From Planctomycetota bacterium (GTDB lineage Bacteria; Planctomycetota; UBA1135; GCA-002686595): DNA of 64,000 nucleotides. The notes beneath the pieces are model-generated. The model saw only the letters and a program-made list of their open reading frames with translations, was not told where the DNA came from and made no database searches. Positions 1 to 64,000 of the stretch are shown piece after piece. A program made the translations under genes and the position numbers. Each line of letters begins with the position of its first letter. The stretch's first letter is position 1. The DNA lies in NCBI GenBank assembly GCA_016779225.1, contig JADHNZ010000002.1, forward strand, positions 1 to 64,000, in the 5' to 3' direction.

Positions 1-1
1 A

Positions 2-382
2 GGACCCTGGGGGAGGCTGACCCTCGAAGGCGTCGATGAGGCCTGGCTCGAGGGCGTGCGCCTCGAGGCCGCCGCGCTCCGGGGCCTGCGGCTGTTCGGC
101 ATGGAGCGCGGCGCCCCGAGCAGCGAGGGGCTGCTGCTCGAGCTGGTCGTGCCGGAGTCCGGGGCGCTCCTCTCCGTGCGGATGGAGACGCCGCTCGCGG
201 TCCTCGACCTCGACGCGGATGGGCTGCGCGCGTCCCGCGCCGTGCCCTCGCACCGCGGCGATCGGCTGCGCATCGAGCTCGAGCATGCCTTCGGCGCTTG
301 GCGTGAGTCGCGCGGCGAAGACGCGCCAGGGAGCGGGGGCGCCGAGCCCCCGCCTGCCGATGAGGAGGAGCATGGGCACTGA
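2..382 (+). CDS. C-terminal part of an unknown protein (5' end outside window)
   Basis: The reading frame is open from base 2 and ends at TGA 380-382, so only the last 126 residues are visible. GC at third positions is near total and the amino-acid pattern (alternating Leu/Val/Glu strands, then a Gly/Pro/Glu-rich tail ending in EEHGH) looks like real protein rather than a shadow of the following gene. An internal ATG at 56 exists, but the protein-like sequence continues upstream of it. The next gene starts inside this one, so they are probably translationally coupled. I do not recognise a family; no catalytic motif is visible. Confidence 0.6.
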   Translation, partial: GPWGRLTLEGVDEAWLEGVRLEAAALRGLRLFGMERGAPSSEGLLLELVVPESGALLSVRMETPLAVLDLDADGLRASRAVPSHRGDRLRIELEHAFGAWRESRGEDAPGSGGAEPPPADEEEHGH

Positions 383-2435
383 GCGCACGGGCGCCGAGCG
401 CGACGCGGCCGCGGGAGCTGGCTCCGCCTTCGAGGCGGAGGGGGCGCCCTGCGCTCCGCCGCACTGGGCGTGGGTCCTCGTGCTCCTGCTGGCGCTGCTG
501 CCCCGCGCGGTGCGCTGGGGCGAGCGCCTCGAGGATCCGGACCTGCGCTCGCCCGCGGTCGATGCACACTGGCACGACGCCTACGCGCGCGAGCTGGCGG
601 GCACCGGCTCGTCCTGGCCCGAGGGCTTCCCCGTGGAGACCGTGACGGCCGAGCCCCTGCACCGTCCGCCCGGCTATCCCTGGTTCCTCGCCCTGCTCTA
701 CCGCATCAGCGGGGGCAGCACCGCCTTCGCCCTCGCCGTGCAGCACCTGCTGGGGCTCGCATCGGTCGCGCTCGTGGGCCTCGTGGCCTCACGCCTTGCG
801 GGGTCCTGGGCGGGGCTGGCCGCCGCGGGCCTGTTCGGCCTCACCTGGCTCCCGGTCCACTTCGAGGGTGAGCTGCACGCGCCCGCCCTGCTCACGCTCC
901 TGAGCCTGGGGGGCCTCACCCTGGCCACGACGCCCTCGGGTGCCGCACCGTCCGCGCGCCGCGGCTTCCTCGCAGGGCTGCTGTTCGCGGCCGCCACGCT
1001 CACGCGGCCGAACGCGCTCTTGCCGGGGCTCGCCGTGGCCGCATGGCGGGCGCGCGTCAGCGGTCCGCGGGCGGCGCTGCCGCTGCTTGCCGGGCTCCTC
1101 CTCGCGCCCGTGCCCAGCCTGGTGCGTAACCTGGCCGCAGCCGGCGAGCCCGTGCCCATGACCACGGCGTTCGGCATCAACCTCTTCCTCGGTCAGCGGC
1201 CCGAGGCCCGCGGCGTGATCGACAGCGACCTCGGTCCCGAGCTCGATCACCTGCAGTACCGCACCTGCTTCGACTGGCCCCAGGTCGTGGCGCGGGTCGA
1301 GGCCCGGGAGGGGCAGCCCCTCGGTCACGCCGGCGCGGACCGGGTGCTGCGCGGGCGCGCCCTGGCCAGCATGGCTGCCGAGCCCGTGGGAGTCCTTGCG
1401 CGCACGGCCCTCAAGGCGGGCCTCCTGCTGGGCGCACGCGAGGTCCCGCACAACAAGGAGGTCGAGGCCGAGCGGCGGCGCTCTGCGTCGCGTCTGTTCG
1501 CGCCCCTCTCGTTCCCTGCTCTGCTCGCGCTGGCTGGGATCGGCCTCGCGCTCGGGCCCCGGCGGCGGCTCGCCCCGGCCTCATGCTGGGTCCTGTTCTG
1601 GGCGCTCTCGATCCTGCCGTTCTTCGTGGCGGCCCGCTACCGCGAGCCGCTCCTCCCGGTGCTGGCCATCCCCGCGGGGGCAGGTCTCGTGGTCCTTGCT
1701 CAGCGCGCGCGCGCTGGGCGCGTCTGGGCCGTCGGGCTGCCGCTGCTGGCCCTGCCCTTCGCCCTCGACCGCCTCGTGACCGTGGACCTCGGCGTGCCTG
1801 GCGTGAAGGACCGCCTCGACCAGGGGCGCGCGTGGTTCCGCCTGGGCCAGCAGGGGGAGGCGCGGGCTGCGTTCGATGAGGCCCTTGCCCTCCAGCCGGA
1901 CCTGCCCGAGGCGCTCTATGAGCGGGCCCTGGTGGACCTCGCCGAGGAGCGCTGGCGCGAGGGCGCCGCCCGACTCGAGCAGGTGCTCAGCGCCCGCCCG
2001 GATCACCCCAAGGCGGCCGCCAATCTCGCGCGGCTCCTGGCGGAGGGGCGCACGGCCGCGCCCGACCGGCCGCGGGCAGCGCGCCTCCTGGCCGTCGCCC
2101 TGAGGGGGGAGGGGCCGGTGCCCCAGTACCTCGCCCTCGGCCAGCCCCTGCTGCTCGGGCTTGCGACGGCACCCCAGGCCGAAGCTCGGGACGGGGCAGC
2201 CGCGCTCGAGCTGGGCGAGGCCCTCGTTGCCGCCTGCGGTGCCGCGGACGGCATGTCCCTTGCCCTGCGTGCGGCGGCCCTTGCCGAGGTGGGGCGCTTC
2301 GATGACGCCGAGCGCGACGCTGGGGCCGCCGAGGCTGCAGCGCGCGCAGCCAACAATCCCGGAGCCGCGCGCGCGGCTGCCGAGCAGCGCGCCCTCTACG
2401 CCCGCCGCCAGCCCCTGCGGATCCCTGACCGATGA
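372..2435 (+). CDS. GT-C type membrane glycosyltransferase (family 39/83-like) with C-terminal TPRs
   Basis: About 687 aa. A short charged N-terminus precedes a first membrane segment (residues ~32-47), then a luminal loop containing DAHWHDAYAREL and the HRPPGYPWFLALLY signature typical of dolichyl-phosphate-mannose/undecaprenyl-phosphate-sugar dependent GT-C enzymes (PMT, ArnT). Roughly ten further hydrophobic segments follow. Residues ~480-570 form TPR-like repeats (the pattern A-W-F-R-L-G...A-L-Q-P-D recurs), ending in a soluble Ala-rich tail. The likely role is transfer of a sugar from a polyprenyl phosphate on the outer face of the membrane. ATG 372 is chosen because AGGAGG lies at 363-368; ATG 360 is also possible. 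The start overlaps the upstream stop, and the stop overlaps the sulfatase-like gene by 4 bases. The acceptor cannot be told from sequence. Confidence 0.78.
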   Translation: MGTERTGAERDAAAGAGSAFEAEGAPCAPPHWAWVLVLLLALLPRAVRWGERLEDPDLRSPAVDAHWHDAYARELAGTGSSWPEGFPVETVTAEPLHRPPGYPWFLALLYRISGGSTAFALAVQHLLGLASVALVGLVASRLAGSWAGLAAAGLFGLTWLPVHFEGELHAPALLTLLSLGGLTLATTPSGAAPSARRGFLAGLLFAAATLTRPNALLPGLAVAAWRARVSGPRAALPLLAGLLLAPVPSLVRNLAAAGEPVPMTTAFGINLFLGQRPEARGVIDSDLGPELDHLQYRTCFDWPQVVARVEAREGQPLGHAGADRVLRGRALASMAAEPVGVLARTALKAGLLLGAREVPHNKEVEAERRRSASRLFAPLSFPALLALAGIGLALGPRRRLAPASCWVLFWALSILPFFVAARYREPLLPVLAIPAGAGLVVLAQRARAGRVWAVGLPLLALPFALDRLVTVDLGVPGVKDRLDQGRAWFRLGQQGEARAAFDEALALQPDLPEALYERALVDLAEERWREGAARLEQVLSARPDHPKAAANLARLLAEGRTAAPDRPRAARLLAVALRGEGPVPQYLALGQPLLLGLATAPQAEARDGAAALELGEALVAACGAADGMSLALRAAALAEVGRFDDAERDAGAAEAAARAANNPGAARAAAEQRALYARRQPLRIPDR

Positions 2436-3790
2436 ACCCCCGCTTCCCCCGCTCGGCCCTCGCCGCGCTCGCGCTGACTCTGGCCGCCTGCTCCGAGGCG
2501 AGGCGACCCAATGTGCTGTTCATCGTCGTGGACACCCTGCGCGCGGACCGCGTGGGTCTGCTGGGCCAGGAGCGGGGCACGACGCCGTACCTGCAGCGCT
2601 TCGCGGCCGACGCGACGCGCTTCGAGGCGTGCCACTCCCACGCGCCCTGGACCCTGCCCTCCTGCGCGGCGCTCCTGAGCGGGCGGCATCCGGCGGAGCA
2701 CGGGGCCGGGGGGAGCCTCGCCGAGGGCATGCGTCGTCTCGCGGACGGGGTGCGGACCCTTCCCGGCGTGTTCGGCGCTGCCGGGTATGCCACGCACGCG
2801 ATCGTCAATGTCGCGTTCCTCGGGGAGGAGTTCGGCGTGACCCGGGAGTTCGGCAGCCTCGACGCCGTGCACTTCAACTCGAACACGGAGGTGCGCCGCG
2901 CGGAGCCCACCACGGACGCGGCCCTGCGCTGGCTGGGCGAGCGGGAGGGACAGGAGCCCTTCTTCCTGTTCGTCCACTACTTCGATCCCCACGCGGTCTA
3001 TGACCCGCCCCAGCCCTTCCGTCGCAGGTTCGCAGAGCCCGAGGATCGGGACGACAGCTCCTGGGTGTTCGGGACGCGCCAGCACATGATGGCCCTTCGT
3101 GCGGGCCAGCTCCGCATCGACGAGCGCACGCTCACCCGCGCGGAGGCGCTCTACGACGGCGAGGTGGCGTACACTGACGCGGCCCTCGGGCGGCTCCTCG
3201 ACGGCCTCGCCGCCGCGGGCCTCGCAGAGGACACCGTCGTCGTGATCACCGGGGACCACGGCGAGGAGTTCGGCGACCACGGCGGCTTCGAGCACGGGCA
3301 CACGCTCTTCGACGAGCTGACCCATGTGCCGCTGCTCGTCCGCGCCCCGGGGTACGAGCCCGGGGTCGTTCCTACGGATGTTCGTCATGTGGACCTCGCG
3401 CCGACCCTGTGCGAGCTTGCCGACCTTGCGCCGGACCCCGGCTTCGTCGGGCGCAGCCTCGTGCCCGGGCTCGCGGGGGAGGCCCTCACCGCGCGCCCCG
3501 TGCTCGCCCAGGGGAACATGTGGGGGCCCGCGCTCACCTCCTGGCGGGAGGGCGGCTGGAAGCTCGTGCGTGAGCCCGGCCGCGACCGGCTGTTCCACAC
3601 GGCGGAGGATCCGGCCGAGCTCCAGGACCGCGCGGCGGACTCCCCGGAGCAGCTGGGGCGGCTGGCGGCAGGCCTGGCCCGTGCCCTCGCGGGGTTCCGC
3701 GCCCTCGGCAGCGGCTCACAGGTGGCCATTGACGGCGAGCTGCTGGAGTGGATGCAGCAGATGGGGTACGCCGGGGGCGAGGAGCGCTAG
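2432..3790 (+). CDS. Sulfatase-superfamily lipoprotein lacking the formylglycine Cys/Ser
   Basis: 452 aa. A lipoprotein signal ends in LAAC (Cys20), placing the enzyme outside the cytoplasmic membrane. The alkaline-phosphatase/sulfatase fold is marked by NVLFIVVDTLRADR near the N-terminus (first metal ligands), by ITGDHGEEFGDHG around residues 272-284 (metal-binding Asp-His) and by the downstream GHTLFDELTHVPLLVR block. The active-site segment reads TLPSCAALLSGR, so the position of the formylglycine-forming Cys/Ser in the C/S-x-P-S-R motif is Thr, and the Arg is Cys. Thr is the nucleophile in several phospho- and phosphoglycerol transferases of this superfamily, so phosphatase or transferase activity is as likely as sulfatase activity. 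It overlaps the glycosyltransferase gene by ATGA, suggesting a shared role in modifying a surface glycan. Confidence 0.8.
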   Translation: MNPRFPRSALAALALTLAACSEARRPNVLFIVVDTLRADRVGLLGQERGTTPYLQRFAADATRFEACHSHAPWTLPSCAALLSGRHPAEHGAGGSLAEGMRRLADGVRTLPGVFGAAGYATHAIVNVAFLGEEFGVTREFGSLDAVHFNSNTEVRRAEPTTDAALRWLGEREGQEPFFLFVHYFDPHAVYDPPQPFRRRFAEPEDRDDSSWVFGTRQHMMALRAGQLRIDERTLTRAEALYDGEVAYTDAALGRLLDGLAAAGLAEDTVVVITGDHGEEFGDHGGFEHGHTLFDELTHVPLLVRAPGYEPGVVPTDVRHVDLAPTLCELADLAPDPGFVGRSLVPGLAGEALTARPVLAQGNMWGPALTSWREGGWKLVREPGRDRLFHTAEDPAELQDRAADSPEQLGRLAAGLARALAGFRALGSGSQVAIDGELLEWMQQMGYAGGEER

Positions 3791-3810
3791 CCCGCGGGTG
3801 CGTCCGCGGG
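3791..3810 (+). terminator. GC-rich hairpin after the sulfatase-like gene
   Basis: Perfect 7-bp inverted repeat CCCGCGG/CCGCGGG with a 6-base loop, starting one base after the stop codon at 3790. No U-tract follows, so this may be an intrinsic-like or Rho-assisted 3' end, or just RNA stabilisation. Confidence 0.35.
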
Positions 3811-3856
3811 GCATCCAGCACGCGAGCGCTCACGAAAGAAAGGGAGGCGTCCTGCG

Positions 3857-3862
3857 TAGGAT
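3857..3862 (+). promoter_or_regulatory. -10-like box TAGGAT
   Basis: TAGGAT matches TANNNT and sits 9 bases before ATG 3872, after a hairpin and an 80-base gap, so a new transcript may start here with little or no leader. No convincing -35 box is visible. Confidence 0.35.
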
Positions 3863-3871
3863 GCTCCTGCC

Positions 3872-6800
3872 ATGGCTCGTCCCCAGCGCAACCTGCTCCT
3901 CCTCGCCCTGCCGCTCCTGGTCCTTGGGGCGGTGGGGGCGCTCCTCATGGGAGGCGATCCTCCCGCCGAGCCGAGCGCCCTCGGGGGCGGCCTCGAGGGG
4001 CCCGCTGCCGGACCGCCCTCCGGCGGCGGAGAGGTGGCCGAGCTCACCGGGCCCGGACCGGAGGCCGGCGGTGACTCCCCGGAGGCCGCGGTCCGTAGCA
4101 TTGCCGAGGATGAGTTCGCCGCGGCCGAGGATCCCGACGCCCCCGGGCGCGCCCGGGCCCGCGCCCAGGGCAAGGTCCCGCGCGACTCGCACTGGGTCGA
4201 GGGCCGGGTGACCTTCCCGGACGGAACCCCCCTCGATGAGGAGATCCGCGTGGTGGCCGGAGGGCGTCGCTTCCGCACCCTGCGCGGCCAGCCCGAGGAG
4301 TACATGGGCTCGGTGGACCGCGAGGGCCGCTTCCGGGTCGCGTTCGCCAATGGCACCCGCAAGGGCCGCCTCTGGGTCGATGCGAAGTACGCCTACATGA
4401 GCCGTCCCGTTGTGGTGGACCCCACCGCCGAGGAGGAGATCGCCGATGTCGTGCTCGAGCCGTCGCTCGGCGGGCGCCTCGAGGTGGAGGTCGTCCCGCC
4501 GCGGGTCGCCCTGGGCGATGCTTCGTTCTACGACGATGTGACGGTGGAGGTCCGCGCGGACCGGCGCTGGTCCCAGGTTCCTCCCAAGGACGGCCTGCGC
4601 CTCGAGGAGAACCGCTTCGCCGTCGGAGGACTTGCTCCCGGCGTGACGCTCCTCGCCGAGGCGCGGCACCCGGAGTTCGCGAACGGGGAGACCAAGGGCA
4701 TCGAGGTCGTGGCGGGCGAGACCCAGTTCGTCGTGGTCTCGTTCGACCTGGGTGCGACGATTGCGGGTGAGGTCCTGAACGCCGAGGGGGAGCGCGTTCC
4801 CCAGGCCCGGGTCCTCGCCATGACCACCGAGCAGGCGAGCCGCCGCAACCCCTTCATGAACGAGGAGGTGGACGAGCAGAGCGAGGAGGGCGACGGCTCT
4901 TTCGCCCTGGAGGGCGTGCCGGCGGGCGAGCTGGTTCTCGTCATCGAGGCCGATGGCTACCTCGAGGGGCGCTACGAGCTCGGCGAGGTGCGCAACGGCG
5001 AGCGGCGTGAGGGGCTGCAGGTGCGCTTGGACCGGGGCAACCTCGTGGCCGGCGTCGTGCAGTGGCCGGATGGCTCTCCGGCGCGGGGTGCGCTGGTTCG
5101 GATCTCTCAGCGCGGCGGCTTCGGCGGTTGGGATGTCGAGCGGATCATGGGGGAGACCAAGGTCGGTGAGGACGGCCGGTTCCAGTTCAGCGCGCTGCTG
5201 GATGGGATGTGCCAGCTGCAGGCCAGCAGCTTCGAACGGGGCTACGAGCCTCCTGCCGATGCGAGCCTGCGCGAGCGGCTGCTGGATCCGCCTCCGCTCT
5301 GGCGCGCGGTCGCGGCGGATGTGAACCCCGGCACGCTGAACCTCGTGATGGACCTCTCCGAGGGCACGGCCCTCGCGGGGCGCGTGGTGGACGAGACCGG
5401 CGAGCCGGTGCGCTCCTTCCAGATCATCGCCACGCCGAGCGAGAACGACATCCTGTCGACCTCGGCGCGCAAGGCCGTCAAGGATCGCTTCCGCGCCAAG
5501 GACGGCTCCTTCGTGCTCGAGGGCCTGCCCCTGGGCAAGTGGGTCGTGACGGCCCGCGGTCTGGGCTACGGCGACGGCGCGGAGGTCGAGGTCTCCGCGC
5601 CGCGTGATGAGCCGGTGGAGATTGTCCTGCCCAGGGAGTGCCAGCTCGCGGGCAAGGTGCTGGATCCGGACGGGAAGCCCGTCGAGGATGTCTGGGTCAC
5701 CGTGGAGCACGGGGCGGGGAACACCGCCCGCACCCAGTCCGGTGAGGAGGGCGCGTTCAGCGCGCCGCGCCTCAACCCCGGGGTGGCTCAGGTGAGCGCC
5801 AGCGGAGGCGGCTGGGCCAAGAGCTCTCCGGTGGAGGTGGTCCTGGCCGCGGGCGAGGAGCGCGACGACCTGGTGGTGTACCTGCGTCGTGGTGGGGAGC
5901 TCACGGTCCTCGTGCACCCTGCGGCCGCTCCGATCGCCGGCCGCAGCGTCCAGCTCAACGGCTCGGGCTGGCGGATGGAGGAGACCGACGCCGACGGCAA
6001 GGTCGTCTTCAAGGGGCTCGACCCCGGTGACTATGAGGTGACGCTCCAGCCGGCAGGTGGCGACGACTTCGGCGGGCGCGGCTGGATGCAGCGCATGGCG
6101 AACCAGAAGAAGGTCCAGGTGAGCCTCGCGGACCAGCAGCGCGTGCAGGTGGTCCTCGGGGAGCCGTCGGCCACTGCCGTGCAGGTCTCCGGGCGCGTCA
6201 CCTCGGGCGGAGAGCCCGTCGGGAACGCGGCGGTCACGGTGACCCCGGCGGGAGGGGGCGACCCCGTGGCGGCCATCCAGGGCGATGCCTCCGGGGCCTA
6301 CTCGCTCACGATCGACGAGCCTGGCGAGTATCGCTTCCTCGTTGGGCGCGACTGGCAGAGCCAGAGCGTGTTCACGCGCGAGGTTCCGGCCGGGCCGACG
6401 CACTCCCTCGACTTCGACCTGCCGACGCTCTCGATCTCGGGCGTCGTGCGCGGCGCGGGGGGGGAGCTCGTGGCGGAGGCGAACCTGACCCTGACCCCCG
6501 ACGCCAACAACGGCCAGGGCGGCAACGCCCGCTTCATGGGCGTGCGCCGTGTGGCGACCGACGCGGGCGGGGGCTATGTCTTCCCCAATGTCTCTCCCGG
6601 CTCGTACACGATCCGCGTGGCCGATTCCCGGCGAGGTGATCAGCGTGCCGGGCACCTGCTGCGCGAGGGCGTGGTGCTGGGGGAGGAGGCGCTGGTCCTC
6701 GATCTCGACCTGCCCCCTGCGGGCGGCGTGGAGGGGACCTGCCGCGATGGGGCCGGGCAGCCGATCGGCCGGGCCCGGATCGAGGTCACGGCGGCCTCAG

Positions 6801-6979
6801 GTGTGTCCCTGCGCTCCTTCAGCCGGGACTTCAGCCGTCCCGGCGGCGCCTACACCCTCGAGGGCCTCCCGGCCGGCGAGGTGTTCGTCGAGGCGACCCA
6901 GGGAGTTCGGACCTCCGGCCGGGTCTCGGTGCAGGTCCCTGCGGGCGGCAAGGCCTCCCTGGACCTGGTCTTGGAGTGA
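3872..6979 (+). CDS. Large membrane-anchored protein with carboxypeptidase-regulatory-like repeats
   Basis: 1035 aa. An N-terminal hydrophobic segment (residues ~7-26) acts as an uncleaved anchor or signal. A Pro/Gly/Glu-rich spacer follows, then a string of about eight to ten beta-sandwich repeats of the CarboxypepD_reg / SdrD B-like type. Each is marked by phrases such as G-x-V-x-x-x-x-G-x-P-V ... D-x-x-G-x-F-x-x-x-x-L-x-P-G. Typical copies are near residues 108-160, 295-375, 385-450, 495-560, 570-640, 765-835 and 840-920. Such proteins are usually extracellular and structural or adhesive; no enzyme motif is seen. It is monocistronic as far as spacing shows. The very long open frame on the opposite strand (3830-6655) is a shadow of this GC3-biased gene. 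The specific role is unknown. Confidence 0.75.
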   Translation: MARPQRNLLLLALPLLVLGAVGALLMGGDPPAEPSALGGGLEGPAAGPPSGGGEVAELTGPGPEAGGDSPEAAVRSIAEDEFAAAEDPDAPGRARARAQGKVPRDSHWVEGRVTFPDGTPLDEEIRVVAGGRRFRTLRGQPEEYMGSVDREGRFRVAFANGTRKGRLWVDAKYAYMSRPVVVDPTAEEEIADVVLEPSLGGRLEVEVVPPRVALGDASFYDDVTVEVRADRRWSQVPPKDGLRLEENRFAVGGLAPGVTLLAEARHPEFANGETKGIEVVAGETQFVVVSFDLGATIAGEVLNAEGERVPQARVLAMTTEQASRRNPFMNEEVDEQSEEGDGSFALEGVPAGELVLVIEADGYLEGRYELGEVRNGERREGLQVRLDRGNLVAGVVQWPDGSPARGALVRISQRGGFGGWDVERIMGETKVGEDGRFQFSALLDGMCQLQASSFERGYEPPADASLRERLLDPPPLWRAVAADVNPGTLNLVMDLSEGTALAGRVVDETGEPVRSFQIIATPSENDILSTSARKAVKDRFRAKDGSFVLEGLPLGKWVVTARGLGYGDGAEVEVSAPRDEPVEIVLPRECQLAGKVLDPDGKPVEDVWVTVEHGAGNTARTQSGEEGAFSAPRLNPGVAQVSASGGGWAKSSPVEVVLAAGEERDDLVVYLRRGGELTVLVHPAAAPIAGRSVQLNGSGWRMEETDADGKVVFKGLDPGDYEVTLQPAGGDDFGGRGWMQRMANQKKVQVSLADQQRVQVVLGEPSATAVQVSGRVTSGGEPVGNAAVTVTPAGGGDPVAAIQGDASGAYSLTIDEPGEYRFLVGRDWQSQSVFTREVPAGPTHSLDFDLPTLSISGVVRGAGGELVAEANLTLTPDANNGQGGNARFMGVRRVATDAGGGYVFPNVSPGSYTIRVADSRRGDQRAGHLLREGVVLGEEALVLDLDLPPAGGVEGTCRDGAGQPIGRARIEVTAASGVSLRSFSRDFSRPGGAYTLEGLPAGEVFVEATQGVRTSGRVSVQVPAGGKASLDLVLE

Positions 6980-7016
6980 CCCCGCCCGGAGCAGGGCAGC
7001 GCCCTGGGACCGGCGC

Positions 7017-7130
7017 TCAGGAGCGCCTCTCCGCTGCGGCGGCCGCAGCGCAGAGGGCGAGGCAGTAGACGAGGCCGAGAGTCAGGTAAGCAGTGAAGAG
7101 GGTCGTGGGTCTTTGGGGGGCCCGCGACAT
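7017..7130 (-). CDS. Possible 37-aa single-pass membrane peptide
   Basis: A short frame starting at ATG 7130 encodes a basic N-terminus, then one hydrophobic segment containing LTLGLVYCLALCAAAAAA and a charged ERRS tail. The topology is plausible for a small membrane protein. It lies 140 bases downstream of the end of the other small membrane protein on the same strand. There is no homology evidence, and such frames arise by chance in Ala/Leu-rich GC-rich DNA, so this is tentative. Confidence 0.25.
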   Translation of the reverse strand: MSRAPQRPTTLFTAYLTLGLVYCLALCAAAAAAERRS

Positions 7131-7270
7131 CGGGCCTGATCGAAGCTGAGGCGGGAGTCGGTGTTCCCGGGTCCGCGTGGTGGGCGGGACGGGTGAAGCG
7201 TGGGGCGGGCGCAAGGACGCGGCGGGGTGCCGCTCTCGGCCCCTTCCGCCGCGGGCGGCCGCGGCAGGTC

Positions 7271-7633
7271 TCAGGAGGCGCGCCGCGCGGGCTCGCGCTC
7301 GGCCGGGGCGGTGGATGCCGGGACGGCGGAGGGGAGCGGAGCCTGCACCTGGTCCAGGTCGTGCTGCGCCAGGGCGGCGGCCACTTCCTGGTGCCCCCCG
7401 GAGACGGGCTTAGCCTCGCGCCGCGCGCTGCGCCGGCTGCTGCTCGAGCGCCTGCGGCTGCGCCGGCGACGCCCCTGGGAGGGGCTTGCGAGGAGGCGGC
7501 CCTGGATGCGGACCCGCTCCTCCTGGATCCAGGCGGAGCGGCGCTGGCTCTCGTGGACAATCCAGGCAAGGGCCCAGGTGGCGACGGTCAAGGAGGCCAG
7601 GAGGCCCAGTGCGAGATTAGGGGATATCGGCAT
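7271..7633 (-). CDS. Small membrane protein with basic cytoplasmic tail
   Basis: 120 aa. One hydrophobic segment near the N-terminus (ALGLLASLTVATWALAWIV, residues ~8-26) is followed by a charged helix (QRRSAWIQEERVRIQGR) and a long Arg/Ser-rich, then Ala/Pro-rich, disordered tail. I recognise no family. A promoter-like pair (GTGACT, 17 bases, GATAAT) lies just upstream on the same strand, which supports a real gene. It is divergent from the anti-sigma-like gene at 7762. Function unknown. Confidence 0.5.
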   Translation of the reverse strand: MPISPNLALGLLASLTVATWALAWIVHESQRRSAWIQEERVRIQGRLLASPSQGRRRRSRRRSSSSRRSARREAKPVSGGHQEVAAALAQHDLDQVQAPLPSAVPASTAPAEREPARRAS

Positions 7634-7645
7634 GATGCTTGGGTG

Positions 7646-7674
7646 ATTATCGGTGACCGTGCCCTGGCAGTCAC
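7646..7674 (-). promoter_or_regulatory. Sigma70-like promoter for the 120-aa membrane protein
   Basis: Read on the minus strand: GTGACT (7674-7669), 17-base spacer, GATAAT (7651-7646), then 12 bases to ATG at 7633. Five of six -10 bases and four of six -35 bases match the consensus, unusually AT-rich for this window. Confidence 0.45.
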
Positions 7675-7749
7675 GGATTGGGTCGACCCCGAGGCCCCGG
7701 ATCCCATCGCTGGGAATGGCCGGCGCCTCCCGGACGCCCTGGCCTTGGG

Positions 7750-7755
7750 GACAAT
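7750..7755 (+). promoter_or_regulatory. -10-like GACAAT inside GGGG-ACAAT-CCCC
   Basis: GACAAT ends six bases before ATG 7762, the spacing expected for a leaderless transcript. It lies within a short GGGG/CCCC inverted repeat (7747-7759). No -35 box is evident. Confidence 0.35.
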
Positions 7756-7761
7756 CCCCCC

Positions 7762-8493
7762 ATGCGCCTTGTTCCCTTCCTTGCCGGGCTCGTCCTGGGC
7801 GGCGTTCTCGCGGTCGTGCTGCGTCCGGGCCCGGGAGCTCGAGAGGTCAGCCGGACCACGGCCCCCTCCGCGGCCGCTCCTACGGCTCCGGCCGAGGCCG
7901 CGAGCGATGCGGTGGCAACGACTCCCTCGGGCCCCGAGGTCCCGTCTGGTGAGTCCGAGGGCCGCGAGCCGGCCCTGGGTGCAGCGCAGCTGCGCGAGCT
8001 CGAGGAGCTGAGAGCCTGGACGCAGGGCCGCGAGCAGGAGCTCCTGACCGAGCTGGACCAGGCGTACTCCCGCTACGAGCAGCAGGTCCTCGCCAGCATC
8101 CCCCTCACCGCCGAGCAGGTGCTCGAGGGCCTCCAGGCCGGCGCGCCAGACCTGGTCCATCGGGTCCTCGAGCCGGGCGGCGACCCCGCCGCGGGGGGCG
8201 GGGTGGGCGAGCTCTTCTGGTCCCCGTCTCGGGGCTCGGGGGTGCTGACGGTGGAGGGCCTGCAGGTGCCTGCCGGGACCAGCCTGCAGGCGTTCGTCGT
8301 GGATGCGAAGCGGCCGGACGATGCGCCCGTGCCCGTGGCCCTGTTCACCGTTGGGGGGAGCGAGCGGACCGTCGTCGAGCTGCGGCCCGCACTGCCTCTG
8401 GGGCAGGTGGCCCAGGTCCTGGTGACGGCCGAGGCCGCGGGTGGGCGCGTGGTCTCGCTGCAAGAGCGCCTGCTGCTGGTCTCCCTCCGCTGA
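7762..8493 (+). CDS. Membrane protein with anti-sigma-K (RskA)-like C-terminal domain
   Basis: 243 aa. An N-terminal hydrophobic anchor (MRLVPFLAGLVLGGVLAVVL) is followed by an Ala/Pro/Ser linker and a coiled-coil-like helical stretch (residues ~75-115). The C-terminal beta domain (~140-243) has the pattern of RskA C-terminal domains: a Trp/Ser-Pro start (FWSPSRGSGVLTVEGL), LQAFVVD in place of YQLWLID, and a final VLVTAEAAGG in place of the usual tlEpaGG. No cytoplasmic zinc-binding anti-sigma domain and no adjacent ECF sigma factor is present, so it may be only the extracytoplasmic sensor-type domain on an anchor. ATG 7762 is chosen over the upstream in-frame ATG 7678 because it begins with a proper signal/anchor. 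Confidence 0.6.
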   Translation: MRLVPFLAGLVLGGVLAVVLRPGPGAREVSRTTAPSAAAPTAPAEAASDAVATTPSGPEVPSGESEGREPALGAAQLRELEELRAWTQGREQELLTELDQAYSRYEQQVLASIPLTAEQVLEGLQAGAPDLVHRVLEPGGDPAAGGGVGELFWSPSRGSGVLTVEGLQVPAGTSLQAFVVDAKRPDDAPVPVALFTVGGSERTVVELRPALPLGQVAQVLVTAEAAGGRVVSLQERLLLVSLR

Positions 8494-8509
8494 CGGGCGA
8501 AGGGACGGA

Positions 8510-8549
8510 GGAGGGCCGGGGACTGTGGAGGGCTGGGGACTGCGGAGGG
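8510..8549 (+). repeat. 17-base tandem repeat, about 2.4 copies, in a 363-base gene-free gap
   Basis: Two copies of GGAGGGCYGGGGACTGY lie at 8510-8526 and 8527-8543, with a third partial copy (GGAGGG) to 8549. Apart from this and the terminator at 8730, the stretch 8494-8856 holds nothing I can identify. Confidence 0.6.
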
Positions 8550-8729
8550 ACCGCACCGGGAGCCCTTCCCGGCCGGGCTTCGTTTCCCAGTCCTGGGAGC
8601 AGGGGGCGCGTAGGGGCACGAGGGGAGGCCCGTGGAGAACCGGCCGCCCGCAGCGCATGGGGAGAGGCTGGAAGGCGCCCCGCCCGCGGCCTAGAGGTTC
8701 GTAGCCCGGGGGATCGCTCCAACGGGCAT

Positions 8730-8769
8730 GCGCCGGAGCACCCGGGGGGGAGCTCCGGCGCCCTTTTTT
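8730..8769 (+). terminator. Rho-independent terminator
   Basis: Perfect 10-bp stem GCGCCGGAGC (8730-8739) / GCTCCGGCGC (8752-8761) with a 12-base loop, followed by CC and six T residues (8764-8769). It is oriented to end plus-strand transcripts from 7762-8493. This is the only hairpin in the window with a clear U-tract. Confidence 0.85.
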
Positions 8770-8856
8770 CCGCTCGTGCTCGCGCTGGGTCCCTCGAGCA
8801 CGGCACATGGCCCGGCCTCAGCCCCGGAGGCGCCTCTGCCCCGCGGCCGCGTGGGC

Positions 8857-10863
8857 TCAGCGCCGACGGCGTCGACGACCCCGTCCCCGCGGCTTCGGCG
8901 GGGCGTCCTGCCCAGCGGCCAGCCAGCCGGCGGGGGGCTGGCGCTGCTGGAGCTCGAGCACGAAGCGACTCGGGTGGCGCTGGACGCGCTGGCCGCCCCG
9001 TGCCCGCTCGAGGCAGAAGGACATCTGCAGGGCGCGCTGCGCGCGGGTGATGCCCACATAGGCGAGGCGCCGCTCCTCCTCGATCGTGTCCTCCTGGGCT
9101 GCCTTGAGGTGCGGGAGGATGCCCTCCTCGAGGCCCACCAGGAACACGCGCGGGAACTCCAGTCCCTTGGAGGCGTGCAGCGTCATGAGGGTCACGGTCA
9201 GGCGCTTGGCCGCCTTCTCCGCGTCGTCGCGCTCGTCGGCCTTCAGCAGCAGCTCGTCGATGAACCGCTGTAGCCGCGGCCGCTTGCTGCGGCGCGCGTA
9301 GTTCTCGGCCGCGTTGAGGATCTCGTCCACGGCCTCCCAGCGCTTGGTGCGGTCGCCCTCGTCGGGGTAGCAGCGGCGCACCTCCTCCTCGTAGCCGACC
9401 TCGTCGATGGTCGCGCGGATCAGCGGGACCAGGTTGGAGGTCGCGTCCGGGTGCAGGCTCCGCAGGGTGGCCAGGCGCGTGAGCAGGCGCTGCGCGGGCG
9501 CGATGCGGTCGGCCTTCACGCCGGGCACCTCTCCCTTCTGGAAGACCTCGGCCAGGGAGATGCCCTCGGCCGTCGCATGGGCGAGGCAGCGGTCGATGGT
9601 GGCCTTGCCGATGCCGCGCGGCGGGGCGTTCAGCACGCGCAGGAGGGCCTCCTCGTCATCAGGGGAGTCGAGCAGCCGCAGGTAGGCCAGCACATCGCGG
9701 ACCTCCTTGCGGTCGAAGAAGCTCTGGCCTCCCACCAGGGTGTAGGGGATGCCCTTCAGCCGCAGCTCGGACTCGAAGGGACGCGCCTGCACGGCCGTCC
9801 GGAAGAGGATCGCGAACTCGTCCAGGGCGTGGCCCGCCTCCACGAGCTCGGCGATGCGCTGCACGACCTTCTCCGCCTCGACCTCCTCGTCGCGCATGGT
9901 CGTGAGCTGGATCGGCTCTCCGTCGCCGAGGGCCGAGCGCAGGACCTTCTCGTGGCGCCCCGGGTTGTTGGCGATCAGGCGATTCGCGCAGCGCAGGATG
10001 GGCGCTGTGGAGCGGTAGTTGGTCTCGAGTTTGACGACCTTCGCGCCCGGGAAGTGCTTCTCGAAGGACAGGATCTTGGTCATGTCCGCCCCGCGCCAGC
10101 CGTAGATGCTCTGGTCGTCGTCGCCCACGACGCAGAGGTTGCGGTGGCGTCCGGCGATGCCGCGCACGATCTCGAACTGCGGGCCGTTCGTGTCCTGGTA
10201 CTCGTCCACCAGCATGTAGCGGTGGCGCTCGGCGACGAGGTCCTGGAGGGGGCGCTCCTGGAGCAGGCGGCGCGTCTCGAGGAGCAGGTCGTCGAAGTCG
10301 AGCTTGCGCCGGCGGCGGAGGGCGTCCTGGTAGCGCTCCCAGGCCAGGGCCACGAGCTCCCCGCGCTCGCCGCTCACCCGTCGCGCCAGCTGGTCGGGGC
10401 CCTCGAGCCGGTTCTTGGCGAGGCTGATCATGCTCAGGGCCTCGCGCGGCTTGACGGCGCTGGCGGGCGCGCGGACCTCCCGCAGGGACTTCGTGATGAG
10501 GGTCTGCTGGTCGCCGGGGTCGCAGATCGAGAAGCCCCGGGGCATGCCCAGGTCCTCGGGCCGCTCGCGCAGCAGATTCAGGCAGAAGGAGTGGAAGGTC
10601 GAGGCGATCACGCCCTCGCCCGCTGCGCCGATCAGCTGCTCGAGCCGCTCGCGCATCTCGGCAGCGGCCTTGTTGGTGAAGGTGACCGCGAGGATATGCT
10701 CGGGCCGCACGCCCTTGGCGATCAGGTAGGCGATGCGCGTGGTGACCACCCGGGTCTTGCCCGTGCCGGCGCCCGCGAGGACCAGCAGGGGGCCCTCTGT
10801 GGTCTCCACGGCCTCCCGCTGCTCGGGGTTCAGGCTGGCGATCAGGGGGCGGAGGTCGGCCAT
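8857..10863 (-). CDS. rep: Rep-like UvrD-family DNA helicase
   Basis: 668 aa, close to the length of E. coli Rep (673). This is an SF1A 3'-5' ATP-dependent DNA helicase acting in replication-fork restart or repair. Motifs in order: Q-motif (LNPEQREAV), Walker A GAGTGKT, motif Ia TFTNKAA, DEYQDTN (motif II), GDDDQSIYGWRGAD (motif III), ETNYRS (motif IV), and TLMTLHASKGLEF followed by VGITRAQ (motifs V/VI). The TLHASKGLEFP...VGLEEGILPH stretch and the lack of a long C-terminal extension favour Rep over UvrD or PcrA. The C-terminus ends in a run of Arg (RGRGRRRRRR), a likely nucleic-acid-binding tail. It is a single gene converging on the terminator at 8730. Confidence 0.9.
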   Translation of the reverse strand: MADLRPLIASLNPEQREAVETTEGPLLVLAGAGTGKTRVVTTRIAYLIAKGVRPEHILAVTFTNKAAAEMRERLEQLIGAAGEGVIASTFHSFCLNLLRERPEDLGMPRGFSICDPGDQQTLITKSLREVRAPASAVKPREALSMISLAKNRLEGPDQLARRVSGERGELVALAWERYQDALRRRRKLDFDDLLLETRRLLQERPLQDLVAERHRYMLVDEYQDTNGPQFEIVRGIAGRHRNLCVVGDDDQSIYGWRGADMTKILSFEKHFPGAKVVKLETNYRSTAPILRCANRLIANNPGRHEKVLRSALGDGEPIQLTTMRDEEVEAEKVVQRIAELVEAGHALDEFAILFRTAVQARPFESELRLKGIPYTLVGGQSFFDRKEVRDVLAYLRLLDSPDDEEALLRVLNAPPRGIGKATIDRCLAHATAEGISLAEVFQKGEVPGVKADRIAPAQRLLTRLATLRSLHPDATSNLVPLIRATIDEVGYEEEVRRCYPDEGDRTKRWEAVDEILNAAENYARRSKRPRLQRFIDELLLKADERDDAEKAAKRLTVTLMTLHASKGLEFPRVFLVGLEEGILPHLKAAQEDTIEEERRLAYVGITRAQRALQMSFCLERARGGQRVQRHPSRFVLELQQRQPPAGWLAAGQDAPPKPRGRGRRRRRR

Positions 10864-10874
10864 GGGGGCCGGGG

Positions 10875-10880
10875 ACCCTA
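10875..10880 (-). promoter_or_regulatory. -10-like box TAGGGT upstream of rep
   Basis: TAGGGT on the minus strand, 11 bases before the ATG at 10863. It matches TANNNT; no clear -35 box. Confidence 0.35.
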
Positions 10881-11034
10881 GCAGGGGGCGCCGTGAGCCT
10901 CCACCGTGACACGGGATCTCTCATGGGGCGCGCGGCCGGCGGATCTCCTCCATTGGAAGGGCGGTCCCCCGGAGCACCGGCCGATCAGGGGGGTAGGCTT
11001 GATGGCCCCTCGCCGGGACCCAGGCCCCTCCGAG

Positions 11035-11820
11035 ATGTCCTCCTCCGCTCCGCAAGCCCCCTCGTCCCCCGAACCCGCGCCCGAGCCCCGCGAGCGAGTG
11101 CTCGTGGTGGGTGCCTCCAGCGGGATCGGCGCCGCCCTAGTGCGCCAGCTGGCGGGCGAGGGCTGCAGGGTGGCTGCGGTTGCTCGTCGCACCGAGCTGC
11201 TCGAGGAGCTGGCGGGCTCGTGCCCGGCGGGCGCCGTGCTCCCGTTCACCCACGATGTGACCGCCGCGGGCGAGGTGCCCGAGCTGCTGGAGCAGGTGCG
11301 TGCGGCCCTCGGCGGGCTGGACACCCTGGTCTATGTGGCCGGCGTGATGCCCCTGGTGGGCGCGCAGGAGTACGACCACGGTCCCGACCGCCGCATGGTC
11401 CAGGTGAACCTCCTCGGCGGCATGGCGTGGTGTGCCGAGGTCGCGCGCCTGTTCGTCAGCGAGCGGCGCGGGACGATCGTGGGGATCTCCAGCGTGGCGG
11501 GCGACCGTGGTCGGCGGATGAACCCTGCCTACCACGCCTCGAAGGCGGGCTTCACCACCTACCTCGAGTCCCTGCGCAACCGCCTGGAGGTCCACGGGGT
11601 GCGCGTGGTCACGATCAAGCCCGGCATGGTCGAGACGCCGATGACCGCCGAGGTCGACAAGCTCGTCCTGCCGATCACGGCCGAGCAGGCGGCGCGGGCC
11701 ACCATCCGGACCTGGCGCGGCAGTCTGTGGAGCACGCGCTATGTCCCGCTCGTCTGGTGGCCGATCATGCGCGTGATCCAGGCCCTGCCAAGCCGTCTGT
11801 TCCGCCACCTGGAGATCTGA
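11035..11820 (+). CDS. Short-chain dehydrogenase, candidate DprE2-like partner of the next gene
   Basis: 261 aa. A classical SDR: glycine-rich NAD(P)-binding motif GASSGIG near residue 26, NLLGG in the middle, and the catalytic Ser (GISSVAG) and Tyr-x-x-x-Lys (YHASK) around residues 145-175, with PGMVETPM after it. Basic residues (AVARRTE) after the second strand suggest NADPH. The C-terminal WRGSLWSTRYVPLVWW segment may contact membrane lipid. It sits 10 bases upstream of a DprE1-like flavoprotein, the arrangement used for two-step epimerisation of decaprenylphosphoryl-ribose (oxidation by DprE1, NADH/NADPH reduction by DprE2). Start: ATG 11035; ATG 11002 is in frame but overlaps a TAGGCT -10-like box (10994-10999). 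Confidence 0.75.
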   Translation: MSSSAPQAPSSPEPAPEPRERVLVVGASSGIGAALVRQLAGEGCRVAAVARRTELLEELAGSCPAGAVLPFTHDVTAAGEVPELLEQVRAALGGLDTLVYVAGVMPLVGAQEYDHGPDRRMVQVNLLGGMAWCAEVARLFVSERRGTIVGISSVAGDRGRRMNPAYHASKAGFTTYLESLRNRLEVHGVRVVTIKPGMVETPMTAEVDKLVLPITAEQAARATIRTWRGSLWSTRYVPLVWWPIMRVIQALPSRLFRHLEI

Positions 11821-11830
11821 GGAGCGCTTC

Positions 11831-13309
11831 ATGGCGGGGGTGGACATCGGGCGCGTGGGCGTCGAGCGCGTCGAGGGCTGGGGCATGGCTGTCGGCTCCA
11901 CCGTGCGCGTCGTGCGCCCGCGAACCGTCGAGCAGCTGCGTGCTGCCCTGCGTGAGGCCCAGTCGGCGGGCGTGAGCCTCGCTCCGCGCGGCACGGGATG
12001 CTCCTACGGCGATGCCAGCACGACCCGCCACGGCTGGTCACTGGACCTGACCGGGATGAACGGCATCCACGACTTCGACTGCGGCACTGGCGTGGCCGAC
12101 CTCGAGGCGGGGGTCACGATCCGCCAGCTCTGGCGCACGGCCCTGCCGCAAGGCTGGTGGCCCAAGGTGGTGAGCGGGACCATGTTCCCCACGGTCGCCG
12201 GCGCGGCCGGGATGAACATCCACGGCAAGAACAACTTCAAGGTTGGGACCTTCGGGGACAATGTCCTCGACCTGGACCTGCTGCTGGCGAGCGGAGAGCT
12301 CGTGACCTGCTCTCGCGAGGAGAACCCCGACCTGTTCCACGCCGTGATCGGCGGCTTCGGGATGCTCGGCGTCATCACCCGCGTGCGGACGCGCACCACG
12401 CGCATCCACTCGGGCGAGGTCAAGGTCAAGGGCATCTCGTGCCACGACCTGGCGGAGATGATGGCCTACATGGACGCGCACACCGGGGAGGCGGACTACC
12501 TCGTGGGCTGGGTGGACGCGTTCGCGCGCGACGAGTCCCTGGGCCGCGGCCTGATCCACCACGCGGACTACCTGGAGGAGGGGGAGGACGAGGACGCGGC
12601 GCGCACCCTCACGCTCGCCCACCAGGACCTGCCCACCTCGATCCTGGGCGTGCCCAAGGGTGAGGTCTGGCGCGCGCTGCGCCTGTTCAACCACCCGGCT
12701 GGCATGCGCCTGATGAACGCGGTCAAGCAGGTCGCGGGGCGCATGGAGGAGTGGCAGGGCTTCTACCGCCAGTCTCACGCGGCGTTCAACTTCCTGCTCG
12801 ACTATGTGCCGGACTGGAAGTACGCCTACAGCCGACGCGCCGGCGAGGGGCTGATCCAGTACCAGGCCTTCCTGCCCAAGGAGCGTGCGCACGAGGGCTT
12901 CGTGCGCCTGTTCGAGGAGGGCCACCGCAGCGGCCACACGCCCTTCCTGGGGGTGCTCAAGCGCCACCGCCCGGATCCCTTCTGGATGACTCACGCGGTC
13001 GACGGCTGGAGCATGGCCATGGACCTGAAGGTGACCGAGGCCAACCGCGCCTCGCTCTGGGAGGCCTGCCGTCGCTTCTCCGAGATCTGCCTGGAGGTCG
13101 GTGGACGCTTCTACTTCGCGAAGGACCTTGTGATCTCCCCGGACGCTGCGCGCCGCGCCTTCCCCGCGGAGCGCCTCGAGGCGTTCCTGGCCCTCAAGGC
13201 GGAGGTGGACCCGGGGGGCCTGTTCTCCACGGACCTGTGGCGCCGCGTGTTCGAGGGGGACCCCGAAGGGGCGTCCCACGGTCCGCTCGGGGCCGAGGCC
13301 TGCGCCTGA
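11831..13309 (+). CDS. DprE1-like FAD-linked oxidase (ALO/GULO superfamily)
   Basis: 492 aa. A PCMH-type FAD-binding domain occupies residues ~20-185: VVRPRTVEQLRAAL, then PRGTGCSYGD for pyrophosphate binding, LEAGVTIRQLW, and the IHGKN block at ~130-134 that matches DprE1. The C-terminal substrate domain retains the RFYFAKD motif carrying the DprE1 active-site Lys. The residue aligned with mycobacterial DprE1 Cys387 (WNICVD) is Ala (WSMAMD), so a benzothiazinone-type covalent attack would have no target here. Expected role: oxidation of a polyprenyl-phosphoryl sugar or an aldonolactone, with the preceding SDR completing an epimerisation. GAGGAG at 11820-11825 overlaps the upstream TGA and serves ATG 11831. 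The actual sugar substrate is unknown. Confidence 0.75.
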   Translation: MAGVDIGRVGVERVEGWGMAVGSTVRVVRPRTVEQLRAALREAQSAGVSLAPRGTGCSYGDASTTRHGWSLDLTGMNGIHDFDCGTGVADLEAGVTIRQLWRTALPQGWWPKVVSGTMFPTVAGAAGMNIHGKNNFKVGTFGDNVLDLDLLLASGELVTCSREENPDLFHAVIGGFGMLGVITRVRTRTTRIHSGEVKVKGISCHDLAEMMAYMDAHTGEADYLVGWVDAFARDESLGRGLIHHADYLEEGEDEDAARTLTLAHQDLPTSILGVPKGEVWRALRLFNHPAGMRLMNAVKQVAGRMEEWQGFYRQSHAAFNFLLDYVPDWKYAYSRRAGEGLIQYQAFLPKERAHEGFVRLFEEGHRSGHTPFLGVLKRHRPDPFWMTHAVDGWSMAMDLKVTEANRASLWEACRRFSEICLEVGGRFYFAKDLVISPDAARRAFPAERLEAFLALKAEVDPGGLFSTDLWRRVFEGDPEGASHGPLGAEACA

Positions 13310-13311
13310 CC

Positions 13312-14442
13312 ATGGGCGCACGCCACGAGCTCTTCGCCACCTGCCCGCGCGGGCTGGAGGCCGTGCTGCACCAGGAGCTCAAGGAGCTGCGCATGGGCCG
13401 CATCGAGCGTCAGGTGGGGGGCTGCCAGTTCCAGGGAGGGCCGGCCGAGGTCGCGCGCGCCAACCTGTGGCTGCGCACCGCGAACCGCGTGCTGCTGCGG
13501 GTGGACCGCTTCCCGTGTCCGAGCGATGCGGCCCTGTACGAGGCGGCGCGGGAGGTGCCCTGGGAGCGCTGGCTGCGCCCGGAGGGGACCCTGCGCGTGC
13601 AGGCGCGCGTGCAGGACTCCGCGCTCACCCACGGCCGCTTCGTGGAGCAGCGGGTGAAGGACGCGCTCTGCGACCGCTTCGTGGAGCGCACTGGCACGCG
13701 GCCCTCCGTGGGGGACGAGGACAGCGACCTGCGCATCCATGTCCACCTCTTCCGGGACCGCGCAACCCTGGCTCTCGACACCACCGGCCCGCCGCTCTAC
13801 AAGCGCGGCTGGCGCGTTGCCCAGGGGCGCGCGCCCCTGCCGGAGACCCTCGCGGCCGGGGTCGTGCTCCTCTCGGGCTGGGATCGTCGCTCGCCGCTCG
13901 TGGATCCGTTCTGCGGCTCGGGGACCCTGCTGGTGGAGGCCGCGCTGCTGGCAGCCGGGGCCGCGCCGGGGCTGGGGCGCTCCTTCGGCGAGGAGCGCTG
14001 GCTGTCGAGCGACGCGCGCGCCTGGGAGCGGGCGCGCAGCGAGGCCCAGGCCGCTCGCCGCGCCACTCCGAAGCTCCAGGTGCTGGGCAGCGACCTGGAG
14101 GCCGAGCGCGTGGAGGACACGCGGGCGAACCTGGCGTCCGCCGGCATCGAGGCTGCGGTCCAGCTCGAGGTGGCCGACGGCCGGCGCTTCGAGCCCCGCC
14201 CCGGCTGGAACGGCCAGGTCCTCACGAACCTGCCCTGGGGCGTGCGCGTCAGCGACCCCGCACGGGTGCTCGCCCTCTACGAGGCGTTCGGGCAGCGGCT
14301 GCGGGAGGGGGCCTCCGGCTACGGCCTGGCTCTCCTCGCTGGGGAGCCTCGCCAGGTCGATGCCCTCGGCCTCCCCGGGGAGCGGGTGGAGCTCGCCAAC
14401 GGCAACCAGCCCTGCGTGCTGCTGCGGAGTCGGCTGGCCTAG
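13312..14442 (+). CDS. THUMP-domain RNA guanine-N2 methyltransferase (RlmL/YpsC type)
   Basis: 376 aa. The N-terminus (FATCPRGLEAVLHQEL) and the following ~160 residues are the ferredoxin-like/THUMP RNA-binding module; the C-terminal half is a Rossmann methyltransferase with SAM motif DPFCGSGTLLVEAA and a motif IV that reads TNLPWG (Asn ~306) instead of the usual NPPYG. The family modifies 23S rRNA (RlmL N-terminal half, m2G2445 in E. coli) or tRNA guanine N2. The Leu and Trp variations in motif IV resemble THUMPD2/3 and Trm14 more than E. coli RlmL, so the exact target is open. It begins two bases after the upstream stop, hence probably co-transcribed with the flavoenzyme gene. Confidence 0.82.
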   Translation: MGARHELFATCPRGLEAVLHQELKELRMGRIERQVGGCQFQGGPAEVARANLWLRTANRVLLRVDRFPCPSDAALYEAAREVPWERWLRPEGTLRVQARVQDSALTHGRFVEQRVKDALCDRFVERTGTRPSVGDEDSDLRIHVHLFRDRATLALDTTGPPLYKRGWRVAQGRAPLPETLAAGVVLLSGWDRRSPLVDPFCGSGTLLVEAALLAAGAAPGLGRSFGEERWLSSDARAWERARSEAQAARRATPKLQVLGSDLEAERVEDTRANLASAGIEAAVQLEVADGRRFEPRPGWNGQVLTNLPWGVRVSDPARVLALYEAFGQRLREGASGYGLALLAGEPRQVDALGLPGERVELANGNQPCVLLRSRLA

Positions 14443-14489
14443 TCCCTGCCGCAGGTCGGCCTCGAGCCCGGCCCCGCGGCCGAGGGCGC

Positions 14490-14495
14490 TATACT
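14490..14495 (+). promoter_or_regulatory. -10 box TATACT, likely leaderless start
   Basis: TATACT matches the sigma70 -10 consensus at five of six bases and ends six bases before ATG 14502, so transcription would begin at about the start codon. No -35 box seen. Confidence 0.5.
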
Positions 14496-14501
14496 GCGCC
14501 C

Positions 14502-15005
14502 ATGACCGCGAATCCCCTGCGCGTGGAGGGCCTCGTCGAGGGCGGGCCCCTTGAGCTGAGCCCCGAGGACCTTGCAGCCTGCGCCGAGGAGCACCAGGTC
14601 GCGGATGTCTCGCAGCTCGTGGCGAGTCGCCAGGGTCGGGCCGTCCGCTTCCGCGCGCTGCTCGACGCCGCGCCGCTGCAGGAGGGCGCGCGCTGGGTCG
14701 AGCTGGAGAGCGAGGACGGAGCCTTCGTGGCGAGCCTGCCCATCGAGGAGATCGCCGACGACGGCGTCGTGATGTACGCGGGGCCCGAGGGGCCGCTGTC
14801 CGCCAAGGAGGGGGGCCCGTTCCGGCTCCTGATCCCGGGCTACCGCGACGCCTGCGCCAATGTGAAGTTCCTTGGCCGCGTGGCCTTCCTGGACCGGCCC
14901 GGCCGCGACAACCGGCCCTCCAACGAGGTGGAGCACGCGGCGCACCACGAGTCGCAGGACGGCCACGACGGCCACGCCTGCAAGCACGACGGGCCCATCG
15001 GCTGA
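14502..15005 (+). CDS. Oxidoreductase molybdopterin-binding-fold protein with His-rich tail
   Basis: 167 aa. The core (residues ~20-140) resembles the sulfite-oxidase-type molybdopterin domain in its short bacterial form: RFRALLD...WVELESEDGAFVASLPIEEI, VVMYAGPEGPLSAKEGGPFRLLIPG and NVKFLGRVAF. Key features missing for an enzyme are a Cys at the Mo-ligand position and the large second half of the domain, so cofactor binding is doubtful. The C-terminus is His/Asp-rich (HAAHHESQDGHDGHACKH), a probable metal-binding tail. It lies 6 bases before the sirtuin gene. There is no signal peptide, so it should be cytoplasmic. The role is unknown. Confidence 0.6.
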   Translation: MTANPLRVEGLVEGGPLELSPEDLAACAEEHQVADVSQLVASRQGRAVRFRALLDAAPLQEGARWVELESEDGAFVASLPIEEIADDGVVMYAGPEGPLSAKEGGPFRLLIPGYRDACANVKFLGRVAFLDRPGRDNRPSNEVEHAAHHESQDGHDGHACKHDGPIG

Positions 15006-15011
15006 GGGCCG

Positions 15012-15740
15012 TTGCGGGTCTTCCTCCTGACCGGCGCGGGGATCTCCGCGGACTCGGGCCTCGACACCTATCGGGACGCGGGTGGTCTCTGGGAGGGGCG
15101 CTCCTTCGAGGAGGTGGCGACCCCCGAGGCGTGGCGCGAGGCCCCCGAGTCCGTCTGGCGGTTCTATCAGGCGCGCCGTGCCCAGCTGGCCGAGGTGGAG
15201 CCCAACGCGGCGCACGCGGCCCTGGCGCGGCTCGAGCGCGAGGGCGCTGCGCTAGGGGTCGAGGTGACCCTCGTCACCCAGAATGTGGACTCCCTTCACC
15301 AGCGCGCGGGCAGTGCGCCGCTCGCCATGCACGGCGAGCTCGAGCTCCTGCGCTGCGAGCGCTGCGGGGTCGCGGTGCGGGACCGTGAGTCCCTCGAGCC
15401 GGCGCGCTTCGTGGCCTGCGCAGCGTGTGGGCACGGGCGCCTGCGCCCGGGGGTGGTCTGGTTCGGCGAGGTGCCCCTGCACCTGCCCGTGATCGAGCGC
15501 GCATTGGCGCGCTGCACGCACTTCCTCTGCATCGGGACCAGCGGCGCGGTCCACCCCGCCGCGGGCTTCCTGGCCTACGCGCGGGCCGCGGGTGCGCACA
15601 CCTGGGTGCAGGCCCTCGCGCCGCCGGACAACCTGCACCCCGCCGATCGCTTCGTACAGGGGCGCGCCGTCGAGGCCGTGCCCGGGCTCGTGGACGAGCT
15701 GCTCAGCGAGGCGCGGGCATCGGGGAGCGTGTCCTCGTGA
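15012..15740 (+). CDS. cobB: NAD-dependent protein deacylase, sirtuin class III (CobB-like)
   Basis: 242 aa, starting at TTG 15012 so that the protein begins directly at the first strand (RVFLLTGAGISADSGLDTYR). NAD-binding motifs GAGIS (8-12) and TQNVDSLH are present, with catalytic His in MHGEL and four zinc-binding Cys in C-x-x-C pairs (CERCG and CAACG). Tyr52 and Arg55 in FYQARR match the Tyr/Arg pair of E. coli CobB and human SIRT5 that accepts succinyl- and malonyl-lysine, so it likely removes acidic acyl groups as well as acetyl. It overlaps the next gene by GTGA. Confidence 0.9.
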   Translation: MRVFLLTGAGISADSGLDTYRDAGGLWEGRSFEEVATPEAWREAPESVWRFYQARRAQLAEVEPNAAHAALARLEREGAALGVEVTLVTQNVDSLHQRAGSAPLAMHGELELLRCERCGVAVRDRESLEPARFVACAACGHGRLRPGVVWFGEVPLHLPVIERALARCTHFLCIGTSGAVHPAAGFLAYARAAGAHTWVQALAPPDNLHPADRFVQGRAVEAVPGLVDELLSEARASGSVSS

Positions 15741-16558
15741 CGCCTCCTCGCCCGGGCCTGCGGGTGCGCGTCGGGGCCTCGCTGGACGCGCTCCCGGAGC
15801 GCGGGGAGCGGCTGCTCCTCGTGGGGCTCCTGGCGGCCCTGCTCGGGCTGTATGTGCCCATCAACCATCTGACAGCGGCGCGCTCCGCTGCAGCCCCTGC
15901 CTCCTGGGTCGATGCGCGCATTCCGCTCACCCTCGAGTGGATGGGGCTCTATGGCCTGCTGTATGTGTTCCTGCTCCTGCCGGCCGCGCTGCCCATGGAC
16001 CGGGCGTCGTTCCGGGCGGTGGCGCGGGCCTATGCGGCCACCACGCTCGTGAGCTTCGCCGTGTTCCTTGCCGCCCCGGTGCACATGGTCGAGCGTCCTG
16101 TCCTGGCCGAGCCGGACTCGTTCTTCGCCTGGCTCCTGGCGCTGACGCACTGGATCGACACGCCCTCCAACTGCCTGCCGAGCCTCCATGTGTCCCTCTC
16201 GCTGCTCGCCGGGCTCTCCGCGGGGAGCGCGGCCCCGCGCCTGGGGCGGCTGGCGGTTCCCCTGGGCCTGCTCATCGGGACCTCGACCCTCTTCGTCGAG
16301 CAGCACTGGTGGGCGGATGTGTGGACCGGCTGGCTGCTGGGGCTGGTGACCTGGGCGCTGCTCGTGCGCGGCCAGCTCCGGCCCGTCCCCGCCGGGAGCG
16401 CATGGCTGCGCAGGGGGCTGCTCGGGCTGGTGGCCCTGCAGGGGCTGCTGGCGGCCGGCGCGTGGCTGCTGTACGCCAGCGGGCGGGTCCAGCCCGCAAG
16501 CCTCCCGGACCTGACCGGCTGGGTCCGGGTGCTGACTGGCGCAGGGGGCGAGGGCTAG
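15737..16558 (+). CDS. PAP2-family membrane phosphatase/phosphotransferase
   Basis: 273 aa, six or more hydrophobic segments. The PAP2 signature is split: CLPSLHVSLSLLAGL (motif 2, catalytic His) near residues 150-165 and STLFVEQHWWADVWTG (motif 3) near 190-205. This arrangement, without the KxxxxxxRP motif 1, is typical of the inositolphosphotransferase / AUR1-like branch acting on membrane lipid phosphates. The GTG start at 15737 overlaps the sirtuin stop by 4 bases. The likely role is lipid-phosphate hydrolysis or head-group exchange at the outer membrane leaflet. Substrate unknown. Confidence 0.8.
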   Translation: MTPPRPGLRVRVGASLDALPERGERLLLVGLLAALLGLYVPINHLTAARSAAAPASWVDARIPLTLEWMGLYGLLYVFLLLPAALPMDRASFRAVARAYAATTLVSFAVFLAAPVHMVERPVLAEPDSFFAWLLALTHWIDTPSNCLPSLHVSLSLLAGLSAGSAAPRLGRLAVPLGLLIGTSTLFVEQHWWADVWTGWLLGLVTWALLVRGQLRPVPAGSAWLRRGLLGLVALQGLLAAGAWLLYASGRVQPASLPDLTGWVRVLTGAGGEG

Positions 16559-16613
16559 GCTCGCGGACTACCCTGGGGCATCCCGGGTCGCGGCTCGGGT
16601 GGAGCCCACAGCG

Positions 16614-17990
16614 ATGGAGATCCCCGCCTTCCTGAGAGCCGACGCGGATCGGTCGGATCCCGCCGGCCCGGGGCCGACGGTGGCTGGCGAGGTCCGCGCG
16701 GGCGTCACCACCTTCCTCACCATGGCCTACATCCTGGTGGTGAACCCCGCGATCCTCGGGGCCGCGATCCGAATCGAGGGGGTAGACCTGGCTCCCGAGC
16801 TGATGGCGGCGACGGCGCTCGCCGCAGCGGCTGGGTGCCTGCTGATGGGGGTGCTCGGTCGCCAGCCCTTTGCCCTCGCGCCGGGCATGGGGCTCAACGC
16901 CTGGTTCGCCTACGAGGTCTGCGGCAGCCGAGGAGTGCCCTGGCCGGTCGCGCTGGGCGCCGTCTTCCTCTCGGGGATCGCGTTCCTCGCGCTGTCCCTC
17001 TCGGGCGCCCGCGCGGTCGTGGCCGCCGCGATCCCGAGGCCTCTCCAGGTGGGCATCGCCGCGGGCATCGGCCTCTTCCTTGCGCTCCTTGGCCTGCAGC
17101 AGGCGGGACTCGTCGTGGACCACCCCGCGACCCTGGTGACGCTTGGCGATCCCACCGCGCCCGAGGCGCTCCTCGCGCTCGGCGGGCTCGCGACGGCGGT
17201 GGCGCTGCAGGTCACGGGCCGCCCGGCTGCCCTGCTCCTCGCCATGGGGGGCGTGACGGCGGTTGCGGCGGTGCTCGGCCTGCCCGTGTGGGGCGGGGCA
17301 ACTGCGGCCCTGCCCGAGGGCGGACTGCTGGCGGCGCCGGTGTGGCCGACCCACCTCGTGGGGGCCCTCGACCTCGGCGGCGCCCTCTCCCTTGGGGTCC
17401 TCGACCTGCTCTTCGTGTTCCTGTTCGTGGACTTCTTCGACACCACCGGGACCGTGCTGGCACTCGCGAGCAGGACCCGCCGCGGTGAGGAGGGGACTCT
17501 CCTCCGGCCCCGCGGGGTCTTTGCCTCCGACGCCCTGGCAACCGTGCTCGGGGCCTGGCTCGGCACCTCGACCACGACCAGCTACATCGAGTCGGCCGCG
17601 GGCGTGGACGCGGGCGGGCGAACGGGCCTGACCGCCTGGGTGGTCGCCGGGCTGTTCCTCGTGAGCCTTGTCGCCTGGCCGGCCCTCAGCCTGATCCCGC
17701 CGGCCGCCACCGCGCCGGTCCTGATCGCCGTGGGCCTCTCCATGGCCGCGAACCTCCGCCGCCTGCCGAGCGAGGCCGAGGGTGCTGAGGCTCGCCTCGC
17801 GCAGGTCTCAGGCCTGCTCGCTGCGGTGACCATGCCCCTCACGGCCTCCATCGCCCACGGCGTCAGCGCCGGAGTCCTTGGCTGGGTGGCGCTCCATGCG
17901 GTCACCGGCCGCGCCCGCCGGGTCCACCCCGTCATGGCCGTCACCGCGCTCCTGATCGTGGCGCGGTACGCGTGGCTCGGGGCAGGCTGA
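16614..17990 (+). CDS. AzgA/PbuG-type purine (guanine/hypoxanthine) permease
   Basis: 458 aa, about 12-14 membrane segments. Family marks: GVTTFLTMAYILVVNP at the N-terminus, APGMGLNAWFAY in segment 3, and DLLFVFLFVDFFDTTGTVLA followed by GTSTTTSYIESAAGV, all diagnostic of the AzgA-like nucleobase:cation symporter subfamily. It imports hypoxanthine, guanine or adenine by proton symport across the cytoplasmic membrane. ATG 16614 is preceded by GGAG 9 bases upstream; GTG 16599 is an alternative. It stands 55 bases from the PAP2 gene and may belong to the same transcript. Confidence 0.9.
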   Translation: MEIPAFLRADADRSDPAGPGPTVAGEVRAGVTTFLTMAYILVVNPAILGAAIRIEGVDLAPELMAATALAAAAGCLLMGVLGRQPFALAPGMGLNAWFAYEVCGSRGVPWPVALGAVFLSGIAFLALSLSGARAVVAAAIPRPLQVGIAAGIGLFLALLGLQQAGLVVDHPATLVTLGDPTAPEALLALGGLATAVALQVTGRPAALLLAMGGVTAVAAVLGLPVWGGATAALPEGGLLAAPVWPTHLVGALDLGGALSLGVLDLLFVFLFVDFFDTTGTVLALASRTRRGEEGTLLRPRGVFASDALATVLGAWLGTSTTTSYIESAAGVDAGGRTGLTAWVVAGLFLVSLVAWPALSLIPPAATAPVLIAVGLSMAANLRRLPSEAEGAEARLAQVSGLLAAVTMPLTASIAHGVSAGVLGWVALHAVTGRARRVHPVMAVTALLIVARYAWLGAG

Positions 17991-18049
17991 GGTCTCGAGG
18001 GGGGGCCTCACGGGGGCGTTGAGCGAGCCGGGCGAGCGCTCCGCCGGCG

Positions 18050-18604
18050 TCAGGCCATGGCCACGCGGACCATGCGCTCGAGCGAGGGGTCGAGGCCCGC
18101 GGCGAGGGCCTCCGCGCGGGTGAACCAGCGCAGGGCGTGGGACTCGTCGGAGCGCACCGCCGCCGCGCCCTCGGGTGCACGGGCGAGGAAGCGCACATCG
18201 AGGTGGTCGTGGGCGGGCTCGCTGCCGTGGGCTGGGATGCGGTGGATGTCCAGGTCGAAGGGCGCAGGCGCCATCCAGGCCGGCTCGATGCCGCTCTCCT
18301 CGACGAGCTCGCGCAGGGCTGCGGCGCGCAGGTCACCCTCGCCGTCCGCGTGCCCGCCGAACTGCAGCCAGAGGTCGAGCTTGCGGTGGTGGTGGAGCAG
18401 GGCCCGCTCGCCCGGGCTGTCCAGGAGCAGGCACGATGCCGTCAGGTGACCCGGCACGCAGGTCCGCAGGAGCGCGTCCGGGTGCGCGTCGAGGAACGCG
18501 AGGATGGCGCTGCGGTCGCGGACCTGGGCCTCGTCCGGAGGCTCGAACGCCTCCACCAGCGCGCGGGCCCGTGCGACCTCCGCCACCTGGTCCCGGTCAG
18601 CCAC
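18050..18604 (-). CDS. NUDIX hydrolase
   Basis: 184 aa, with a helical N-terminal extension (~50 aa) and then the Nudix domain. The Nudix box reads GGHADGEGDLRAAALRELVEES with the REx2EE core intact. This GGHxDG variety, in which the first acidic position of the box is shifted, is a common bacterial subgroup of unknown substrate; DHLDVRFLARAP after it is also typical. GTG at 18604 is chosen because it starts inside the end of ettA (8-base overlap), implying translational coupling; no ATG lies between it and the upstream gene body. Substrate unknown. Confidence 0.8.
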   Translation of the reverse strand: MADRDQVAEVARARALVEAFEPPDEAQVRDRSAILAFLDAHPDALLRTCVPGHLTASCLLLDSPGERALLHHHRKLDLWLQFGGHADGEGDLRAAALRELVEESGIEPAWMAPAPFDLDIHRIPAHGSEPAHDHLDVRFLARAPEGAAAVRSDESHALRWFTRAEALAAGLDPSLERMVRVAMA

Positions 18605-20264
18605 GGCTGAACTGGCGGTGCGGGCCCTTCTTGGCGTCGATGTCCTCGCCCTGGGCCTTCTTCCAGTCCTTGTAGGACTCGTAGTCGCCGTGGTGGAACA
18701 CGACCCGGCCGTCACCCTCGAAGGCGAGGATGTGGGTGGCCACGCGGTTCAGGAAGTAGCGGTCGTGGGTGACGATGATCATCGAGCCGGGGTAGTGCTC
18801 GATGGCCTCCTCGAGGACTCGCAGGGTGTCGAGGTCCAGGTCGTTGGTGGGCTCGTCGAGGATGACGAGGTTGGCCGGCTCGCGCAGCATCTTGGCGAGC
18901 AGCACGCGGTTGCGCATCCCGCCCGAGCACTCGCGCAGGGGGCGCTGCTGGTCCTCGCCCTTGAAGTTGAAGCGTGCCACATAGGCCCGGCTGTCGATGG
19001 TGCGGCTGCCGAAGGGCAGCTGCTCGTTGCCCTCGGTGATGTTCTTGAAGACGCTCTCGTCGTCGTTGAGAACCGTGCGGCTCTGATCGACGAAGCTCAT
19101 CTCCACGGTGGACCCGATCTCGACATCGCCGGAGTCCTGGGTCTCCTTGCCCATGATGATCTTCATCAGGGTTGACTTGCCGAGGCCGTTGGCGCCGATG
19201 ACCCCGAGCTTGCCCTGGGGGGGCACCTCGAACGACAGGCCCTCGAAGAGGTTCTTGTCGCCGTAGCCCTTGGCAAGGTCGCGCACCACCACGACCTTGT
19301 CCCCGAGCCGCGGGCCCGGGGGGATGCGCAGGTCGATGGAGTCGGCCTGGTCGTCGGGCTTCTGGCTCGCCAGCTCCTGGTAGCGCTTCAGGCGCGCCTT
19401 GGACTGCTTCTGGCGGGCCGCCGGGGTGCGCCGGATCCACTCGAGCTCGCGGGCGAGGACCTTCTCGACGCGCGCATTCTGGGCGCGCTGCACATCGATC
19501 TCGCGCTGCTTCTGTTCGAGGTACTGGGTGTAGTTGCCCTCGTAGGGCTTGGCCTTGCCGCGCTCGATCTCGAGCATCCAGCCAACCACATTGTCGAGGA
19601 AGTAGCGGTCGTGGGTGACCAGGATGACGGTGCCCTCGTACTCGGCGAGGTGTCCCTCGAGCCAGCTGATCGACTCCGAGTCCAGGTGGTTGGTGGGCTC
19701 GTCGAGCAGCAGGATGTCGGGGTGCTCCAGCAGCAGCTTGCAGAGGGCGACCCGGCGGCGCTCGCCGCCCGAGAGGGTGGCCACATCGCGATCGTCGGGG
19801 GGGACCTGGAGGGCGTGCTTGGCCTGGGACAGGCGGCTGTCCAGGTCCCAGATGCCCTTGGAGTCCATGTCGTGCTGGAGGCGGTCGTACTCGTCGGAGA
19901 GCTTGGCCGCCTCGGCGCCCTCAGCCTCGCCCATGAGGGTCATGACCTCGTAGTACCGCGCCTCGAGCGCGCGGAGCTCGCCCACCGCGTCCTCGATGTT
20001 GCCCGCGACCGTCTTGGTCTCATCGAGGGGAGGCTCCTGGCTCAGGTAGCCCACCGAGAGGTTGCCGACCGCCTTGGCGGTGCCCTCGTACTGGGTGTCC
20101 TGGCCCGCGATGATGCGCAGCAGGGTGCTCTTGCCCGCGCCGTTGAGGCCGATCAGGCCGATCTTGGCGCCCTCCAGGAAGGACAGCGTGATCCCTCGGA
20201 GGATCTCGCGCTGGTCGTAGAACTTGTGCAGGTCCTGGAGCTGGTAGACGATCTTGTCGCTCAT
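18597..20264 (-). CDS. ettA: Energy-dependent translational throttle protein EttA (ABC-F ATPase)
   Basis: 555 aa, the usual EttA length. Two ABC domains without membrane segments: Walker A GLNGAGKST and GANGLGKST, signatures TLSGGERRRVALCKLL and ECSGGMRNRVLLAKML, Walker B LLLDEPTNHLD and VILDEPTNDLD. The linker (P-site tRNA interaction motif) contains WIRRTPAARQKQSKARL, and an arm sits in domain 1 near residues 95-135. EttA binds the ribosomal E site and gates the first peptide bond according to ATP/ADP. The second signature (CSGGM rather than LSGGE) is slightly unusual. Start ATG 20264 (MSDKIVYQL), with TATCCT 9 bases upstream. Confidence 0.9.
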   Translation of the reverse strand: MSDKIVYQLQDLHKFYDQREILRGITLSFLEGAKIGLIGLNGAGKSTLLRIIAGQDTQYEGTAKAVGNLSVGYLSQEPPLDETKTVAGNIEDAVGELRALEARYYEVMTLMGEAEGAEAAKLSDEYDRLQHDMDSKGIWDLDSRLSQAKHALQVPPDDRDVATLSGGERRRVALCKLLLEHPDILLLDEPTNHLDSESISWLEGHLAEYEGTVILVTHDRYFLDNVVGWMLEIERGKAKPYEGNYTQYLEQKQREIDVQRAQNARVEKVLARELEWIRRTPAARQKQSKARLKRYQELASQKPDDQADSIDLRIPPGPRLGDKVVVVRDLAKGYGDKNLFEGLSFEVPPQGKLGVIGANGLGKSTLMKIIMGKETQDSGDVEIGSTVEMSFVDQSRTVLNDDESVFKNITEGNEQLPFGSRTIDSRAYVARFNFKGEDQQRPLRECSGGMRNRVLLAKMLREPANLVILDEPTNDLDLDTLRVLEEAIEHYPGSMIIVTHDRYFLNRVATHILAFEGDGRVVFHHGDYESYKDWKKAQGEDIDAKKGPHRQFSRG

Positions 20265-20273
20265 GGCGCGCAC

Positions 20274-20279
20274 AGGATA
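20274..20279 (-). promoter_or_regulatory. -10-like box TATCCT upstream of ettA
   Basis: TATCCT on the minus strand, 9 bases before ATG 20264. It matches TANNNT with short spacing to the start. Confidence 0.35.
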
Positions 20280-20458
20280 GCGAGCCGTGCCTGCGAGGGG
20301 GCGGCCGGCTGCGCGGGCCTGGGGAGGAGCTCCTCGCCGCGCCCCGCGGGGGGCCGCCTTGGATCGGGCCGTAGCCCCTCGGCCCGGGCCCGGGCAGGGG
20401 CTATGGTGATGGGCTCGAGCGGCGCCCGCCAGGCGCCCCGGACCCCTCGGAGACGACC

Positions 20459-21988
<1,530 letters not shown>

Positions 21989-22013
21989 GGCGCGCTCGCT
22001 CTCGTCCTTGCGC

Positions 22014-22050
22014 AGCGGCGCCGGCCCCTCGAGGGGGGGCCGGCGCCGCT
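22014..22050 (+). terminator. Strong bidirectional-type hairpin between convergent genes
   Basis: Perfect 15-bp inverted repeat, AGCGGCGCCGGCCCC (22014-22028) and its complement at 22036-22050, with a 7-base loop. It lies between the ALDH7 gene and the convergent lipoprotein gene. There is no good U-tract on either side. Confidence 0.6.
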
Positions 22051-22088
22051 GCTCTCTTGGCGTGGCCGGGCGCGCGCGCCCGGGCTCC

Positions 22089-24602
22089 CTACTGGGGGAG
22101 CGGGCGCTGGGTCAGGGCCAGGAGCGGCGCCCACTGGGCGAGGTCCTGGGTGCCCTGGGCCTCCAGCAGCGTGCGCAGGTTGCCGCCGCCGAGCATCTGG
22201 CTCGCGCGCCCCTGGAACAGCTCGTCCCCGCTGAGCATCGAGGCCCAGGCCATCATCGGCAGGGGGTTCAGGGAGTCGTGGTGCTCCGTGAAGGCATCCG
22301 AGGGGACATTGAAGCAGAACTCGCCCTCACCGCCGTCCCACGGGCCCACGCCCATGCGGAAGCGGGGCTTGTTCGCGGCCGGGTCCCAGAAGGGCGGGGT
22401 GACCGTGCAGGTCGCCGAGGCCAGCAGGATCTGCTCGGCCATGGCCGCGCGCTCGGGGTCGGCCTCGCCGAACACCGTGGTGGACAGGGACCGGAGGAGG
22501 GTCGTCATGAAGGCCTCCTCGAAGGTCTGGCGCAGGCGATAGGTCTGGTAGAAGAACTCGCTGAAGCCCGCCGACATCACATTGCCCGTGCAGGTGCTCT
22601 GGCCGTCGCGCAGCAGCCCGACGACCAGCTGGAACCAGGGCAGGAGCGTCTCGCGCGTGCTGGCGTCTCCCAGGGCGTAGGCGCAGGCAGCGGCATCCAG
22701 GCCCCAGGACTGGCTGCGACGGAAGTCGAAGCCGATGCCGGGGTGCTGGTCCACATACAGCATCCGCGCGTACAGCTGGCTGTTCTGGACCTGGTAGTAG
22801 GGCGTGAGCGGGTACTGGTGATAGGAGAGCCGCACGGCCTCGGTCGCCGCGAGCAGCAGGTCCTTCGAGAGCGCGTCGTTGCCGAGCCAGGCCAGCGTCT
22901 TCAGGTTCCGCGTGTAGCGGATCAGGTGCTGGTGGTCGATGTGCATCCAGTCCTCGAGCTCCGCCTTGTAGGGCGGCACGAGGCCGGCGTTCTGGGCGTG
23001 CTCGTTCTGGTGCTTGGGTGCCTCGCCGAAGCCGAACTGGTCGGAGTCGGGGTTCGGGCGCTCGAAGAACCAGCACTTCACATAGGGACCCTGGGCGCCG
23101 CTGGCCAGCAGGTCCTCCACCTGGGTGGGGCGGCCCTGCAGGTCGTAGAGCGACTGGGGCTGCCGGTCCGCGTAGCAGCGGGCCTCCAGCTGGGCCGTGC
23201 GGTACGCGGCCTGGCTGCCGGTCCACGCCGCCACGATCCCGTCCATGGGCCAGATCTCGTCGCCCCCGGCCATCCCGCCGTAGGCCACGCCCCAGGGGTG
23301 CGCCCAGCCCAGCGCGGGACTCAGGAACGGATAGGACCCCTCGGCGCCCTCACGCACCTGCTGGATGAGGTTGCCCCAGCGCGTGCCCTGCTGGCTGCGG
23401 AGGCCGACCATGTCCAGGTGGTCGAGCTCCGGGAGGCGCGCGTTCTGCGCAAGGAAGCGCGCGGTGCGCGGGTTCCACCACGACCAGCACTCGACCTCGT
23501 CGGCGTTCTCGGCGGGGGCCACGAACCCGCGCCAGCGGCTGCGGAGCAGGTCCAGCGCGGCCTCCTGCTCGGTGGGGTGGAAGACCACCAGCCGGCGGAT
23601 CATGCGACCCTGCCGGGGGAACCAGTGCAGCTTGCCGTCCGAGCGGGCGCGGATCAGGCGGTGCCAGCGCCAGCCGCCTGCGTTCGCGGCGGGTCCATGC
23701 AGGGGGTTCTCGATCAGCGCCGCGACCTGCCAGCCCGGGGGCGTGCGCAGCTGGAGGTCCTGGAAGTGCAGGTCGAGGAGGGCGTCGTCCACGCTGGTGC
23801 CCGGATCCAGCCCGTCCATGCCGTTGTGCACCTGCAGGTCGAGGCTGAGGATGTTCCGTCCGCGCCAGGCCGTCGTGTAGGCGTGCACCCCGAACAGGTG
23901 CGGCAGGGTGGCCTGCGTGCCGGTGGTCGGCTCCTCGGGGAGGAGCACGCGGTGCGTGCGCACCGTGCGGGCGACCTGTCCATCGCGCAGGATGGTCGTC
24001 GAGGCGCGCACGGCCTCGGGGTCGTCGTCGGCGTTGGCCCAGCCGTCGAGCAGGTCGGCGCTGTAGCGGTGACCGAAGGCGTCGTGGGCCACGAGCTTGA
24101 GGGCCCCCGGCGAGTTCAGCAGGTCCGCCGTCAGGGAGCCCGTGATCAGCTCCTTGCGCGCGTGGGGGTTGTGGCCGACCTCGACCTCGAAGCGGTCGCC
24201 GGGCTCGACGCCCTCGGGACGCCGCACATGCGCCAGGACCTCGACCACATCGGCCCCGTCCTCCCAGCGGGGATAGCGCGAGACCACCTCCACCTGGGTG
24301 GGGCAGGCCACCCCGTCGGGGTTGCGCACGCTGAGGGGGACGCTGAGGCCTCCCTCGGTCAGGGTCCCGGCCGGGACCGGCACGGTGGCGGTGAGGAGGA
24401 ACTCCTCGGAGGCCGGGGCCTCGACCGTGAGCACGGCGACCACATCCCCGTCCTCCACGGTTCCATCCGAGCCCTGGGCCAGGTTCTCACCCCCGGTCCA
24501 GACACCCGTGTCCCCGAAGCCCGTGGACGAGCGCGTGTCGGTTCCACACGCGGCCAATGCCAGTAATGCGAGCCCAATGCCCACTTGCGACGATCCCTTC
24601 AT
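22089..24602 (-). CDS. Large secreted lipoprotein of unknown function
   Basis: 837 aa. The lipoprotein signal is MKGSSQVGIGLALLALAAC with Cys at 19. The first ~330 residues look beta-rich (Ig-like or lyase N-domain-like, with repeated Val/Thr/Asp strands). The rest is helical with many aromatic residues and phrases such as AHPWGVAYGGMAGGDEIWPMDG, DWMHIDHQHLIRYTRNL, SWGLDAAACAYALGD and GFSEFFYQTYRLRQTF. That pattern is consistent with an alpha/alpha-toroid of the polysaccharide-lyase/glycosidase kind, but I cannot assign a family and see no confirmed catalytic residues. It follows boxB on the same strand, though two hairpins (24758-24814) separate them, so co-transcription is uncertain. Confidence 0.65.
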   Translation of the reverse strand: MKGSSQVGIGLALLALAACGTDTRSSTGFGDTGVWTGGENLAQGSDGTVEDGDVVAVLTVEAPASEEFLLTATVPVPAGTLTEGGLSVPLSVRNPDGVACPTQVEVVSRYPRWEDGADVVEVLAHVRRPEGVEPGDRFEVEVGHNPHARKELITGSLTADLLNSPGALKLVAHDAFGHRYSADLLDGWANADDDPEAVRASTTILRDGQVARTVRTHRVLLPEEPTTGTQATLPHLFGVHAYTTAWRGRNILSLDLQVHNGMDGLDPGTSVDDALLDLHFQDLQLRTPPGWQVAALIENPLHGPAANAGGWRWHRLIRARSDGKLHWFPRQGRMIRRLVVFHPTEQEAALDLLRSRWRGFVAPAENADEVECWSWWNPRTARFLAQNARLPELDHLDMVGLRSQQGTRWGNLIQQVREGAEGSYPFLSPALGWAHPWGVAYGGMAGGDEIWPMDGIVAAWTGSQAAYRTAQLEARCYADRQPQSLYDLQGRPTQVEDLLASGAQGPYVKCWFFERPNPDSDQFGFGEAPKHQNEHAQNAGLVPPYKAELEDWMHIDHQHLIRYTRNLKTLAWLGNDALSKDLLLAATEAVRLSYHQYPLTPYYQVQNSQLYARMLYVDQHPGIGFDFRRSQSWGLDAAACAYALGDASTRETLLPWFQLVVGLLRDGQSTCTGNVMSAGFSEFFYQTYRLRQTFEEAFMTTLLRSLSTTVFGEADPERAAMAEQILLASATCTVTPPFWDPAANKPRFRMGVGPWDGGEGEFCFNVPSDAFTEHHDSLNPLPMMAWASMLSGDELFQGRASQMLGGGNLRTLLEAQGTQDLAQWAPLLALTQRPLPQ

Positions 24603-24757
24603 GTTGTCCCCTCGAGCGTGCGGTCACCCATCCGCCCTCGCTCACGGTAGGGAATCGGACCTCGAATCCAGAGGACTTGACGGCATCCCGTCCTGAGACG
24701 CTGTCCCCGGCCGTTCCGGGCGCCCCGGACCGCGCTCGGACACGCCTGCCGAGGGCA

Positions 24758-24814
24758 GCGCTCCGCCCCGAACGGAGCGCGGCCCGCCCGTCGCGCGGGG
24801 CGAACGGGCGGGCC
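24758..24814 (-). terminator. Two tandem hairpins downstream of boxB
   Basis: First (in minus-strand order): 11-bp stem at 24781-24791/24804-24814. Second: 8-bp stem GCGCTCCG/CGGAGCGC at 24758-24765/24773-24780. Both stems are perfect. They lie 31 bases or more after the boxB stop and no U-tract follows. Probable 3' end of the box transcript. Confidence 0.5.
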
Positions 24815-24845
24815 GCGGAGCCGGCAGCGCCGGCGGGGGCAGGGC

Positions 24846-26258
<1,413 letters not shown>

Positions 26259-26304
26259 TGGAGGCTCCAGGGGTCTCGAGGTCGTTGGGTCCTGTGGTCT
26301 CGGC

Positions 26305-28017
26305 TCAGGTGCGCTCGATGGCGAACTCCGGCCTGTTCGGGGTGCCGTAGCAGACGAGCGCGCCGCGCTCGCCCACCGCGTTGGGGCGCTGGAAGATCCA
26401 GTTCTGCCAGGCGGACAGGCGCCCGAAGATCTTGGTCTCCATGGTCTCGGGTCCGGGGAAGCGGAGGTTGGACTCCATCCCCGTGAGCGCGTCCGGCGAG
26501 AAGCTCGCGCGCTCCTCGATGGCGAGGCGCAGCTCGTCCTCCCAGTCGATGTCGTCGGGGGCGACGGTCGCGAGACCCAGCTCGTCGGCCGTCTCCGCGT
26601 CGAAGCTCTCCTGGCCGGCGTGGGCCAGGACCGCATCGACCGCCTCGGGCGTGCCGAGGAAGCGCGTCTCCAGGCGGGTCAGCCCGTTCGACATCGGGAA
26701 GCCGCCGCGGTTGGCCTCCGTGACGCCGAGGTGCACCTCGATGTCCGGGTCGTTCAGCACGAAGGAGCGGTCCGCCGCCAGGAGGAGCTCGAGGGAGGTC
26801 CCGACGAAGGTCGTGCCCTCGTCGGCAACGGCGTAGAAGCTCTTCGAGGAGAGGTCGAGGCGCTTGAGGACGCGGCGCACCAGGCCCGCAGTCTCCTGCA
26901 CGAACCAGTGCTTCGCCCCAACGAGCAGGGCGTCGGTGGCGCGCACGGTCTCGGCACTCCCCTTGGCACGCAGCAGCACCAGGGCGATGTCGCGGAAGTT
27001 CATGCGCAGCTCGAGGATGGCCTGGTCGAGCTGGCGGTAGGCCTCGAGGACCCACCAGCCGGCTGCGGCCGCCACGGCCTCGTCCTCGGTGGTGGGGCAG
27101 GTCTCGGGGGCCTCGAGGGTGAGCTCGGCCGTGCGGGAGGCCTCGTCCAGGGTCAGGGTCACGAAGCCATAGCTCAGCGTGGTCCGTCCGGCGTCGTCGC
27201 TGGTCTCCTCCCAGGTCACGGCCGGCAGGGGCACGCCCGGGCCGGGCCGCTCGACGATCTCGGCCGCGAGCTCGGAGGCGTGGCGCGCGACGGCCTCATC
27301 CCACTTGGAGAGCGGAGCCAGGTCGTCCACCAGGTTCCACTCGACCGCGCGCTTGCCCTTGATGCCCTCGGCGACGGTGGAGAACACATCGCAGCGGTCG
27401 CGGCGCAGCTTGCGCTTGTCGGTGATGCGGGTCAGGCCGCCGGTCCCGGGCAGCACGCCCAGCAGCGGCACCTCGGGGAAGCTGACGGCGCTGTTGCGGT
27501 CGTCCACCAGCAAGATGCGGTCCGCGGCCAGGGCCAGCTCGTAGCCGCCGCCGGAGGCCGTGCCGTTGAGCGCTGCGAGGAACCGCAGGCGGTCCGAGGA
27601 GCTCGCGTCCTCGATCCCAAGGCGCGTCTCGTTGGTGTACTTGCAGAAGTTCACCTTGAAGGAGTGCGCGCTCGTGCGGAGCATCACGATGTTCGCCCCG
27701 GCGCAGAAGACGCGATCGAGGGCACCGGTCAGCACGACCGCTCGCACCTCCGGGTGCTCGAAGCGCAGGCGCTGGATCGCGTCCGCGAGCTCCACATCCA
27801 CCCCGAGGTCGTAGCTGTTGAGCTTGAGCTCGTACCCGCTGCGCAGCCCGCCATCGGGGTCCACGGCCATGGCCAGGGTGGCGATGTCGCCAGCGATCGA
27901 GAGCCGCCAGTGGCGGTACTGGTCGGGGTGGGTCTGGAACGACAGGCGCTCCGAGGCGAGGGCGGCAGGGGACACGGACGACTCCAGGGCTCGATGGGGG
28001 GGTGGGCAGTGAGCCAT
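26305..28017 (-). CDS. boxC: 2,3-epoxybenzoyl-CoA dihydrolase (benzoyl-CoA-dihydrodiol lyase) BoxC
   Basis: 570 aa. A crotonase-superfamily protein with two enoyl-CoA-hydratase-like halves. BoxC opens the epoxidised ring hydrolytically, releasing formate and giving 3,4-dehydroadipyl-CoA semialdehyde. Diagnostic segments are YELKLNSYDLGVDVELADA, VFCAGANIVML, VNFCKYTNETRLGIED, LNGTASGGGYELALA and FPEVPLLGVLPGTGGLTR in the first half, and WIFQRPNAVGERGALV near the C-terminus. ATG 28017 lies next to a perfect palindrome (28019-28040). GTG 27975 is an alternative start that would remove a poorly conserved N-terminal stretch. Transcription is divergent from boxR, whose product is expected to repress it until benzoyl-CoA is present. 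Confidence 0.93.
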   Translation of the reverse strand: MAHCPPPHRALESSVSPAALASERLSFQTHPDQYRHWRLSIAGDIATLAMAVDPDGGLRSGYELKLNSYDLGVDVELADAIQRLRFEHPEVRAVVLTGALDRVFCAGANIVMLRTSAHSFKVNFCKYTNETRLGIEDASSSDRLRFLAALNGTASGGGYELALAADRILLVDDRNSAVSFPEVPLLGVLPGTGGLTRITDKRKLRRDRCDVFSTVAEGIKGKRAVEWNLVDDLAPLSKWDEAVARHASELAAEIVERPGPGVPLPAVTWEETSDDAGRTTLSYGFVTLTLDEASRTAELTLEAPETCPTTEDEAVAAAAGWWVLEAYRQLDQAILELRMNFRDIALVLLRAKGSAETVRATDALLVGAKHWFVQETAGLVRRVLKRLDLSSKSFYAVADEGTTFVGTSLELLLAADRSFVLNDPDIEVHLGVTEANRGGFPMSNGLTRLETRFLGTPEAVDAVLAHAGQESFDAETADELGLATVAPDDIDWEDELRLAIEERASFSPDALTGMESNLRFPGPETMETKIFGRLSAWQNWIFQRPNAVGERGALVCYGTPNRPEFAIERT

Positions 28018-28018
28018 G

Positions 28019-28040
28019 GCCGGTCGCGGGGGCGACCGGC
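28019..28040. promoter_or_regulatory. Perfect 9-bp palindrome at the boxC start
   Basis: GCCGGTCGC (28019-28027) and GCGACCGGC (28032-28040) around GGGG. It lies in the expected boxC leader directly before the start codon at 28017, so it is either an operator half-site pair for BoxR or an RNA hairpin covering the ribosome-binding region. Confidence 0.5.
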
Positions 28041-28043
28041 ATG

Positions 28044-28063
28044 GTGGGAATTATCTTGCCCAC
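28044..28063. promoter_or_regulatory. GTGGG-N10-CCCAC inverted repeat over the boxC -10 box
   Basis: GTGGG at 28044-28048 and CCCAC at 28059-28063 flank the minus-strand -10-like box GATAAT (28055-28050). A repressor bound here would block boxC. A boxR -10-like TATAGA lies at 28083-28088. Confidence 0.45.
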
Positions 28064-28091
28064 TCCGGCTCGAGCATGGCAGTATAGATCC

Positions 28092-28841
28092 GTGGCGGAT
28101 CTCGATCAACCCCTCCTTCGGGCCCTTGGACGCCGGCTCGCGAGCCTCCGGGCCGGGAGGGGGATGTCCGCGTCCAGCCTGGCGGAGGCTGCCGGGGTGT
28201 CTCGACGCTATGTCACCGAGGCGGAGGGGGGCCGGGCCAACCTGTCCCTGGTCAAGCTCGCCAGCCTGGCGCGCGCCCTGCGCGTGCCCCTCAGGGAGCT
28301 CTGCGACCTGCCGCTCTCGCCGCCCGAGCGGGTGGCCCTGCTGGGGCTGCGGGGCGCAGGCAAGTCCTCGGTGGGGGCCGCCCTGGCCCAGGCCCTGGAG
28401 GTGCCCTTCGTCGAGCTGGACCGGCGGGTCGAGGCCCTCGCAGGGGCCCCCATGGCCACCCTGCTCGAGCTGGAGGGGGAGGCCACCTGGGCGCGCCTGG
28501 AGCTCCAGGCCCTCGAGGAGGTCCTCGCCTCCGGGCAGCGCCTCGTGATCGAGGTCCCGGGCTCGGTGGTGGCCCGGCCGGCCACCTTCGAGCGCGTCCT
28601 GGAGGCCTGCCGCACGGTCTGGCTGCAGGCCACCCCGGACGAGCACTGGGAGCGGGTCGTGGCCCAGGGGGACCTGCGGCCCATGGCCGGTCGGCCCGAG
28701 GCTCGCCGGGAGCTGGCCGCCCTGTGGGCCTCTCGGGAGCGGGCGTACCGCCGCTGCGACCGGCTCCAGCCCACCTCGGGGCGGACCGTCGAGCAGGTGG
28801 CGAGTGAGCTGCTCGAGAGCCTCCCCGGCGGCCGGCCCTGA
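28092..28841 (+). CDS. boxR: BoxR: XRE regulator fused to shikimate-kinase-like effector domain
   Basis: 249 aa. The N-terminal helix-turn-helix of the XRE/cI type spans residues ~10-66 (MSASSLAEAAGVSRRYVTEAEGG). The C-terminal shikimate-kinase-like domain starts at ~80, with a P-loop GLRGAGKS at 85-92, FVELDRRVEAL and the Arg-rich lid RPMAGRPEARRELAALWASR. This two-domain layout is specific to BoxR/BzdR, repressors of benzoate catabolism in Thauera/Azoarcus, where the kinase-like part senses benzoyl-CoA rather than phosphorylating shikimate. GTG 28092 is chosen because the protein then begins just before the HTH and follows a TATAGAT box; upstream in-frame ATGs run through the operator region. 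Divergent from boxC. Confidence 0.88.
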   Translation: MADLDQPLLRALGRRLASLRAGRGMSASSLAEAAGVSRRYVTEAEGGRANLSLVKLASLARALRVPLRELCDLPLSPPERVALLGLRGAGKSSVGAALAQALEVPFVELDRRVEALAGAPMATLLELEGEATWARLELQALEEVLASGQRLVIEVPGSVVARPATFERVLEACRTVWLQATPDEHWERVVAQGDLRPMAGRPEARRELAALWASRERAYRRCDRLQPTSGRTVEQVASELLESLPGGRP

Positions 28842-28996
28842 GGCCTGGACCCTCCGCGCGCCCGGGCCCCTCCCCGAGCCTTCGCATGTTTCTCGCAAAG
28901 GTCCCTGGGAGAGTGTCCTCCTTGGGGCAGAACGGTAGGGTTGGGGGAGGTGGCGGCCACCCTGTCCGCCCCGTCCTCGACCCTCACCCTGAGCCC

Positions 28997-30040
28997 ATGC
29001 TCCTCCTCTCCTTCCTTGCCCTGGGCCTGGCGCCCGGCGGGCCGACCCCGCTCCCCGAGGTCGTCCTCCTCAAGGACCGTCCGTCCCGCGCCTTCGAGGT
29101 GGTCCTGCCCGCGGAACGCTGGTTCCCGGTGGGTGAGCTCTTCCCGATCGCGCACGCTGCCGGCGCGGGCTTCGCCGTCGCCCCCGAGGGCGAGGGCCTG
29201 CTCGTCGACGCGGACGGCGACGGCGCCCTGGAGCGCACGCTCGAGGGCGTGCTCGACGAGGGGACCGGCGTGCGCTCGGCCTTCGTCGTCCTCGAGGGTG
29301 AGCGCGCCGGCGGCGCGCCTCTGCGCTACGGCGTGCGCCTGCGCAACGAGGGCAAGGGCTGGGAGTGGGCGCCCTCGGGAACCGTCCGCGGCCAGCTCGG
29401 GGACCTGCGCATTCAGGTCATCGACCAGGACGGCGACGGGGTGTTCGGCGAGGTGGGCCAGGACGCGATCGTCCTGGGCAGCTCCGATCACGCCACCTTC
29501 CTCTCGAGCACGCTGAGCATCGGCGGAGCGGTGCAGACCCTCACCGTCGCGCCGGACGGCTCGAGCCTCGAGGTCTCCCCGTTCACGGGCCCCACGGGCT
29601 CCCTCGACCTCGCGAGCGAGTTCGACGGTGACGCCCGCATCCTCGCCGCCGTGGTCCGCAGCACGGACGGCCAGCACTCCTTCGACCTCGCCTGGGCCGA
29701 AGGCCCCCTGCAGGTCCCGGTTGGCCGCTACCGCCTGCACGGCGCGGTCATCGGCCTGGGCGATGCCCGGGTCGAGGTGGCAGAGGGTGCCATGCAGCCC
29801 CTCGTCGTGGCTGCCCAGGCCGAGACCGCCCTCGCGTGGGGCGGCCCGACGCGCGCCGAGTTCGCCTTCCAGCGCTCCGGTGACCAGGTGGCCTTCGACC
29901 CCGAGCAGGTGTGGTGGTACGGAGCCGCCGGCGAGGAGTACCGCGGCTGGGCGCCGCGTGGCAAGAGCCCCGAGTTCACGATCAAGGAGCGCAAGCTCGG
30001 GACGGAGCTGCTGAAGGCGCTCTTCCCGGGCAGCTGCTGA
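28997..30040 (+). CDS. Secreted protein of unknown function, probably read through an in-frame TGA
   Basis: 347 aa up to the TGA at 30038-30040. ATG 28997 gives a signal peptide (MLLLSFLALGLAPGG). The body is beta-rich with repeated Asp/Gly patterns such as VDADGDGALE and IDQDGDGVFGEVGQDAIVLG, resembling planctomycete extracellular proteins with EF-hand-like or thrombospondin-like Ca loops. No enzyme family is recognised. The frame does not end naturally: after Ser-Cys-TGA the same frame runs on for 39 sense codons with G or C at 38 third positions and protein-like content, to a second TGA at 30158. Selenocysteine insertion (Ser-Cys-Sec-Gly), a nonsense mutation or a base error would each explain this. 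It may be the first gene of the 28997-46913 unit. Confidence 0.65.
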   Translation: MLLLSFLALGLAPGGPTPLPEVVLLKDRPSRAFEVVLPAERWFPVGELFPIAHAAGAGFAVAPEGEGLLVDADGDGALERTLEGVLDEGTGVRSAFVVLEGERAGGAPLRYGVRLRNEGKGWEWAPSGTVRGQLGDLRIQVIDQDGDGVFGEVGQDAIVLGSSDHATFLSSTLSIGGAVQTLTVAPDGSSLEVSPFTGPTGSLDLASEFDGDARILAAVVRSTDGQHSFDLAWAEGPLQVPVGRYRLHGAVIGLGDARVEVAEGAMQPLVVAAQAETALAWGGPTRAEFAFQRSGDQVAFDPEQVWWYGAAGEEYRGWAPRGKSPEFTIKERKLGTELLKALFPGSC

Positions 30041-30160
30041 GGCCGAGGCTTCGTGCCGGTCGCCGTGAGCGTGCCGCAGAACCTCGAGATCGAGATCACC
30101 ATGGCCCACGACACCTGGGCCTTCGGCGTCATCCAGGGCAAGCCCCGCAGCACCCGCTGA
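30041..30160 (+). other. In-frame coding continuation after TGA 30038 (possible selenoprotein tail)
   Basis: Codons 30041-30157 read GRGFVPVAVSVPQNLEIEI and onward to IQGKPRSTR, then TGA 30158-30160. There is no ATG start of its own except an internal Met at 30101. The only third position not G or C is in CGA at 30044. GGTC occurs 18-21 bases after the TGA, close to the position of the GGUC loop in the E. coli fdhF SECIS, but I cannot draw a convincing stem around it. Confidence 0.5.
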
Positions 30161-30172
30161 GCCCCCGCCAAT

Positions 30173-30209
30173 CGGAGGGACCTCCCTCCGCACCGAGCTC
30201 CCTCCGCAC
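30173..30209 (+). repeat. Hairpin plus 12-base direct repeat in the leader of the next gene
   Basis: CGGAGGG (30173-30179) pairs with CCCTCCG (30184-30190) across ACCT. The 12-mer CTCCCTCCGCAC is repeated exactly at 30182-30193 and 30198-30209. The stem hides a Shine-Dalgarno-like GGAGGG, so a translational role is possible, though GTG 30238 is about 50 bases further on. Confidence 0.5.
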
Positions 30210-30237
30210 GGCCCGTCCCCCCCGGGCCGCACCCCCC

Positions 30238-32535
30238 GTGTCCCGCCTCCTGCTTCTTCTGGCAGCCCTGCTCCTCTGCGCGCCTGCGCTGCGCGCCCAG
30301 GAGCCCGTGCGTGGCCGGGTCCCGGTGACCCTCGTGGACGGGCGCCTCGTGGTGTCCTGCGACCTCTCGACGCCGTTCCGCCGCATCCCGGCCAACCTGC
30401 TCGTCGAGTTCGAGCAGCCCCACGGCCTGATCCTCCACAACCGGGCGGCCGCCCCCCTGCGCTGCGAGAACCCCGACGGCACGACGATCCCGATCCGGAT
30501 CCACCTGCCGGAGTTCGACCTCGAGGTGCCTCGCCGCGAGCTTGGCGACGAGGAGTTCATGGAGGACTTCACCAAGTACCACTCCGAGGAGCTGGGGGAG
30601 AACGCCCTGGTCGGGAGCATCGGCTACGAGGTGCTGCGCGAGCACGCGATCCGGTTCGACCTGGCACAGGGGCTGCTCGAGTTCCGCCCGCTTGGGCCGG
30701 AGCCCGCGGGGCCGGTGCTGCCGGCGGAGAACCCGGACGGCTCGTGGACCGTGCCCCTCGATGAGCACGCCGGGCTGCTGTGGGTGACGGTCGTCGCAGA
30801 GGACGGGACGCCCTTCGCCATGGCGGTGGGCTGCAGCCGGGCCGACACCCTGGTGGACGCGCGCACCTGCGAGCGCCGCCGGCGACCGGCGGGGGACCTC
30901 GGGGTCCTGCGCCTGGGCGGCGTGGACCTCGCGGAGTTCGTGGCGCCGCGGCCCGAGCCCCTGGCCCTTGTCCACCCCGACACGCCCCTCGGCGTGCTCG
31001 GCGTCAACCTCTTGCGGCACCTGTCGGTGGATGTGGATCGCGGGGCGCGCCGCGCGGTGATCCGCGTCACCCGCCCCCCCGTCTTCCCCGAGGCGGACCT
31101 CGACTTCTTCCGCACGCGCCTCACCGAGGACGGCGATGAGCTCGAGGCTCACCTGGAGCGCCATCCCGAGGCGCGCCTGGCGCGCGAGGCCGCCGAGCTC
31201 CTGCTGACCTGGCGCTTCGACGAGGCCGCGGCCGAGGAGGACACCGTCCGCGCGGTGGACTGGATTGCGCGCACCACCCCGGAGGACCTGCGAACCACGC
31301 GGATGCTGGACCTGATGAAGGTCCTCTCCGACGACGCGCGCTCGGCCGAGCTCCTCGCGGCAGGCCAGCTCGGGATCGCCTCCGGACGCGAGGACCGCTA
31401 TCCGAACGCCGTGCACGAGGTCCACGGCCGCATGGGCCGCGAGCGGCTCGCACGCGACGAGGGCCGCGAGGCCTGGCGCCACCTGCTGAGCGCCTCGTTC
31501 GGGCTGCCGGGGAACGGCCCCATCAACCTGGACCTGGGGCGCTACTACGAGAGCCAGGGCCGCTATCGGCGCGCCTTCTCGCGCTTCGTCCAGGCGGTCC
31601 TCGATCCCGAGAGCGGCCCGGCCGCCCTCGAGGCCATGGCGCGCGTGCAGCCGCTGCTCGACCCGGACGAGCCCTTCGGCGTCGAGCTGATCGAGCGCAT
31701 GATCGCGGGCAAGGTGCGCAGCTTCGGCGCGCCCAACCGCTGGCAGCCCGACCCTGACGCGCCGCCGAGCCGCACCGTGCTGGTCGAGTTCTTCACCAAC
31801 GCCTGGCTGGGGGACGACACGCGGGGCGCGATCGGCGGGGCCCTCGGATTCGAGGGCGCGGCCTCCTACTTCGAGGGGGGGCCAGTGGTCTTCCTCTCAC
31901 ACCACCTCCCCGACCCGCGCGTGGATCCCCTGTGCACCTCCCTCGCGGCGCGGCGCGCGGCGCGCCACGGCGTGGGGCAGCCGGCGGTCCAGGTCGTGGA
32001 CGGCGTCCGGCAGGCCCCTGGCGCCGGGCGCTGGCGCGATGCGGAGGCCATCTCCCAGCGCGTTCGCAGCGCGGTAGAGGGACGCCTCGGCCAGCCCACC
32101 GACTGGGAGCTGGGGCTCGAGGGCGAGGTGGATGGAGACACCCTGCGCGGCGCCCTGGACGCCCTGGGCCCGACCGAGGCCGGCCGTCGGCTGGTCGTGG
32201 TCCTGACCGAGCGCGGCGTCCTGTTCCCCGGCAAGACCGGGGTGGTCGTGCACCGCCACCTTGCGCGCGCGGAGCTGACCGAGACCGGGGGCGCGGCCTG
32301 GGATCCCCTCGACGGCTACCAGCGAGTCGAGTTCGAGGTCTCCCTGTCCCAGGTGACCGCAGAGCTCGAGGCGCACCTCGACGAGCTGGCCCGCACCGGG
32401 GTCGGCACGACCGTCCGGGTCTCCACCGGGCTCGACCCCGCGCAGCTCGGCCTCGCCGCCTGGGTGGAGGACGCGGCGACCGGCGAGGTCGTGCAGGCGA
32501 CCCAGCTCTTCCTCGGACCGGAGCGGGAGCGATGA
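30238..32535 (+). CDS. Secreted protein: degenerate retropepsin-like domain, helical repeats, DUF1223-like thioredoxin fold
   Basis: 765 aa from GTG 30238, with signal peptide VSRLLLLLAALLLCAPALRAQ. Residues ~25-150 and ~160-285 each resemble a retropepsin-like aspartic protease lobe (VGSIGYEVLREHAIRFDL and LGVLGVNLLRHLSVDVD mirror the usual GxLGxxxLxxxxvxiDy), but the catalytic D-T/S-G is missing in both. A helical, TPR-like middle follows. Residues ~510-600 resemble DUF1223 thioredoxin-like proteins (VLVEFFTNAW...HHLPDPRVDPLCTSLAARRAARHG...VQVVDG), but the CxxC is replaced. Both halves therefore look like binding rather than catalytic modules. The stop overlaps the next gene by ATGA, placing it with the MoxR/Bat genes. 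Function unknown. Confidence 0.6.
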   Translation: MSRLLLLLAALLLCAPALRAQEPVRGRVPVTLVDGRLVVSCDLSTPFRRIPANLLVEFEQPHGLILHNRAAAPLRCENPDGTTIPIRIHLPEFDLEVPRRELGDEEFMEDFTKYHSEELGENALVGSIGYEVLREHAIRFDLAQGLLEFRPLGPEPAGPVLPAENPDGSWTVPLDEHAGLLWVTVVAEDGTPFAMAVGCSRADTLVDARTCERRRRPAGDLGVLRLGGVDLAEFVAPRPEPLALVHPDTPLGVLGVNLLRHLSVDVDRGARRAVIRVTRPPVFPEADLDFFRTRLTEDGDELEAHLERHPEARLAREAAELLLTWRFDEAAAEEDTVRAVDWIARTTPEDLRTTRMLDLMKVLSDDARSAELLAAGQLGIASGREDRYPNAVHEVHGRMGRERLARDEGREAWRHLLSASFGLPGNGPINLDLGRYYESQGRYRRAFSRFVQAVLDPESGPAALEAMARVQPLLDPDEPFGVELIERMIAGKVRSFGAPNRWQPDPDAPPSRTVLVEFFTNAWLGDDTRGAIGGALGFEGAASYFEGGPVVFLSHHLPDPRVDPLCTSLAARRAARHGVGQPAVQVVDGVRQAPGAGRWRDAEAISQRVRSAVEGRLGQPTDWELGLEGEVDGDTLRGALDALGPTEAGRRLVVVLTERGVLFPGKTGVVVHRHLARAELTETGGAAWDPLDGYQRVEFEVSLSQVTAELEAHLDELARTGVGTTVRVSTGLDPAQLGLAAWVEDAATGEVVQATQLFLGPERER

Positions 32536-34012
32536 GCGGCTCGCTGGGCGACCTGCGGGGCCAGCTCCAGGACCTGGCGGCCCATGTGGCCCGCGGCCTG
32601 CGCCGCGCCCGCGCACGCGCGGCGGCCATCAACGGGCTCGAGCGCGCCGCGCGGCACCTGTGGGTGCTCCCTCTGCTGGGGCTGGGGTGCGCGCTGGTCG
32701 GCCTGCCGGCAGCTCCTGGCCTCCTGCTCCTCGCGGGGCTGGGAGCGCTCGTCCTGGCGGCGGGCGTCCCCGCCTGGCGCGCGGGCGCGCGGGCCGTGCC
32801 GCAGCAGGAGGCCCTCGCCGTGGTCGACGAGCGCCTCGCGCTCAGCGGCCGCCTGCAGGTCGCGGGGGAGTTCCTGGACCGCGCCCGGCGCACGCCCTTC
32901 ATCGTGGCGGCGCTTGAGGACGCGGCGACCTGGGTCCGCGGGGCCCGCGGCGTGGACCTGGTCCATCCCGTGCCCGTCCTGCGCCGTGGGTGGCTCGGCC
33001 GTCGCCTGAGCGGAGCGCTGGCTCTCTACCTCGCCCTGGCCCTGGTCGCGCCGGGCCCGTTCCGCCGCGGTGCCGAGGACCTGCTGGACGAGGTGCAGGC
33101 GGTGGCCGGCCCGCTGCTCGACGCGGTCCGCGAGCAGGTTGCGGTCCTGGATCGCGACCCCATCGCGGTGCCCGAGCCGAAGGCTCCCGAGACGCGGGCC
33201 GCCGAGGCGGCCGGAGCCTCCGAGCTCACCGAGGACCCGCGCGGGGACCTCTCCGAGCGCGAGAAGGACAGCCAGGGCAGCACCGGCCAGGGACGCTCTG
33301 CCGAGGCGAACTCGACCTCCAGCGACTCGAGTGCGCGCGGCGCGCCCTCCGATCAGGCGCAGCCCTCCCAGGAGCCCGAGAAGCGGCCCAAGCCCGGCAA
33401 GAAGCCGGTGGCCAAGCCGCGCAAGCAGGAGCCCAAGCCGCGCTCCAAGGAGCCGGAGCCCTCGGCCACGACCACGGGGTCGGGCTCGTCCAAGGGCTCG
33501 GGACGCAACCCCACGGCGTCGGAGTGGTCGAGCCCCGAGCAGGCTCCGGCCCCGGACGACGCCGAGATCGACCAGGACGAGGAGGTCGACGACGACGAGG
33601 AGGAGCAGGAGTCCCGCGGAGGCGTGCAGCCCTCCCTCCGCGACCGCCGCCCCCCCGTGAGCCGCGACCTGCGCATTGGCTTCGGCAACCGGCCCAACCC
33701 TGACGCCAACGGACGCGGGGGACCCTCCGAGCAGAAGAAGTCCCGCGGCGTGGCGAGTCTCGTGCTTGGCGTGCCGATCCCCGACCGCGTGAAGGGGCGC
33801 CCCGGCCCGGGCCGCACGAAGGTCACCCAGGAGCGCGTGCTCCCCAAGGCCGAGGACGCGCCGCAGCGCCCCGCCCAGCCCGTCACGCCCCGCGCCCAGC
33901 AGGAGGGCCGCCTGCCCGAGCTCGACCTCGAGCCCTGGGTGCGCGGCATGGTGCGCGACTACTTCCAACGCCTGCGCCAGGGCGCAGGCGGAGACGATCC
34001 CAGGACGAACCC

Positions 34013-34016
<4 letters not shown>
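32532..34016 (+). CDS. Membrane protein with long low-complexity region, part of MoxR/Bat operon
   Basis: 494 aa. A basic amphipathic N-terminus (RGLRRARARAAAING) precedes two hydrophobic segments (residues ~38-80) and a third near 160-178. A long disordered stretch (~215-400) is first Ser/Glu/Gln-rich, then Lys/Pro (KPGKKPVAKPRKQEPKPRSK), then strongly acidic (DDAEIDQDEEVDDDEEEQES). The C-terminal ~35 residues are folded-looking (LEPWVRGMVRDYFQRLRQG) and probably form a conserved contact. Proteins of similar build (DUF4175-like) precede MoxR in planctomycete Bat-type operons. Both ends overlap neighbours by ATGA. Confidence 0.55.
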
Positions 34017-35029
<1,013 letters not shown>

Positions 35030-35037
35030 GTCCTCCC

Positions 35038-35961
35038 ATGCCCGCGCTCGCCCGCACGGATCTCGTCGATCCCGCCCTCTTCGAGGCGGCACGGCGCCTG
35101 CACCTCGAGGTGCAGCGCGTGGCGCCCCGTGGGCGGTTCGCCGACCACCGCTCGCGGGATCGGGGGACGGGCATCGAGTTCGAGGACCACCGGCCCTACA
35201 CCCCGGGCGACGACCTCCGCGCGGTGGACTGGAACCTGGAGCGCCGCAGCGGGCGGCTGTTCGTGCGGCTCTTCGAGCAGCAGGAGGATGTCCCGCTGTA
35301 TCTCCTGCCCGACATCTCGGGCAGCGCGTTCCTCGAGTCGCCTCCGCGAGCTCTCGCGGGTCTGCGCACGACGGTCCTGCTCGCAGCCGCCGCGCTGTTC
35401 CAGCACGACACGGTCGGCGTCTTTCCCTTCGCCGAGGACCTGCAGCTCCTGGCGCGTCCGGCGGCCGGACGGAACCTGGCTGTGACCCTCGCCGAGCGCC
35501 TCGCGACCCTCGAGCCGGGCGGGGAGACGAATCTCTCGCGGGCCCTGGAGCGGCTCGCGTCCATGCGCCTGCGCCAGGGCATCGTCGCGGTGGTCAGCGA
35601 CCTCTTCGACCCGGCGGGCATCGAGGCGGTCACGCGCGCCCTGGGCCGCCTGCGGCACAGGCTCCTGCTCGTGCAGCTGACGCGGGCGAGCGACGCCGAG
35701 CCGGGCCTCGCCGGAGACCTGCGGCTGGTGGACTGCGAGAGCGGGCGGGCCGAGGACATCTCGATCACTCCGGCGGTGCGCGCGCGCTACCGCGAGGCCT
35801 ACGCGGCCTGGGAGGGTGAGCTGAGCGCCTTCTGCCGGCGCCGCGGCGTCGCACGCATCCAGGTCGACTGCGACGGGGATGCGGTGGCTCAGGTGGCCGC
35901 AGCCCTGCGCGGCGGCGCTGCCAGCCCCGCGCCGACCGCGCGCGAGGAGGCCCCGGCATGA
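35038..35961 (+). CDS. DUF58 protein (VWA-like) of MoxR/Bat operon
   Basis: 307 aa. The DUF58 hallmark is seen at ~30-80: GIEFEDHRPYTPGDDLRAVDWNLERRSGRLFVRLFEQQED. A VWA-like fold follows, with LLPDISGSAFLE in the place of the MIDAS DxSxS (first Asp and Ser kept) and IVAVVSDLFDP. DUF58 proteins form a standard gene neighbour of MoxR and are thought to be clients of the ATPase. It is soluble in this case, with no membrane segment. It overlaps the next gene by ATGA. Confidence 0.9.
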   Translation: MPALARTDLVDPALFEAARRLHLEVQRVAPRGRFADHRSRDRGTGIEFEDHRPYTPGDDLRAVDWNLERRSGRLFVRLFEQQEDVPLYLLPDISGSAFLESPPRALAGLRTTVLLAAAALFQHDTVGVFPFAEDLQLLARPAAGRNLAVTLAERLATLEPGGETNLSRALERLASMRLRQGIVAVVSDLFDPAGIEAVTRALGRLRHRLLLVQLTRASDAEPGLAGDLRLVDCESGRAEDISITPAVRARYREAYAAWEGELSAFCRRRGVARIQVDCDGDAVAQVAAALRGGAASPAPTAREEAPA

Positions 35962-37625
35962 GCCTCAGCCACCTGTCCCCCCTGGCGTTCGCGGCCGGGC
36001 TCGCCGCCCTGGCTGGCGGGCTCTACCTGCTGCAGCGGCTGCGCGTCAGGCATGCGCGGGTGGAGGTGGTCACGACCCTGTTCTGGAAGCAGGTGCTCGA
36101 GGACACCCACGCGCGGGAGCTCACCCAGCGCTTCCGCCACTGGCCGGCGTGGCTGCTGCTCGTGGCCCTGGCCTCTGCCCTCTGGAGCGGCGTCGCTGGC
36201 CTCGAGGGGCGCGCGGAGACCGAGCGCCGGACCCTGCTGCTGTTGGACCAGTCCTCGCTCGCCGCCGTGGGCGATCGCTGGGACGGCTGGACCCGGCTGC
36301 TGCAGGACCTGCACGAGCGCTGCGACCCCGACGAGACGACGGTCCTCGCCTGTGGTTCCAGTGCCCGGACCCTGGCTGCGCCCGGGGAGGCCAGCACGGT
36401 CCTGCGGGAGCGCCTCGTGGACCTCGAGCCGGAGCTCACCTCCCCGACGGTCGAGGCCACCCTGCTGGGCCTGCTGCGGACCAAGCACGACCTGCTGCCG
36501 TGGGAGGTCGTCCTGGTGGGCGAGGCGCCCCTCGACGCGGGCGTCGTGGCCGCGCTGCCCGAGGAGGTGCGCCTCTCGCGCGCGACCCTGCCCACCGCCT
36601 CGGCCCTCGCCGAGGAGGGGCTGCTCGCGGTCGGCGCGGGCCATGGCGCCGGGTGGAGCGAGGCGTCGGTGCTCGTGCGCGCGCGGGCCGTGACCGTTGC
36701 CCCTGAGCTGCAGCTTGACGGGCGTCCCTGGGGCACCGCCGGCGAGCGCGATGGAGACACCTGGCGCTTCACGGGGCTGCCGGCGGAGGGCGGGCTGCTC
36801 GAGGTGCGGCTCCCCGGCGCGCGCCCGCCCCACGACCGGGCGCGCCTCGTGCTTCCCCTGCGCACGCCGGTGCGGCTCGCTCTGGACCCTGCGCTCGAGC
36901 CCCTGTTCGGTGCGGTCCTCGCCGCCCACCCCGGCCTCCGGCAGGTGAGCGCCGCCGAAGCGGAGGTGGTGCTGCGCTCCGCGGGGAGCACTCTGGGCGC
37001 GGACCTGCCTGCGCTCGAGGTGGCGACCGCCGCCGCGGGCGGCGCAGCGGTGGAGCTCGTGGAGCCGGGCGCGAGCGGCGCCGGGAGCGCGGACCTCGCG
37101 GAGCTCCTCGTGGCCACCGGCCTCGACCGCCTTGCGGGCAGCGAGCTCGCGACCCAGGTGGGGCGCACGCTGGAGGCCACGCTGCAGCCCGGCCCCGTCC
37201 GCACGGTGCGGCTCTGGGAGGAGCTGATCGCCCCGGAGGACGAGGGGCTGCGCGCGAGCAGGGCCTTCCCGCTGCTGGTCGGACGAGCCCTGGAGTGGCT
37301 GCGCGGAGCGCCCGCCCTCATCCCCGAGCTGCGCGCGGGCTCGAGCCTGGCCGCGGCCTTCGCCCCGGAGGCCCACCGCGCCGTCGCTCCCTCCGCCCGC
37401 CTCGCGCTGCCCGCGGCGGGCAGCGCCTCGTCCCTGGCGGGCGACCTGGTCGTGAGCGCCTTCCTCCCCGAGGACCTCGCACAGGGCGGCGCCGAGGTCG
37501 CGGCCCTGCCCGCACCAGACCTCGACGGCGAGGCCGCCTGGGGCCTGGGCACCTGGGTGCTGCTCCTGGCGCTCGCTCTGCTCCTGTTCGAGGAGCGCCT
37601 CCTGCGCCTGGGCCGCATGCCCTGA
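35958..37625 (+). CDS. BatA-like membrane protein with N-terminal BatA domain
   Basis: 555 aa. The N-terminal BatA domain comprises two membrane segments (residues ~8-27 and ~62-80) with the cytoplasmic loop LRVRHARVEVVTTLFWKQVL between them. A large extracytoplasmic region follows, with a VWA-like beta/alpha layout but no full MIDAS motif (LLLLDQSSLAAVG stands at the first strand), and a final hydrophobic segment near 525-545. Homologues in planctomycetes belong to the aerotolerance (Bat) type operon. ATGA overlap with DUF58. It lies 40 bases upstream of the VWA gene. Role: probably the membrane scaffold of the complex. Confidence 0.8.
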   Translation: MSLSHLSPLAFAAGLAALAGGLYLLQRLRVRHARVEVVTTLFWKQVLEDTHARELTQRFRHWPAWLLLVALASALWSGVAGLEGRAETERRTLLLLDQSSLAAVGDRWDGWTRLLQDLHERCDPDETTVLACGSSARTLAAPGEASTVLRERLVDLEPELTSPTVEATLLGLLRTKHDLLPWEVVLVGEAPLDAGVVAALPEEVRLSRATLPTASALAEEGLLAVGAGHGAGWSEASVLVRARAVTVAPELQLDGRPWGTAGERDGDTWRFTGLPAEGGLLEVRLPGARPPHDRARLVLPLRTPVRLALDPALEPLFGAVLAAHPGLRQVSAAEAEVVLRSAGSTLGADLPALEVATAAAGGAAVELVEPGASGAGSADLAELLVATGLDRLAGSELATQVGRTLEATLQPGPVRTVRLWEELIAPEDEGLRASRAFPLLVGRALEWLRGAPALIPELRAGSSLAAAFAPEAHRAVAPSARLALPAAGSASSLAGDLVVSAFLPEDLAQGGAEVAALPAPDLDGEAAWGLGTWVLLLALALLLFEERLLRLGRMP

Positions 37626-37665
37626 GCGCGGGCTCCGTCCTTCACCCGTCAAAGAGCCCTCCTCC

Positions 37666-40116
37666 ATGGTCCTCCTCGCTCCCTCCCTGCTGCTGCTCCT
37701 GCCGCTGGCCCTCGTGGTCCTGCGGCGCGGAGGGCAGTGGGACCTGCGCGGCCCCGGGGCCGTGCGGGCCGCTGCGGTCGCCGCGCTGGTGCTTGCCCTC
37801 GCGCGGCCGGTGGTGCCCGGGGACGAGGAGCGCAGCCACCAGGTGCTCGTGGTGGACCACCGCTCGGGAGCGGAGGCTGCGAGCGCGGCCACGGCGCGCC
37901 TGGAGGGGCTGGAGCGCACCGACCGGGTGGTGCTCGTCGAGATCGGCGGTCCCCTGCCGGACCAGGCCCTCGCGGGGCGCAGCGCCGAGCGCGTGCCTGC
38001 GGCCAGCCTGGCGGACGCCCTGCTTGCCGCGACGGCCGCGATCCCGGCGGGCGCGCGCGGGGCGGTCACCCTGGTCAGTGACGGAGGGGACGAGAGCCTC
38101 GCGACCCTGGCTCCCCTGCAGGACCTGATCGAGCGCGGCCTGCCCCTGCACGCCGTTGCGCTGCCCGCGGCGGACGACGCAGCGCGGCCCGTGGTCCTCG
38201 ATGCACCCGAGGGCCTCCGCGCGGGGGCGACCGGCGTGGTGCGCGTGGTGCTCTCCGGCCTCGGGGAAGAGGTGCGCGTGACCCTGTCTGGCGACGGCGA
38301 GGAGTGGGGGAGCCGCGTGCTGGCGGCCGTCGATGGGCGCACCGAGCTGCGCTTCGCCGTCGAGCCTCCCAAGGAGGGCTTCGTGGAGGCGCGCGTGCGC
38401 GTGGAGGAGTCCTCAGGTGGCCCCGCTCGCGAGCGCAGCGCCACGCTCGCCGTGCAGGCGCCCACGCGCGTGCTCGCCCTCACCGCGCGAGTGGTCGGCT
38501 CGGGTGAGCGGCTGGCGGAGCTTGCGGGGCCGGGCTTCCAGGTGGACGAGCGCGGGGCGGATGACGGTGCCGACGGCCTGCCCGAGCCGGGGGACTACGA
38601 CCTCGTGGTGGTGGATGACCGCCCGGCCTCGCTGCTCCCGGCAGCCTTCCAGGCCCGGCTGGTCTCCGCAGTTCAGGGCGGCGGCGTGGGCCTGCTCGCC
38701 AGCGGAGGCGAGGCGGCCTTTGGTCCTGGGGGCTGGCACGACACGCCCCTGGCCTCGGTCCTGCCGGTGGACGCGGTGCAGAAGGAGGAGAAGCGGGATC
38801 CCTCCGTGGCCCTCGTGATCATCATCGACACCTCCGGCTCGATGGGCGGCAACCGCGTCCAGCTGGCCAAGGAGGTGTCGCGCCTCGCGCTCAAGCGCCT
38901 GCTGCCCCACGACAAGGCGGGCATCGTGGAGTTCTACGGCGCCAAGCGCTGGGCGGCGCCGCTGCAGCCGGCCTCCAACCACATCGAGCTCGAGCGTGCG
39001 CTCAACCGCATGCAGGCCGGCGGCGGCACCGTGATCCTGCCGGCCATCGAGGAGGCCTGGTACGGGCTCAAGAATGTGAATGTGCGCTACAAGCATGTGC
39101 TCGTGCTCACCGACGGTGGCGTCGAGTCCGGGGCCTTCGAGCCCCTGCTGCGCGCCATGGCGGACGACGGCATCACGGTGTCCACCGTGCTGATTGGCGG
39201 CGACGCCCACTCGGAGTTCCTCGTCAACCTGGCCAACTGGGGCAAGGGGCGCTTCTACGGCGTGCCGAACCGCTTCAACCTGCCGGAGATCCTGCTCAAG
39301 CAGCCCGCGAGCGCGAAGCTGCCCGCGTGGCGGCCCGTGCCGACCGCGCTGGAGGCCGGCGGCGGCCCGACCTGGTGGGGCGAGGTCGATCCCTCCAGCG
39401 TGCCCTCGCTCGCCGGCCATGTGGAGACTCGCCTGCGCCCCGGCGCCGAGGAGGTGCTCTCCACGGCCGGAGGCACGCGCCCGGTGCTCGCGTCCTGGCG
39501 CCACGGCCTGGGGCGCGTGACGGCCTTCACCAGCGAGCTCACCGGACCCGGCGCCGGGGACTGGGCGGACTGGGACGAGCGCGGCGCGTTCCTCGCGCGG
39601 GTGCTGCGGCGCACGGCGAAGGACCTCGGGGGCGCGTTCCGCTTCACGGCCCGGCGTGAGGGAGCACGGCTGGTGGTCGAGGCTGCTCGCCGTGAGGAGG
39701 GCACCGTCCAGCCTCGGGTGCTCCTGGGCGACGAGGAGCTGCGCCTGAGTGAGCGCGCTCCCGGCTGGTTCGTGGCCGAGCGCTGGCTGCGCGGAGACGA
39801 GGTGGAGCGCGACGCGCGGCTCGTGGCGGGCACCGGGCCCGAGCTGCGGGACCTGGTCTTGCTCGTGGGGAGCGCCCTGCGGCCCCGCGCCGTTGCGGAT
39901 CCTGCGCGTGCGCTCGATCCCGCCGCCGCGGCTCGCTGGGTGGGGGGCGTGCAGCTCCGCGCAGAGGCCACGCCGACGCCCGCGGGCGGACCCGAGCGGG
40001 CTCCGGGGACGGACGACCTGCGGCCCCTGCTCGCCCTCCTCGCCCTCGCCCTGCACCTGACCTCCGTCTATCTCCGCCGTCGTCCGCTCGAAGCCCCTGC
40101 CGGAGCCGCCGCGTGA
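37666..40116 (+). CDS. Membrane VWA protein with glutamine-amidotransferase-like domain
   Basis: 816 aa. Two N-terminal membrane segments (residues ~2-18 and ~30-46) and one near the C-terminus (~785-800). The extracytoplasmic part contains a degenerate VWA-like region (~55-165), a class I glutamine-amidotransferase-like domain (~260-365, marked by DYDLVVVDDRPASLLP and GLLASGGEAAFGPGGWHDTPL) and a complete VWA domain (~385-560). The second VWA has an intact MIDAS: VIIIDTSGSMGGNR, GGTVILPAIEEA and VLTDGG. This layout is known in planctomycete and myxobacterial Bat-like operons. The intact MIDAS suggests metal-dependent protein binding, possibly remodelled by MoxR. It ends in a GTGA overlap with the giant TPR gene. 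Confidence 0.85.
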   Translation: MVLLAPSLLLLLPLALVVLRRGGQWDLRGPGAVRAAAVAALVLALARPVVPGDEERSHQVLVVDHRSGAEAASAATARLEGLERTDRVVLVEIGGPLPDQALAGRSAERVPAASLADALLAATAAIPAGARGAVTLVSDGGDESLATLAPLQDLIERGLPLHAVALPAADDAARPVVLDAPEGLRAGATGVVRVVLSGLGEEVRVTLSGDGEEWGSRVLAAVDGRTELRFAVEPPKEGFVEARVRVEESSGGPARERSATLAVQAPTRVLALTARVVGSGERLAELAGPGFQVDERGADDGADGLPEPGDYDLVVVDDRPASLLPAAFQARLVSAVQGGGVGLLASGGEAAFGPGGWHDTPLASVLPVDAVQKEEKRDPSVALVIIIDTSGSMGGNRVQLAKEVSRLALKRLLPHDKAGIVEFYGAKRWAAPLQPASNHIELERALNRMQAGGGTVILPAIEEAWYGLKNVNVRYKHVLVLTDGGVESGAFEPLLRAMADDGITVSTVLIGGDAHSEFLVNLANWGKGRFYGVPNRFNLPEILLKQPASAKLPAWRPVPTALEAGGGPTWWGEVDPSSVPSLAGHVETRLRPGAEEVLSTAGGTRPVLASWRHGLGRVTAFTSELTGPGAGDWADWDERGAFLARVLRRTAKDLGGAFRFTARREGARLVVEAARREEGTVQPRVLLGDEELRLSERAPGWFVAERWLRGDEVERDARLVAGTGPELRDLVLLVGSALRPRAVADPARALDPAAAARWVGGVQLRAEATPTPAGGPERAPGTDDLRPLLALLALALHLTSVYLRRRPLEAPAGAAA

Positions 40117-43100
40117 TCCTCCCCGTCCTCCTCCTCGCCGTGGTCGCCCCCTGGACGACCTCTCCGGTGGCCCAGGCTCCCGAGGACCTCGAGGCCGCCC
40201 TGCGCGCGCCCGGCAGCGAGACGGCTGCCGCGCTCTACCGCGCCTGCGTGGCGGAGCACGGCGCGCTTGCACCCCTTGAGGAGCGGCTCCTCGCCCTTGG
40301 GGAGGACGCGTCCCTGCCCCCGGACCGGCGGGCCGCCGCGTGGACCCTCCTGGGGCACGCTCGCTGGCGCCTCGGTGCGCTCAGGGGCGCGCGCGAGGCG
40401 CTCGAGCGCGCGGTCGAGGTGGACCCTGCCCTTCGCGCGGGGCGCGTGGGCCTCGCCCGCCTGCTCGACGCGGTCGGGGACCTGGAGCCTGCGCGCGAGG
40501 CCTATGCCCTTGCCCTGGAGGGGCTCGACGACCCGGCACTCGAGCTCGAGCTGCGCATCGCGCAGGCCCTGCTCGCCATGGACGCGGGCGAGGAGGAGGA
40601 CCGCGACGCGCTGCGGACCTTCGCCACGGACCTGGCGGCCGAGGACCGCAACCGCGCGGCGGTGGTGCTGTCGCTGCTCGACCGCCCGGCGGACGCGCTG
40701 GTCCTCTTCGAGGTGCGCGAGGATCCCAAGCTGCGGGCTCGGGACCTGCTGCGCGTCGCGGGCTGGCACCTGCGAGCAGGGGACCCGGCGGCCGCGGCCG
40801 AGGCGGCCTGGCAGTCCTCGCTGTGCGCGACCCTGGGCCGAGAGCGGCGCCAGGCCCTGGCCCTCTGCATGGAGGGGCACATCGCCGCCGAGTCTCTCGA
40901 CGCGATGCTGGAGCGGTTCGTTGGCCTGGCCGAGCCCTCCGCGGAGCATCAGGAGGCCTGGAACGAGGTGCTGCGCCAGACCGCCCGCTACGACGAGGCC
41001 ATCGCCCGCTTCGAGGGGGCGGCTGGGGACAGCATCCAGCCGGAGGCGCGGCTCGAGCTGCTCGAGATGTACCGCGAAGCGGGGCGGCGGGAGGCCATGC
41101 TCGCGGCCTATGGCGACCTGATTGCCGCGGAGCCTGCGCGCGTGCTGTGGCGCAGCGGTCTCACGCGGGTCCTGCTCGAGGAGGGGGACCGAGATGGCGC
41201 CCTTGGGGCCTGGGCGGGCTTCGAGGAGGCTGCCTCTCCCGCGGAGCTGCTGGAGGGCGCGCGCGCCCTGGCACGGGTGGGGCTGCGCGAGCGCGCCCAG
41301 GCCTGGGGTCGGGCGTGCGAGGCGAGCGAGGAGACGCAGGTCCCGGCGCAGCTGTTCCTGTTCGCCATGGAGCGCGACGCGGGGCGCGTCCCCGAGGCGC
41401 TCGAGGTGCTGCGGCGCATGGAGGCCGAGACGGATCCGGGCTCGCCGGCCCGGCTCGAGCTCTCCGAGGCCTTCGAGCAGGTCGGCGCCCTCGAGGACGC
41501 CGTGCGCGTGCTCGAGTCGGTCAAGCGCACGCGGCCGGATGGGGAGGCAGGCGAGGACCTCGAGATGCGCCTCGCGTGGCTCTACAGCGAGATCGGCCGG
41601 GAGGAGGAGGCACAGGTCGCCTGGCGTGACCTGTGGCGCCGGGTGCAGGCCCTTCCGCGCCGGCGCTATGTGGAGGACCGGCTCATGACGGTGTCCTCGC
41701 GGCTGGGGACGCTGGCGGACCTGGCGATCGAGCTGGAGGAGGCCGTCCTCGCCGGGGAGGCGGACGAGAAGCAGAGCGCGCTGCTGGTGCGCCTCTACAC
41801 CAAGGTGGGGGACTCGGTCTCCGCCACCGAGATCGTCGATGAGTTCTTCCGCCATGCGGGTCGCGGCGAGCGCGAGTCCCTCGAGGAGAAGGCGCGGATC
41901 TACCTCGCGACCAACGACTACTTCGCCTACGAGGAGTCTGTCCAGCGCCTCATCGAGCTCGATCCCGAGGGTGAGGCGGAGTACCTGCGCCAGCTCGCCA
42001 TGAGCATGATGGAGCGCGGCAAGCCCGAGCAGGCGCGCGCCGTGCTCTCGCGCCTAGGTGAGCTCGAGGCCGACACGGTCGCTGCCGAGTTTGAGGCGGG
42101 CGTGCTGGCCCTGGCGGGCATGCGCGACGAGGCCCTCGAGGTGTACCGTCGCGGCGTCGCAGCCCATCCTGGCCGGATCGACACCTACCTGCTGATGGGC
42201 GACCTGCTCAAGCAGACGGGCCAGCAGGGGCTGGCCCTGGGGATGTTCCAGTGCCTTGCGGCCCACGCGGATCGTGACGACCTCTTCACCGTCGCGATTG
42301 ACGGGATCCTGAACCAGTTCGCCGACGGCGGCACGCGGCCCGAGACGATTGCCTGGGCTCGCCGCACGACCCTCGCACGGCTGGCCCTGCGGCACGACAA
42401 GACCTACCTGTACCAGCTGCTCGCGGACCTCTACGAGGAGGAGCAGGACCGCCGCGGAATGATCCGCGTGCACGAGACCTCCCTGCCGATCACTGGCCCG
42501 CGCGTGGCGTCCGTGCTGCGTGAGCTCATGGACCTGTCACGCGGCGAGGGAGACAGCTTCCGCGGCAGCGGCTGGCAGGGAGACCCGCAGCTCTTCCTGA
42601 CCTTCGGCAGGAGGCTCGTGGCGAGCGGCGAGCTGGTGCCGCCGCAGGTCTACCTGGATCTCGGCGAGGCCTTCCTCGACGCGGGGGACGCGGACGCGGC
42701 GCGGCGCACCTTCGCGCTCACGCGCGACATGCCCGATCACGAGCGCTTCCAGCGGGACGCGGCGCGGCTGTTCGAGGCTGCGCAGGAGACGCGGCTTGCG
42801 CTGGATGCGTACCGCGCCCTGCTGGCCACGGCGCCCACGGACGAGGGGCTGCTGGTCAAGGTGGGGGAGCTCCAGGAGGCCCTTGGTGCCGACGCCGAGG
42901 CCGCCGACCTGTACGGCCGCGCCCTCGAGCTGCTCCTCTCACGGCGCCCGCTGTCGATCACGCGGCGCGCCGACGAGGACGAGGCCGACAACCCGTTCCT
43001 GTGGTGGGGCGCCCGCAACACCGACGACTGGGATCGCTGGAGCGCTCGCACGCTGGAGGGCCTGCTCGCCTCGTGCTCGGCCGCGGAGCTCGAGGAGCGC

Positions 43101-46100
43101 GCCGCGGGGCACGCGCGGTTGCTGGCGGCCGAGCTCGAGCAGGTCCTGGCCGAGCGAGCCGCGCGGCCTGTCGTGGAAGGGGAGGCGCCTGCGCCGGACC
43201 GGCTCCAGGAGCACCCGCGCCTCGTGCGCCGCGGCGAGGTCGTGCGCCGCCTCGCCTTCGCCAGCCAGCGCGTCGAGCGCGCCCTGGAGGTCGATCAGCG
43301 CCTCGCGACTGCGTTCGCGGAGGACGACGACTCCGTCGAGGAGGTCCTGCGCGCCTGGATGGCGGCTGGCTACCGGGCTGCCGCCGACGGGCTGCTGCGG
43401 GACCTTGCCCTGACCGACCCCGTGCGCCTGGCGCGCCTGGGCTCTGCCGTCGGCCGCGGGGGCTTCGTCGCCGGCCAGGGCCTTGGCATCGAGGAGGCCC
43501 TGCGCTCGATCCTGCCCCTGGTGTCCGCTGGCGACGCCGACGGGGTCCGCGAGCTCCTCCTGCGCGTCGAGTACGGCACCGGAGCCGCCGAGGACCTGCC
43601 GCGCCTGGGGACGCTGTTCGGCGCGGCGCGCTGGCTGGGCGATCAGGACGCGGCGCTGCGGGTGGGGCGCCAGTGGCTGCGCCTCGCCATGGATGAGGGC
43701 CGCGGGAGCTACGAGGCCGAGGCCGCTCTTGACGCGATCACCGAGGGCCTCGACGGAGAGCGTGCGCGTGCCTTGAACCAGTACCTGGTGGGGCGGGTCC
43801 TCGAGGACCCCGCCACGCGCGCCGACTACGCCACCGTGATCGCGGGCATCCAGCGACGCACGGGGGAGCGGTTCGTGGAGGAGGAGCAGGCGCTCGAGCT
43901 GCTGGAGCGCTCCGGCCGCTTCTACGCGCTGCCAACCATCCTCGAGCTCCTGCCACTCGAGGCGCGGGCCGCGGCGCTGCGCAGCACCTGGCCGCGGGTG
44001 CCCGCCAACATGCGCGCGAACACCCTCCTCCAGTGCCTGCAGGAGAGCCAGGACGAGCTGCCGCAGGAGTTCGTGGCGGCGCTCGTGGACCTCGCCCCGG
44101 ACGCGTACCGCGAGGCCCCCGAGTACATCCAGTGGTTGCTCGGGAACCTGTCCGACCTGAGCGTCAACCTCGGAGCCGGCGTCGCCCTGCTCGACGCGTG
44201 GCTGGAGCTGCATCCCGGTCAGCCGCTGCCGCGGGGCGCGCGAGCCGTGCTGCTCGATCGCTTGGGCCGTACGGGGGAGGCGCTGGCCGTGGTCTTCGAG
44301 CTGCTGCCCTCGCTGCCCTCCCGGCCGGACGGGGGCAACTGGGAGGAGATGCGCGTGCGCACCACCCTGCTCGAGCGCTTCGCGCCCCGTCATGCGGATG
44401 CCCTCACGCCCGTCCTCGAACAGCTGGCTCCCCGCGCGGCCTTCGACCTCGAGCTGGAGCTGATCGCCGGCCGGGCCGGAGTTCGGACCTGGGAGGACCA
44501 TCCGGCGCTGCGCGAGGCCTGGGCGTCCGTTCCCGAGCGCTTTCCTGACGACGAGGTGCTGCTCGAGGAGAGCCTCGGCCGGAGCCGCACCGTGCGCGGC
44601 TTCGTGGCCGCGACTCGCCGGCTCCTGGAGCTGCGCTCCGATCCCGGCGAGCGCGAGGCCCTGCTGCGGCGCCTCGAGTCGCGGCTGCGGGTTGCGGGCT
44701 TCGAGGCCGAGGCGCTCGAGGCGCGGCTGGAGCGCATGGGCGCGGAGGGGGGAGCGGCCTCACCCGCTGCGGATGGCGCCATGGGTGCCCTGCTCGCACC
44801 GACCTCGGTGGCAGCCGTCGTCGTGGGCGGTGCTTCCGGCGCCTCTTCAGGCGGTGCCGTGATCGTGGCGGGCGTTGCGGCGCCGGCCATGCCGGCCATG
44901 TCCGTCATGCCGGCGATTGCCCTGACCCCGGCCTCGGGGGCCGCCGTCTCCCTCTCCGTCGCAGGGTCCTCGCTCGAGCTGGACGAGCTGGAGCTGTCCT
45001 CGGATCCCGGGGCCGTGGCGGATGCCGTGCGGGCCGGGGATGTGTCCGGGGCCGCGCGGGTCCTGCGCCGTCACTGGCGCGAGTTCCAGGTCGGCATCGA
45101 GCCGGACTCTCCCTACCCGATCTTTGGCTGGGGCTCTTCCCCGCTCGGTCGGTTCCGCTGGATGGGCGAGGTGCCCTCGCTGGCGGCTTCGGGCTCCGAG
45201 GGGGAGCCGGTGGAGGGCCCCACGGAGGAGTCCTCTCCGGGCGCGTCGGAGGGCGCCCCCCCGCGTACCGACGCGCCGGAGGAGGGCCTCGCTGAGAGTG
45301 TTGAGGCCGCCCCGCCGTCCGACGACGATGCGCCGGCCACGCCCGTGCCCGCCGGCGGCCTCTCCACCTGGCAGGACAGCGTGGAGCGCGTCGCTCAGGA
45401 GCGCCCGGAGGCGCTCGAGATCCTGGCCCGGTATCCCGAGCTGCGCAGCGAGCTCGAGCGCAGCCTGCAGGTGCGCGAGACGCGCGCCCTGGATGCCGAG
45501 CAGCCCGTGATCGAGGCCCTGGCGCAGGCGGACGCGGCGGCGCGCGGCGTCGAGCGCGCGACGCAGGAGCGCATCGCGGCCCTCGAGGGCGGCACCCTGG
45601 GCAAGCGGGGGCAGATGGAGCTGCTCGCGCTCCTCGACGAGACCCCTGATGCGGGGGGCGCTGAGCAGGTGGTGCGTTCGCTGGTGGGGGCGGTGAGTCC
45701 CCTCGATGCGGAGCAGGCACGCCGGCTGGCGCGGGTGCTTGCGCGCGCCGGAGCCCAGGACGAGGCCATCCGGCTCTACCGCTGGTGCGCGACCACTGCC
45801 GGCGGGGGTGCGGCGCGGATGTCGTTCAGCCCCTTCGGGGATCAGGGGACCACGGTGACCGTTGCCGAGCTCGTGCAGGAGGCGAAGGAGGTCATTGATC
45901 CCGACCGGCGCCTGGGGCTCGTGGAGTCGATCCTCAGCCTGTCGGTCGCCCCCCGCTATCCGTGGGCTCGCGAGCAGGCGGAGCTCGAGCAGCTGCGCGT
46001 GTGGGAGGAGCTCGTGGGGCCGGCCGAGGCCTTCGCGCGAGCGCGCGCCGTCTGCGAGGCCAGCATCGACCTGAGCACCGGCCTGCGCCGCCGCGTGGCC

Positions 46101-46913
46101 CTGCGCGCCGCTGCGCTCTTCGCCCACGGGGGCGAGGTCGCGGGCGCTGTCCGCGCGCTCGAGGTGGCCCTTGCCAGCCTGCCGGAGGGCGCAGTGGCCC
46201 AGCCCGAGGAGCTCTGGTACCGCGTCGACCCCAGCGAGCAGGGGCGCCTCGGCGTCGAGGACCTGCGTCGCCTGCTGGCTCCCGAGCTCTGCGAGGGAGA
46301 GGCCGGCGGGCGCCTGCTCACCGCCCTGGAGGATGCTCTCAGGGCCTGGCTCGCTGCCGGCCGCGTGCGCCCCGAGAACGCGGTCCAGGCCCTCTGCGTC
46401 TGCGGCCTGCGGCGTCTCGAGCGCGGCGAGGTTGAGCGTGCGCGGGCCCTGGGCCTTGAGCTTGCCGCGCGCGAGGGAGTGCTCGACGACTTTGCCCTGT
46501 GGGTCGCGGACCTCTGCGCACGCGCGGGCGCCGCTGAGGCCCGCGACCGCATCGAGGAGGGCCTCCTTGAAGACGGACGCCTCGGCTTCCAGCGCGAGCT
46601 CCCGGCCCTGCAGCGCCTCGCTGCGCGCGAGGGCGCCGCGCCCGCCGTGCAGGCTGCGGAGGCCCTGGCCGGGGAGACGCGCCCCAAGGGCCTGCTCGCC
46701 TGGATCGTCGAGCAGCATCGGGCGCTCGGGGACGCACCCGCGGCAGAGCGCTGGGAGGTCCAGCGCGCGGCGGACGAGGCGGCCGGCGCGCGGCTCGCAG
46801 AGCTGGACGCCGCCGAGGCCAAGGCGGCCGAGGAGGGGCAGGCCAGGGGCCCGGCTCCTGCCATGACCGTGGTGCCGGGGACCCTGATGCGGGCGATCCG
46901 GATCGGCCCCTGA
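40113..46913 (+). CDS. Giant secreted TPR protein (2266 aa) closing the MoxR/Bat operon
   Basis: 2266 aa from GTG 40113 with a signal peptide (VILPVLLLAVVAPWTTSPVAQA). Most of the length is TPR-like helical hairpins (repeated W-x-L-x-x-x-x-x-x-x-G-x-x-x-x-A patterns, clearest at residues ~20-330, 400-800 and 850-1000). Around residues 1555-1625 there is a Gly/Ala/Val/Met-rich hydrophobic island, followed by a 90-residue Glu/Pro/Ser linker, and then further helical repeats to the end. Bat operons often include a TPR protein (BatE-like), but this one is several times larger. It probably forms an extended periplasmic scaffold. There is no catalytic motif. The frame is uninterrupted with uniform GC3, so the length is real. 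Confidence 0.75.
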   Translation: MILPVLLLAVVAPWTTSPVAQAPEDLEAALRAPGSETAAALYRACVAEHGALAPLEERLLALGEDASLPPDRRAAAWTLLGHARWRLGALRGAREALERAVEVDPALRAGRVGLARLLDAVGDLEPAREAYALALEGLDDPALELELRIAQALLAMDAGEEEDRDALRTFATDLAAEDRNRAAVVLSLLDRPADALVLFEVREDPKLRARDLLRVAGWHLRAGDPAAAAEAAWQSSLCATLGRERRQALALCMEGHIAAESLDAMLERFVGLAEPSAEHQEAWNEVLRQTARYDEAIARFEGAAGDSIQPEARLELLEMYREAGRREAMLAAYGDLIAAEPARVLWRSGLTRVLLEEGDRDGALGAWAGFEEAASPAELLEGARALARVGLRERAQAWGRACEASEETQVPAQLFLFAMERDAGRVPEALEVLRRMEAETDPGSPARLELSEAFEQVGALEDAVRVLESVKRTRPDGEAGEDLEMRLAWLYSEIGREEEAQVAWRDLWRRVQALPRRRYVEDRLMTVSSRLGTLADLAIELEEAVLAGEADEKQSALLVRLYTKVGDSVSATEIVDEFFRHAGRGERESLEEKARIYLATNDYFAYEESVQRLIELDPEGEAEYLRQLAMSMMERGKPEQARAVLSRLGELEADTVAAEFEAGVLALAGMRDEALEVYRRGVAAHPGRIDTYLLMGDLLKQTGQQGLALGMFQCLAAHADRDDLFTVAIDGILNQFADGGTRPETIAWARRTTLARLALRHDKTYLYQLLADLYEEEQDRRGMIRVHETSLPITGPRVASVLRELMDLSRGEGDSFRGSGWQGDPQLFLTFGRRLVASGELVPPQVYLDLGEAFLDAGDADAARRTFALTRDMPDHERFQRDAARLFEAAQETRLALDAYRALLATAPTDEGLLVKVGELQEALGADAEAADLYGRALELLLSRRPLSITRRADEDEADNPFLWWGARNTDDWDRWSARTLEGLLASCSAAELEERAAGHARLLAAELEQVLAERAARPVVEGEAPAPDRLQEHPRLVRRGEVVRRLAFASQRVERALEVDQRLATAFAEDDDSVEEVLRAWMAAGYRAAADGLLRDLALTDPVRLARLGSAVGRGGFVAGQGLGIEEALRSILPLVSAGDADGVRELLLRVEYGTGAAEDLPRLGTLFGAARWLGDQDAALRVGRQWLRLAMDEGRGSYEAEAALDAITEGLDGERARALNQYLVGRVLEDPATRADYATVIAGIQRRTGERFVEEEQALELLERSGRFYALPTILELLPLEARAAALRSTWPRVPANMRANTLLQCLQESQDELPQEFVAALVDLAPDAYREAPEYIQWLLGNLSDLSVNLGAGVALLDAWLELHPGQPLPRGARAVLLDRLGRTGEALAVVFELLPSLPSRPDGGNWEEMRVRTTLLERFAPRHADALTPVLEQLAPRAAFDLELELIAGRAGVRTWEDHPALREAWASVPERFPDDEVLLEESLGRSRTVRGFVAATRRLLELRSDPGEREALLRRLESRLRVAGFEAEALEARLERMGAEGGAASPAADGAMGALLAPTSVAAVVVGGASGASSGGAVIVAGVAAPAMPAMSVMPAIALTPASGAAVSLSVAGSSLELDELELSSDPGAVADAVRAGDVSGAARVLRRHWREFQVGIEPDSPYPIFGWGSSPLGRFRWMGEVPSLAASGSEGEPVEGPTEESSPGASEGAPPRTDAPEEGLAESVEAAPPSDDDAPATPVPAGGLSTWQDSVERVAQERPEALEILARYPELRSELERSLQVRETRALDAEQPVIEALAQADAAARGVERATQERIAALEGGTLGKRGQMELLALLDETPDAGGAEQVVRSLVGAVSPLDAEQARRLARVLARAGAQDEAIRLYRWCATTAGGGAARMSFSPFGDQGTTVTVAELVQEAKEVIDPDRRLGLVESILSLSVAPRYPWAREQAELEQLRVWEELVGPAEAFARARAVCEASIDLSTGLRRRVALRAAALFAHGGEVAGAVRALEVALASLPEGAVAQPEELWYRVDPSEQGRLGVEDLRRLLAPELCEGEAGGRLLTALEDALRAWLAAGRVRPENAVQALCVCGLRRLERGEVERARALGLELAAREGVLDDFALWVADLCARAGAAEARDRIEEGLLEDGRLGFQRELPALQRLAAREGAAPAVQAAEALAGETRPKGLLAWIVEQHRALGDAPAAERWEVQRAADEAAGARLAELDAAEAKAAEEGQARGPAPAMTVVPGTLMRAIRIGP

Positions 46914-46925
46914 GGCCCGGGCGCG

Positions 46926-46964
46926 CGGCGGAGCAGAGCCCTGCGCCTCAGCGGGGCTCCGCCG
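46926..46964. terminator. Hairpin between convergent TPR and ChaN genes
   Basis: Perfect 9-bp stem CGGCGGAGC (46926-46934) / GCTCCGCCG (46956-46964) with a 21-base loop, filling the 52-base gap between the two stop codons. No U-tract. Confidence 0.4.
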
Positions 46965-46965
46965 G

Positions 46966-47829
46966 TCAGCGCGCCGTGATCCAGAGGAAGTCGCCGCGGT
47001 CGGAGTCGCCGGCCGCATCGTAGTCGCCGTTCTCGCGCTTGCGCCCGCTGATCACGGCGAGGTCGAGGTCAGGGCGGCGGCGCGCGACGCGCTCGACCGT
47101 GCCCAGACCGAAGTCGCTGTGGAACCGGCCGCACCAGTGCACCACGAGCGGCCGCTCCGGAGCGACGGCGCTCAGGTGGTCGGTGATGGCCTCGGCCATG
47201 GCCTCGTCCTTGAAGCACTGGGCCTCGAAGAAGCGTCGCATGCGGGCGGTGGGCATGGCCTGTCCATGGCCTGCCATTTGGGACATGACCTCCATGAACA
47301 GCTCCTCGTAGCGCCCGCCCATGGGGATCACCTGGCGCGGTCCCCAGGGGTCGCCCTGCCCGGCGGCGGTGCCCTCCTTGGAGACGAGGGAGGCCAGGGC
47401 CCGCTGCGCGTTGCCGGCGAGGACCGGGATGCCCTCGGCCTTGGCGAACTCGATGGCGGCGCGGTAGTGCTCGGGGTAGTTGGGCCAGGGGCGCGAGCGG
47501 GCGAGGAACTCCTCCTCGGTCAGCGCGCCCTCCAGGTACAGGTTGAGGGGGCCCTGGGCGTCGCGCTCGAACATCTCCATGCTCAGGACCACGGCGCCGC
47601 CGCGGGCCGCGTGCAGGGCCTCGAAGACCTCTTGCTGGAGGGCGTGCACGCCATCGGAGTCGTGCTCCTCGCCCAGGAACACCACATCCGCCTCCGCCAG
47701 CTCGGCGACCATGGCCTCGAGGGTCACGGCCGAGCCGTCGCTGCGGAGGAGCTCGGTCCCACGGGAGCTCGGCAGGGTGGCGCAGGCGCCGAGGACGAGG
47801 GGCAGAATGGGCAGGAGGAGGGATCGCAT
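46966..47829 (-). CDS. ChaN-like lipoprotein (DUF399, haem-binding family)
   Basis: 287 aa. Lipoprotein signal ending LVLGAC (Cys16). The ChaN domain follows: ADVVFLGEEHDSDGVHALQQ, VVLSMEMFERDAQGPLNLYLEG, WPNYPEHYRAAIEFAK and IPVLAGNAQ, as in Campylobacter ChaN, which binds two haems and is linked to iron uptake. Asp/Glu/His residues in GEEHDS resemble a TraB/PrgY-type active site, so hydrolase activity is also conceivable. A single gene with a promoter-like TAGAAT 6 bases before ATG. Confidence 0.82.
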   Translation of the reverse strand: MRSLLLPILPLVLGACATLPSSRGTELLRSDGSAVTLEAMVAELAEADVVFLGEEHDSDGVHALQQEVFEALHAARGGAVVLSMEMFERDAQGPLNLYLEGALTEEEFLARSRPWPNYPEHYRAAIEFAKAEGIPVLAGNAQRALASLVSKEGTAAGQGDPWGPRQVIPMGGRYEELFMEVMSQMAGHGQAMPTARMRRFFEAQCFKDEAMAEAITDHLSAVAPERPLVVHWCGRFHSDFGLGTVERVARRRPDLDLAVISGRKRENGDYDAAGDSDRGDFLWITAR

Positions 47830-47835
47830 GGGCGG

Positions 47836-47841
47836 ATTCTA
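47836..47841 (-). promoter_or_regulatory. -10 box TAGAAT, likely leaderless start of the ChaN-like gene
   Basis: TAGAAT on the minus strand, exactly 6 bases before ATG 47829. Five of six bases match the -10 consensus. Confidence 0.45.
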
Positions 47842-47925
47842 GGCCACGGGCTCAGCCGGTGAAGTCCGGCTCTCCCGGGGTCACGCTCTCCGGGGAGTGG
47901 CAGGCCGATGGCGCGTCCGACGCGC

Positions 47926-47931
47926 TACCCT
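47926..47931 (+). promoter_or_regulatory. -10-like box TACCCT before the HExxH protein gene
   Basis: TACCCT matches TANNNT and lies 9 bases before ATG 47941. If used, it excludes the upstream in-frame ATG 47908 as start. Confidence 0.3.
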
Positions 47932-47940
47932 CTGAGGGCG

Positions 47941-50900
47941 ATGCTCTGTGCTCTCCCTCTGCTGTTGGCCCTCGCAGCCCCCCAGGACGAGCCCGCCGTC
48001 GCCGCTCCGCCGGACCCGGCGCGCTCGCGCATCGAGGCCGGGCGCGCTGCGCGAGCGGACGGCCGGCTGGAGAAGGCCGCCCGAGACTTCGAGGCCGCCC
48101 TCGAGTTCCGCCCCTTCGATCCAGAGCTCCTGACCGATCGCCTGAGCGTCGCCGCCGAGGGCGACGAGCGGGCGCTGTGGACCCAGCGCCTGGTGGAGGC
48201 GCTGGCCGACGAGCGCGGCAGCTACCGCCTCGAGGGCGAGGCCAAGAAGCTCGCGCCCACGGACAAGGGCATCAGCGCCGTGATCAAGGCCCGGACGGCG
48301 GCCTTCAAGGAGCTGATGGGCATCGTGTCCAAGGCGGCCAAGAAGGGAGACCCCGAGGATCAGGTGGTGGCCTGGTGGGCGAGGCGCCTCGCCCTCGAGC
48401 TGGCGCAGGCCCAGCCCGGCCTGCGCGAAGGGCGCGACGCGGAGGACCTGGATCCGCGGCTGCGGCTGGGCGCCGAGGACGACTGGCAAGAGGCCGTGCG
48501 GGCCCTCGAGTCTCTCTGGAACCGCGCCGGGATCGAGGGCAACGACAGCCTCGTGATCGAGGCGGCGCGGATCGCGGTGGGCCTGCGGGCCCAGACCGGG
48601 TTCCAGTGGCTGATGGACGAGCCGGCGCGAAAGAGCCGGCTGCAGGGCCAGATGGCGAACCCCGGCGGCAAGGCCGCCAATGCCCTGGGCCTCGCGCGCG
48701 AGCGCCTGCGCGCGCAGCAGGGGCGGCCGTGGACGCTCGAGGAGCTCGACCAGCTCCTGGCCGACCAGGGGGAGGCGTTCACGCGGGAGCACGACTCCTT
48801 CGGCCTGCCCGGCGTCGCCCTCTCGCCGCGCGAGTGGTACCGCTGCGAGACCGACTGCGGGTTCGAGACCCTGCGCGGCGTGGCCCTGACCATCGAGCGC
48901 CACCACACCCGGCTCGTGAACTTCTATGGCACCGACCCCTTCGTTGGGCGTCAGGGCCTGGTTCGCATCGTCCCCGAGGCCACCGGGCTCGAGTCGGAGG
49001 GCGCGGGCTACTACTGGGTCGGCGGCTTCCAGGGCGGCGATGTCACCACCTTCCGCTTCTCGATGGGGACCATCGAGGGCCTGGGGCACGGCCTGACCCA
49101 CGAGCTGACCCACCGCTTCGACGGCGCGCTCTTCCCTGGACAGCCCTCATGGCTGGTCGAGGGCAAGGCCGTGTGGACGGGTGCCGCCTACGGGCGCAGC
49201 GAGGAGGAGGAGTTCGTCCCCAACCACGCCCAGCCCGGAACCCTGCGCGGCGTGCTGGGGGCCGGCTGGACACGGCTCGACAAGCTGCGCGAGCTGCTGT
49301 CCGGGGACCTGGAGGACTACCGCGCCAACTACACCGCGGGCTACGCGCTGTATGTGTTCCTGAACACCTGGGTCCCAGCCGAGTTCGACGAGCTGCCGGA
49401 CGAGGACGAGCCGCGCCTCTTCCAGCACCGCCTCGACGCGTTCATGGCGAACGCGCGCCAGGGGGCAGGGGACCGCATCGCCCAGTTCGAGCGCTGGTTC
49501 TGCGACGGCGCCGAGGGGAGGCCGGAGGACCTCGAGGGCTTCGCCGCCGAGTTCCGACGCTTCCTGGAGGGCTTCCACCCCTACGAGCCGGCCGAGTGGA
49601 CGAAGCGCTACACCACGCAGGTCCCCGGCGGTGGCCCCGACCCGCTCATCTACGACGAGCCCACCTGGGTCTGGTCGCGCGGGCGGCACGAGCCCTACTT
49701 CGGAGACGGCCAGGCGACCCTGGCCGGCTTCCTGCTCGACTCCAACGGCGACCGGGCCGGTGCGGCGCGAGCCCTCCACTGGGCGCTCGCGAACGAGGGG
49801 CGCATGACCCTGACGGAGGAGCGCCTCGCGGGCGCTCTCGAGGCCCAGGGCGAGGAGGCGGCCGCATGGGCCATGGACCAGCAGCGCGCCTTCCCCCTGT
49901 ATCCGGCTCCCGGCCCTGTCCCGGGCTCGCTCGTGAAGGCGAAGAGCCGCCTGTTCGCCCTCCTCGAGGCCCTCGACGCCGCGGCGGCGGAGCACCGCGA
50001 CAAGGAGTGGCGCACCTCGGCGCTGCGCTTCGAGGCGGACCGCGACCGCCTCGCGCGCTGGCTCGGCGCGCCCGAGCGGAGGCCCGACGCGGCGGGCCAG
50101 GCCCCGACCGGCTGGCTGGCTCGCTTCCCCGTCGAGGGTGAGGGCTGGGTGGAGGACCTGCTGGTCGGGCACCACACGCCCCAGAAGCCCATGAGTGGCA
50201 ACTGGTTCGCGGCGACCGACGGCGACCTCGAGGTGGGGCGCCGCCAGGAGCGCAGCGGCACGGGGCAGTTCCAGCGCGCCGACTGGGGCGCGGCCTTCGT
50301 GCGCGGCTCCCGCTACGAGCTGCCGGGCACCTGGCGCCTCAAGACCCGCGTGCGGTTCACCAGCACCTCGGCCAGCGGCAAGATCGTCGTGGGCTGGACG
50401 CGCCGGGACCGGGCCGTGACCCTCAGCCTCTCCGGGACCGCTGGGCGCCCGGAGGACAACCGCGATGCGGACCCCGTGCTGGACCGGATCTCATGGAAGC
50501 TCTCCGGGGGCTTCGAGCGTGACGGCAGCCTGCAGGGCGCCGAGCCCGGTGGGGGGCACAAGCTCAAGCCGCCCCGCAGCGCCTTCGAGGTCGAGCTGCT
50601 CGTGGACGGGGCCAGCTGCACGCTGTTCATCGACGGCCAGCGCATGGGCACCTACCACCTGGCGGATGGCGCCCCGATCGAGGGCTACAGCGGCTTCGCC
50701 ATCGGCGGGGGAGCCCTGCGCTTCGAGCATCCCATCGTCGAGCGCCTCGACCGCCACCGCACCCTAGGCGTCCCGGGTCTCGACGCGCCCGGCCTCGATC
50801 TGGCGACGGGCAGGACGCTCTCGTTCGAGGCGCTCGAGGGCCGCATCGTGGCCGGCGTTCCGCCGCGCTCCCAGGGGACCGTCGTCCTGTGGATTCCCTG

Positions 50901-51408
50901 CCCGCCCCGCCTCGAGGGCGAGCCCGTGGACACCCACGCCATCGAGCGCAAGGCCGTGGCCGCGGCGGAGGACCTGGCGCGCGGAGCCCTGCGCGCCGAC
51001 ATGACCCAGGGGGTGGCCATCGTGCTCCCCGAGGTGCTCGGGCCCCTGGAGCTCGCGGCCCTCGAGGATCGCCTGCGGGATCTCTTCAAGCAGGAGCTTG
51101 GGGAGCGAACCTGTGCGGTGCCCGACCTCTACCGGCACCCCTTCGATGGGCGGATCCCCACGGGCTTCGAGGATGTCCCGGACCTCGGCAAGCGCTGGGT
51201 GTTCTTCCTCGACGCGGCCGGCGTCGCGCGCTTCGCTCGCCCGGCCTATGTGCTGGGAGCAGGCTTCGACCCGGACTTCGCCCACTGGCTGAAGGTGTTC
51301 CGCGACTATGGCCGTCCGCCCCGGGACCTGCGCGCGCCCACGCGGCTCGAGTCCGAGCCGGGGGGCGAGGACGAGGGCGTGGCGCCCTCTGCCGGGGACC
51401 AGGACTAG
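47941..51408 (+). CDS. Large secreted putative zinc metallopeptidase (gluzincin-like)
   Basis: 1155 aa from ATG 47941, with signal peptide MLCALPLLLALAAPQ; ATG 47908 would add 11 residues. TPR-like helices occupy residues ~20-70. Around residues 380-410 is GLTHELTHRFDGALFPGQPSWLVEGKAVW, an HExxH zinc site followed at the right distance by W-L-V-E-G, the pattern of peptidase-MA / DUF1570-like enzymes. The C-terminal third is beta-rich, with a concanavalin-like region (residues ~730-935: FEVELLVDGASCTLFIDGQRMG, YSGFAIGGGALRFE), perhaps a carbohydrate- or protein-binding module. Likely an extracellular protease or a ligand-binding relative. The substrate is unknown. It ends 15 bases from the convergent acyltransferase gene. 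Confidence 0.7.
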   Translation: MLCALPLLLALAAPQDEPAVAAPPDPARSRIEAGRAARADGRLEKAARDFEAALEFRPFDPELLTDRLSVAAEGDERALWTQRLVEALADERGSYRLEGEAKKLAPTDKGISAVIKARTAAFKELMGIVSKAAKKGDPEDQVVAWWARRLALELAQAQPGLREGRDAEDLDPRLRLGAEDDWQEAVRALESLWNRAGIEGNDSLVIEAARIAVGLRAQTGFQWLMDEPARKSRLQGQMANPGGKAANALGLARERLRAQQGRPWTLEELDQLLADQGEAFTREHDSFGLPGVALSPREWYRCETDCGFETLRGVALTIERHHTRLVNFYGTDPFVGRQGLVRIVPEATGLESEGAGYYWVGGFQGGDVTTFRFSMGTIEGLGHGLTHELTHRFDGALFPGQPSWLVEGKAVWTGAAYGRSEEEEFVPNHAQPGTLRGVLGAGWTRLDKLRELLSGDLEDYRANYTAGYALYVFLNTWVPAEFDELPDEDEPRLFQHRLDAFMANARQGAGDRIAQFERWFCDGAEGRPEDLEGFAAEFRRFLEGFHPYEPAEWTKRYTTQVPGGGPDPLIYDEPTWVWSRGRHEPYFGDGQATLAGFLLDSNGDRAGAARALHWALANEGRMTLTEERLAGALEAQGEEAAAWAMDQQRAFPLYPAPGPVPGSLVKAKSRLFALLEALDAAAAEHRDKEWRTSALRFEADRDRLARWLGAPERRPDAAGQAPTGWLARFPVEGEGWVEDLLVGHHTPQKPMSGNWFAATDGDLEVGRRQERSGTGQFQRADWGAAFVRGSRYELPGTWRLKTRVRFTSTSASGKIVVGWTRRDRAVTLSLSGTAGRPEDNRDADPVLDRISWKLSGGFERDGSLQGAEPGGGHKLKPPRSAFEVELLVDGASCTLFIDGQRMGTYHLADGAPIEGYSGFAIGGGALRFEHPIVERLDRHRTLGVPGLDAPGLDLATGRTLSFEALEGRIVAGVPPRSQGTVVLWIPCPPRLEGEPVDTHAIERKAVAAAEDLARGALRADMTQGVAIVLPEVLGPLELAALEDRLRDLFKQELGERTCAVPDLYRHPFDGRIPTGFEDVPDLGKRWVFFLDAAGVARFARPAYVLGAGFDPDFAHWLKVFRDYGRPPRDLRAPTRLESEPGGEDEGVAPSAGDQD

Positions 51409-51423
51409 CGCTAGGAGCGCACC

Positions 51424-52188
51424 TCAGGCGACGACGCAGGAGCTGAACGCGGAGGTGACGCAGGCGTGGGCCTGGGCCGCGAGCTGCTTGCGGTCTTCTC
51501 CCTCGAGGCGCTGCTCGGAGAACCACAGCCGCGCGCGCACCGAGCGCAGCTGGAGCGCGCCCCAGAAGTGCGGAGCGAACGCCATCTCGCCCCACCAGCA
51601 CACGGCCAGGTGCGCCGGCGGCTGGTCGCGATCCGTGGCGTAGTGAAGGGTGAAGGGCGCGACGGGGATCGAGGCCTCCGCCGCGACCTGGAACAGGGAG
51701 GGGCGGAACTGGAGCACGCTCGAGCCGCGGGTGCTGGTGCCCTCGGGGAACACGATCACCCCCTCTCTGGCGGCCAGGGCGCGGCTGAGCTCCGAGCCGG
51801 CACGCTTGAGGTCGCGCTTGCGCTCGCGGTTCAGGTAGAGCGTGCCCGCGAGGCTGGCCAGGTGCCCGGCGAGGGGCCAGCCCGCGACCTCGGCCTTCGA
51901 CACGAAGCGGGCCTCGAGCTGGCTGAGCAGGACGAGGATGTCGAGCCAGGAGAGGTGGTTGCCCACCGCGAGGAAGGGCGACCTGGGGGCCTCGCCTACG
52001 CGCTCCACCCGAACCCCCATGATCGCGAGCGAGGCCCTGGCCCAGGCTCGTGTCAGGCGCGTGCGGAGGAGGAGCGCGGCACGAGGGGCCGGCCGCTCGA
52101 GGAGGCGCGCCGCCACCAGCAGCGGGTAGAGGGGCGCGAGGATCGCAGCGAGGCCCAGGAGCCTGAGGGCTGCGCGGAGACGGGTCAT
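51424..52188 (-). CDS. PlsC/OlsA-like 1-acyl-sn-glycerol-3-phosphate or lyso-ornithine-lipid acyltransferase
   Basis: 254 aa. An N-terminal membrane segment (LRLLGLAAILAPLYPLLVAARLL) is followed by the PlsC fold: NHLSWLD (HxxxxD catalytic motif, ~75-81), LYLNRERKRD, FPEGTSTRG (motif III, ~150) and SIPVAPFTLHY (motif IV). It starts inside the stop of the OlsB-like gene (ATGA), and this pair is the known gene couple for ornithine lipid synthesis: OlsB N-acylates ornithine and OlsA O-acylates the product. General phosphatidic acid synthesis cannot be excluded from sequence alone. It acts at the inner face of the membrane. Confidence 0.85.
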   Translation of the reverse strand: MTRLRAALRLLGLAAILAPLYPLLVAARLLERPAPRAALLLRTRLTRAWARASLAIMGVRVERVGEAPRSPFLAVGNHLSWLDILVLLSQLEARFVSKAEVAGWPLAGHLASLAGTLYLNRERKRDLKRAGSELSRALAAREGVIVFPEGTSTRGSSVLQFRPSLFQVAAEASIPVAPFTLHYATDRDQPPAHLAVCWWGEMAFAPHFWGALQLRSVRARLWFSEQRLEGEDRKQLAAQAHACVTSAFSSCVVA

Positions 52189-53015
52189 GACTGGGCGAGG
52201 GGGATGCCGAAGCGCTGCAGGTGCAGGGGCCCGATCCGAACGAGGGTCAGGAAGTCGAGTGTACCGAAGACGCGGTCGAGGGCGGGCGGGCCCAGGATCG
52301 TGGCGCCATAGCGGAGGTAGCTCGCGAAGAGGCGCGGGGTGGGGAGCGGCGGGACGGCCTCCACCTCCGCGGCGGTGGCTCGACACTCGTACTCGGGCAG
52401 GGGGACGACGCACAGCTCTGGATCCATGCGTCCCTGGGCCTCCAGCTGGGCGGCGAACCGGAGGGCCGTGGCCGGATCGCGCCCGTTCAGCGAGCTGCAC
52501 CCGAACAGTGCCGTGCGCCGGTTGTGGCGCGCGTAGGCCATGATGCCCTGCCACAGCAGGAACAGGACGCGTCGGTCGCGGTGCTCGCGCTCGACGCAGG
52601 CCCGGCCGAGCTCGACGAGGTCCCGCTGCCTCTCGCGAGGGATTGAGCTCAGGTTGAACTCGCTCGCCGCGTACCAGCCGCAGCCGGCCACCGCGGCCTC
52701 GAGGATCTGCATCCGGTAGGTGCCGACGACGGCGCCGGTGGGCAGGTGCTCGACCAGGAGGTGCTGGCACTGGAGGTCGTACTCGTCCTCGTCGCGACCC
52801 GAGAGGTACGAGTCGGGCAGCCCCTCACCGAGCTCGAGGTTGAACACCTCGAAGCGCAGGCGGCGTACGCCGTCGAGATCCTCCTCGGTCCGTGCGAAGC
52901 GCAGCCGGTACGAGCCGCTCACCTGATCCAGGTCGGGGATGCGGTGGGCATGGGACAGCAGGCTGCGACGCCTCGAGGGCACACGCGGCGGAGCGAGGGG
53001 GAGATCGATGCTCAT
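52185..53015 (-). CDS. OlsB-like GNAT N-acyltransferase (ornithine-acyl-ACP acyltransferase family)
   Basis: 276 aa from ATG 53015 (MSIDLPLAPP). The core reads YRLRFARTEEDLDGVRRLRFEVFN, then DEYDLQCQHLLVEHLPTGAVVGTYRM, ELGRACVEREHRDRRVLFLLWQGI and LFGCSSLNG. These are the OlsB/hemolysin-type GNAT signatures, using acyl-ACP to make lyso-ornithine lipid. A further open stretch to 53165 is in frame, but it would run through the promoter region of the divergent lectin gene and is not protein-like, so the inner ATG is preferred. Overlaps the PlsC-like gene by 4 bases. Ornithine lipids replace phospholipids under phosphate limitation in many bacteria. Confidence 0.82.
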   Translation of the reverse strand: MSIDLPLAPPRVPSRRRSLLSHAHRIPDLDQVSGSYRLRFARTEEDLDGVRRLRFEVFNLELGEGLPDSYLSGRDEDEYDLQCQHLLVEHLPTGAVVGTYRMQILEAAVAGCGWYAASEFNLSSIPRERQRDLVELGRACVEREHRDRRVLFLLWQGIMAYARHNRRTALFGCSSLNGRDPATALRFAAQLEAQGRMDPELCVVPLPEYECRATAAEVEAVPPLPTPRLFASYLRYGATILGPPALDRVFGTLDFLTLVRIGPLHLQRFGIPLAQS

Positions 53016-53145
53016 GACCCCACCATTGGGCAGGGTGGCGAGGCGAGGCCTCCAGTCAGGTGTCCCTGAGGGCTGCGTGAAGGCGCTGTTGTGTCGCTCG
53101 CCGAGAAAGACGGGCTCTTGACCGTCCCACAACAGAGGCTTCCCG

Positions 53146-53151
53146 TAGGGT
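53146..53151 (+). promoter_or_regulatory. -10-like box TAGGGT before the lectin gene
   Basis: TAGGGT 12 bases before ATG 53164. TTGACC (53118-53123) lies upstream, but at 22 bases the spacing is too long for a normal -35. Confidence 0.3.
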
Positions 53152-53163
53152 TGATCGAGCGTC

Positions 53164-54489
53164 ATGAAGCTCCCCCTCTCGCTGGGCCCGTGGGCCCTTG
53201 GCTCCCTGCTTGCCGCGGCCCATGTCTCGCCTCACGCCTGGGCGCAGGCCGGCGACAGCTGCGCGGCTCCGATCACGATCCTCGGGGAGGGGCTCTTCCC
53301 GTTCGACACCAGCGCCATGACGACGGACGGGGTGCCGGACACGGCCTGCCTGGCCTTCGGCACGGCCCAGATCGAGCGGGACATGTGGCTCCTCTGGACC
53401 GCCACGGTCGACGGCCTGGCCGAGGTGTCCACCTGCGGTGGTGCGGCGTTCGACACGCGGCTCGCGGCCTATCCTCCCTTCCCGTGTGGAGCCGCGGCTC
53501 TCGCCTGCAACGACGACGGCTGCGGGGTGCAGTCGAGCCTGACCTTCGCCGTGGAGGCGGGGCAGGACTACCTCCTCCGCCTCGGGAGCTATCCCGGAAC
53601 TCCGGGAGGTCCCGGGGTCTTGGCCATCACGATCCAGGCGCCGGTCGTCGACGCGGCCACCGGCCACGCCTACCTGGTCATCCCGAAGAAGCTCGACTGG
53701 TACACCGCGAAGGCGGCAGCGGAGGCCCTCGTGTTCCAGGGGCAGGCAGGTCACCTCGCGACCATCGGCAGCCAGGCGGAGCGTGACTTCATCATCAGCA
53801 GCCTGTCCTTCGGCCGCGTGTGGATCGGCCTCGAGCAGGACACCTCCTCCAGCATCTACACCGAGCCGGCCGGGGCCTGGGGGTGGGTCACGGGTGAGAT
53901 CTTCTCCTACACGAGCTGGCGGGCGGGGGAGCCCAACGACACCCCCGCGGGAGAGAACCACGGCGAGATGTTCGCGGACGGCACCTGGAACGACGCGGAG
54001 TTCTTCAGTGGAACCGCGGAGGCCTACCTGGTGGAGTTCGAGCCCGGCGCCACCCTGTTCTGCACGCCTGCGTCACCCGGATCGGTCGGGACCCCCGTGA
54101 CCCTGGCCGACTCCGGACCCGGAGGTGGGGTCCTGCACCTGGAGGCCACGGGCGGGCCGCCAGGCGAGTTCGGGATCTTTCTCGTGGCGGCCCAGTCCTC
54201 CGCCCCGGTGACGATCAGTGCCGGAGACCTCTGCCTCGCTCCTCCCCTCGGGCGGTACGCCGCCGCGGCCGGGCCGGGGCTCAACAGCATCGGGCAGTTC
54301 GACGGTGGCGGTCGGCTGGCGAACTTCGCGGGGACCTCCAGCGTGGGCACCGGCTTCGATGTCCCCGCCGTGCTCCCGGCGCCGCCCGGGGGCCTCATCC
54401 TCCCGGGCAGCACCTGGTGCTTCCAGCTGTGGTACCGCGACGCCGGCGGCGTCAGCAACTTCTCCGACGGACTCGCCGTCAGCTTCTGA
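53164..54489 (+). CDS. Secreted C-type-lectin-like protein with lineage-type C-terminal beta domain
   Basis: 441 aa. Signal peptide MKLPLSLGPWALGSLLAAAHVSPHAWA. Residues ~27-160 form a beta-sandwich of the kind seen in extracellular planctomycete proteins (GDSCAAPITI...FDTSAMTTDG...CNDDGC). Residues ~165-298 are a C-type-lectin fold: WYTAKAAAEALVFQGQAGHLATI, VWIGLEQD, GWGWVTGEIFSYTSWRAGEPND and GTWNDAEF, with EPND and WND able to bind Ca and sugar. The last ~135 residues form a domain with CTPASPGSVGTP ... GEFGIFLVA ... GDLCLAPPLGRY ... PGSTWCFQLWYRD ... NFSDGLAVSF, which I have met mainly in Saltatorellus-like planctomycetes (memory, not a search). Probably a surface adhesin. Confidence 0.75.
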   Translation: MKLPLSLGPWALGSLLAAAHVSPHAWAQAGDSCAAPITILGEGLFPFDTSAMTTDGVPDTACLAFGTAQIERDMWLLWTATVDGLAEVSTCGGAAFDTRLAAYPPFPCGAAALACNDDGCGVQSSLTFAVEAGQDYLLRLGSYPGTPGGPGVLAITIQAPVVDAATGHAYLVIPKKLDWYTAKAAAEALVFQGQAGHLATIGSQAERDFIISSLSFGRVWIGLEQDTSSSIYTEPAGAWGWVTGEIFSYTSWRAGEPNDTPAGENHGEMFADGTWNDAEFFSGTAEAYLVEFEPGATLFCTPASPGSVGTPVTLADSGPGGGVLHLEATGGPPGEFGIFLVAAQSSAPVTISAGDLCLAPPLGRYAAAAGPGLNSIGQFDGGGRLANFAGTSSVGTGFDVPAVLPAPPGGLILPGSTWCFQLWYRDAGGVSNFSDGLAVSF

Positions 54490-54516
54490 CCGGCGCCCGG
54501 CGGGCTGGCGAGCCGC

Positions 54517-56142
54517 TCAGCCGAGGAACGGGTAGCGCCAGTCGGTGGGCGGGACGAAGGTCTCCTTCACCGTGCGCGGGCTGACCCAGCGCATGAGGTT
54601 CAGGATCGAGCCGGCCTTGTCATTGGTCCCGGAGGCGCGCGAGCCGCCAAAGGGTTGCTGACCGACGACCGCGCCAGTCGGCTTGTCGTTGATGTAGAAG
54701 TTGCCGGCGGCGAAGCGCAGACGGTCCATGGCGCGGCGGAGGCCGTGGCGATCATGGCCGAAGATCGCGCCCGTGAGCCCGTACTCGCTGGTGTCCGCGC
54801 AGAGGTCGAGGGCCTCGTCCAGGCGCGCGTCGTCGTAGGGGTAGACCGTGAGCACGGGGCCGAAGAGCTCGGTGCGGATCAGGTCGTGCTTGGGGTCGGT
54901 GGTCTCGACCACCGTGGGCTCGATGAACCAGCCCTGGCTCGGGTCGCAGGTTCCGCCGAGGACGACCTTGCAGGAGCTGTCCGCCTGGGCGCCCTCGATG
55001 GCCTTGGAGAGCTTGGTGTAGCTGGCCTCATCGATGACCGCTCCGAGGAAGTTCGAGAAGTCGCGGACATCGCCCTGCTTCATCTCGGAGAGGATCTGCC
55101 CGAGCTCCTCCAGGACCTGGGGCCAGATCGAGCGCGGGACATAGGCCCGGCTCGCGGCGGAGCACTTCTGGCCCTGGTACTCGAAGGCGCCGCGGGCGAG
55201 GGCCACGGCCAGGGGCCGCACCTCGGAGTCCGGGAGGGCCATGACGAAGTCCTTGCCACCGGTCTCGCCCACGATGCGGGGATAGCGCCCGTAGGTCGGC
55301 AGGTTGGAGGCGATCGTGCCCCAGATGCCGTTGAAGACCCGCGTCGAGCCGGTGAAGTGCACGCCGGCGAGGCGGCTGTCGGCCAGCGTGGGGTCCCCGA
55401 TGCGCGCGCCGCCGCCAGGGATGAAGTTCACGACGCCGGCGGGCAGGCCGGCCTCCATGAGCAGCTGCATCACGAACCAGTTCGACAGCACCGAGGTCGA
55501 GGCCGGCTTCCAGACCGTCGTGTTGCCCAGCATCGCGGGCGCCGTCGGCAGGTTGCCGGCGATGGAGGTGAAGTTGAACGGGGTGATGGCGAAGACGAAG
55601 CCGTCCAGCGGACGGTGCTCGAGGCGGTTCCAGCAGCCTGCGGAGGACTCGGGCTGCTCCGCGTAGAGCTGCTCCATGTAGCGCGCGTTGTAGCGCCAGA
55701 AGTCGGCCAGCTCGCAGGCCGCGTCGATCTCCGCCTGGTGGGCGGTCTTGCTCTGACCGAGCATGGTCGAGGCGTTGATGCGGTCGCGCCAGGGACCCGC
55801 GAGCAGGTCGGCGGCCTTGAGGAAGATCGCGGCGCGCTCCTCCCAGGGCAGGCGCTCCCACGAGTGGCGGGCCTCGGAGGCGGCGTCGATCGCGCGCGCC
55901 ACCTCAGCCGGGCCTCCCTGGTGGAAGGTGCCGAGGGCGAGGCCGTGGTCGTGGGGACAGCGGATGCTACCCAGGTCCCCGGTCCGCACCTCCTCTCCGC
56001 CGATCACCAGGGGCACCTCGATCTGGGCGCTGGCCTGCCGGGCCAGCTCGGCCTCCAGGGAGGCACGCTCCGGGCTGCCGGGGGCGTAGCCGAGGACCGG
56101 CTCGTTGTGCGGGGTGGGGGTGGTGAAGGTGCCGTGGGTCAT
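54517..56142 (-). CDS. pruA: L-glutamate gamma-semialdehyde (1-pyrroline-5-carboxylate) dehydrogenase
   Basis: 541 aa. ALDH4A1-type signatures: ITPFNFTSIAGNLPTAPAML, GNTTVWKPAST, VHFTGSTRVFN, IVGETGGKDFV (general base Glu) and GAFEYQGQKCSAASRAYVP (nucleophile Cys), ending with GGSRASGTNDKAGSILNLMRW. It oxidises glutamate semialdehyde/P5C to glutamate with NAD in proline and arginine catabolism. Start ATG 56142 (MTHGTFTTP) gives the usual eukaryote-like length; the open frame to 56277 is not protein-like. A proline dehydrogenase is not encoded nearby. Divergent from the lipoprotein gene at 56370. Confidence 0.92.
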   Translation of the reverse strand: MTHGTFTTPTPHNEPVLGYAPGSPERASLEAELARQASAQIEVPLVIGGEEVRTGDLGSIRCPHDHGLALGTFHQGGPAEVARAIDAASEARHSWERLPWEERAAIFLKAADLLAGPWRDRINASTMLGQSKTAHQAEIDAACELADFWRYNARYMEQLYAEQPESSAGCWNRLEHRPLDGFVFAITPFNFTSIAGNLPTAPAMLGNTTVWKPASTSVLSNWFVMQLLMEAGLPAGVVNFIPGGGARIGDPTLADSRLAGVHFTGSTRVFNGIWGTIASNLPTYGRYPRIVGETGGKDFVMALPDSEVRPLAVALARGAFEYQGQKCSAASRAYVPRSIWPQVLEELGQILSEMKQGDVRDFSNFLGAVIDEASYTKLSKAIEGAQADSSCKVVLGGTCDPSQGWFIEPTVVETTDPKHDLIRTELFGPVLTVYPYDDARLDEALDLCADTSEYGLTGAIFGHDRHGLRRAMDRLRFAAGNFYINDKPTGAVVGQQPFGGSRASGTNDKAGSILNLMRWVSPRTVKETFVPPTDWRYPFLG

Positions 56143-56369
56143 GGTGGAGGGGGCAGGAGTCGTGGCGGCGCTGCGCATGGAGTACGGCGCCGGAGGGCGA
56201 TTGTCCGTGGCCCTCCCCCCCGAGTCCACCCGCGAGTGCGCCTTTGGGACCCCGCGACCTGCGCACCTGGGCCCCATTCGCGCACACGACGCTCTTTCGC
56301 CCCGCCCCCTTGCTTCCCATCATGGGTGCCGCCGCGCGCGCGGCGCCGTCCCGAACCCCTCCACGACCC

Positions 56370-57152
56370 ATGCGCTCACCCTTCGCCCTTGTCCTCGCCT
56401 TCTCGCCTCTCCTCCTGGCGTCCTGCACCGTCTCGGTGAAGACCACCGCCGACCTGCCGGAGCCGACCCCGGCGGAGGCCGCCAGCCCCGAGATCGAGGG
56501 GGCCTCGGCACCGAGCACGAGCGCTGCCGACTCCGAGCGCAAGGAGGCGGAGGCCGCCCGCAAGGCCGCCGTGGCCGAGCGTGAGGTGCGCCACGCCCGC
56601 ATGGACCTCGAGCTCGCGGAGCTCGAGGCCAACCTGTCCCTGCGCGGGGCGCGCGCTGCGGTCGAGTCCGCCGAGGTCAAGCTGATGGCTGCCCGTGAGC
56701 GCATGGAGCGCTTCGAGGGGATCGAGGTCGAGCACCTCACCGAGCAGACGCTCATGGGGGTCGACCGCGCCGAGGACCGCCTGATCGGCGAGCAGCAGGA
56801 CCTGCAGGGGATCCTGGACATCTACGCGGAGGAGCAGGAGGCGCGCTCCCGCGACGAGATCATCCGCCGTCACCGCATGAGCGTGCAGTTCGCCGAGCGC
56901 GGCCTGGCAGGGGCCCGGAGGGCCCACGCCCTGCAGGTCGAGCACGAGCTCCCGGCGCGCATGCGCGAGCTTGAGCGCGGGATCGTAGAGGCGGAGCAGG
57001 GGCTCGAGGCTGCGCGCGGGCGTCTGCGCAAGCAGGAGCTCGAGAGCGAGCGTGACCTCGACCGCAAGCGCGCGGCCCTCGAGGACGCGCAGTGGAAGCA
57101 AGCGCACCCCGAGGCGGCCGGCGGCGACCGCGGGGGGCGGCGCGGGGCATGA
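56370..57152 (+). CDS. Coiled-coil lipoprotein at the head of the ebo-type operon
   Basis: 260 aa. Lipoprotein signal MRSPFALVLAFSPLLLASC (Cys19), then an acidic Ala/Pro/Ser spacer. Residues ~50-245 are highly charged with heptad-like Leu/Ala spacing (VRHARMDLELAELEANLSL, AAVESAEVKLMAARERM, LERGIVEAEQGLEAARGRL), i.e. a long antiparallel coiled coil such as those of adaptor proteins, though no hairpin tip motif is recognised. ATGA overlap with the next gene ties it to the prenyltransferase-fold protein, EboA and EboB. Likely periplasmic. Confidence 0.65.
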   Translation: MRSPFALVLAFSPLLLASCTVSVKTTADLPEPTPAEAASPEIEGASAPSTSAADSERKEAEAARKAAVAEREVRHARMDLELAELEANLSLRGARAAVESAEVKLMAARERMERFEGIEVEHLTEQTLMGVDRAEDRLIGEQQDLQGILDIYAEEQEARSRDEIIRRHRMSVQFAERGLAGARRAHALQVEHELPARMRELERGIVEAEQGLEAARGRLRKQELESERDLDRKRAALEDAQWKQAHPEAAGGDRGGRRGA

Positions 57153-58330
57153 GCGTCCTGCTCCTCGCGGCCGCGGCGCTCCTCGCGGGCCCGGCAGCGC
57201 CCCAGGACGAGCAGCCGCGGGTCCTGCCCCGGGTCGCCCCTCCGAAGAAGCTCGAGGTCCCCGAGCGGCTCTCGACCGAGGAGATCGTCGAGCCCCTTGA
57301 CCGGGCCGTCGGGTTCCTCATCGACTCCCAGCGGCCCGACGGCACCTGGGGCAGCCAGGCGCCGGACTGCCTGCTGGAGCTTGGCTTCGCCCTGGAGACC
57401 TACTACTCCTGGCAGATGGGCGCGCATGCCCTCGGGACAATGGCCCTGGCGGCCGGCCCCGAGAATCCGGCCCGGCGCGCCGCCCTCGACCGCGCAGTGG
57501 AGTGGCTGATCGAGGCGCGCCCGTCCACGCGGGGTTCGGACTGGGATGTGGACAAGGTCTGGAGCACCCTCTACGGCTTCGTCGCCTGCGTGGAGCTGCT
57601 CGAGGATGAGCGCCTCTCGCAGGGCGAGCTGGGGGCCCGGCTCGATGCCCGCGGGCGAGAGTTCCTCGAGGTGCTGCTCGCCCATCAGTCCGAGATGGGG
57701 GGCTGGGCCTACTACGACGACCCGCCCTACGACCGCGTTCAGACCTGGGCCACGAGCTTCTGCACGGCCCTCGTGCTGCCCTCCCTGGTGCGCGCCAAGG
57801 AGCGCGGGTGGGAGCTCGAGCAGCGCGTGATCGACCGCGCCCTCAAGTATGTGCAGCGCTGCATGCTCCCGAACGGAGCCTACGAGTACGACCTGAACCC
57901 CCAGGCGCGCATCACGGGCATCGAGCACATCAACCGCATCGAGGGCAGCCTCGGGCGGACCCAGGTCTGCCACTGGGCACGCGTCCGCTGCGGCGACGCC
58001 CGCGTCACGCCGGAGGAGGTGGAGCAGGGCCTCGCCGCGCTGTTCCAGCACCACGGCTTCCTCGACCACGCGCGCACGCGGCCCATTCCGCACGAGGGCT
58101 TCCACGCCAACGCCGGCTACTTCTACTTCTTCGCCCACTACTACGCCTCGAAGGTGATCAACACCCTCCCGGCGGAGCGGCGCGAGGAATGGCATGCCCT
58201 GCTGCGGCCGCACATCACCAAGACACAGTGGACCACCGGCGCCATGAGTGACTTCATGGACGCGGGCTACGCGCTCACCTCCGCGACCGCCTTCTCGATC
58301 CTGGCCCTCGAGGAGGGCATGAAGCGATGA
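57149..58330 (+). CDS. Secreted prenyltransferase/squalene-oxidase-repeat (alpha/alpha-barrel) protein
   Basis: 393 aa with a signal peptide (MSVLLLAAAALLAGPAAP). The body is an alpha/alpha toroid of the prenyltransferase/squalene-cyclase repeat type: AVGFLIDSQRPDGTWG (a QW-like repeat), LAHQSEMGGWAYYDDP, and RALKYVQRCMLPNGAYEYDLNP, plus GYFYFFAHYYAS late. The acidic DxDD/DCTAE catalytic motifs of cyclases are not visible, and export makes terpene cyclisation unlikely; the fold is probably used for binding or for an unknown periplasmic reaction. Overlaps both neighbours by ATGA, so it is tightly linked to the lipoprotein and EboA. Confidence 0.7.
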   Translation: MSVLLLAAAALLAGPAAPQDEQPRVLPRVAPPKKLEVPERLSTEEIVEPLDRAVGFLIDSQRPDGTWGSQAPDCLLELGFALETYYSWQMGAHALGTMALAAGPENPARRAALDRAVEWLIEARPSTRGSDWDVDKVWSTLYGFVACVELLEDERLSQGELGARLDARGREFLEVLLAHQSEMGGWAYYDDPPYDRVQTWATSFCTALVLPSLVRAKERGWELEQRVIDRALKYVQRCMLPNGAYEYDLNPQARITGIEHINRIEGSLGRTQVCHWARVRCGDARVTPEEVEQGLAALFQHHGFLDHARTRPIPHEGFHANAGYFYFFAHYYASKVINTLPAERREEWHALLRPHITKTQWTTGAMSDFMDAGYALTSATAFSILALEEGMKR

Positions 58331-59232
58331 GCAGCCAAACGGCGGACCTGCTCACGGGCTGGCTCGAGACGCGCCTCCCGGAGAGTGCGGCTCGCTTCTT
58401 GCGGGAGGCGCGCGAGGAGCTCGCCGGCGGCGTCGAGCCGCGGCGCCTCGGCATGCTCCTCGGCCTCGCCAGCCGCCACGCGCGGGACCGAGTGGCCCTG
58501 GCTCCGTCGGGCTCAGAGCTGGAGGCCGCCGCGGTGCTGCACCCGGGCTGGACCCCCGAGCGCTGGGGCCAGCTCGAGGCCCTGCGCGTGGCGCTGCTGC
58601 TGTCCTTCTCCGATCTCACCAGCGAGGCCTTCGAGCAGGCGGTGGAGTTCCTCTTCTCGCGCGCCGACGAGGGGGAGAGCCGCGCCCTCTTCCGTGGCCT
58701 GGGCCTGACCCCCGACCCCGCGCGGTTTCTCTGGCGTCTGCAGGACGGCTGCCGCACCAACATCGTTCCGGTGTTCGAGGCCATCGCCTGCGACACGCCC
58801 TTCCCGGCGGTCGGCTTCGAGGCGGTTGCCTGGCGGCAGCTGTGCATCAAGGCCGTCTTCATCGGCGCCCCGCTCTGGCGCGTGGTCGGCCTCGACGGCC
58901 GGCTCGACGCGGACCTTGCGCGCATGGCCCTCGACCTAGTCGAGGAGCGCCGCAGCGCGGGCCGTCCGATTCCCGCGGACCTGTGGCTGTGCATGGGGGA
59001 GTTCGACCCCGAGCGCGCCCTCCCCGCCCTTGAGCGCGAGGCGCGCGAGGGGACGGACGAGGGGCGTGCCGCGGCGCTCCTGGCCCTCGGCCGCGCGGGC
59101 CAGGCCCCGCGCGCACAGGCCATCGCGGGCTCTGGACCCGACGCGGCCTGGGCTCAGCAGGCGGCCGACGGGGTCACGGGGCAGGCGCTGTGGGGTACCC
59201 TGCCCGGCCGCGCAGCGACCGCGACGGCCTGA
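58327..59232 (+). CDS. eboA: EboA-like metabolite traffic protein
   Basis: 301 aa, all-helical. It matches EboA in its central and C-terminal blocks: a helix pattern GWTPERWGQLEALRVALLLSF, then NIVPVFEAIACDTPFPA, AWRQLCIKAVFIGAPLWRVVGLD and MALDLVEERRSAGRPIPADLW. In cyanobacteria the ebo cluster (eboA-F) is needed to move the scytonemin monomer to the periplasm; related clusters occur in other phyla with unknown cargo. Only eboA and eboB are present here. ATGA overlap upstream; 47 bases to eboB. The call rests on remembered family patterns. Confidence 0.75.
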   Translation: MSSQTADLLTGWLETRLPESAARFLREAREELAGGVEPRRLGMLLGLASRHARDRVALAPSGSELEAAAVLHPGWTPERWGQLEALRVALLLSFSDLTSEAFEQAVEFLFSRADEGESRALFRGLGLTPDPARFLWRLQDGCRTNIVPVFEAIACDTPFPAVGFEAVAWRQLCIKAVFIGAPLWRVVGLDGRLDADLARMALDLVEERRSAGRPIPADLWLCMGEFDPERALPALEREAREGTDEGRAAALLALGRAGQAPRAQAIAGSGPDAAWAQQAADGVTGQALWGTLPGRAATATA

Positions 59233-59279
59233 GATCCCCTCGCCGGTCCGCTCCCGAACCACGAGCCGCTCCTGACTCC

Positions 59280-60176
59280 ATGCGCTTCTTCGACCCGCAC
59301 ATCCACTGCACCAGCCGCACCACGGACGACTACGAGGCCATGGCCCGCGCCGGCATCCGAGCGGTCATCGAGCCCGCCTTCTGGCTGGGGCAGCCGCGCA
59401 CGACCCTGGGTGCCTTCGAGGACTACTTCGCGAGCATCCTGGGCTGGGAGCGCTTCCGCGCCTCGCAGTTCGGTATCAGCCACTACTGCGCCATCGGGCT
59501 CAACTCCAAGGAGGCCAACAACGAGGGCCTCGCACGGGAGGTCCTCGAGATCCTCCCCGACTACGCCCTGAAGGAGGGCGTCGTCGCCATTGGCGAGATC
59601 GGCTATGACGAGATCACGCCGGCGGAGGAGCGCGCCTACGAGGCCCAGCTCGCCTTTGCGGTCGAGCACGACATGCCGGTGATGGTCCACTCGCCGCACC
59701 GTGACAAGAAGCGCGGGATCCAGCGCTCCCTCGATGTCGCGCGCAACGCGGGCGTGGCCATGCACAAGCTGGTGATCGACCACAACAACGAGGAGACCGT
59801 CCAGGATGTGCTCGACGCCGGGGCCTGGGCCGCGTTCACGATCTATCCCCACACCAAGATGGGCTCGGAGCGCATGGTCGAGATCGTGCAGAAGTACGGC
59901 CCGCGCCAGATCATCGTGGACAGCTCCGCGGACTGGGGGGTCTCCGACCCCCTGAGCGTCCCGAAGACGGCCGCCCTCATGCTGGAGCGCGGGGTCGAGG
60001 CCGAGGCCGTGCGCCTGACCACCTGGCAGAACGCCCTGGATGCCTACGCGCAGTCGGGGCAGATCGATGTGGAGGCCCTGGAGGCCGGGCTCGAGGTCGA
60101 CCAGCGCCAGCTCTTCAGCGACAACTCCGTCCTGCGGGGACAGGAGCCGCGCGTGGACAGCGCGGTGCCCAACTGA
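59280..60176 (+). CDS. eboB: EboB-like TatD-family metal-dependent hydrolase
   Basis: 298 aa. TatD-type TIM barrel: FFDPHIHCTSRTTDDYEAM (HxH metal ligands), VIEPAFWLGQPRTT, GEIGYDE (Glu), VMVHSPHRD (His), VIDHNNEE (His) and IIVDSSADWG (Asp). The SRTTDDYEAMARAGI and EPAFWLGQPRT phrases are specific to the TatD branch found in ebo clusters. The substrate is unknown. It lies downstream of eboA on the same strand, with TACCCT (59204-59209) as the only promoter-like word between, so read-through from the operon is likely. Confidence 0.85.
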   Translation: MRFFDPHIHCTSRTTDDYEAMARAGIRAVIEPAFWLGQPRTTLGAFEDYFASILGWERFRASQFGISHYCAIGLNSKEANNEGLAREVLEILPDYALKEGVVAIGEIGYDEITPAEERAYEAQLAFAVEHDMPVMVHSPHRDKKRGIQRSLDVARNAGVAMHKLVIDHNNEETVQDVLDAGAWAAFTIYPHTKMGSERMVEIVQKYGPRQIIVDSSADWGVSDPLSVPKTAALMLERGVEAEAVRLTTWQNALDAYAQSGQIDVEALEAGLEVDQRQLFSDNSVLRGQEPRVDSAVPN

Positions 60177-60196
60177 GCGGCTGCCGCGGCCGACGC

Positions 60197-61171
60197 CTAG
60201 GCCCCGGCGCGCGCAGGGGTGAGACCCAGCAGCCGGGCGGCATTCCCGCCGAAGACGGCGGCCTGCTCCTCGGCAGTGGCCCCAAGCGTCTCGAGGATCG
60301 CGCGCTGCTCGGCGTAGCGGTCGTCGCGCCAGCCCCGCGGCCAGGTCCCTGAGTCGGTGCCGAACAGCACGCGCTCCGCACCCAGGGCAGACAGCGTCCG
60401 GTCGAACACCGCGTGGAGGTCCACTCCCTCGGGCTGCGTGCGCACCCAGGCATTCGAGGACGAGGTGTCGACGAACACATTCTCGCACTGGGCGCCGGCC
60501 ATCAGGCACTCACGGAAGTACCCGGCGCCGAAGTGGGGGATCACAAAGCGCGTGCTGGGGTGCGCGTTGGCTGCGGGCACCACGAACAGCGGGTCCGCGA
60601 GGGAGACCTGCGCCGTGCGCGGGAAGCCGAGCTGGTCGCGCAGCGGCACCGTGAACAGGCCGCAGTGCACATAGGCCAAACCGCCGACCCGGTCGAGGAC
60701 CTCGAGGACCGGGGCCACCCGCGGCTCGTCGATGCGGTAGCCGTGCTGGGCGGGGAAGAGGAGCAGGCCGCGGAAGCCGAGCTCACCCAGGAGGCGCTCG
60801 GCCTTCGCCTCGGCGTCGGCGGCCGTGGGATCGAGCACGGCGACCCCGGTGAGGGACCCGGCGGCCGCGGCGACCGCCCCGGCGACCGTGGGCGTCTCGG
60901 CCGGATGGCTGGAGAAGACCACGGCGTGCTGCACGCCCTGGCGGCGGAACTCGTCGAGCCAGCGCTCACGGTGCTCGGCGCCGTCCTCAGCGGGCAGCTC
61001 GAGCCCCGTGGCCTCCGTCAGGGCTCGGAGGTGCTCCTGCGGGGTGCCCGCGCGGGGGCTCTCCTGGGCGAGCGCCTCGAAGAACGGGCGCGAGAACCAG
61101 TGACAGTGCGCGTCGACGAGGGGCGCTCCACCGGCCAGGGGGCCGGGGGAGGTGGGCTTGGAGTGCGGCAT
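60197..61171 (-). CDS. Amidohydrolase-2 family TIM-barrel hydrolase
   Basis: 324 aa from ATG 61171. Metal-binding DAHCHW near the N-terminus, YVHCGLF and VIPHFGAGYFRE in the middle, and LFGTDSGTWPRGWR near the C-terminus match the ACMSD/amidohydrolase-2 family (decarboxylases and lactonases using one Zn or Mn). It is convergent with eboB, with only 20 bases between stops. A partner role with the ebo genes is possible but not shown by sequence; as a minus-strand gene it is not in their operon. Substrate unknown. Confidence 0.78.
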   Translation of the reverse strand: MPHSKPTSPGPLAGGAPLVDAHCHWFSRPFFEALAQESPRAGTPQEHLRALTEATGLELPAEDGAEHRERWLDEFRRQGVQHAVVFSSHPAETPTVAGAVAAAAGSLTGVAVLDPTAADAEAKAERLLGELGFRGLLLFPAQHGYRIDEPRVAPVLEVLDRVGGLAYVHCGLFTVPLRDQLGFPRTAQVSLADPLFVVPAANAHPSTRFVIPHFGAGYFRECLMAGAQCENVFVDTSSSNAWVRTQPEGVDLHAVFDRTLSALGAERVLFGTDSGTWPRGWRDDRYAEQRAILETLGATAEEQAAVFGGNAARLLGLTPARAGA

Positions 61172-61392
61172 GGTGGTGAGGGGGCGGTCAGCGGGCGCTC
61201 GACGCACTCCACAAAGGTAGGCCACGGACCGCCCCGAGCCCATGCCTCCGCCGCGCTGCGAGACCATTCGTGCGTCCGGAGGCCGCATGCCGGCGAACAG
61301 GAGGGCACCGCGCGGTACCCTCGCCGCGCTTCGCTCCCGCAGGACGCTCCCTGTGCCGGGGCCAACCGCGACCCAAGACCACCTGAACCGCC

Positions 61393-61899
61393 ATGGAACG
61401 CTGGGGCCTCGACATGGCCAAGGAGTACTTCAAGTTCTCCGCGGCCCACTTCCTGATCTTTCCGGACGGGAGCGCCGAGCGCCTCCACGGTCACAACTAC
61501 CGCGTCTTCGTCGAGCTCGACGCAGGCCTCGACCAGTTCGGCCTCGTGCTCGACTTCAAGCAGGTCAAGCCGGTGGTGCGGGAGCTGTGCGACTTCCTCG
61601 ATGAGCACTTCCTCGTGCCGGGGCTCCACGCGGAGCTGGAGGTCGGTCCTGTGGAGGACGGCCACCGCCTCGTGGTCTACCGGGCGACCCGCTACCTCGT
61701 CCCCGACGAGGACCTGATCGTCCTGCCCATCAACAACTCGTCCTCCGAGAACCTGGCGACCTGGTTCGCGCGGCGGCTCAAGGAGGAGCTCGAGTCCCGC
61801 TTCGTGGGCGTCCAGATCGAGCGCCTGCAGGTGGCCGTGGAGGAGACCTCGGGCCAGCGCGGGGTCTACCTGTTCACCCGCGACGGGGACGAGGGCTAG
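61393..61899 (+). CDS. 6-pyruvoyltetrahydropterin synthase family, PTPS-III-like
   Basis: 168 aa. T-fold protein with zinc ligands His19 (FSAAHFL), His32 and His34 (LHGHNY). The catalytic Cys of QueD (CxxxHGH) is absent (Ala28); instead Glu29 precedes as E-R-L-H-G-H, the ExxHGH motif of PTPS-III. PTPS-III enzymes of Plasmodium and some bacteria cleave dihydroneopterin triphosphate to 6-hydroxymethyl-dihydropterin, replacing FolB in folate synthesis. An insert, VYRATRYLVPDEDLIVLPINNSSSENLA, carries the rest of the active site. Other queuosine or folate genes are not in the window. It shares the bases CTAG with the convergent gene, each reading TAG. Confidence 0.8.
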   Translation: MERWGLDMAKEYFKFSAAHFLIFPDGSAERLHGHNYRVFVELDAGLDQFGLVLDFKQVKPVVRELCDFLDEHFLVPGLHAELEVGPVEDGHRLVVYRATRYLVPDEDLIVLPINNSSSENLATWFARRLKEELESRFVGVQIERLQVAVEETSGQRGVYLFTRDGDEG

Positions 61900-62975
61900 C
61901 GCGCAGGCTCCTGAGCCTCGGCTCGACGCGCGCGCAGCTGCTCGAGCAGTGAGGCGTCACCACTGAGATCCGCAGCGGCGCCGCCGGGTAGGGCGACCTG
62001 CAGCGTGACGCCCTCGGGCCAGCCGGCCTCGAGGCTCTGGTCGTGGAGCCAGCCGTCGAGGGCGTCCACCACGAAGTGCGGGTACATGACGACCAGCGCG
62101 CGCAGCTCGTCCGCGCCCAGGGCCTCGGCCGCCGCCGAGCGCCAGGCCTCGCGGCTGTCCTCCAGCTCGGCGGCCTCGAGCAGCCGTGCCGCAGGCACGC
62201 GCTCCAGGCCCGCGGCCGACGCGTCCTCACACAGAGCATGCAGGCCCTCGAGGCCGACGCGCTCCGCCGCTCGGCTCACGAGCAGGTAGGCCAGGCCGTA
62301 GAAGCCGCGCTTGGTGCCCGTGGTGAGCGCCGTCGACGAGAGCCCCGCCTCCACGGCGAACACGGCGCGCTGGGGATCATCGCCCTGGTCCTCGCCCGCG
62401 AGCGTGACGCGTGCGATCCACTGGCGGCCGTCGTCGCCCGACTGCAGGCGCAGCTCGAGCGCAAGGCCTCCGCAGGCCAGGGCGGCGGAGCAGAGGCGCC
62501 CGGCGCGCAGGCGCGTGGCTCCCTCGGGGCAGAGCAGCTCGCTGACCAGGTCGCAGAGCCCCTCTTCAACGGTGCCGGGCAGCCGCGCCCACTCCGCGCC
62601 CAGCGCCGCGTGGGCCAGCTCGTGAGCGAGCGTGCGCTCGAGGTCGTCCGCTGCCCGCGAGAGCAGGATGCGGCTGTGGTGTGCGCTGTACAGGCCCTCG
62701 GCGTCGGCGACTCCCATTCCGGGCAGGGCGTAGAGCCGCGGGGACTCCTGCACCCAGACCTCGAGGTCCTCCGGCAGGTCTGCGCCAGGGACCAGCGCCT
62801 GGACCCGGGGAGCCAAGCGGTCCAGCAGGAGCGAGACGCGGGCGGACTCGGCCGCGTCGTCTCCACGCACGATGCCCTCCGCGGCCTGGACCCTGGCCGC
62901 CGGCGGCTGGACCATGCAGGCGCCCATCAGGGCCGCGACGGCGAGGAGGGGGGCCTTGGACGAGGAGGGCTTCAC
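61896..62975 (-). CDS. Lipoprotein with HExxH metallopeptidase-like site
   Basis: 359 aa from GTG 62975, giving VKPSSSKAPLLAVAALMGAC, a good lipoprotein signal; upstream codons in the frame do not look like protein. Residues ~125-170 contain TLAHELAHAALGAEW and, 18 residues on, VEEGLCDLVSELL: an HExxH zinc site with a downstream Glu, as in gluzincin-like peptidases (the pair HExxH plus EEG). The remaining sequence is helical and unassigned. Minus-strand TACGGT lies 5 bases before the GTG, a possible leaderless promoter. It ends by sharing CTAG with the PTPS gene. Substrate unknown. Confidence 0.65.
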   Translation of the reverse strand: MKPSSSKAPLLAVAALMGACMVQPPAARVQAAEGIVRGDDAAESARVSLLLDRLAPRVQALVPGADLPEDLEVWVQESPRLYALPGMGVADAEGLYSAHHSRILLSRAADDLERTLAHELAHAALGAEWARLPGTVEEGLCDLVSELLCPEGATRLRAGRLCSAALACGGLALELRLQSGDDGRQWIARVTLAGEDQGDDPQRAVFAVEAGLSSTALTTGTKRGFYGLAYLLVSRAAERVGLEGLHALCEDASAAGLERVPAARLLEAAELEDSREAWRSAAAEALGADELRALVVMYPHFVVDALDGWLHDQSLEAGWPEGVTLQVALPGGAAADLSGDASLLEQLRARRAEAQEPAR

Positions 62976-62980
62976 GAGGA

Positions 62981-62986
62981 ACCGTA
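62981..62986 (-). promoter_or_regulatory. -10-like TACGGT five bases before GTG 62975
   Basis: TACGGT on the minus strand, followed by TCCTC and GTG. Matches TANNNT at near-leaderless spacing. Confidence 0.3.
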
Positions 62987-63140
62987 CCTCGCCTCCGCAG
63001 CGCCCGGTCAGGGTGGGGGTGATGGGCCCCAAATCGGGGCTCCAGCCCCCCCCAGGGCCCCTGCGAAGGGGCCCGGTGGGCCTGGAGGGCCCGCGCGTCC
63101 CGCGCCTGCCTCCGGCCCGCAGCCCGCCGGGGCGCGGGCC

Positions 63141-64000
63141 TCAGCGCCAGGGCTGGCAGCGCTCGCAGGCGCAGTCGGGATCGATCAGGGCCTCACCCGT
63201 CGAGGCCTGCCCCGTGGCGTACCCCAGGGCCGCCAGCTGCTCCTCGAGCTCCGGCGTCATGTTCATCTGCGTGCCCAGGCCCTCGGTGGGGGCGGCGAGC
63301 AGCCACTCCACGAGGCGCGTCCTCAGGAGGCGCGCGCGCTCGGTCTCGCGCTCGGCCAGGTTCGTCGAGCACGAGGGGTCAGCCTCGAGGTCGTAGAGCT
63401 CGACCGCGTGCCGCCACTTCCACTCCTCGAGGGACCACTCCTTGTGGTCACGCAGCTGGAGGATCAGGTGCCAGCGCCCCGCGTTGATCGCCGCAGACAT
63501 CTCGTGTGCCGCAAGCAGGAAGCGTGGCGCACCGTCCGGCGCGTCCACGAGCGCACGCAGGTCCTGCCCGGGGAAGCCTGCGGCCCCCGCGCCGGCCGCT
63601 GCCAGGAGCGTGTGGGCCACGTCGTACTGGCGCGAGGGCCCGTCGACGACCACGCCCGCGGGGACCCCCGGGCCGGCCAGCAGCAGCGGCACATGAATGG
63701 AGGCCGGGTACAGCTCGGCGTGGTCGAACCACACGCCGTTGTCGCCGAAGCACTCGCCGTGGTCGGCGGTGAAGGCCACCAGGGCCTCCTTCATGCGCGG
63801 CCAGCCGAGGACCTGCCCCATGGTCGCGTCCACATAGTCGACCCCCGCGCGATACTCGGCGCGGGCGAACTCAGGGTCGCGGAGGGCGGCGAGGCGCGGC
63901 GGCGGCTCGATGGCCTCGGGGTAGCCCAGGGGAGTGTCCGGGCTGAAGGGGTCCACCTCCGAGTCCCAGTAGCGTCCGGCGAAGGGAGCGGGGGGCTGGT
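63141..64000 (-). CDS. Sulfatase, C-terminal part (5' end beyond window)
   Basis: The frame is open to the right edge of the window, so about 285 C-terminal residues are visible; sequence preceding the first internal start (PPAPFAGRYWDSEVDPFSP) is also protein-like. Sulfatase marks are FTADHGECFGDNGVWFDHAELYPASIHVPLLL (metal-binding Asp-His and the C-terminal subdomain) and a C-terminal block ELYDLEADPSCSTNLAE, typical of sulfatase tails. The active-site Cys/Ser region lies outside the window. The end CACERCQPWR contains a Cys pair. The second of the two ACGT words in the window is in this gene (63619-63622). Confidence 0.85.
   Translation of the reverse strand, partial: QPPAPFAGRYWDSEVDPFSPDTPLGYPEAIEPPPRLAALRDPEFARAEYRAGVDYVDATMGQVLGWPRMKEALVAFTADHGECFGDNGVWFDHAELYPASIHVPLLLAGPGVPAGVVVDGPSRQYDVAHTLLAAAGAGAAGFPGQDLRALVDAPDGAPRFLLAAHEMSAAINAGRWHLILQLRDHKEWSLEEWKWRHAVELYDLEADPSCSTNLAERETERARLLRTRLVEWLLAAPTEGLGTQMNMTPELEEQLAALGYATGQASTGEALIDPDCACERCQPWR

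Follow-up and report, generated by a model that had tools for sequence, protein, structure and literature searches.

A planctomycete gene with an in-frame UGA almost certainly read as selenocysteine represents a candidate new family of probably exported proteins

Reactive Cys pairs carried on a beta-sandwich are known from periplasmic Ig-like redox domains, among them the N-terminal domain of DsbD, and CsgC. Adjacent Cys-Sec (CU) motifs are found in several members of a 2026 catalogue of 119 prokaryotic selenoprotein families, which holds no Sec-Sec (UU) motif (PMC13188914). By the published constraints, a bacterial SECIS element has a loop of 3-9 nt on a stem of 4-16 bp, with a G in the first two loop positions, a spacing of 16-37 nt and a folding energy of -7.5 kcal/mol or lower (PMC13188914, section 5). 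An earlier study described selenoproteins in two planctomycetes that came from a cultured red alga (PMC4807772). Bat genes of the MoxR-DUF58-VWA type were proposed to supply periplasmic reducing power in Bacteroides fragilis; in Leptospira biflexa, Bat proteins had no protective role against oxidative stress (PMC3557215). In this current study, we examined a 64,000-nucleotide stretch of DNA from a member of the Planctomycetota (hereafter the window), in which the gene heading a Bat-like cluster is interrupted by TGA. Comparative sequence analysis makes it highly probable, taken as a whole, that this gene belongs to a new, phylum-wide family with selenocysteine (Sec) at residue 348. The product is probably exported, Sec is likely to act in a redox pair, and service to the Bat-like complex is a more tentative suggestion.

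Decoding of the in-frame TGA

The gene occupies positions 28997 to 30160 of the forward strand, its start codon having been set by alignment with homologues. The open reading frame from 28997 to 30037 meets TGA at 30038-30040 and then continues for 39 sense codons to the terminal TGA at 30158-30160; read through, it specifies 387 amino acids with Sec at residue 348. The residue context is S-C-U-G, in which the codon at 30035-30037 encodes Cys347, the sole Cys of the predicted protein, and 38 of the 39 tail codons carry G or C in the third position. Re-reading of the frame thus reproduced the reading frame, TGA, tail and motif given in a preliminary description of the locus. Because the G+C content of the window is 73.2%, simple base composition would leave 39 or more codons open with a probability of about 0.52, and the open tail is therefore weak evidence by itself. 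It is the comparative evidence, from homologues and from an RNA hairpin, that places the in-frame TGA and its tail far beyond chance.

The same in-frame TGA was found, together with a conserved tail and the hairpin, in 111 related genes from 93 genomes of one phylum. Within the window's class, 77 of 83 members (the 77 being distributed over 61 genomes) have TGA at the codon for Sec348, two of them one codon earlier (UC pairs). When residues at positions -1 and 0 were tabulated for the 83 members, CU was found in 51, UU in 12, SU in 8, CC in 5, TU in 3, UC in 2, GU in 1 and SC in 1. The members without TGA thus comprise five with Cys-Cys and one with Ser-Cys, and the second position is Sec or Cys in all 83. 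The aligned Sec column was invariably U or C over 33 sequences. The tail beyond TGA was conserved in nearly all homologues, with relatives in many genera. Outside the class, 34 TGA genes were collected from 32 further genomes belonging to other classes of the same phylum; these were chosen largely for having TGA, so that this sample is no measure of Sec frequency. A protein search of plasmids and an exact-pattern search of viral contigs yielded no match to the family. A separate family of about 700 aa (680-750 aa), which gives matches around E 1e-20 to 1e-30 across the majority of the genomes and almost always lacks TGA, was left out of the member counts; one example (G000:C72:45121-45996, L085) has part of the beta domains in common and no TGA at the place of the motif.

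The machinery for Sec insertion is present in the source genome, whose assembly is 77% complete in 99 contigs. As the preliminary description had proposed to check, all four genes were found: selA (381 bits), selB (365 bits, with its C-terminal part), the tRNA-Sec gene selC (72.8 bits; anticodon TCA by ARAGORN) and selD (340 bits), the last with an in-frame TGA of its own (G000:C76:4503-5450, L048). Moreover, one contig holds selA, selC and selD inside a 9-kb stretch. Among related genomes, SelA was detected in 144 of the 154 of the class. Of 30 carriers tested, 24 have tRNA-Sec, and none of the nine high-quality ones lacks it. In two distant genomes, G447:C104 and G213:C3, the tRNA-Sec gene was located about 2 kb and about 8 kb, respectively, from a family member. 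It was also observed that the source genome encodes 11 copies of the PSD1 domain, compared with none in 14 control genomes, a pattern consistent with Planctomycetota.

A bacterial SECIS-type hairpin was identified inside the coding sequence at 30057-30076 on the forward strand, starting about 17 nt past the TGA. Its arms, CGGUCGC and GCG-U-GCCG, enclose an apical loop CGUGA at 30064-30068 (+24 to +28), with a bulged U at 30072. A GGTC that the preliminary description had put near a SECIS loop does lie 18-21 nt past the TGA, but it belongs to the 5' arm of the hairpin; as a loop it is ruled out, given that it pairs within the stem. With its 7-bp stem, its loop sequence and its loop at +24, the hairpin falls within the published limits on loop, stem, G position and spacing; the folding energy is -10.3 kcal/mol for +10 to +42 (with flanks) and -7.0 kcal/mol for the bare 20-nt hairpin, relative to the limit of -7.5. 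Some members come short of that limit (e.g., L177 at -6.7 and L064 at -6.6 kcal/mol), and no Rfam model recognised the hairpin.

The hairpin was found to covary among homologues. CG followed by U or G occupies the loop place, at +24 or +21, in all 77 class Sec genes, and in the 34 TGA genes sampled from other classes a hairpin was present without exception, its loop starting between +21 and +34. When elements were grouped as unbulged or bulged by better fit, which favours pairing somewhat, 97.6% of cells paired in the unbulged set (14 distinct elements) and 87.5% in the bulged set (23 distinct elements), and in neither set did any of 500 shuffles score as high. In the unbulged set, both sides change in five of the six pairs. 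The covariation score for this set was 0.766, compared with 0.232 for shuffled elements and at most 0.14 when slid. The TGA is followed by a SECIS-type stem with compensatory changes; the preliminary description had folded no clear stem. Compared with synonymous-codon shuffles, the folding energy gave a mean z of -1.22 for the Sec genes and -0.17 for six Cys-only genes; gene by gene, significance in this comparison was modest (21% at p ≤ 0.05). L181 (G323:C885) has Cys in place of Sec and an intact hairpin, which is what a recent change from Sec to Cys would leave.

These data bear on two other accounts of the TGA. It might have arisen recently by nonsense mutation or be an error of the assembly, as the preliminary description had considered, with the tail a decaying remnant; an open tail is, after all, common by chance in DNA so rich in G+C. 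Recurrence of the same TGA and tail in so many separately assembled genomes excludes both versions, and the tail differs from that of the closest relative by 11 synonymous and 5 nonsynonymous codons, which leaves this account a negligible probability. Alternatively, the TGA might be a true stop ending a 347-aa protein, be read as Trp, or leak by ordinary read-through, and TGA does serve as terminator of 28997-30160 itself and of other genes in the window. Such accounts are very improbable: Trp was never found at the site among members with a readable motif, and within the class no residue but Cys stands in for Sec; the hairpin past the TGA covaries, and the genome has the full set of four Sec genes; and genes with two TGA codons would require two successive leaks. 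On this sequence evidence, which upholds the selenoprotein reading of the preliminary description in homologues, machinery and hairpin alike, the in-frame TGA of 28997-30160 is almost certainly read as Sec. Gene callers will usually terminate such proteins at UGA and drop their reactive site, and a redox protein that is common across a large but little-studied phylum has thus probably been overlooked.

A movable partner residue and adjacent UGA codons

A Cys or Sec partner was found no more than three residues from Sec in 74 of the 77 class Sec genes, arranged as CU (51), UU (12), CxxU (7), UC (2) or UxC (2). The CxxU and UxC cases are members with Ser or Thr at -1; three Sec members (L057, L060 and L163) lack any such partner over that distance. 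The sisters L173 (GGCUGGGF) and L174 (CGTUGGGF) differ in that Cys has shifted between -1 and -3. On a quick tree of 109 members, which has several long branches, CxxU accounted for three changes (at least three origins) and UU for four, at least three of them forced by strongly supported branches, while exchange between Sec and Cys accounted for only two. From these sequences, we infer that the moves of the partner reflect selection for a redox partner near Sec. Pairs such as L173 and L174 offer a ready experiment on why selenocysteine needs a neighbour.

Twelve members from 11 genomes (L061, L066, L077, L119, L120, L121, L125, L134, L157, L159, L162 and L167) contain two adjacent in-frame TGA codons, followed by a conserved tail and one hairpin. 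Two paralogues from the window's own genus, L075 and L076, fall within a UU clade and have the reversed order Sec-Cys. It is likely that a single hairpin directs the decoding of both neighbouring UGA codons as vicinal Sec-Sec, and that this arrangement has three or more origins, probably in Cys-Sec ancestors. If so, Sec-Sec would constitute a natural vicinal selenol/diselenide site, and the family would provide a natural swap series (CU, UU, UC, CxxU, UxC and CC) in one fold. The Sec-Sec genes also raise the directly testable question of how a single hairpin can act on two UGA codons in a row.

Predicted structure, gene neighbourhood and possible role

The AlphaFold2 model of the whole protein is all-beta (pLDDT 92.2), and a pLDDT of 92.2 was likewise obtained for the C-terminal domain alone, an Ig/FNIII-like beta domain encoded at 29780-30157 on the forward strand. 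When the whole model and this domain were compared with solved structures by Foldseek, no match was found at E ≤ 0.001 (best E about 0.02); the weak, non-significant matches were to Ig/FNIII domains, SoxYZ, CopC, superoxide reductase and CsgC. In the model, Cys347-Sec348 most likely sits in a loop of the Ig-like domain of an all-beta selenoprotein. Since Cys347 is the sole Cys, a vicinal selenenylsulfide is the only intramolecular bond possible to Sec. The N-terminus is hydrophobic and, judged by eye, a probable signal peptide, through which the product is probably exported.

Downstream of the selenoprotein gene, all on the forward strand, lie genes for a 765-aa protein without Pfam or NCBIfam match (30238-32535), which has a homologue in the corresponding position in about half of the compared loci; a predicted membrane protein of 494 aa that overlaps the preceding gene (32532-34016); a MoxR-type AAA+ ATPase (34013-35029; AAA_3, 8.9e-62); a DUF58 protein (35038-35961; 9e-35); a membrane protein in the BatA-type gene position and without Pfam match (35958-37625); and a protein with a von Willebrand A domain (37666-40116; 2.3e-13). 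The MoxR, DUF58 and VWA genes together at 34013-40116 characterise a Bat operon, to which the selenoprotein gene is an added first gene. In other genera, the order of the cluster is kept around orthologues of the window gene; the paralogue clades do not share it. The end of the VWA gene is overlapped by a gene at 40113-46913 for a 2266-aa protein, TPR-rich in appearance, which probably belongs to the same cluster. Upstream, at 24849-28841, are the aerobic benzoyl-CoA genes boxB (3.7e-230) and boxC (7e-230) and a gene for a BoxR-like regulator with a shikimate-kinase-type domain; homologues of boxB and boxC are kept upstream in the window's close relatives.

A mechanism can be proposed on this basis. 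SelB and Sec-tRNA, held by the mRNA hairpin just past UGA, would insert Sec at residue 348, and translation would proceed beyond UGA to 387 aa. The product would be exported by its N-terminal signal and fold as an all-beta protein, whose Ig-like C-terminal domain would display Cys347-Sec348 in a loop. The pair might then alternate between a reduced form and a selenenylsulfide, and might act as a periplasmic reductase or redox switch for the downstream-encoded Bat-like MoxR-VWA complex. In relatives, the same chemistry would be carried out by a partner in another position, giving Sec-Sec, Sec-Cys, Cys-x-x-Sec or Sec-x-Cys.

If Sec is inserted, two other uses of the site can be considered. The site might bind a soft metal (e.g., Cu, Hg or Cd) or trap selenium or sulfur species, a SoxY-like carrier being one version. 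Soft metals could be bound at vicinal CU, UU and CC sites; to judge by their names, several known families with a CU motif act on mercury or bind metal (PMC13188914, Table 1); and SoxY, SoxZ and CopC appear among the weak fold matches. However, these matches were not significant (E 0.08-0.2, TM about 0.35), metal-transport genes were not prominent in the neighbourhoods compared, and the shifts of the partner to CxxU and UxC produce typical redox spacings; we consider metal binding or trapping unlikely. Somewhat less doubtful is a peroxidase-like enzyme in which Sec acts as catalytic nucleophile and the adjacent Cys or Sec only resolves it, which would suit the near universality of Sec at the second position beside a variable first position, and the three members with Sec but no close partner. 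No peroxidase fold or motif was found, however, by Pfam, NCBIfam or fold searches, and this account lies so near to a redox pair that sequence does not tell the two apart. We favour the redox pair as the likely function of Cys347-Sec348; that the selenoprotein has a specific role for the Bat-like complex is a more tentative suggestion. The role of Bat-type systems is unsettled, and the conserved position of the selenoprotein gene as first in a MoxR-DUF58-VWA cluster offers a concrete redox lead to it.

Comparison with known systems

Scanning of 33 members against NCBIfam release 20.0 matched no family, Pfam gave nothing convincing (two single-member hits near 0.01), and no PHROGs family was matched. 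No entry of the 119-family catalogue was recognised as this family, those with only CDD or PANTHER models having been compared by name and motif. By these comparisons, it is a new selenoprotein family of a known kind; a member might have been sighted before among the planctomycete selenoproteins of PMC4807772. It has the adjacent Cys-Sec of other bacterial selenoproteins with CU motifs (MerB-like SaoL, SaoC, HgcA, MbdU, KCU-star and CopZ-like form 2; PMC13188914, Table 1), but differs from them in matching no NCBIfam model and none convincingly in Pfam.

The preliminary description had likened the site to the Gly-Cys-Sec-Gly end of animal thioredoxin reductase. The likeness holds for the chemistry to be expected, as both have adjacent Cys-Sec before Gly and a vicinal selenenylsulfide would be possible in each. 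It does not extend to sequence, fold or position: here the site is internal, within an Ig-like beta domain of a probably exported protein and 39 residues short of the C-terminus, with no convincing sequence match and no Pfam match to the flavin or NADPH domains of thioredoxin reductase. Similarly, the N-terminal domain of DsbD and CsgC resemble the predicted protein in carrying a reactive pair on a beta-sandwich, and CsgC is among the weak fold matches; they differ in spacing, sequence and size, and that match is not significant. As for the sulfur carrier SoxY, Pfam detected no SoxY domain, the motif is internal rather than on a C-terminal GGCGG arm, and the fold match was not significant.

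The window gene heads a cluster like the Bat (MoxR-DUF58-VWA) operon, of which a selenoprotein is no described component in PMC3557215. With respect to decoding, the family differs from known SelB-dependent selenoproteins in sharing no domain with any family model searched, and its hairpin differs from the known elements in the loop (C-G followed by U or G) and in an often bulged U on the 3' side. It nevertheless follows the pattern of E. coli FdhF, with its SelB-dependent SECIS inside the coding sequence: at a spacing of 16-37 nt past the UGA comes a hairpin that has G in the first two positions of its loop, and SelA, SelB, SelC and SelD are all present.
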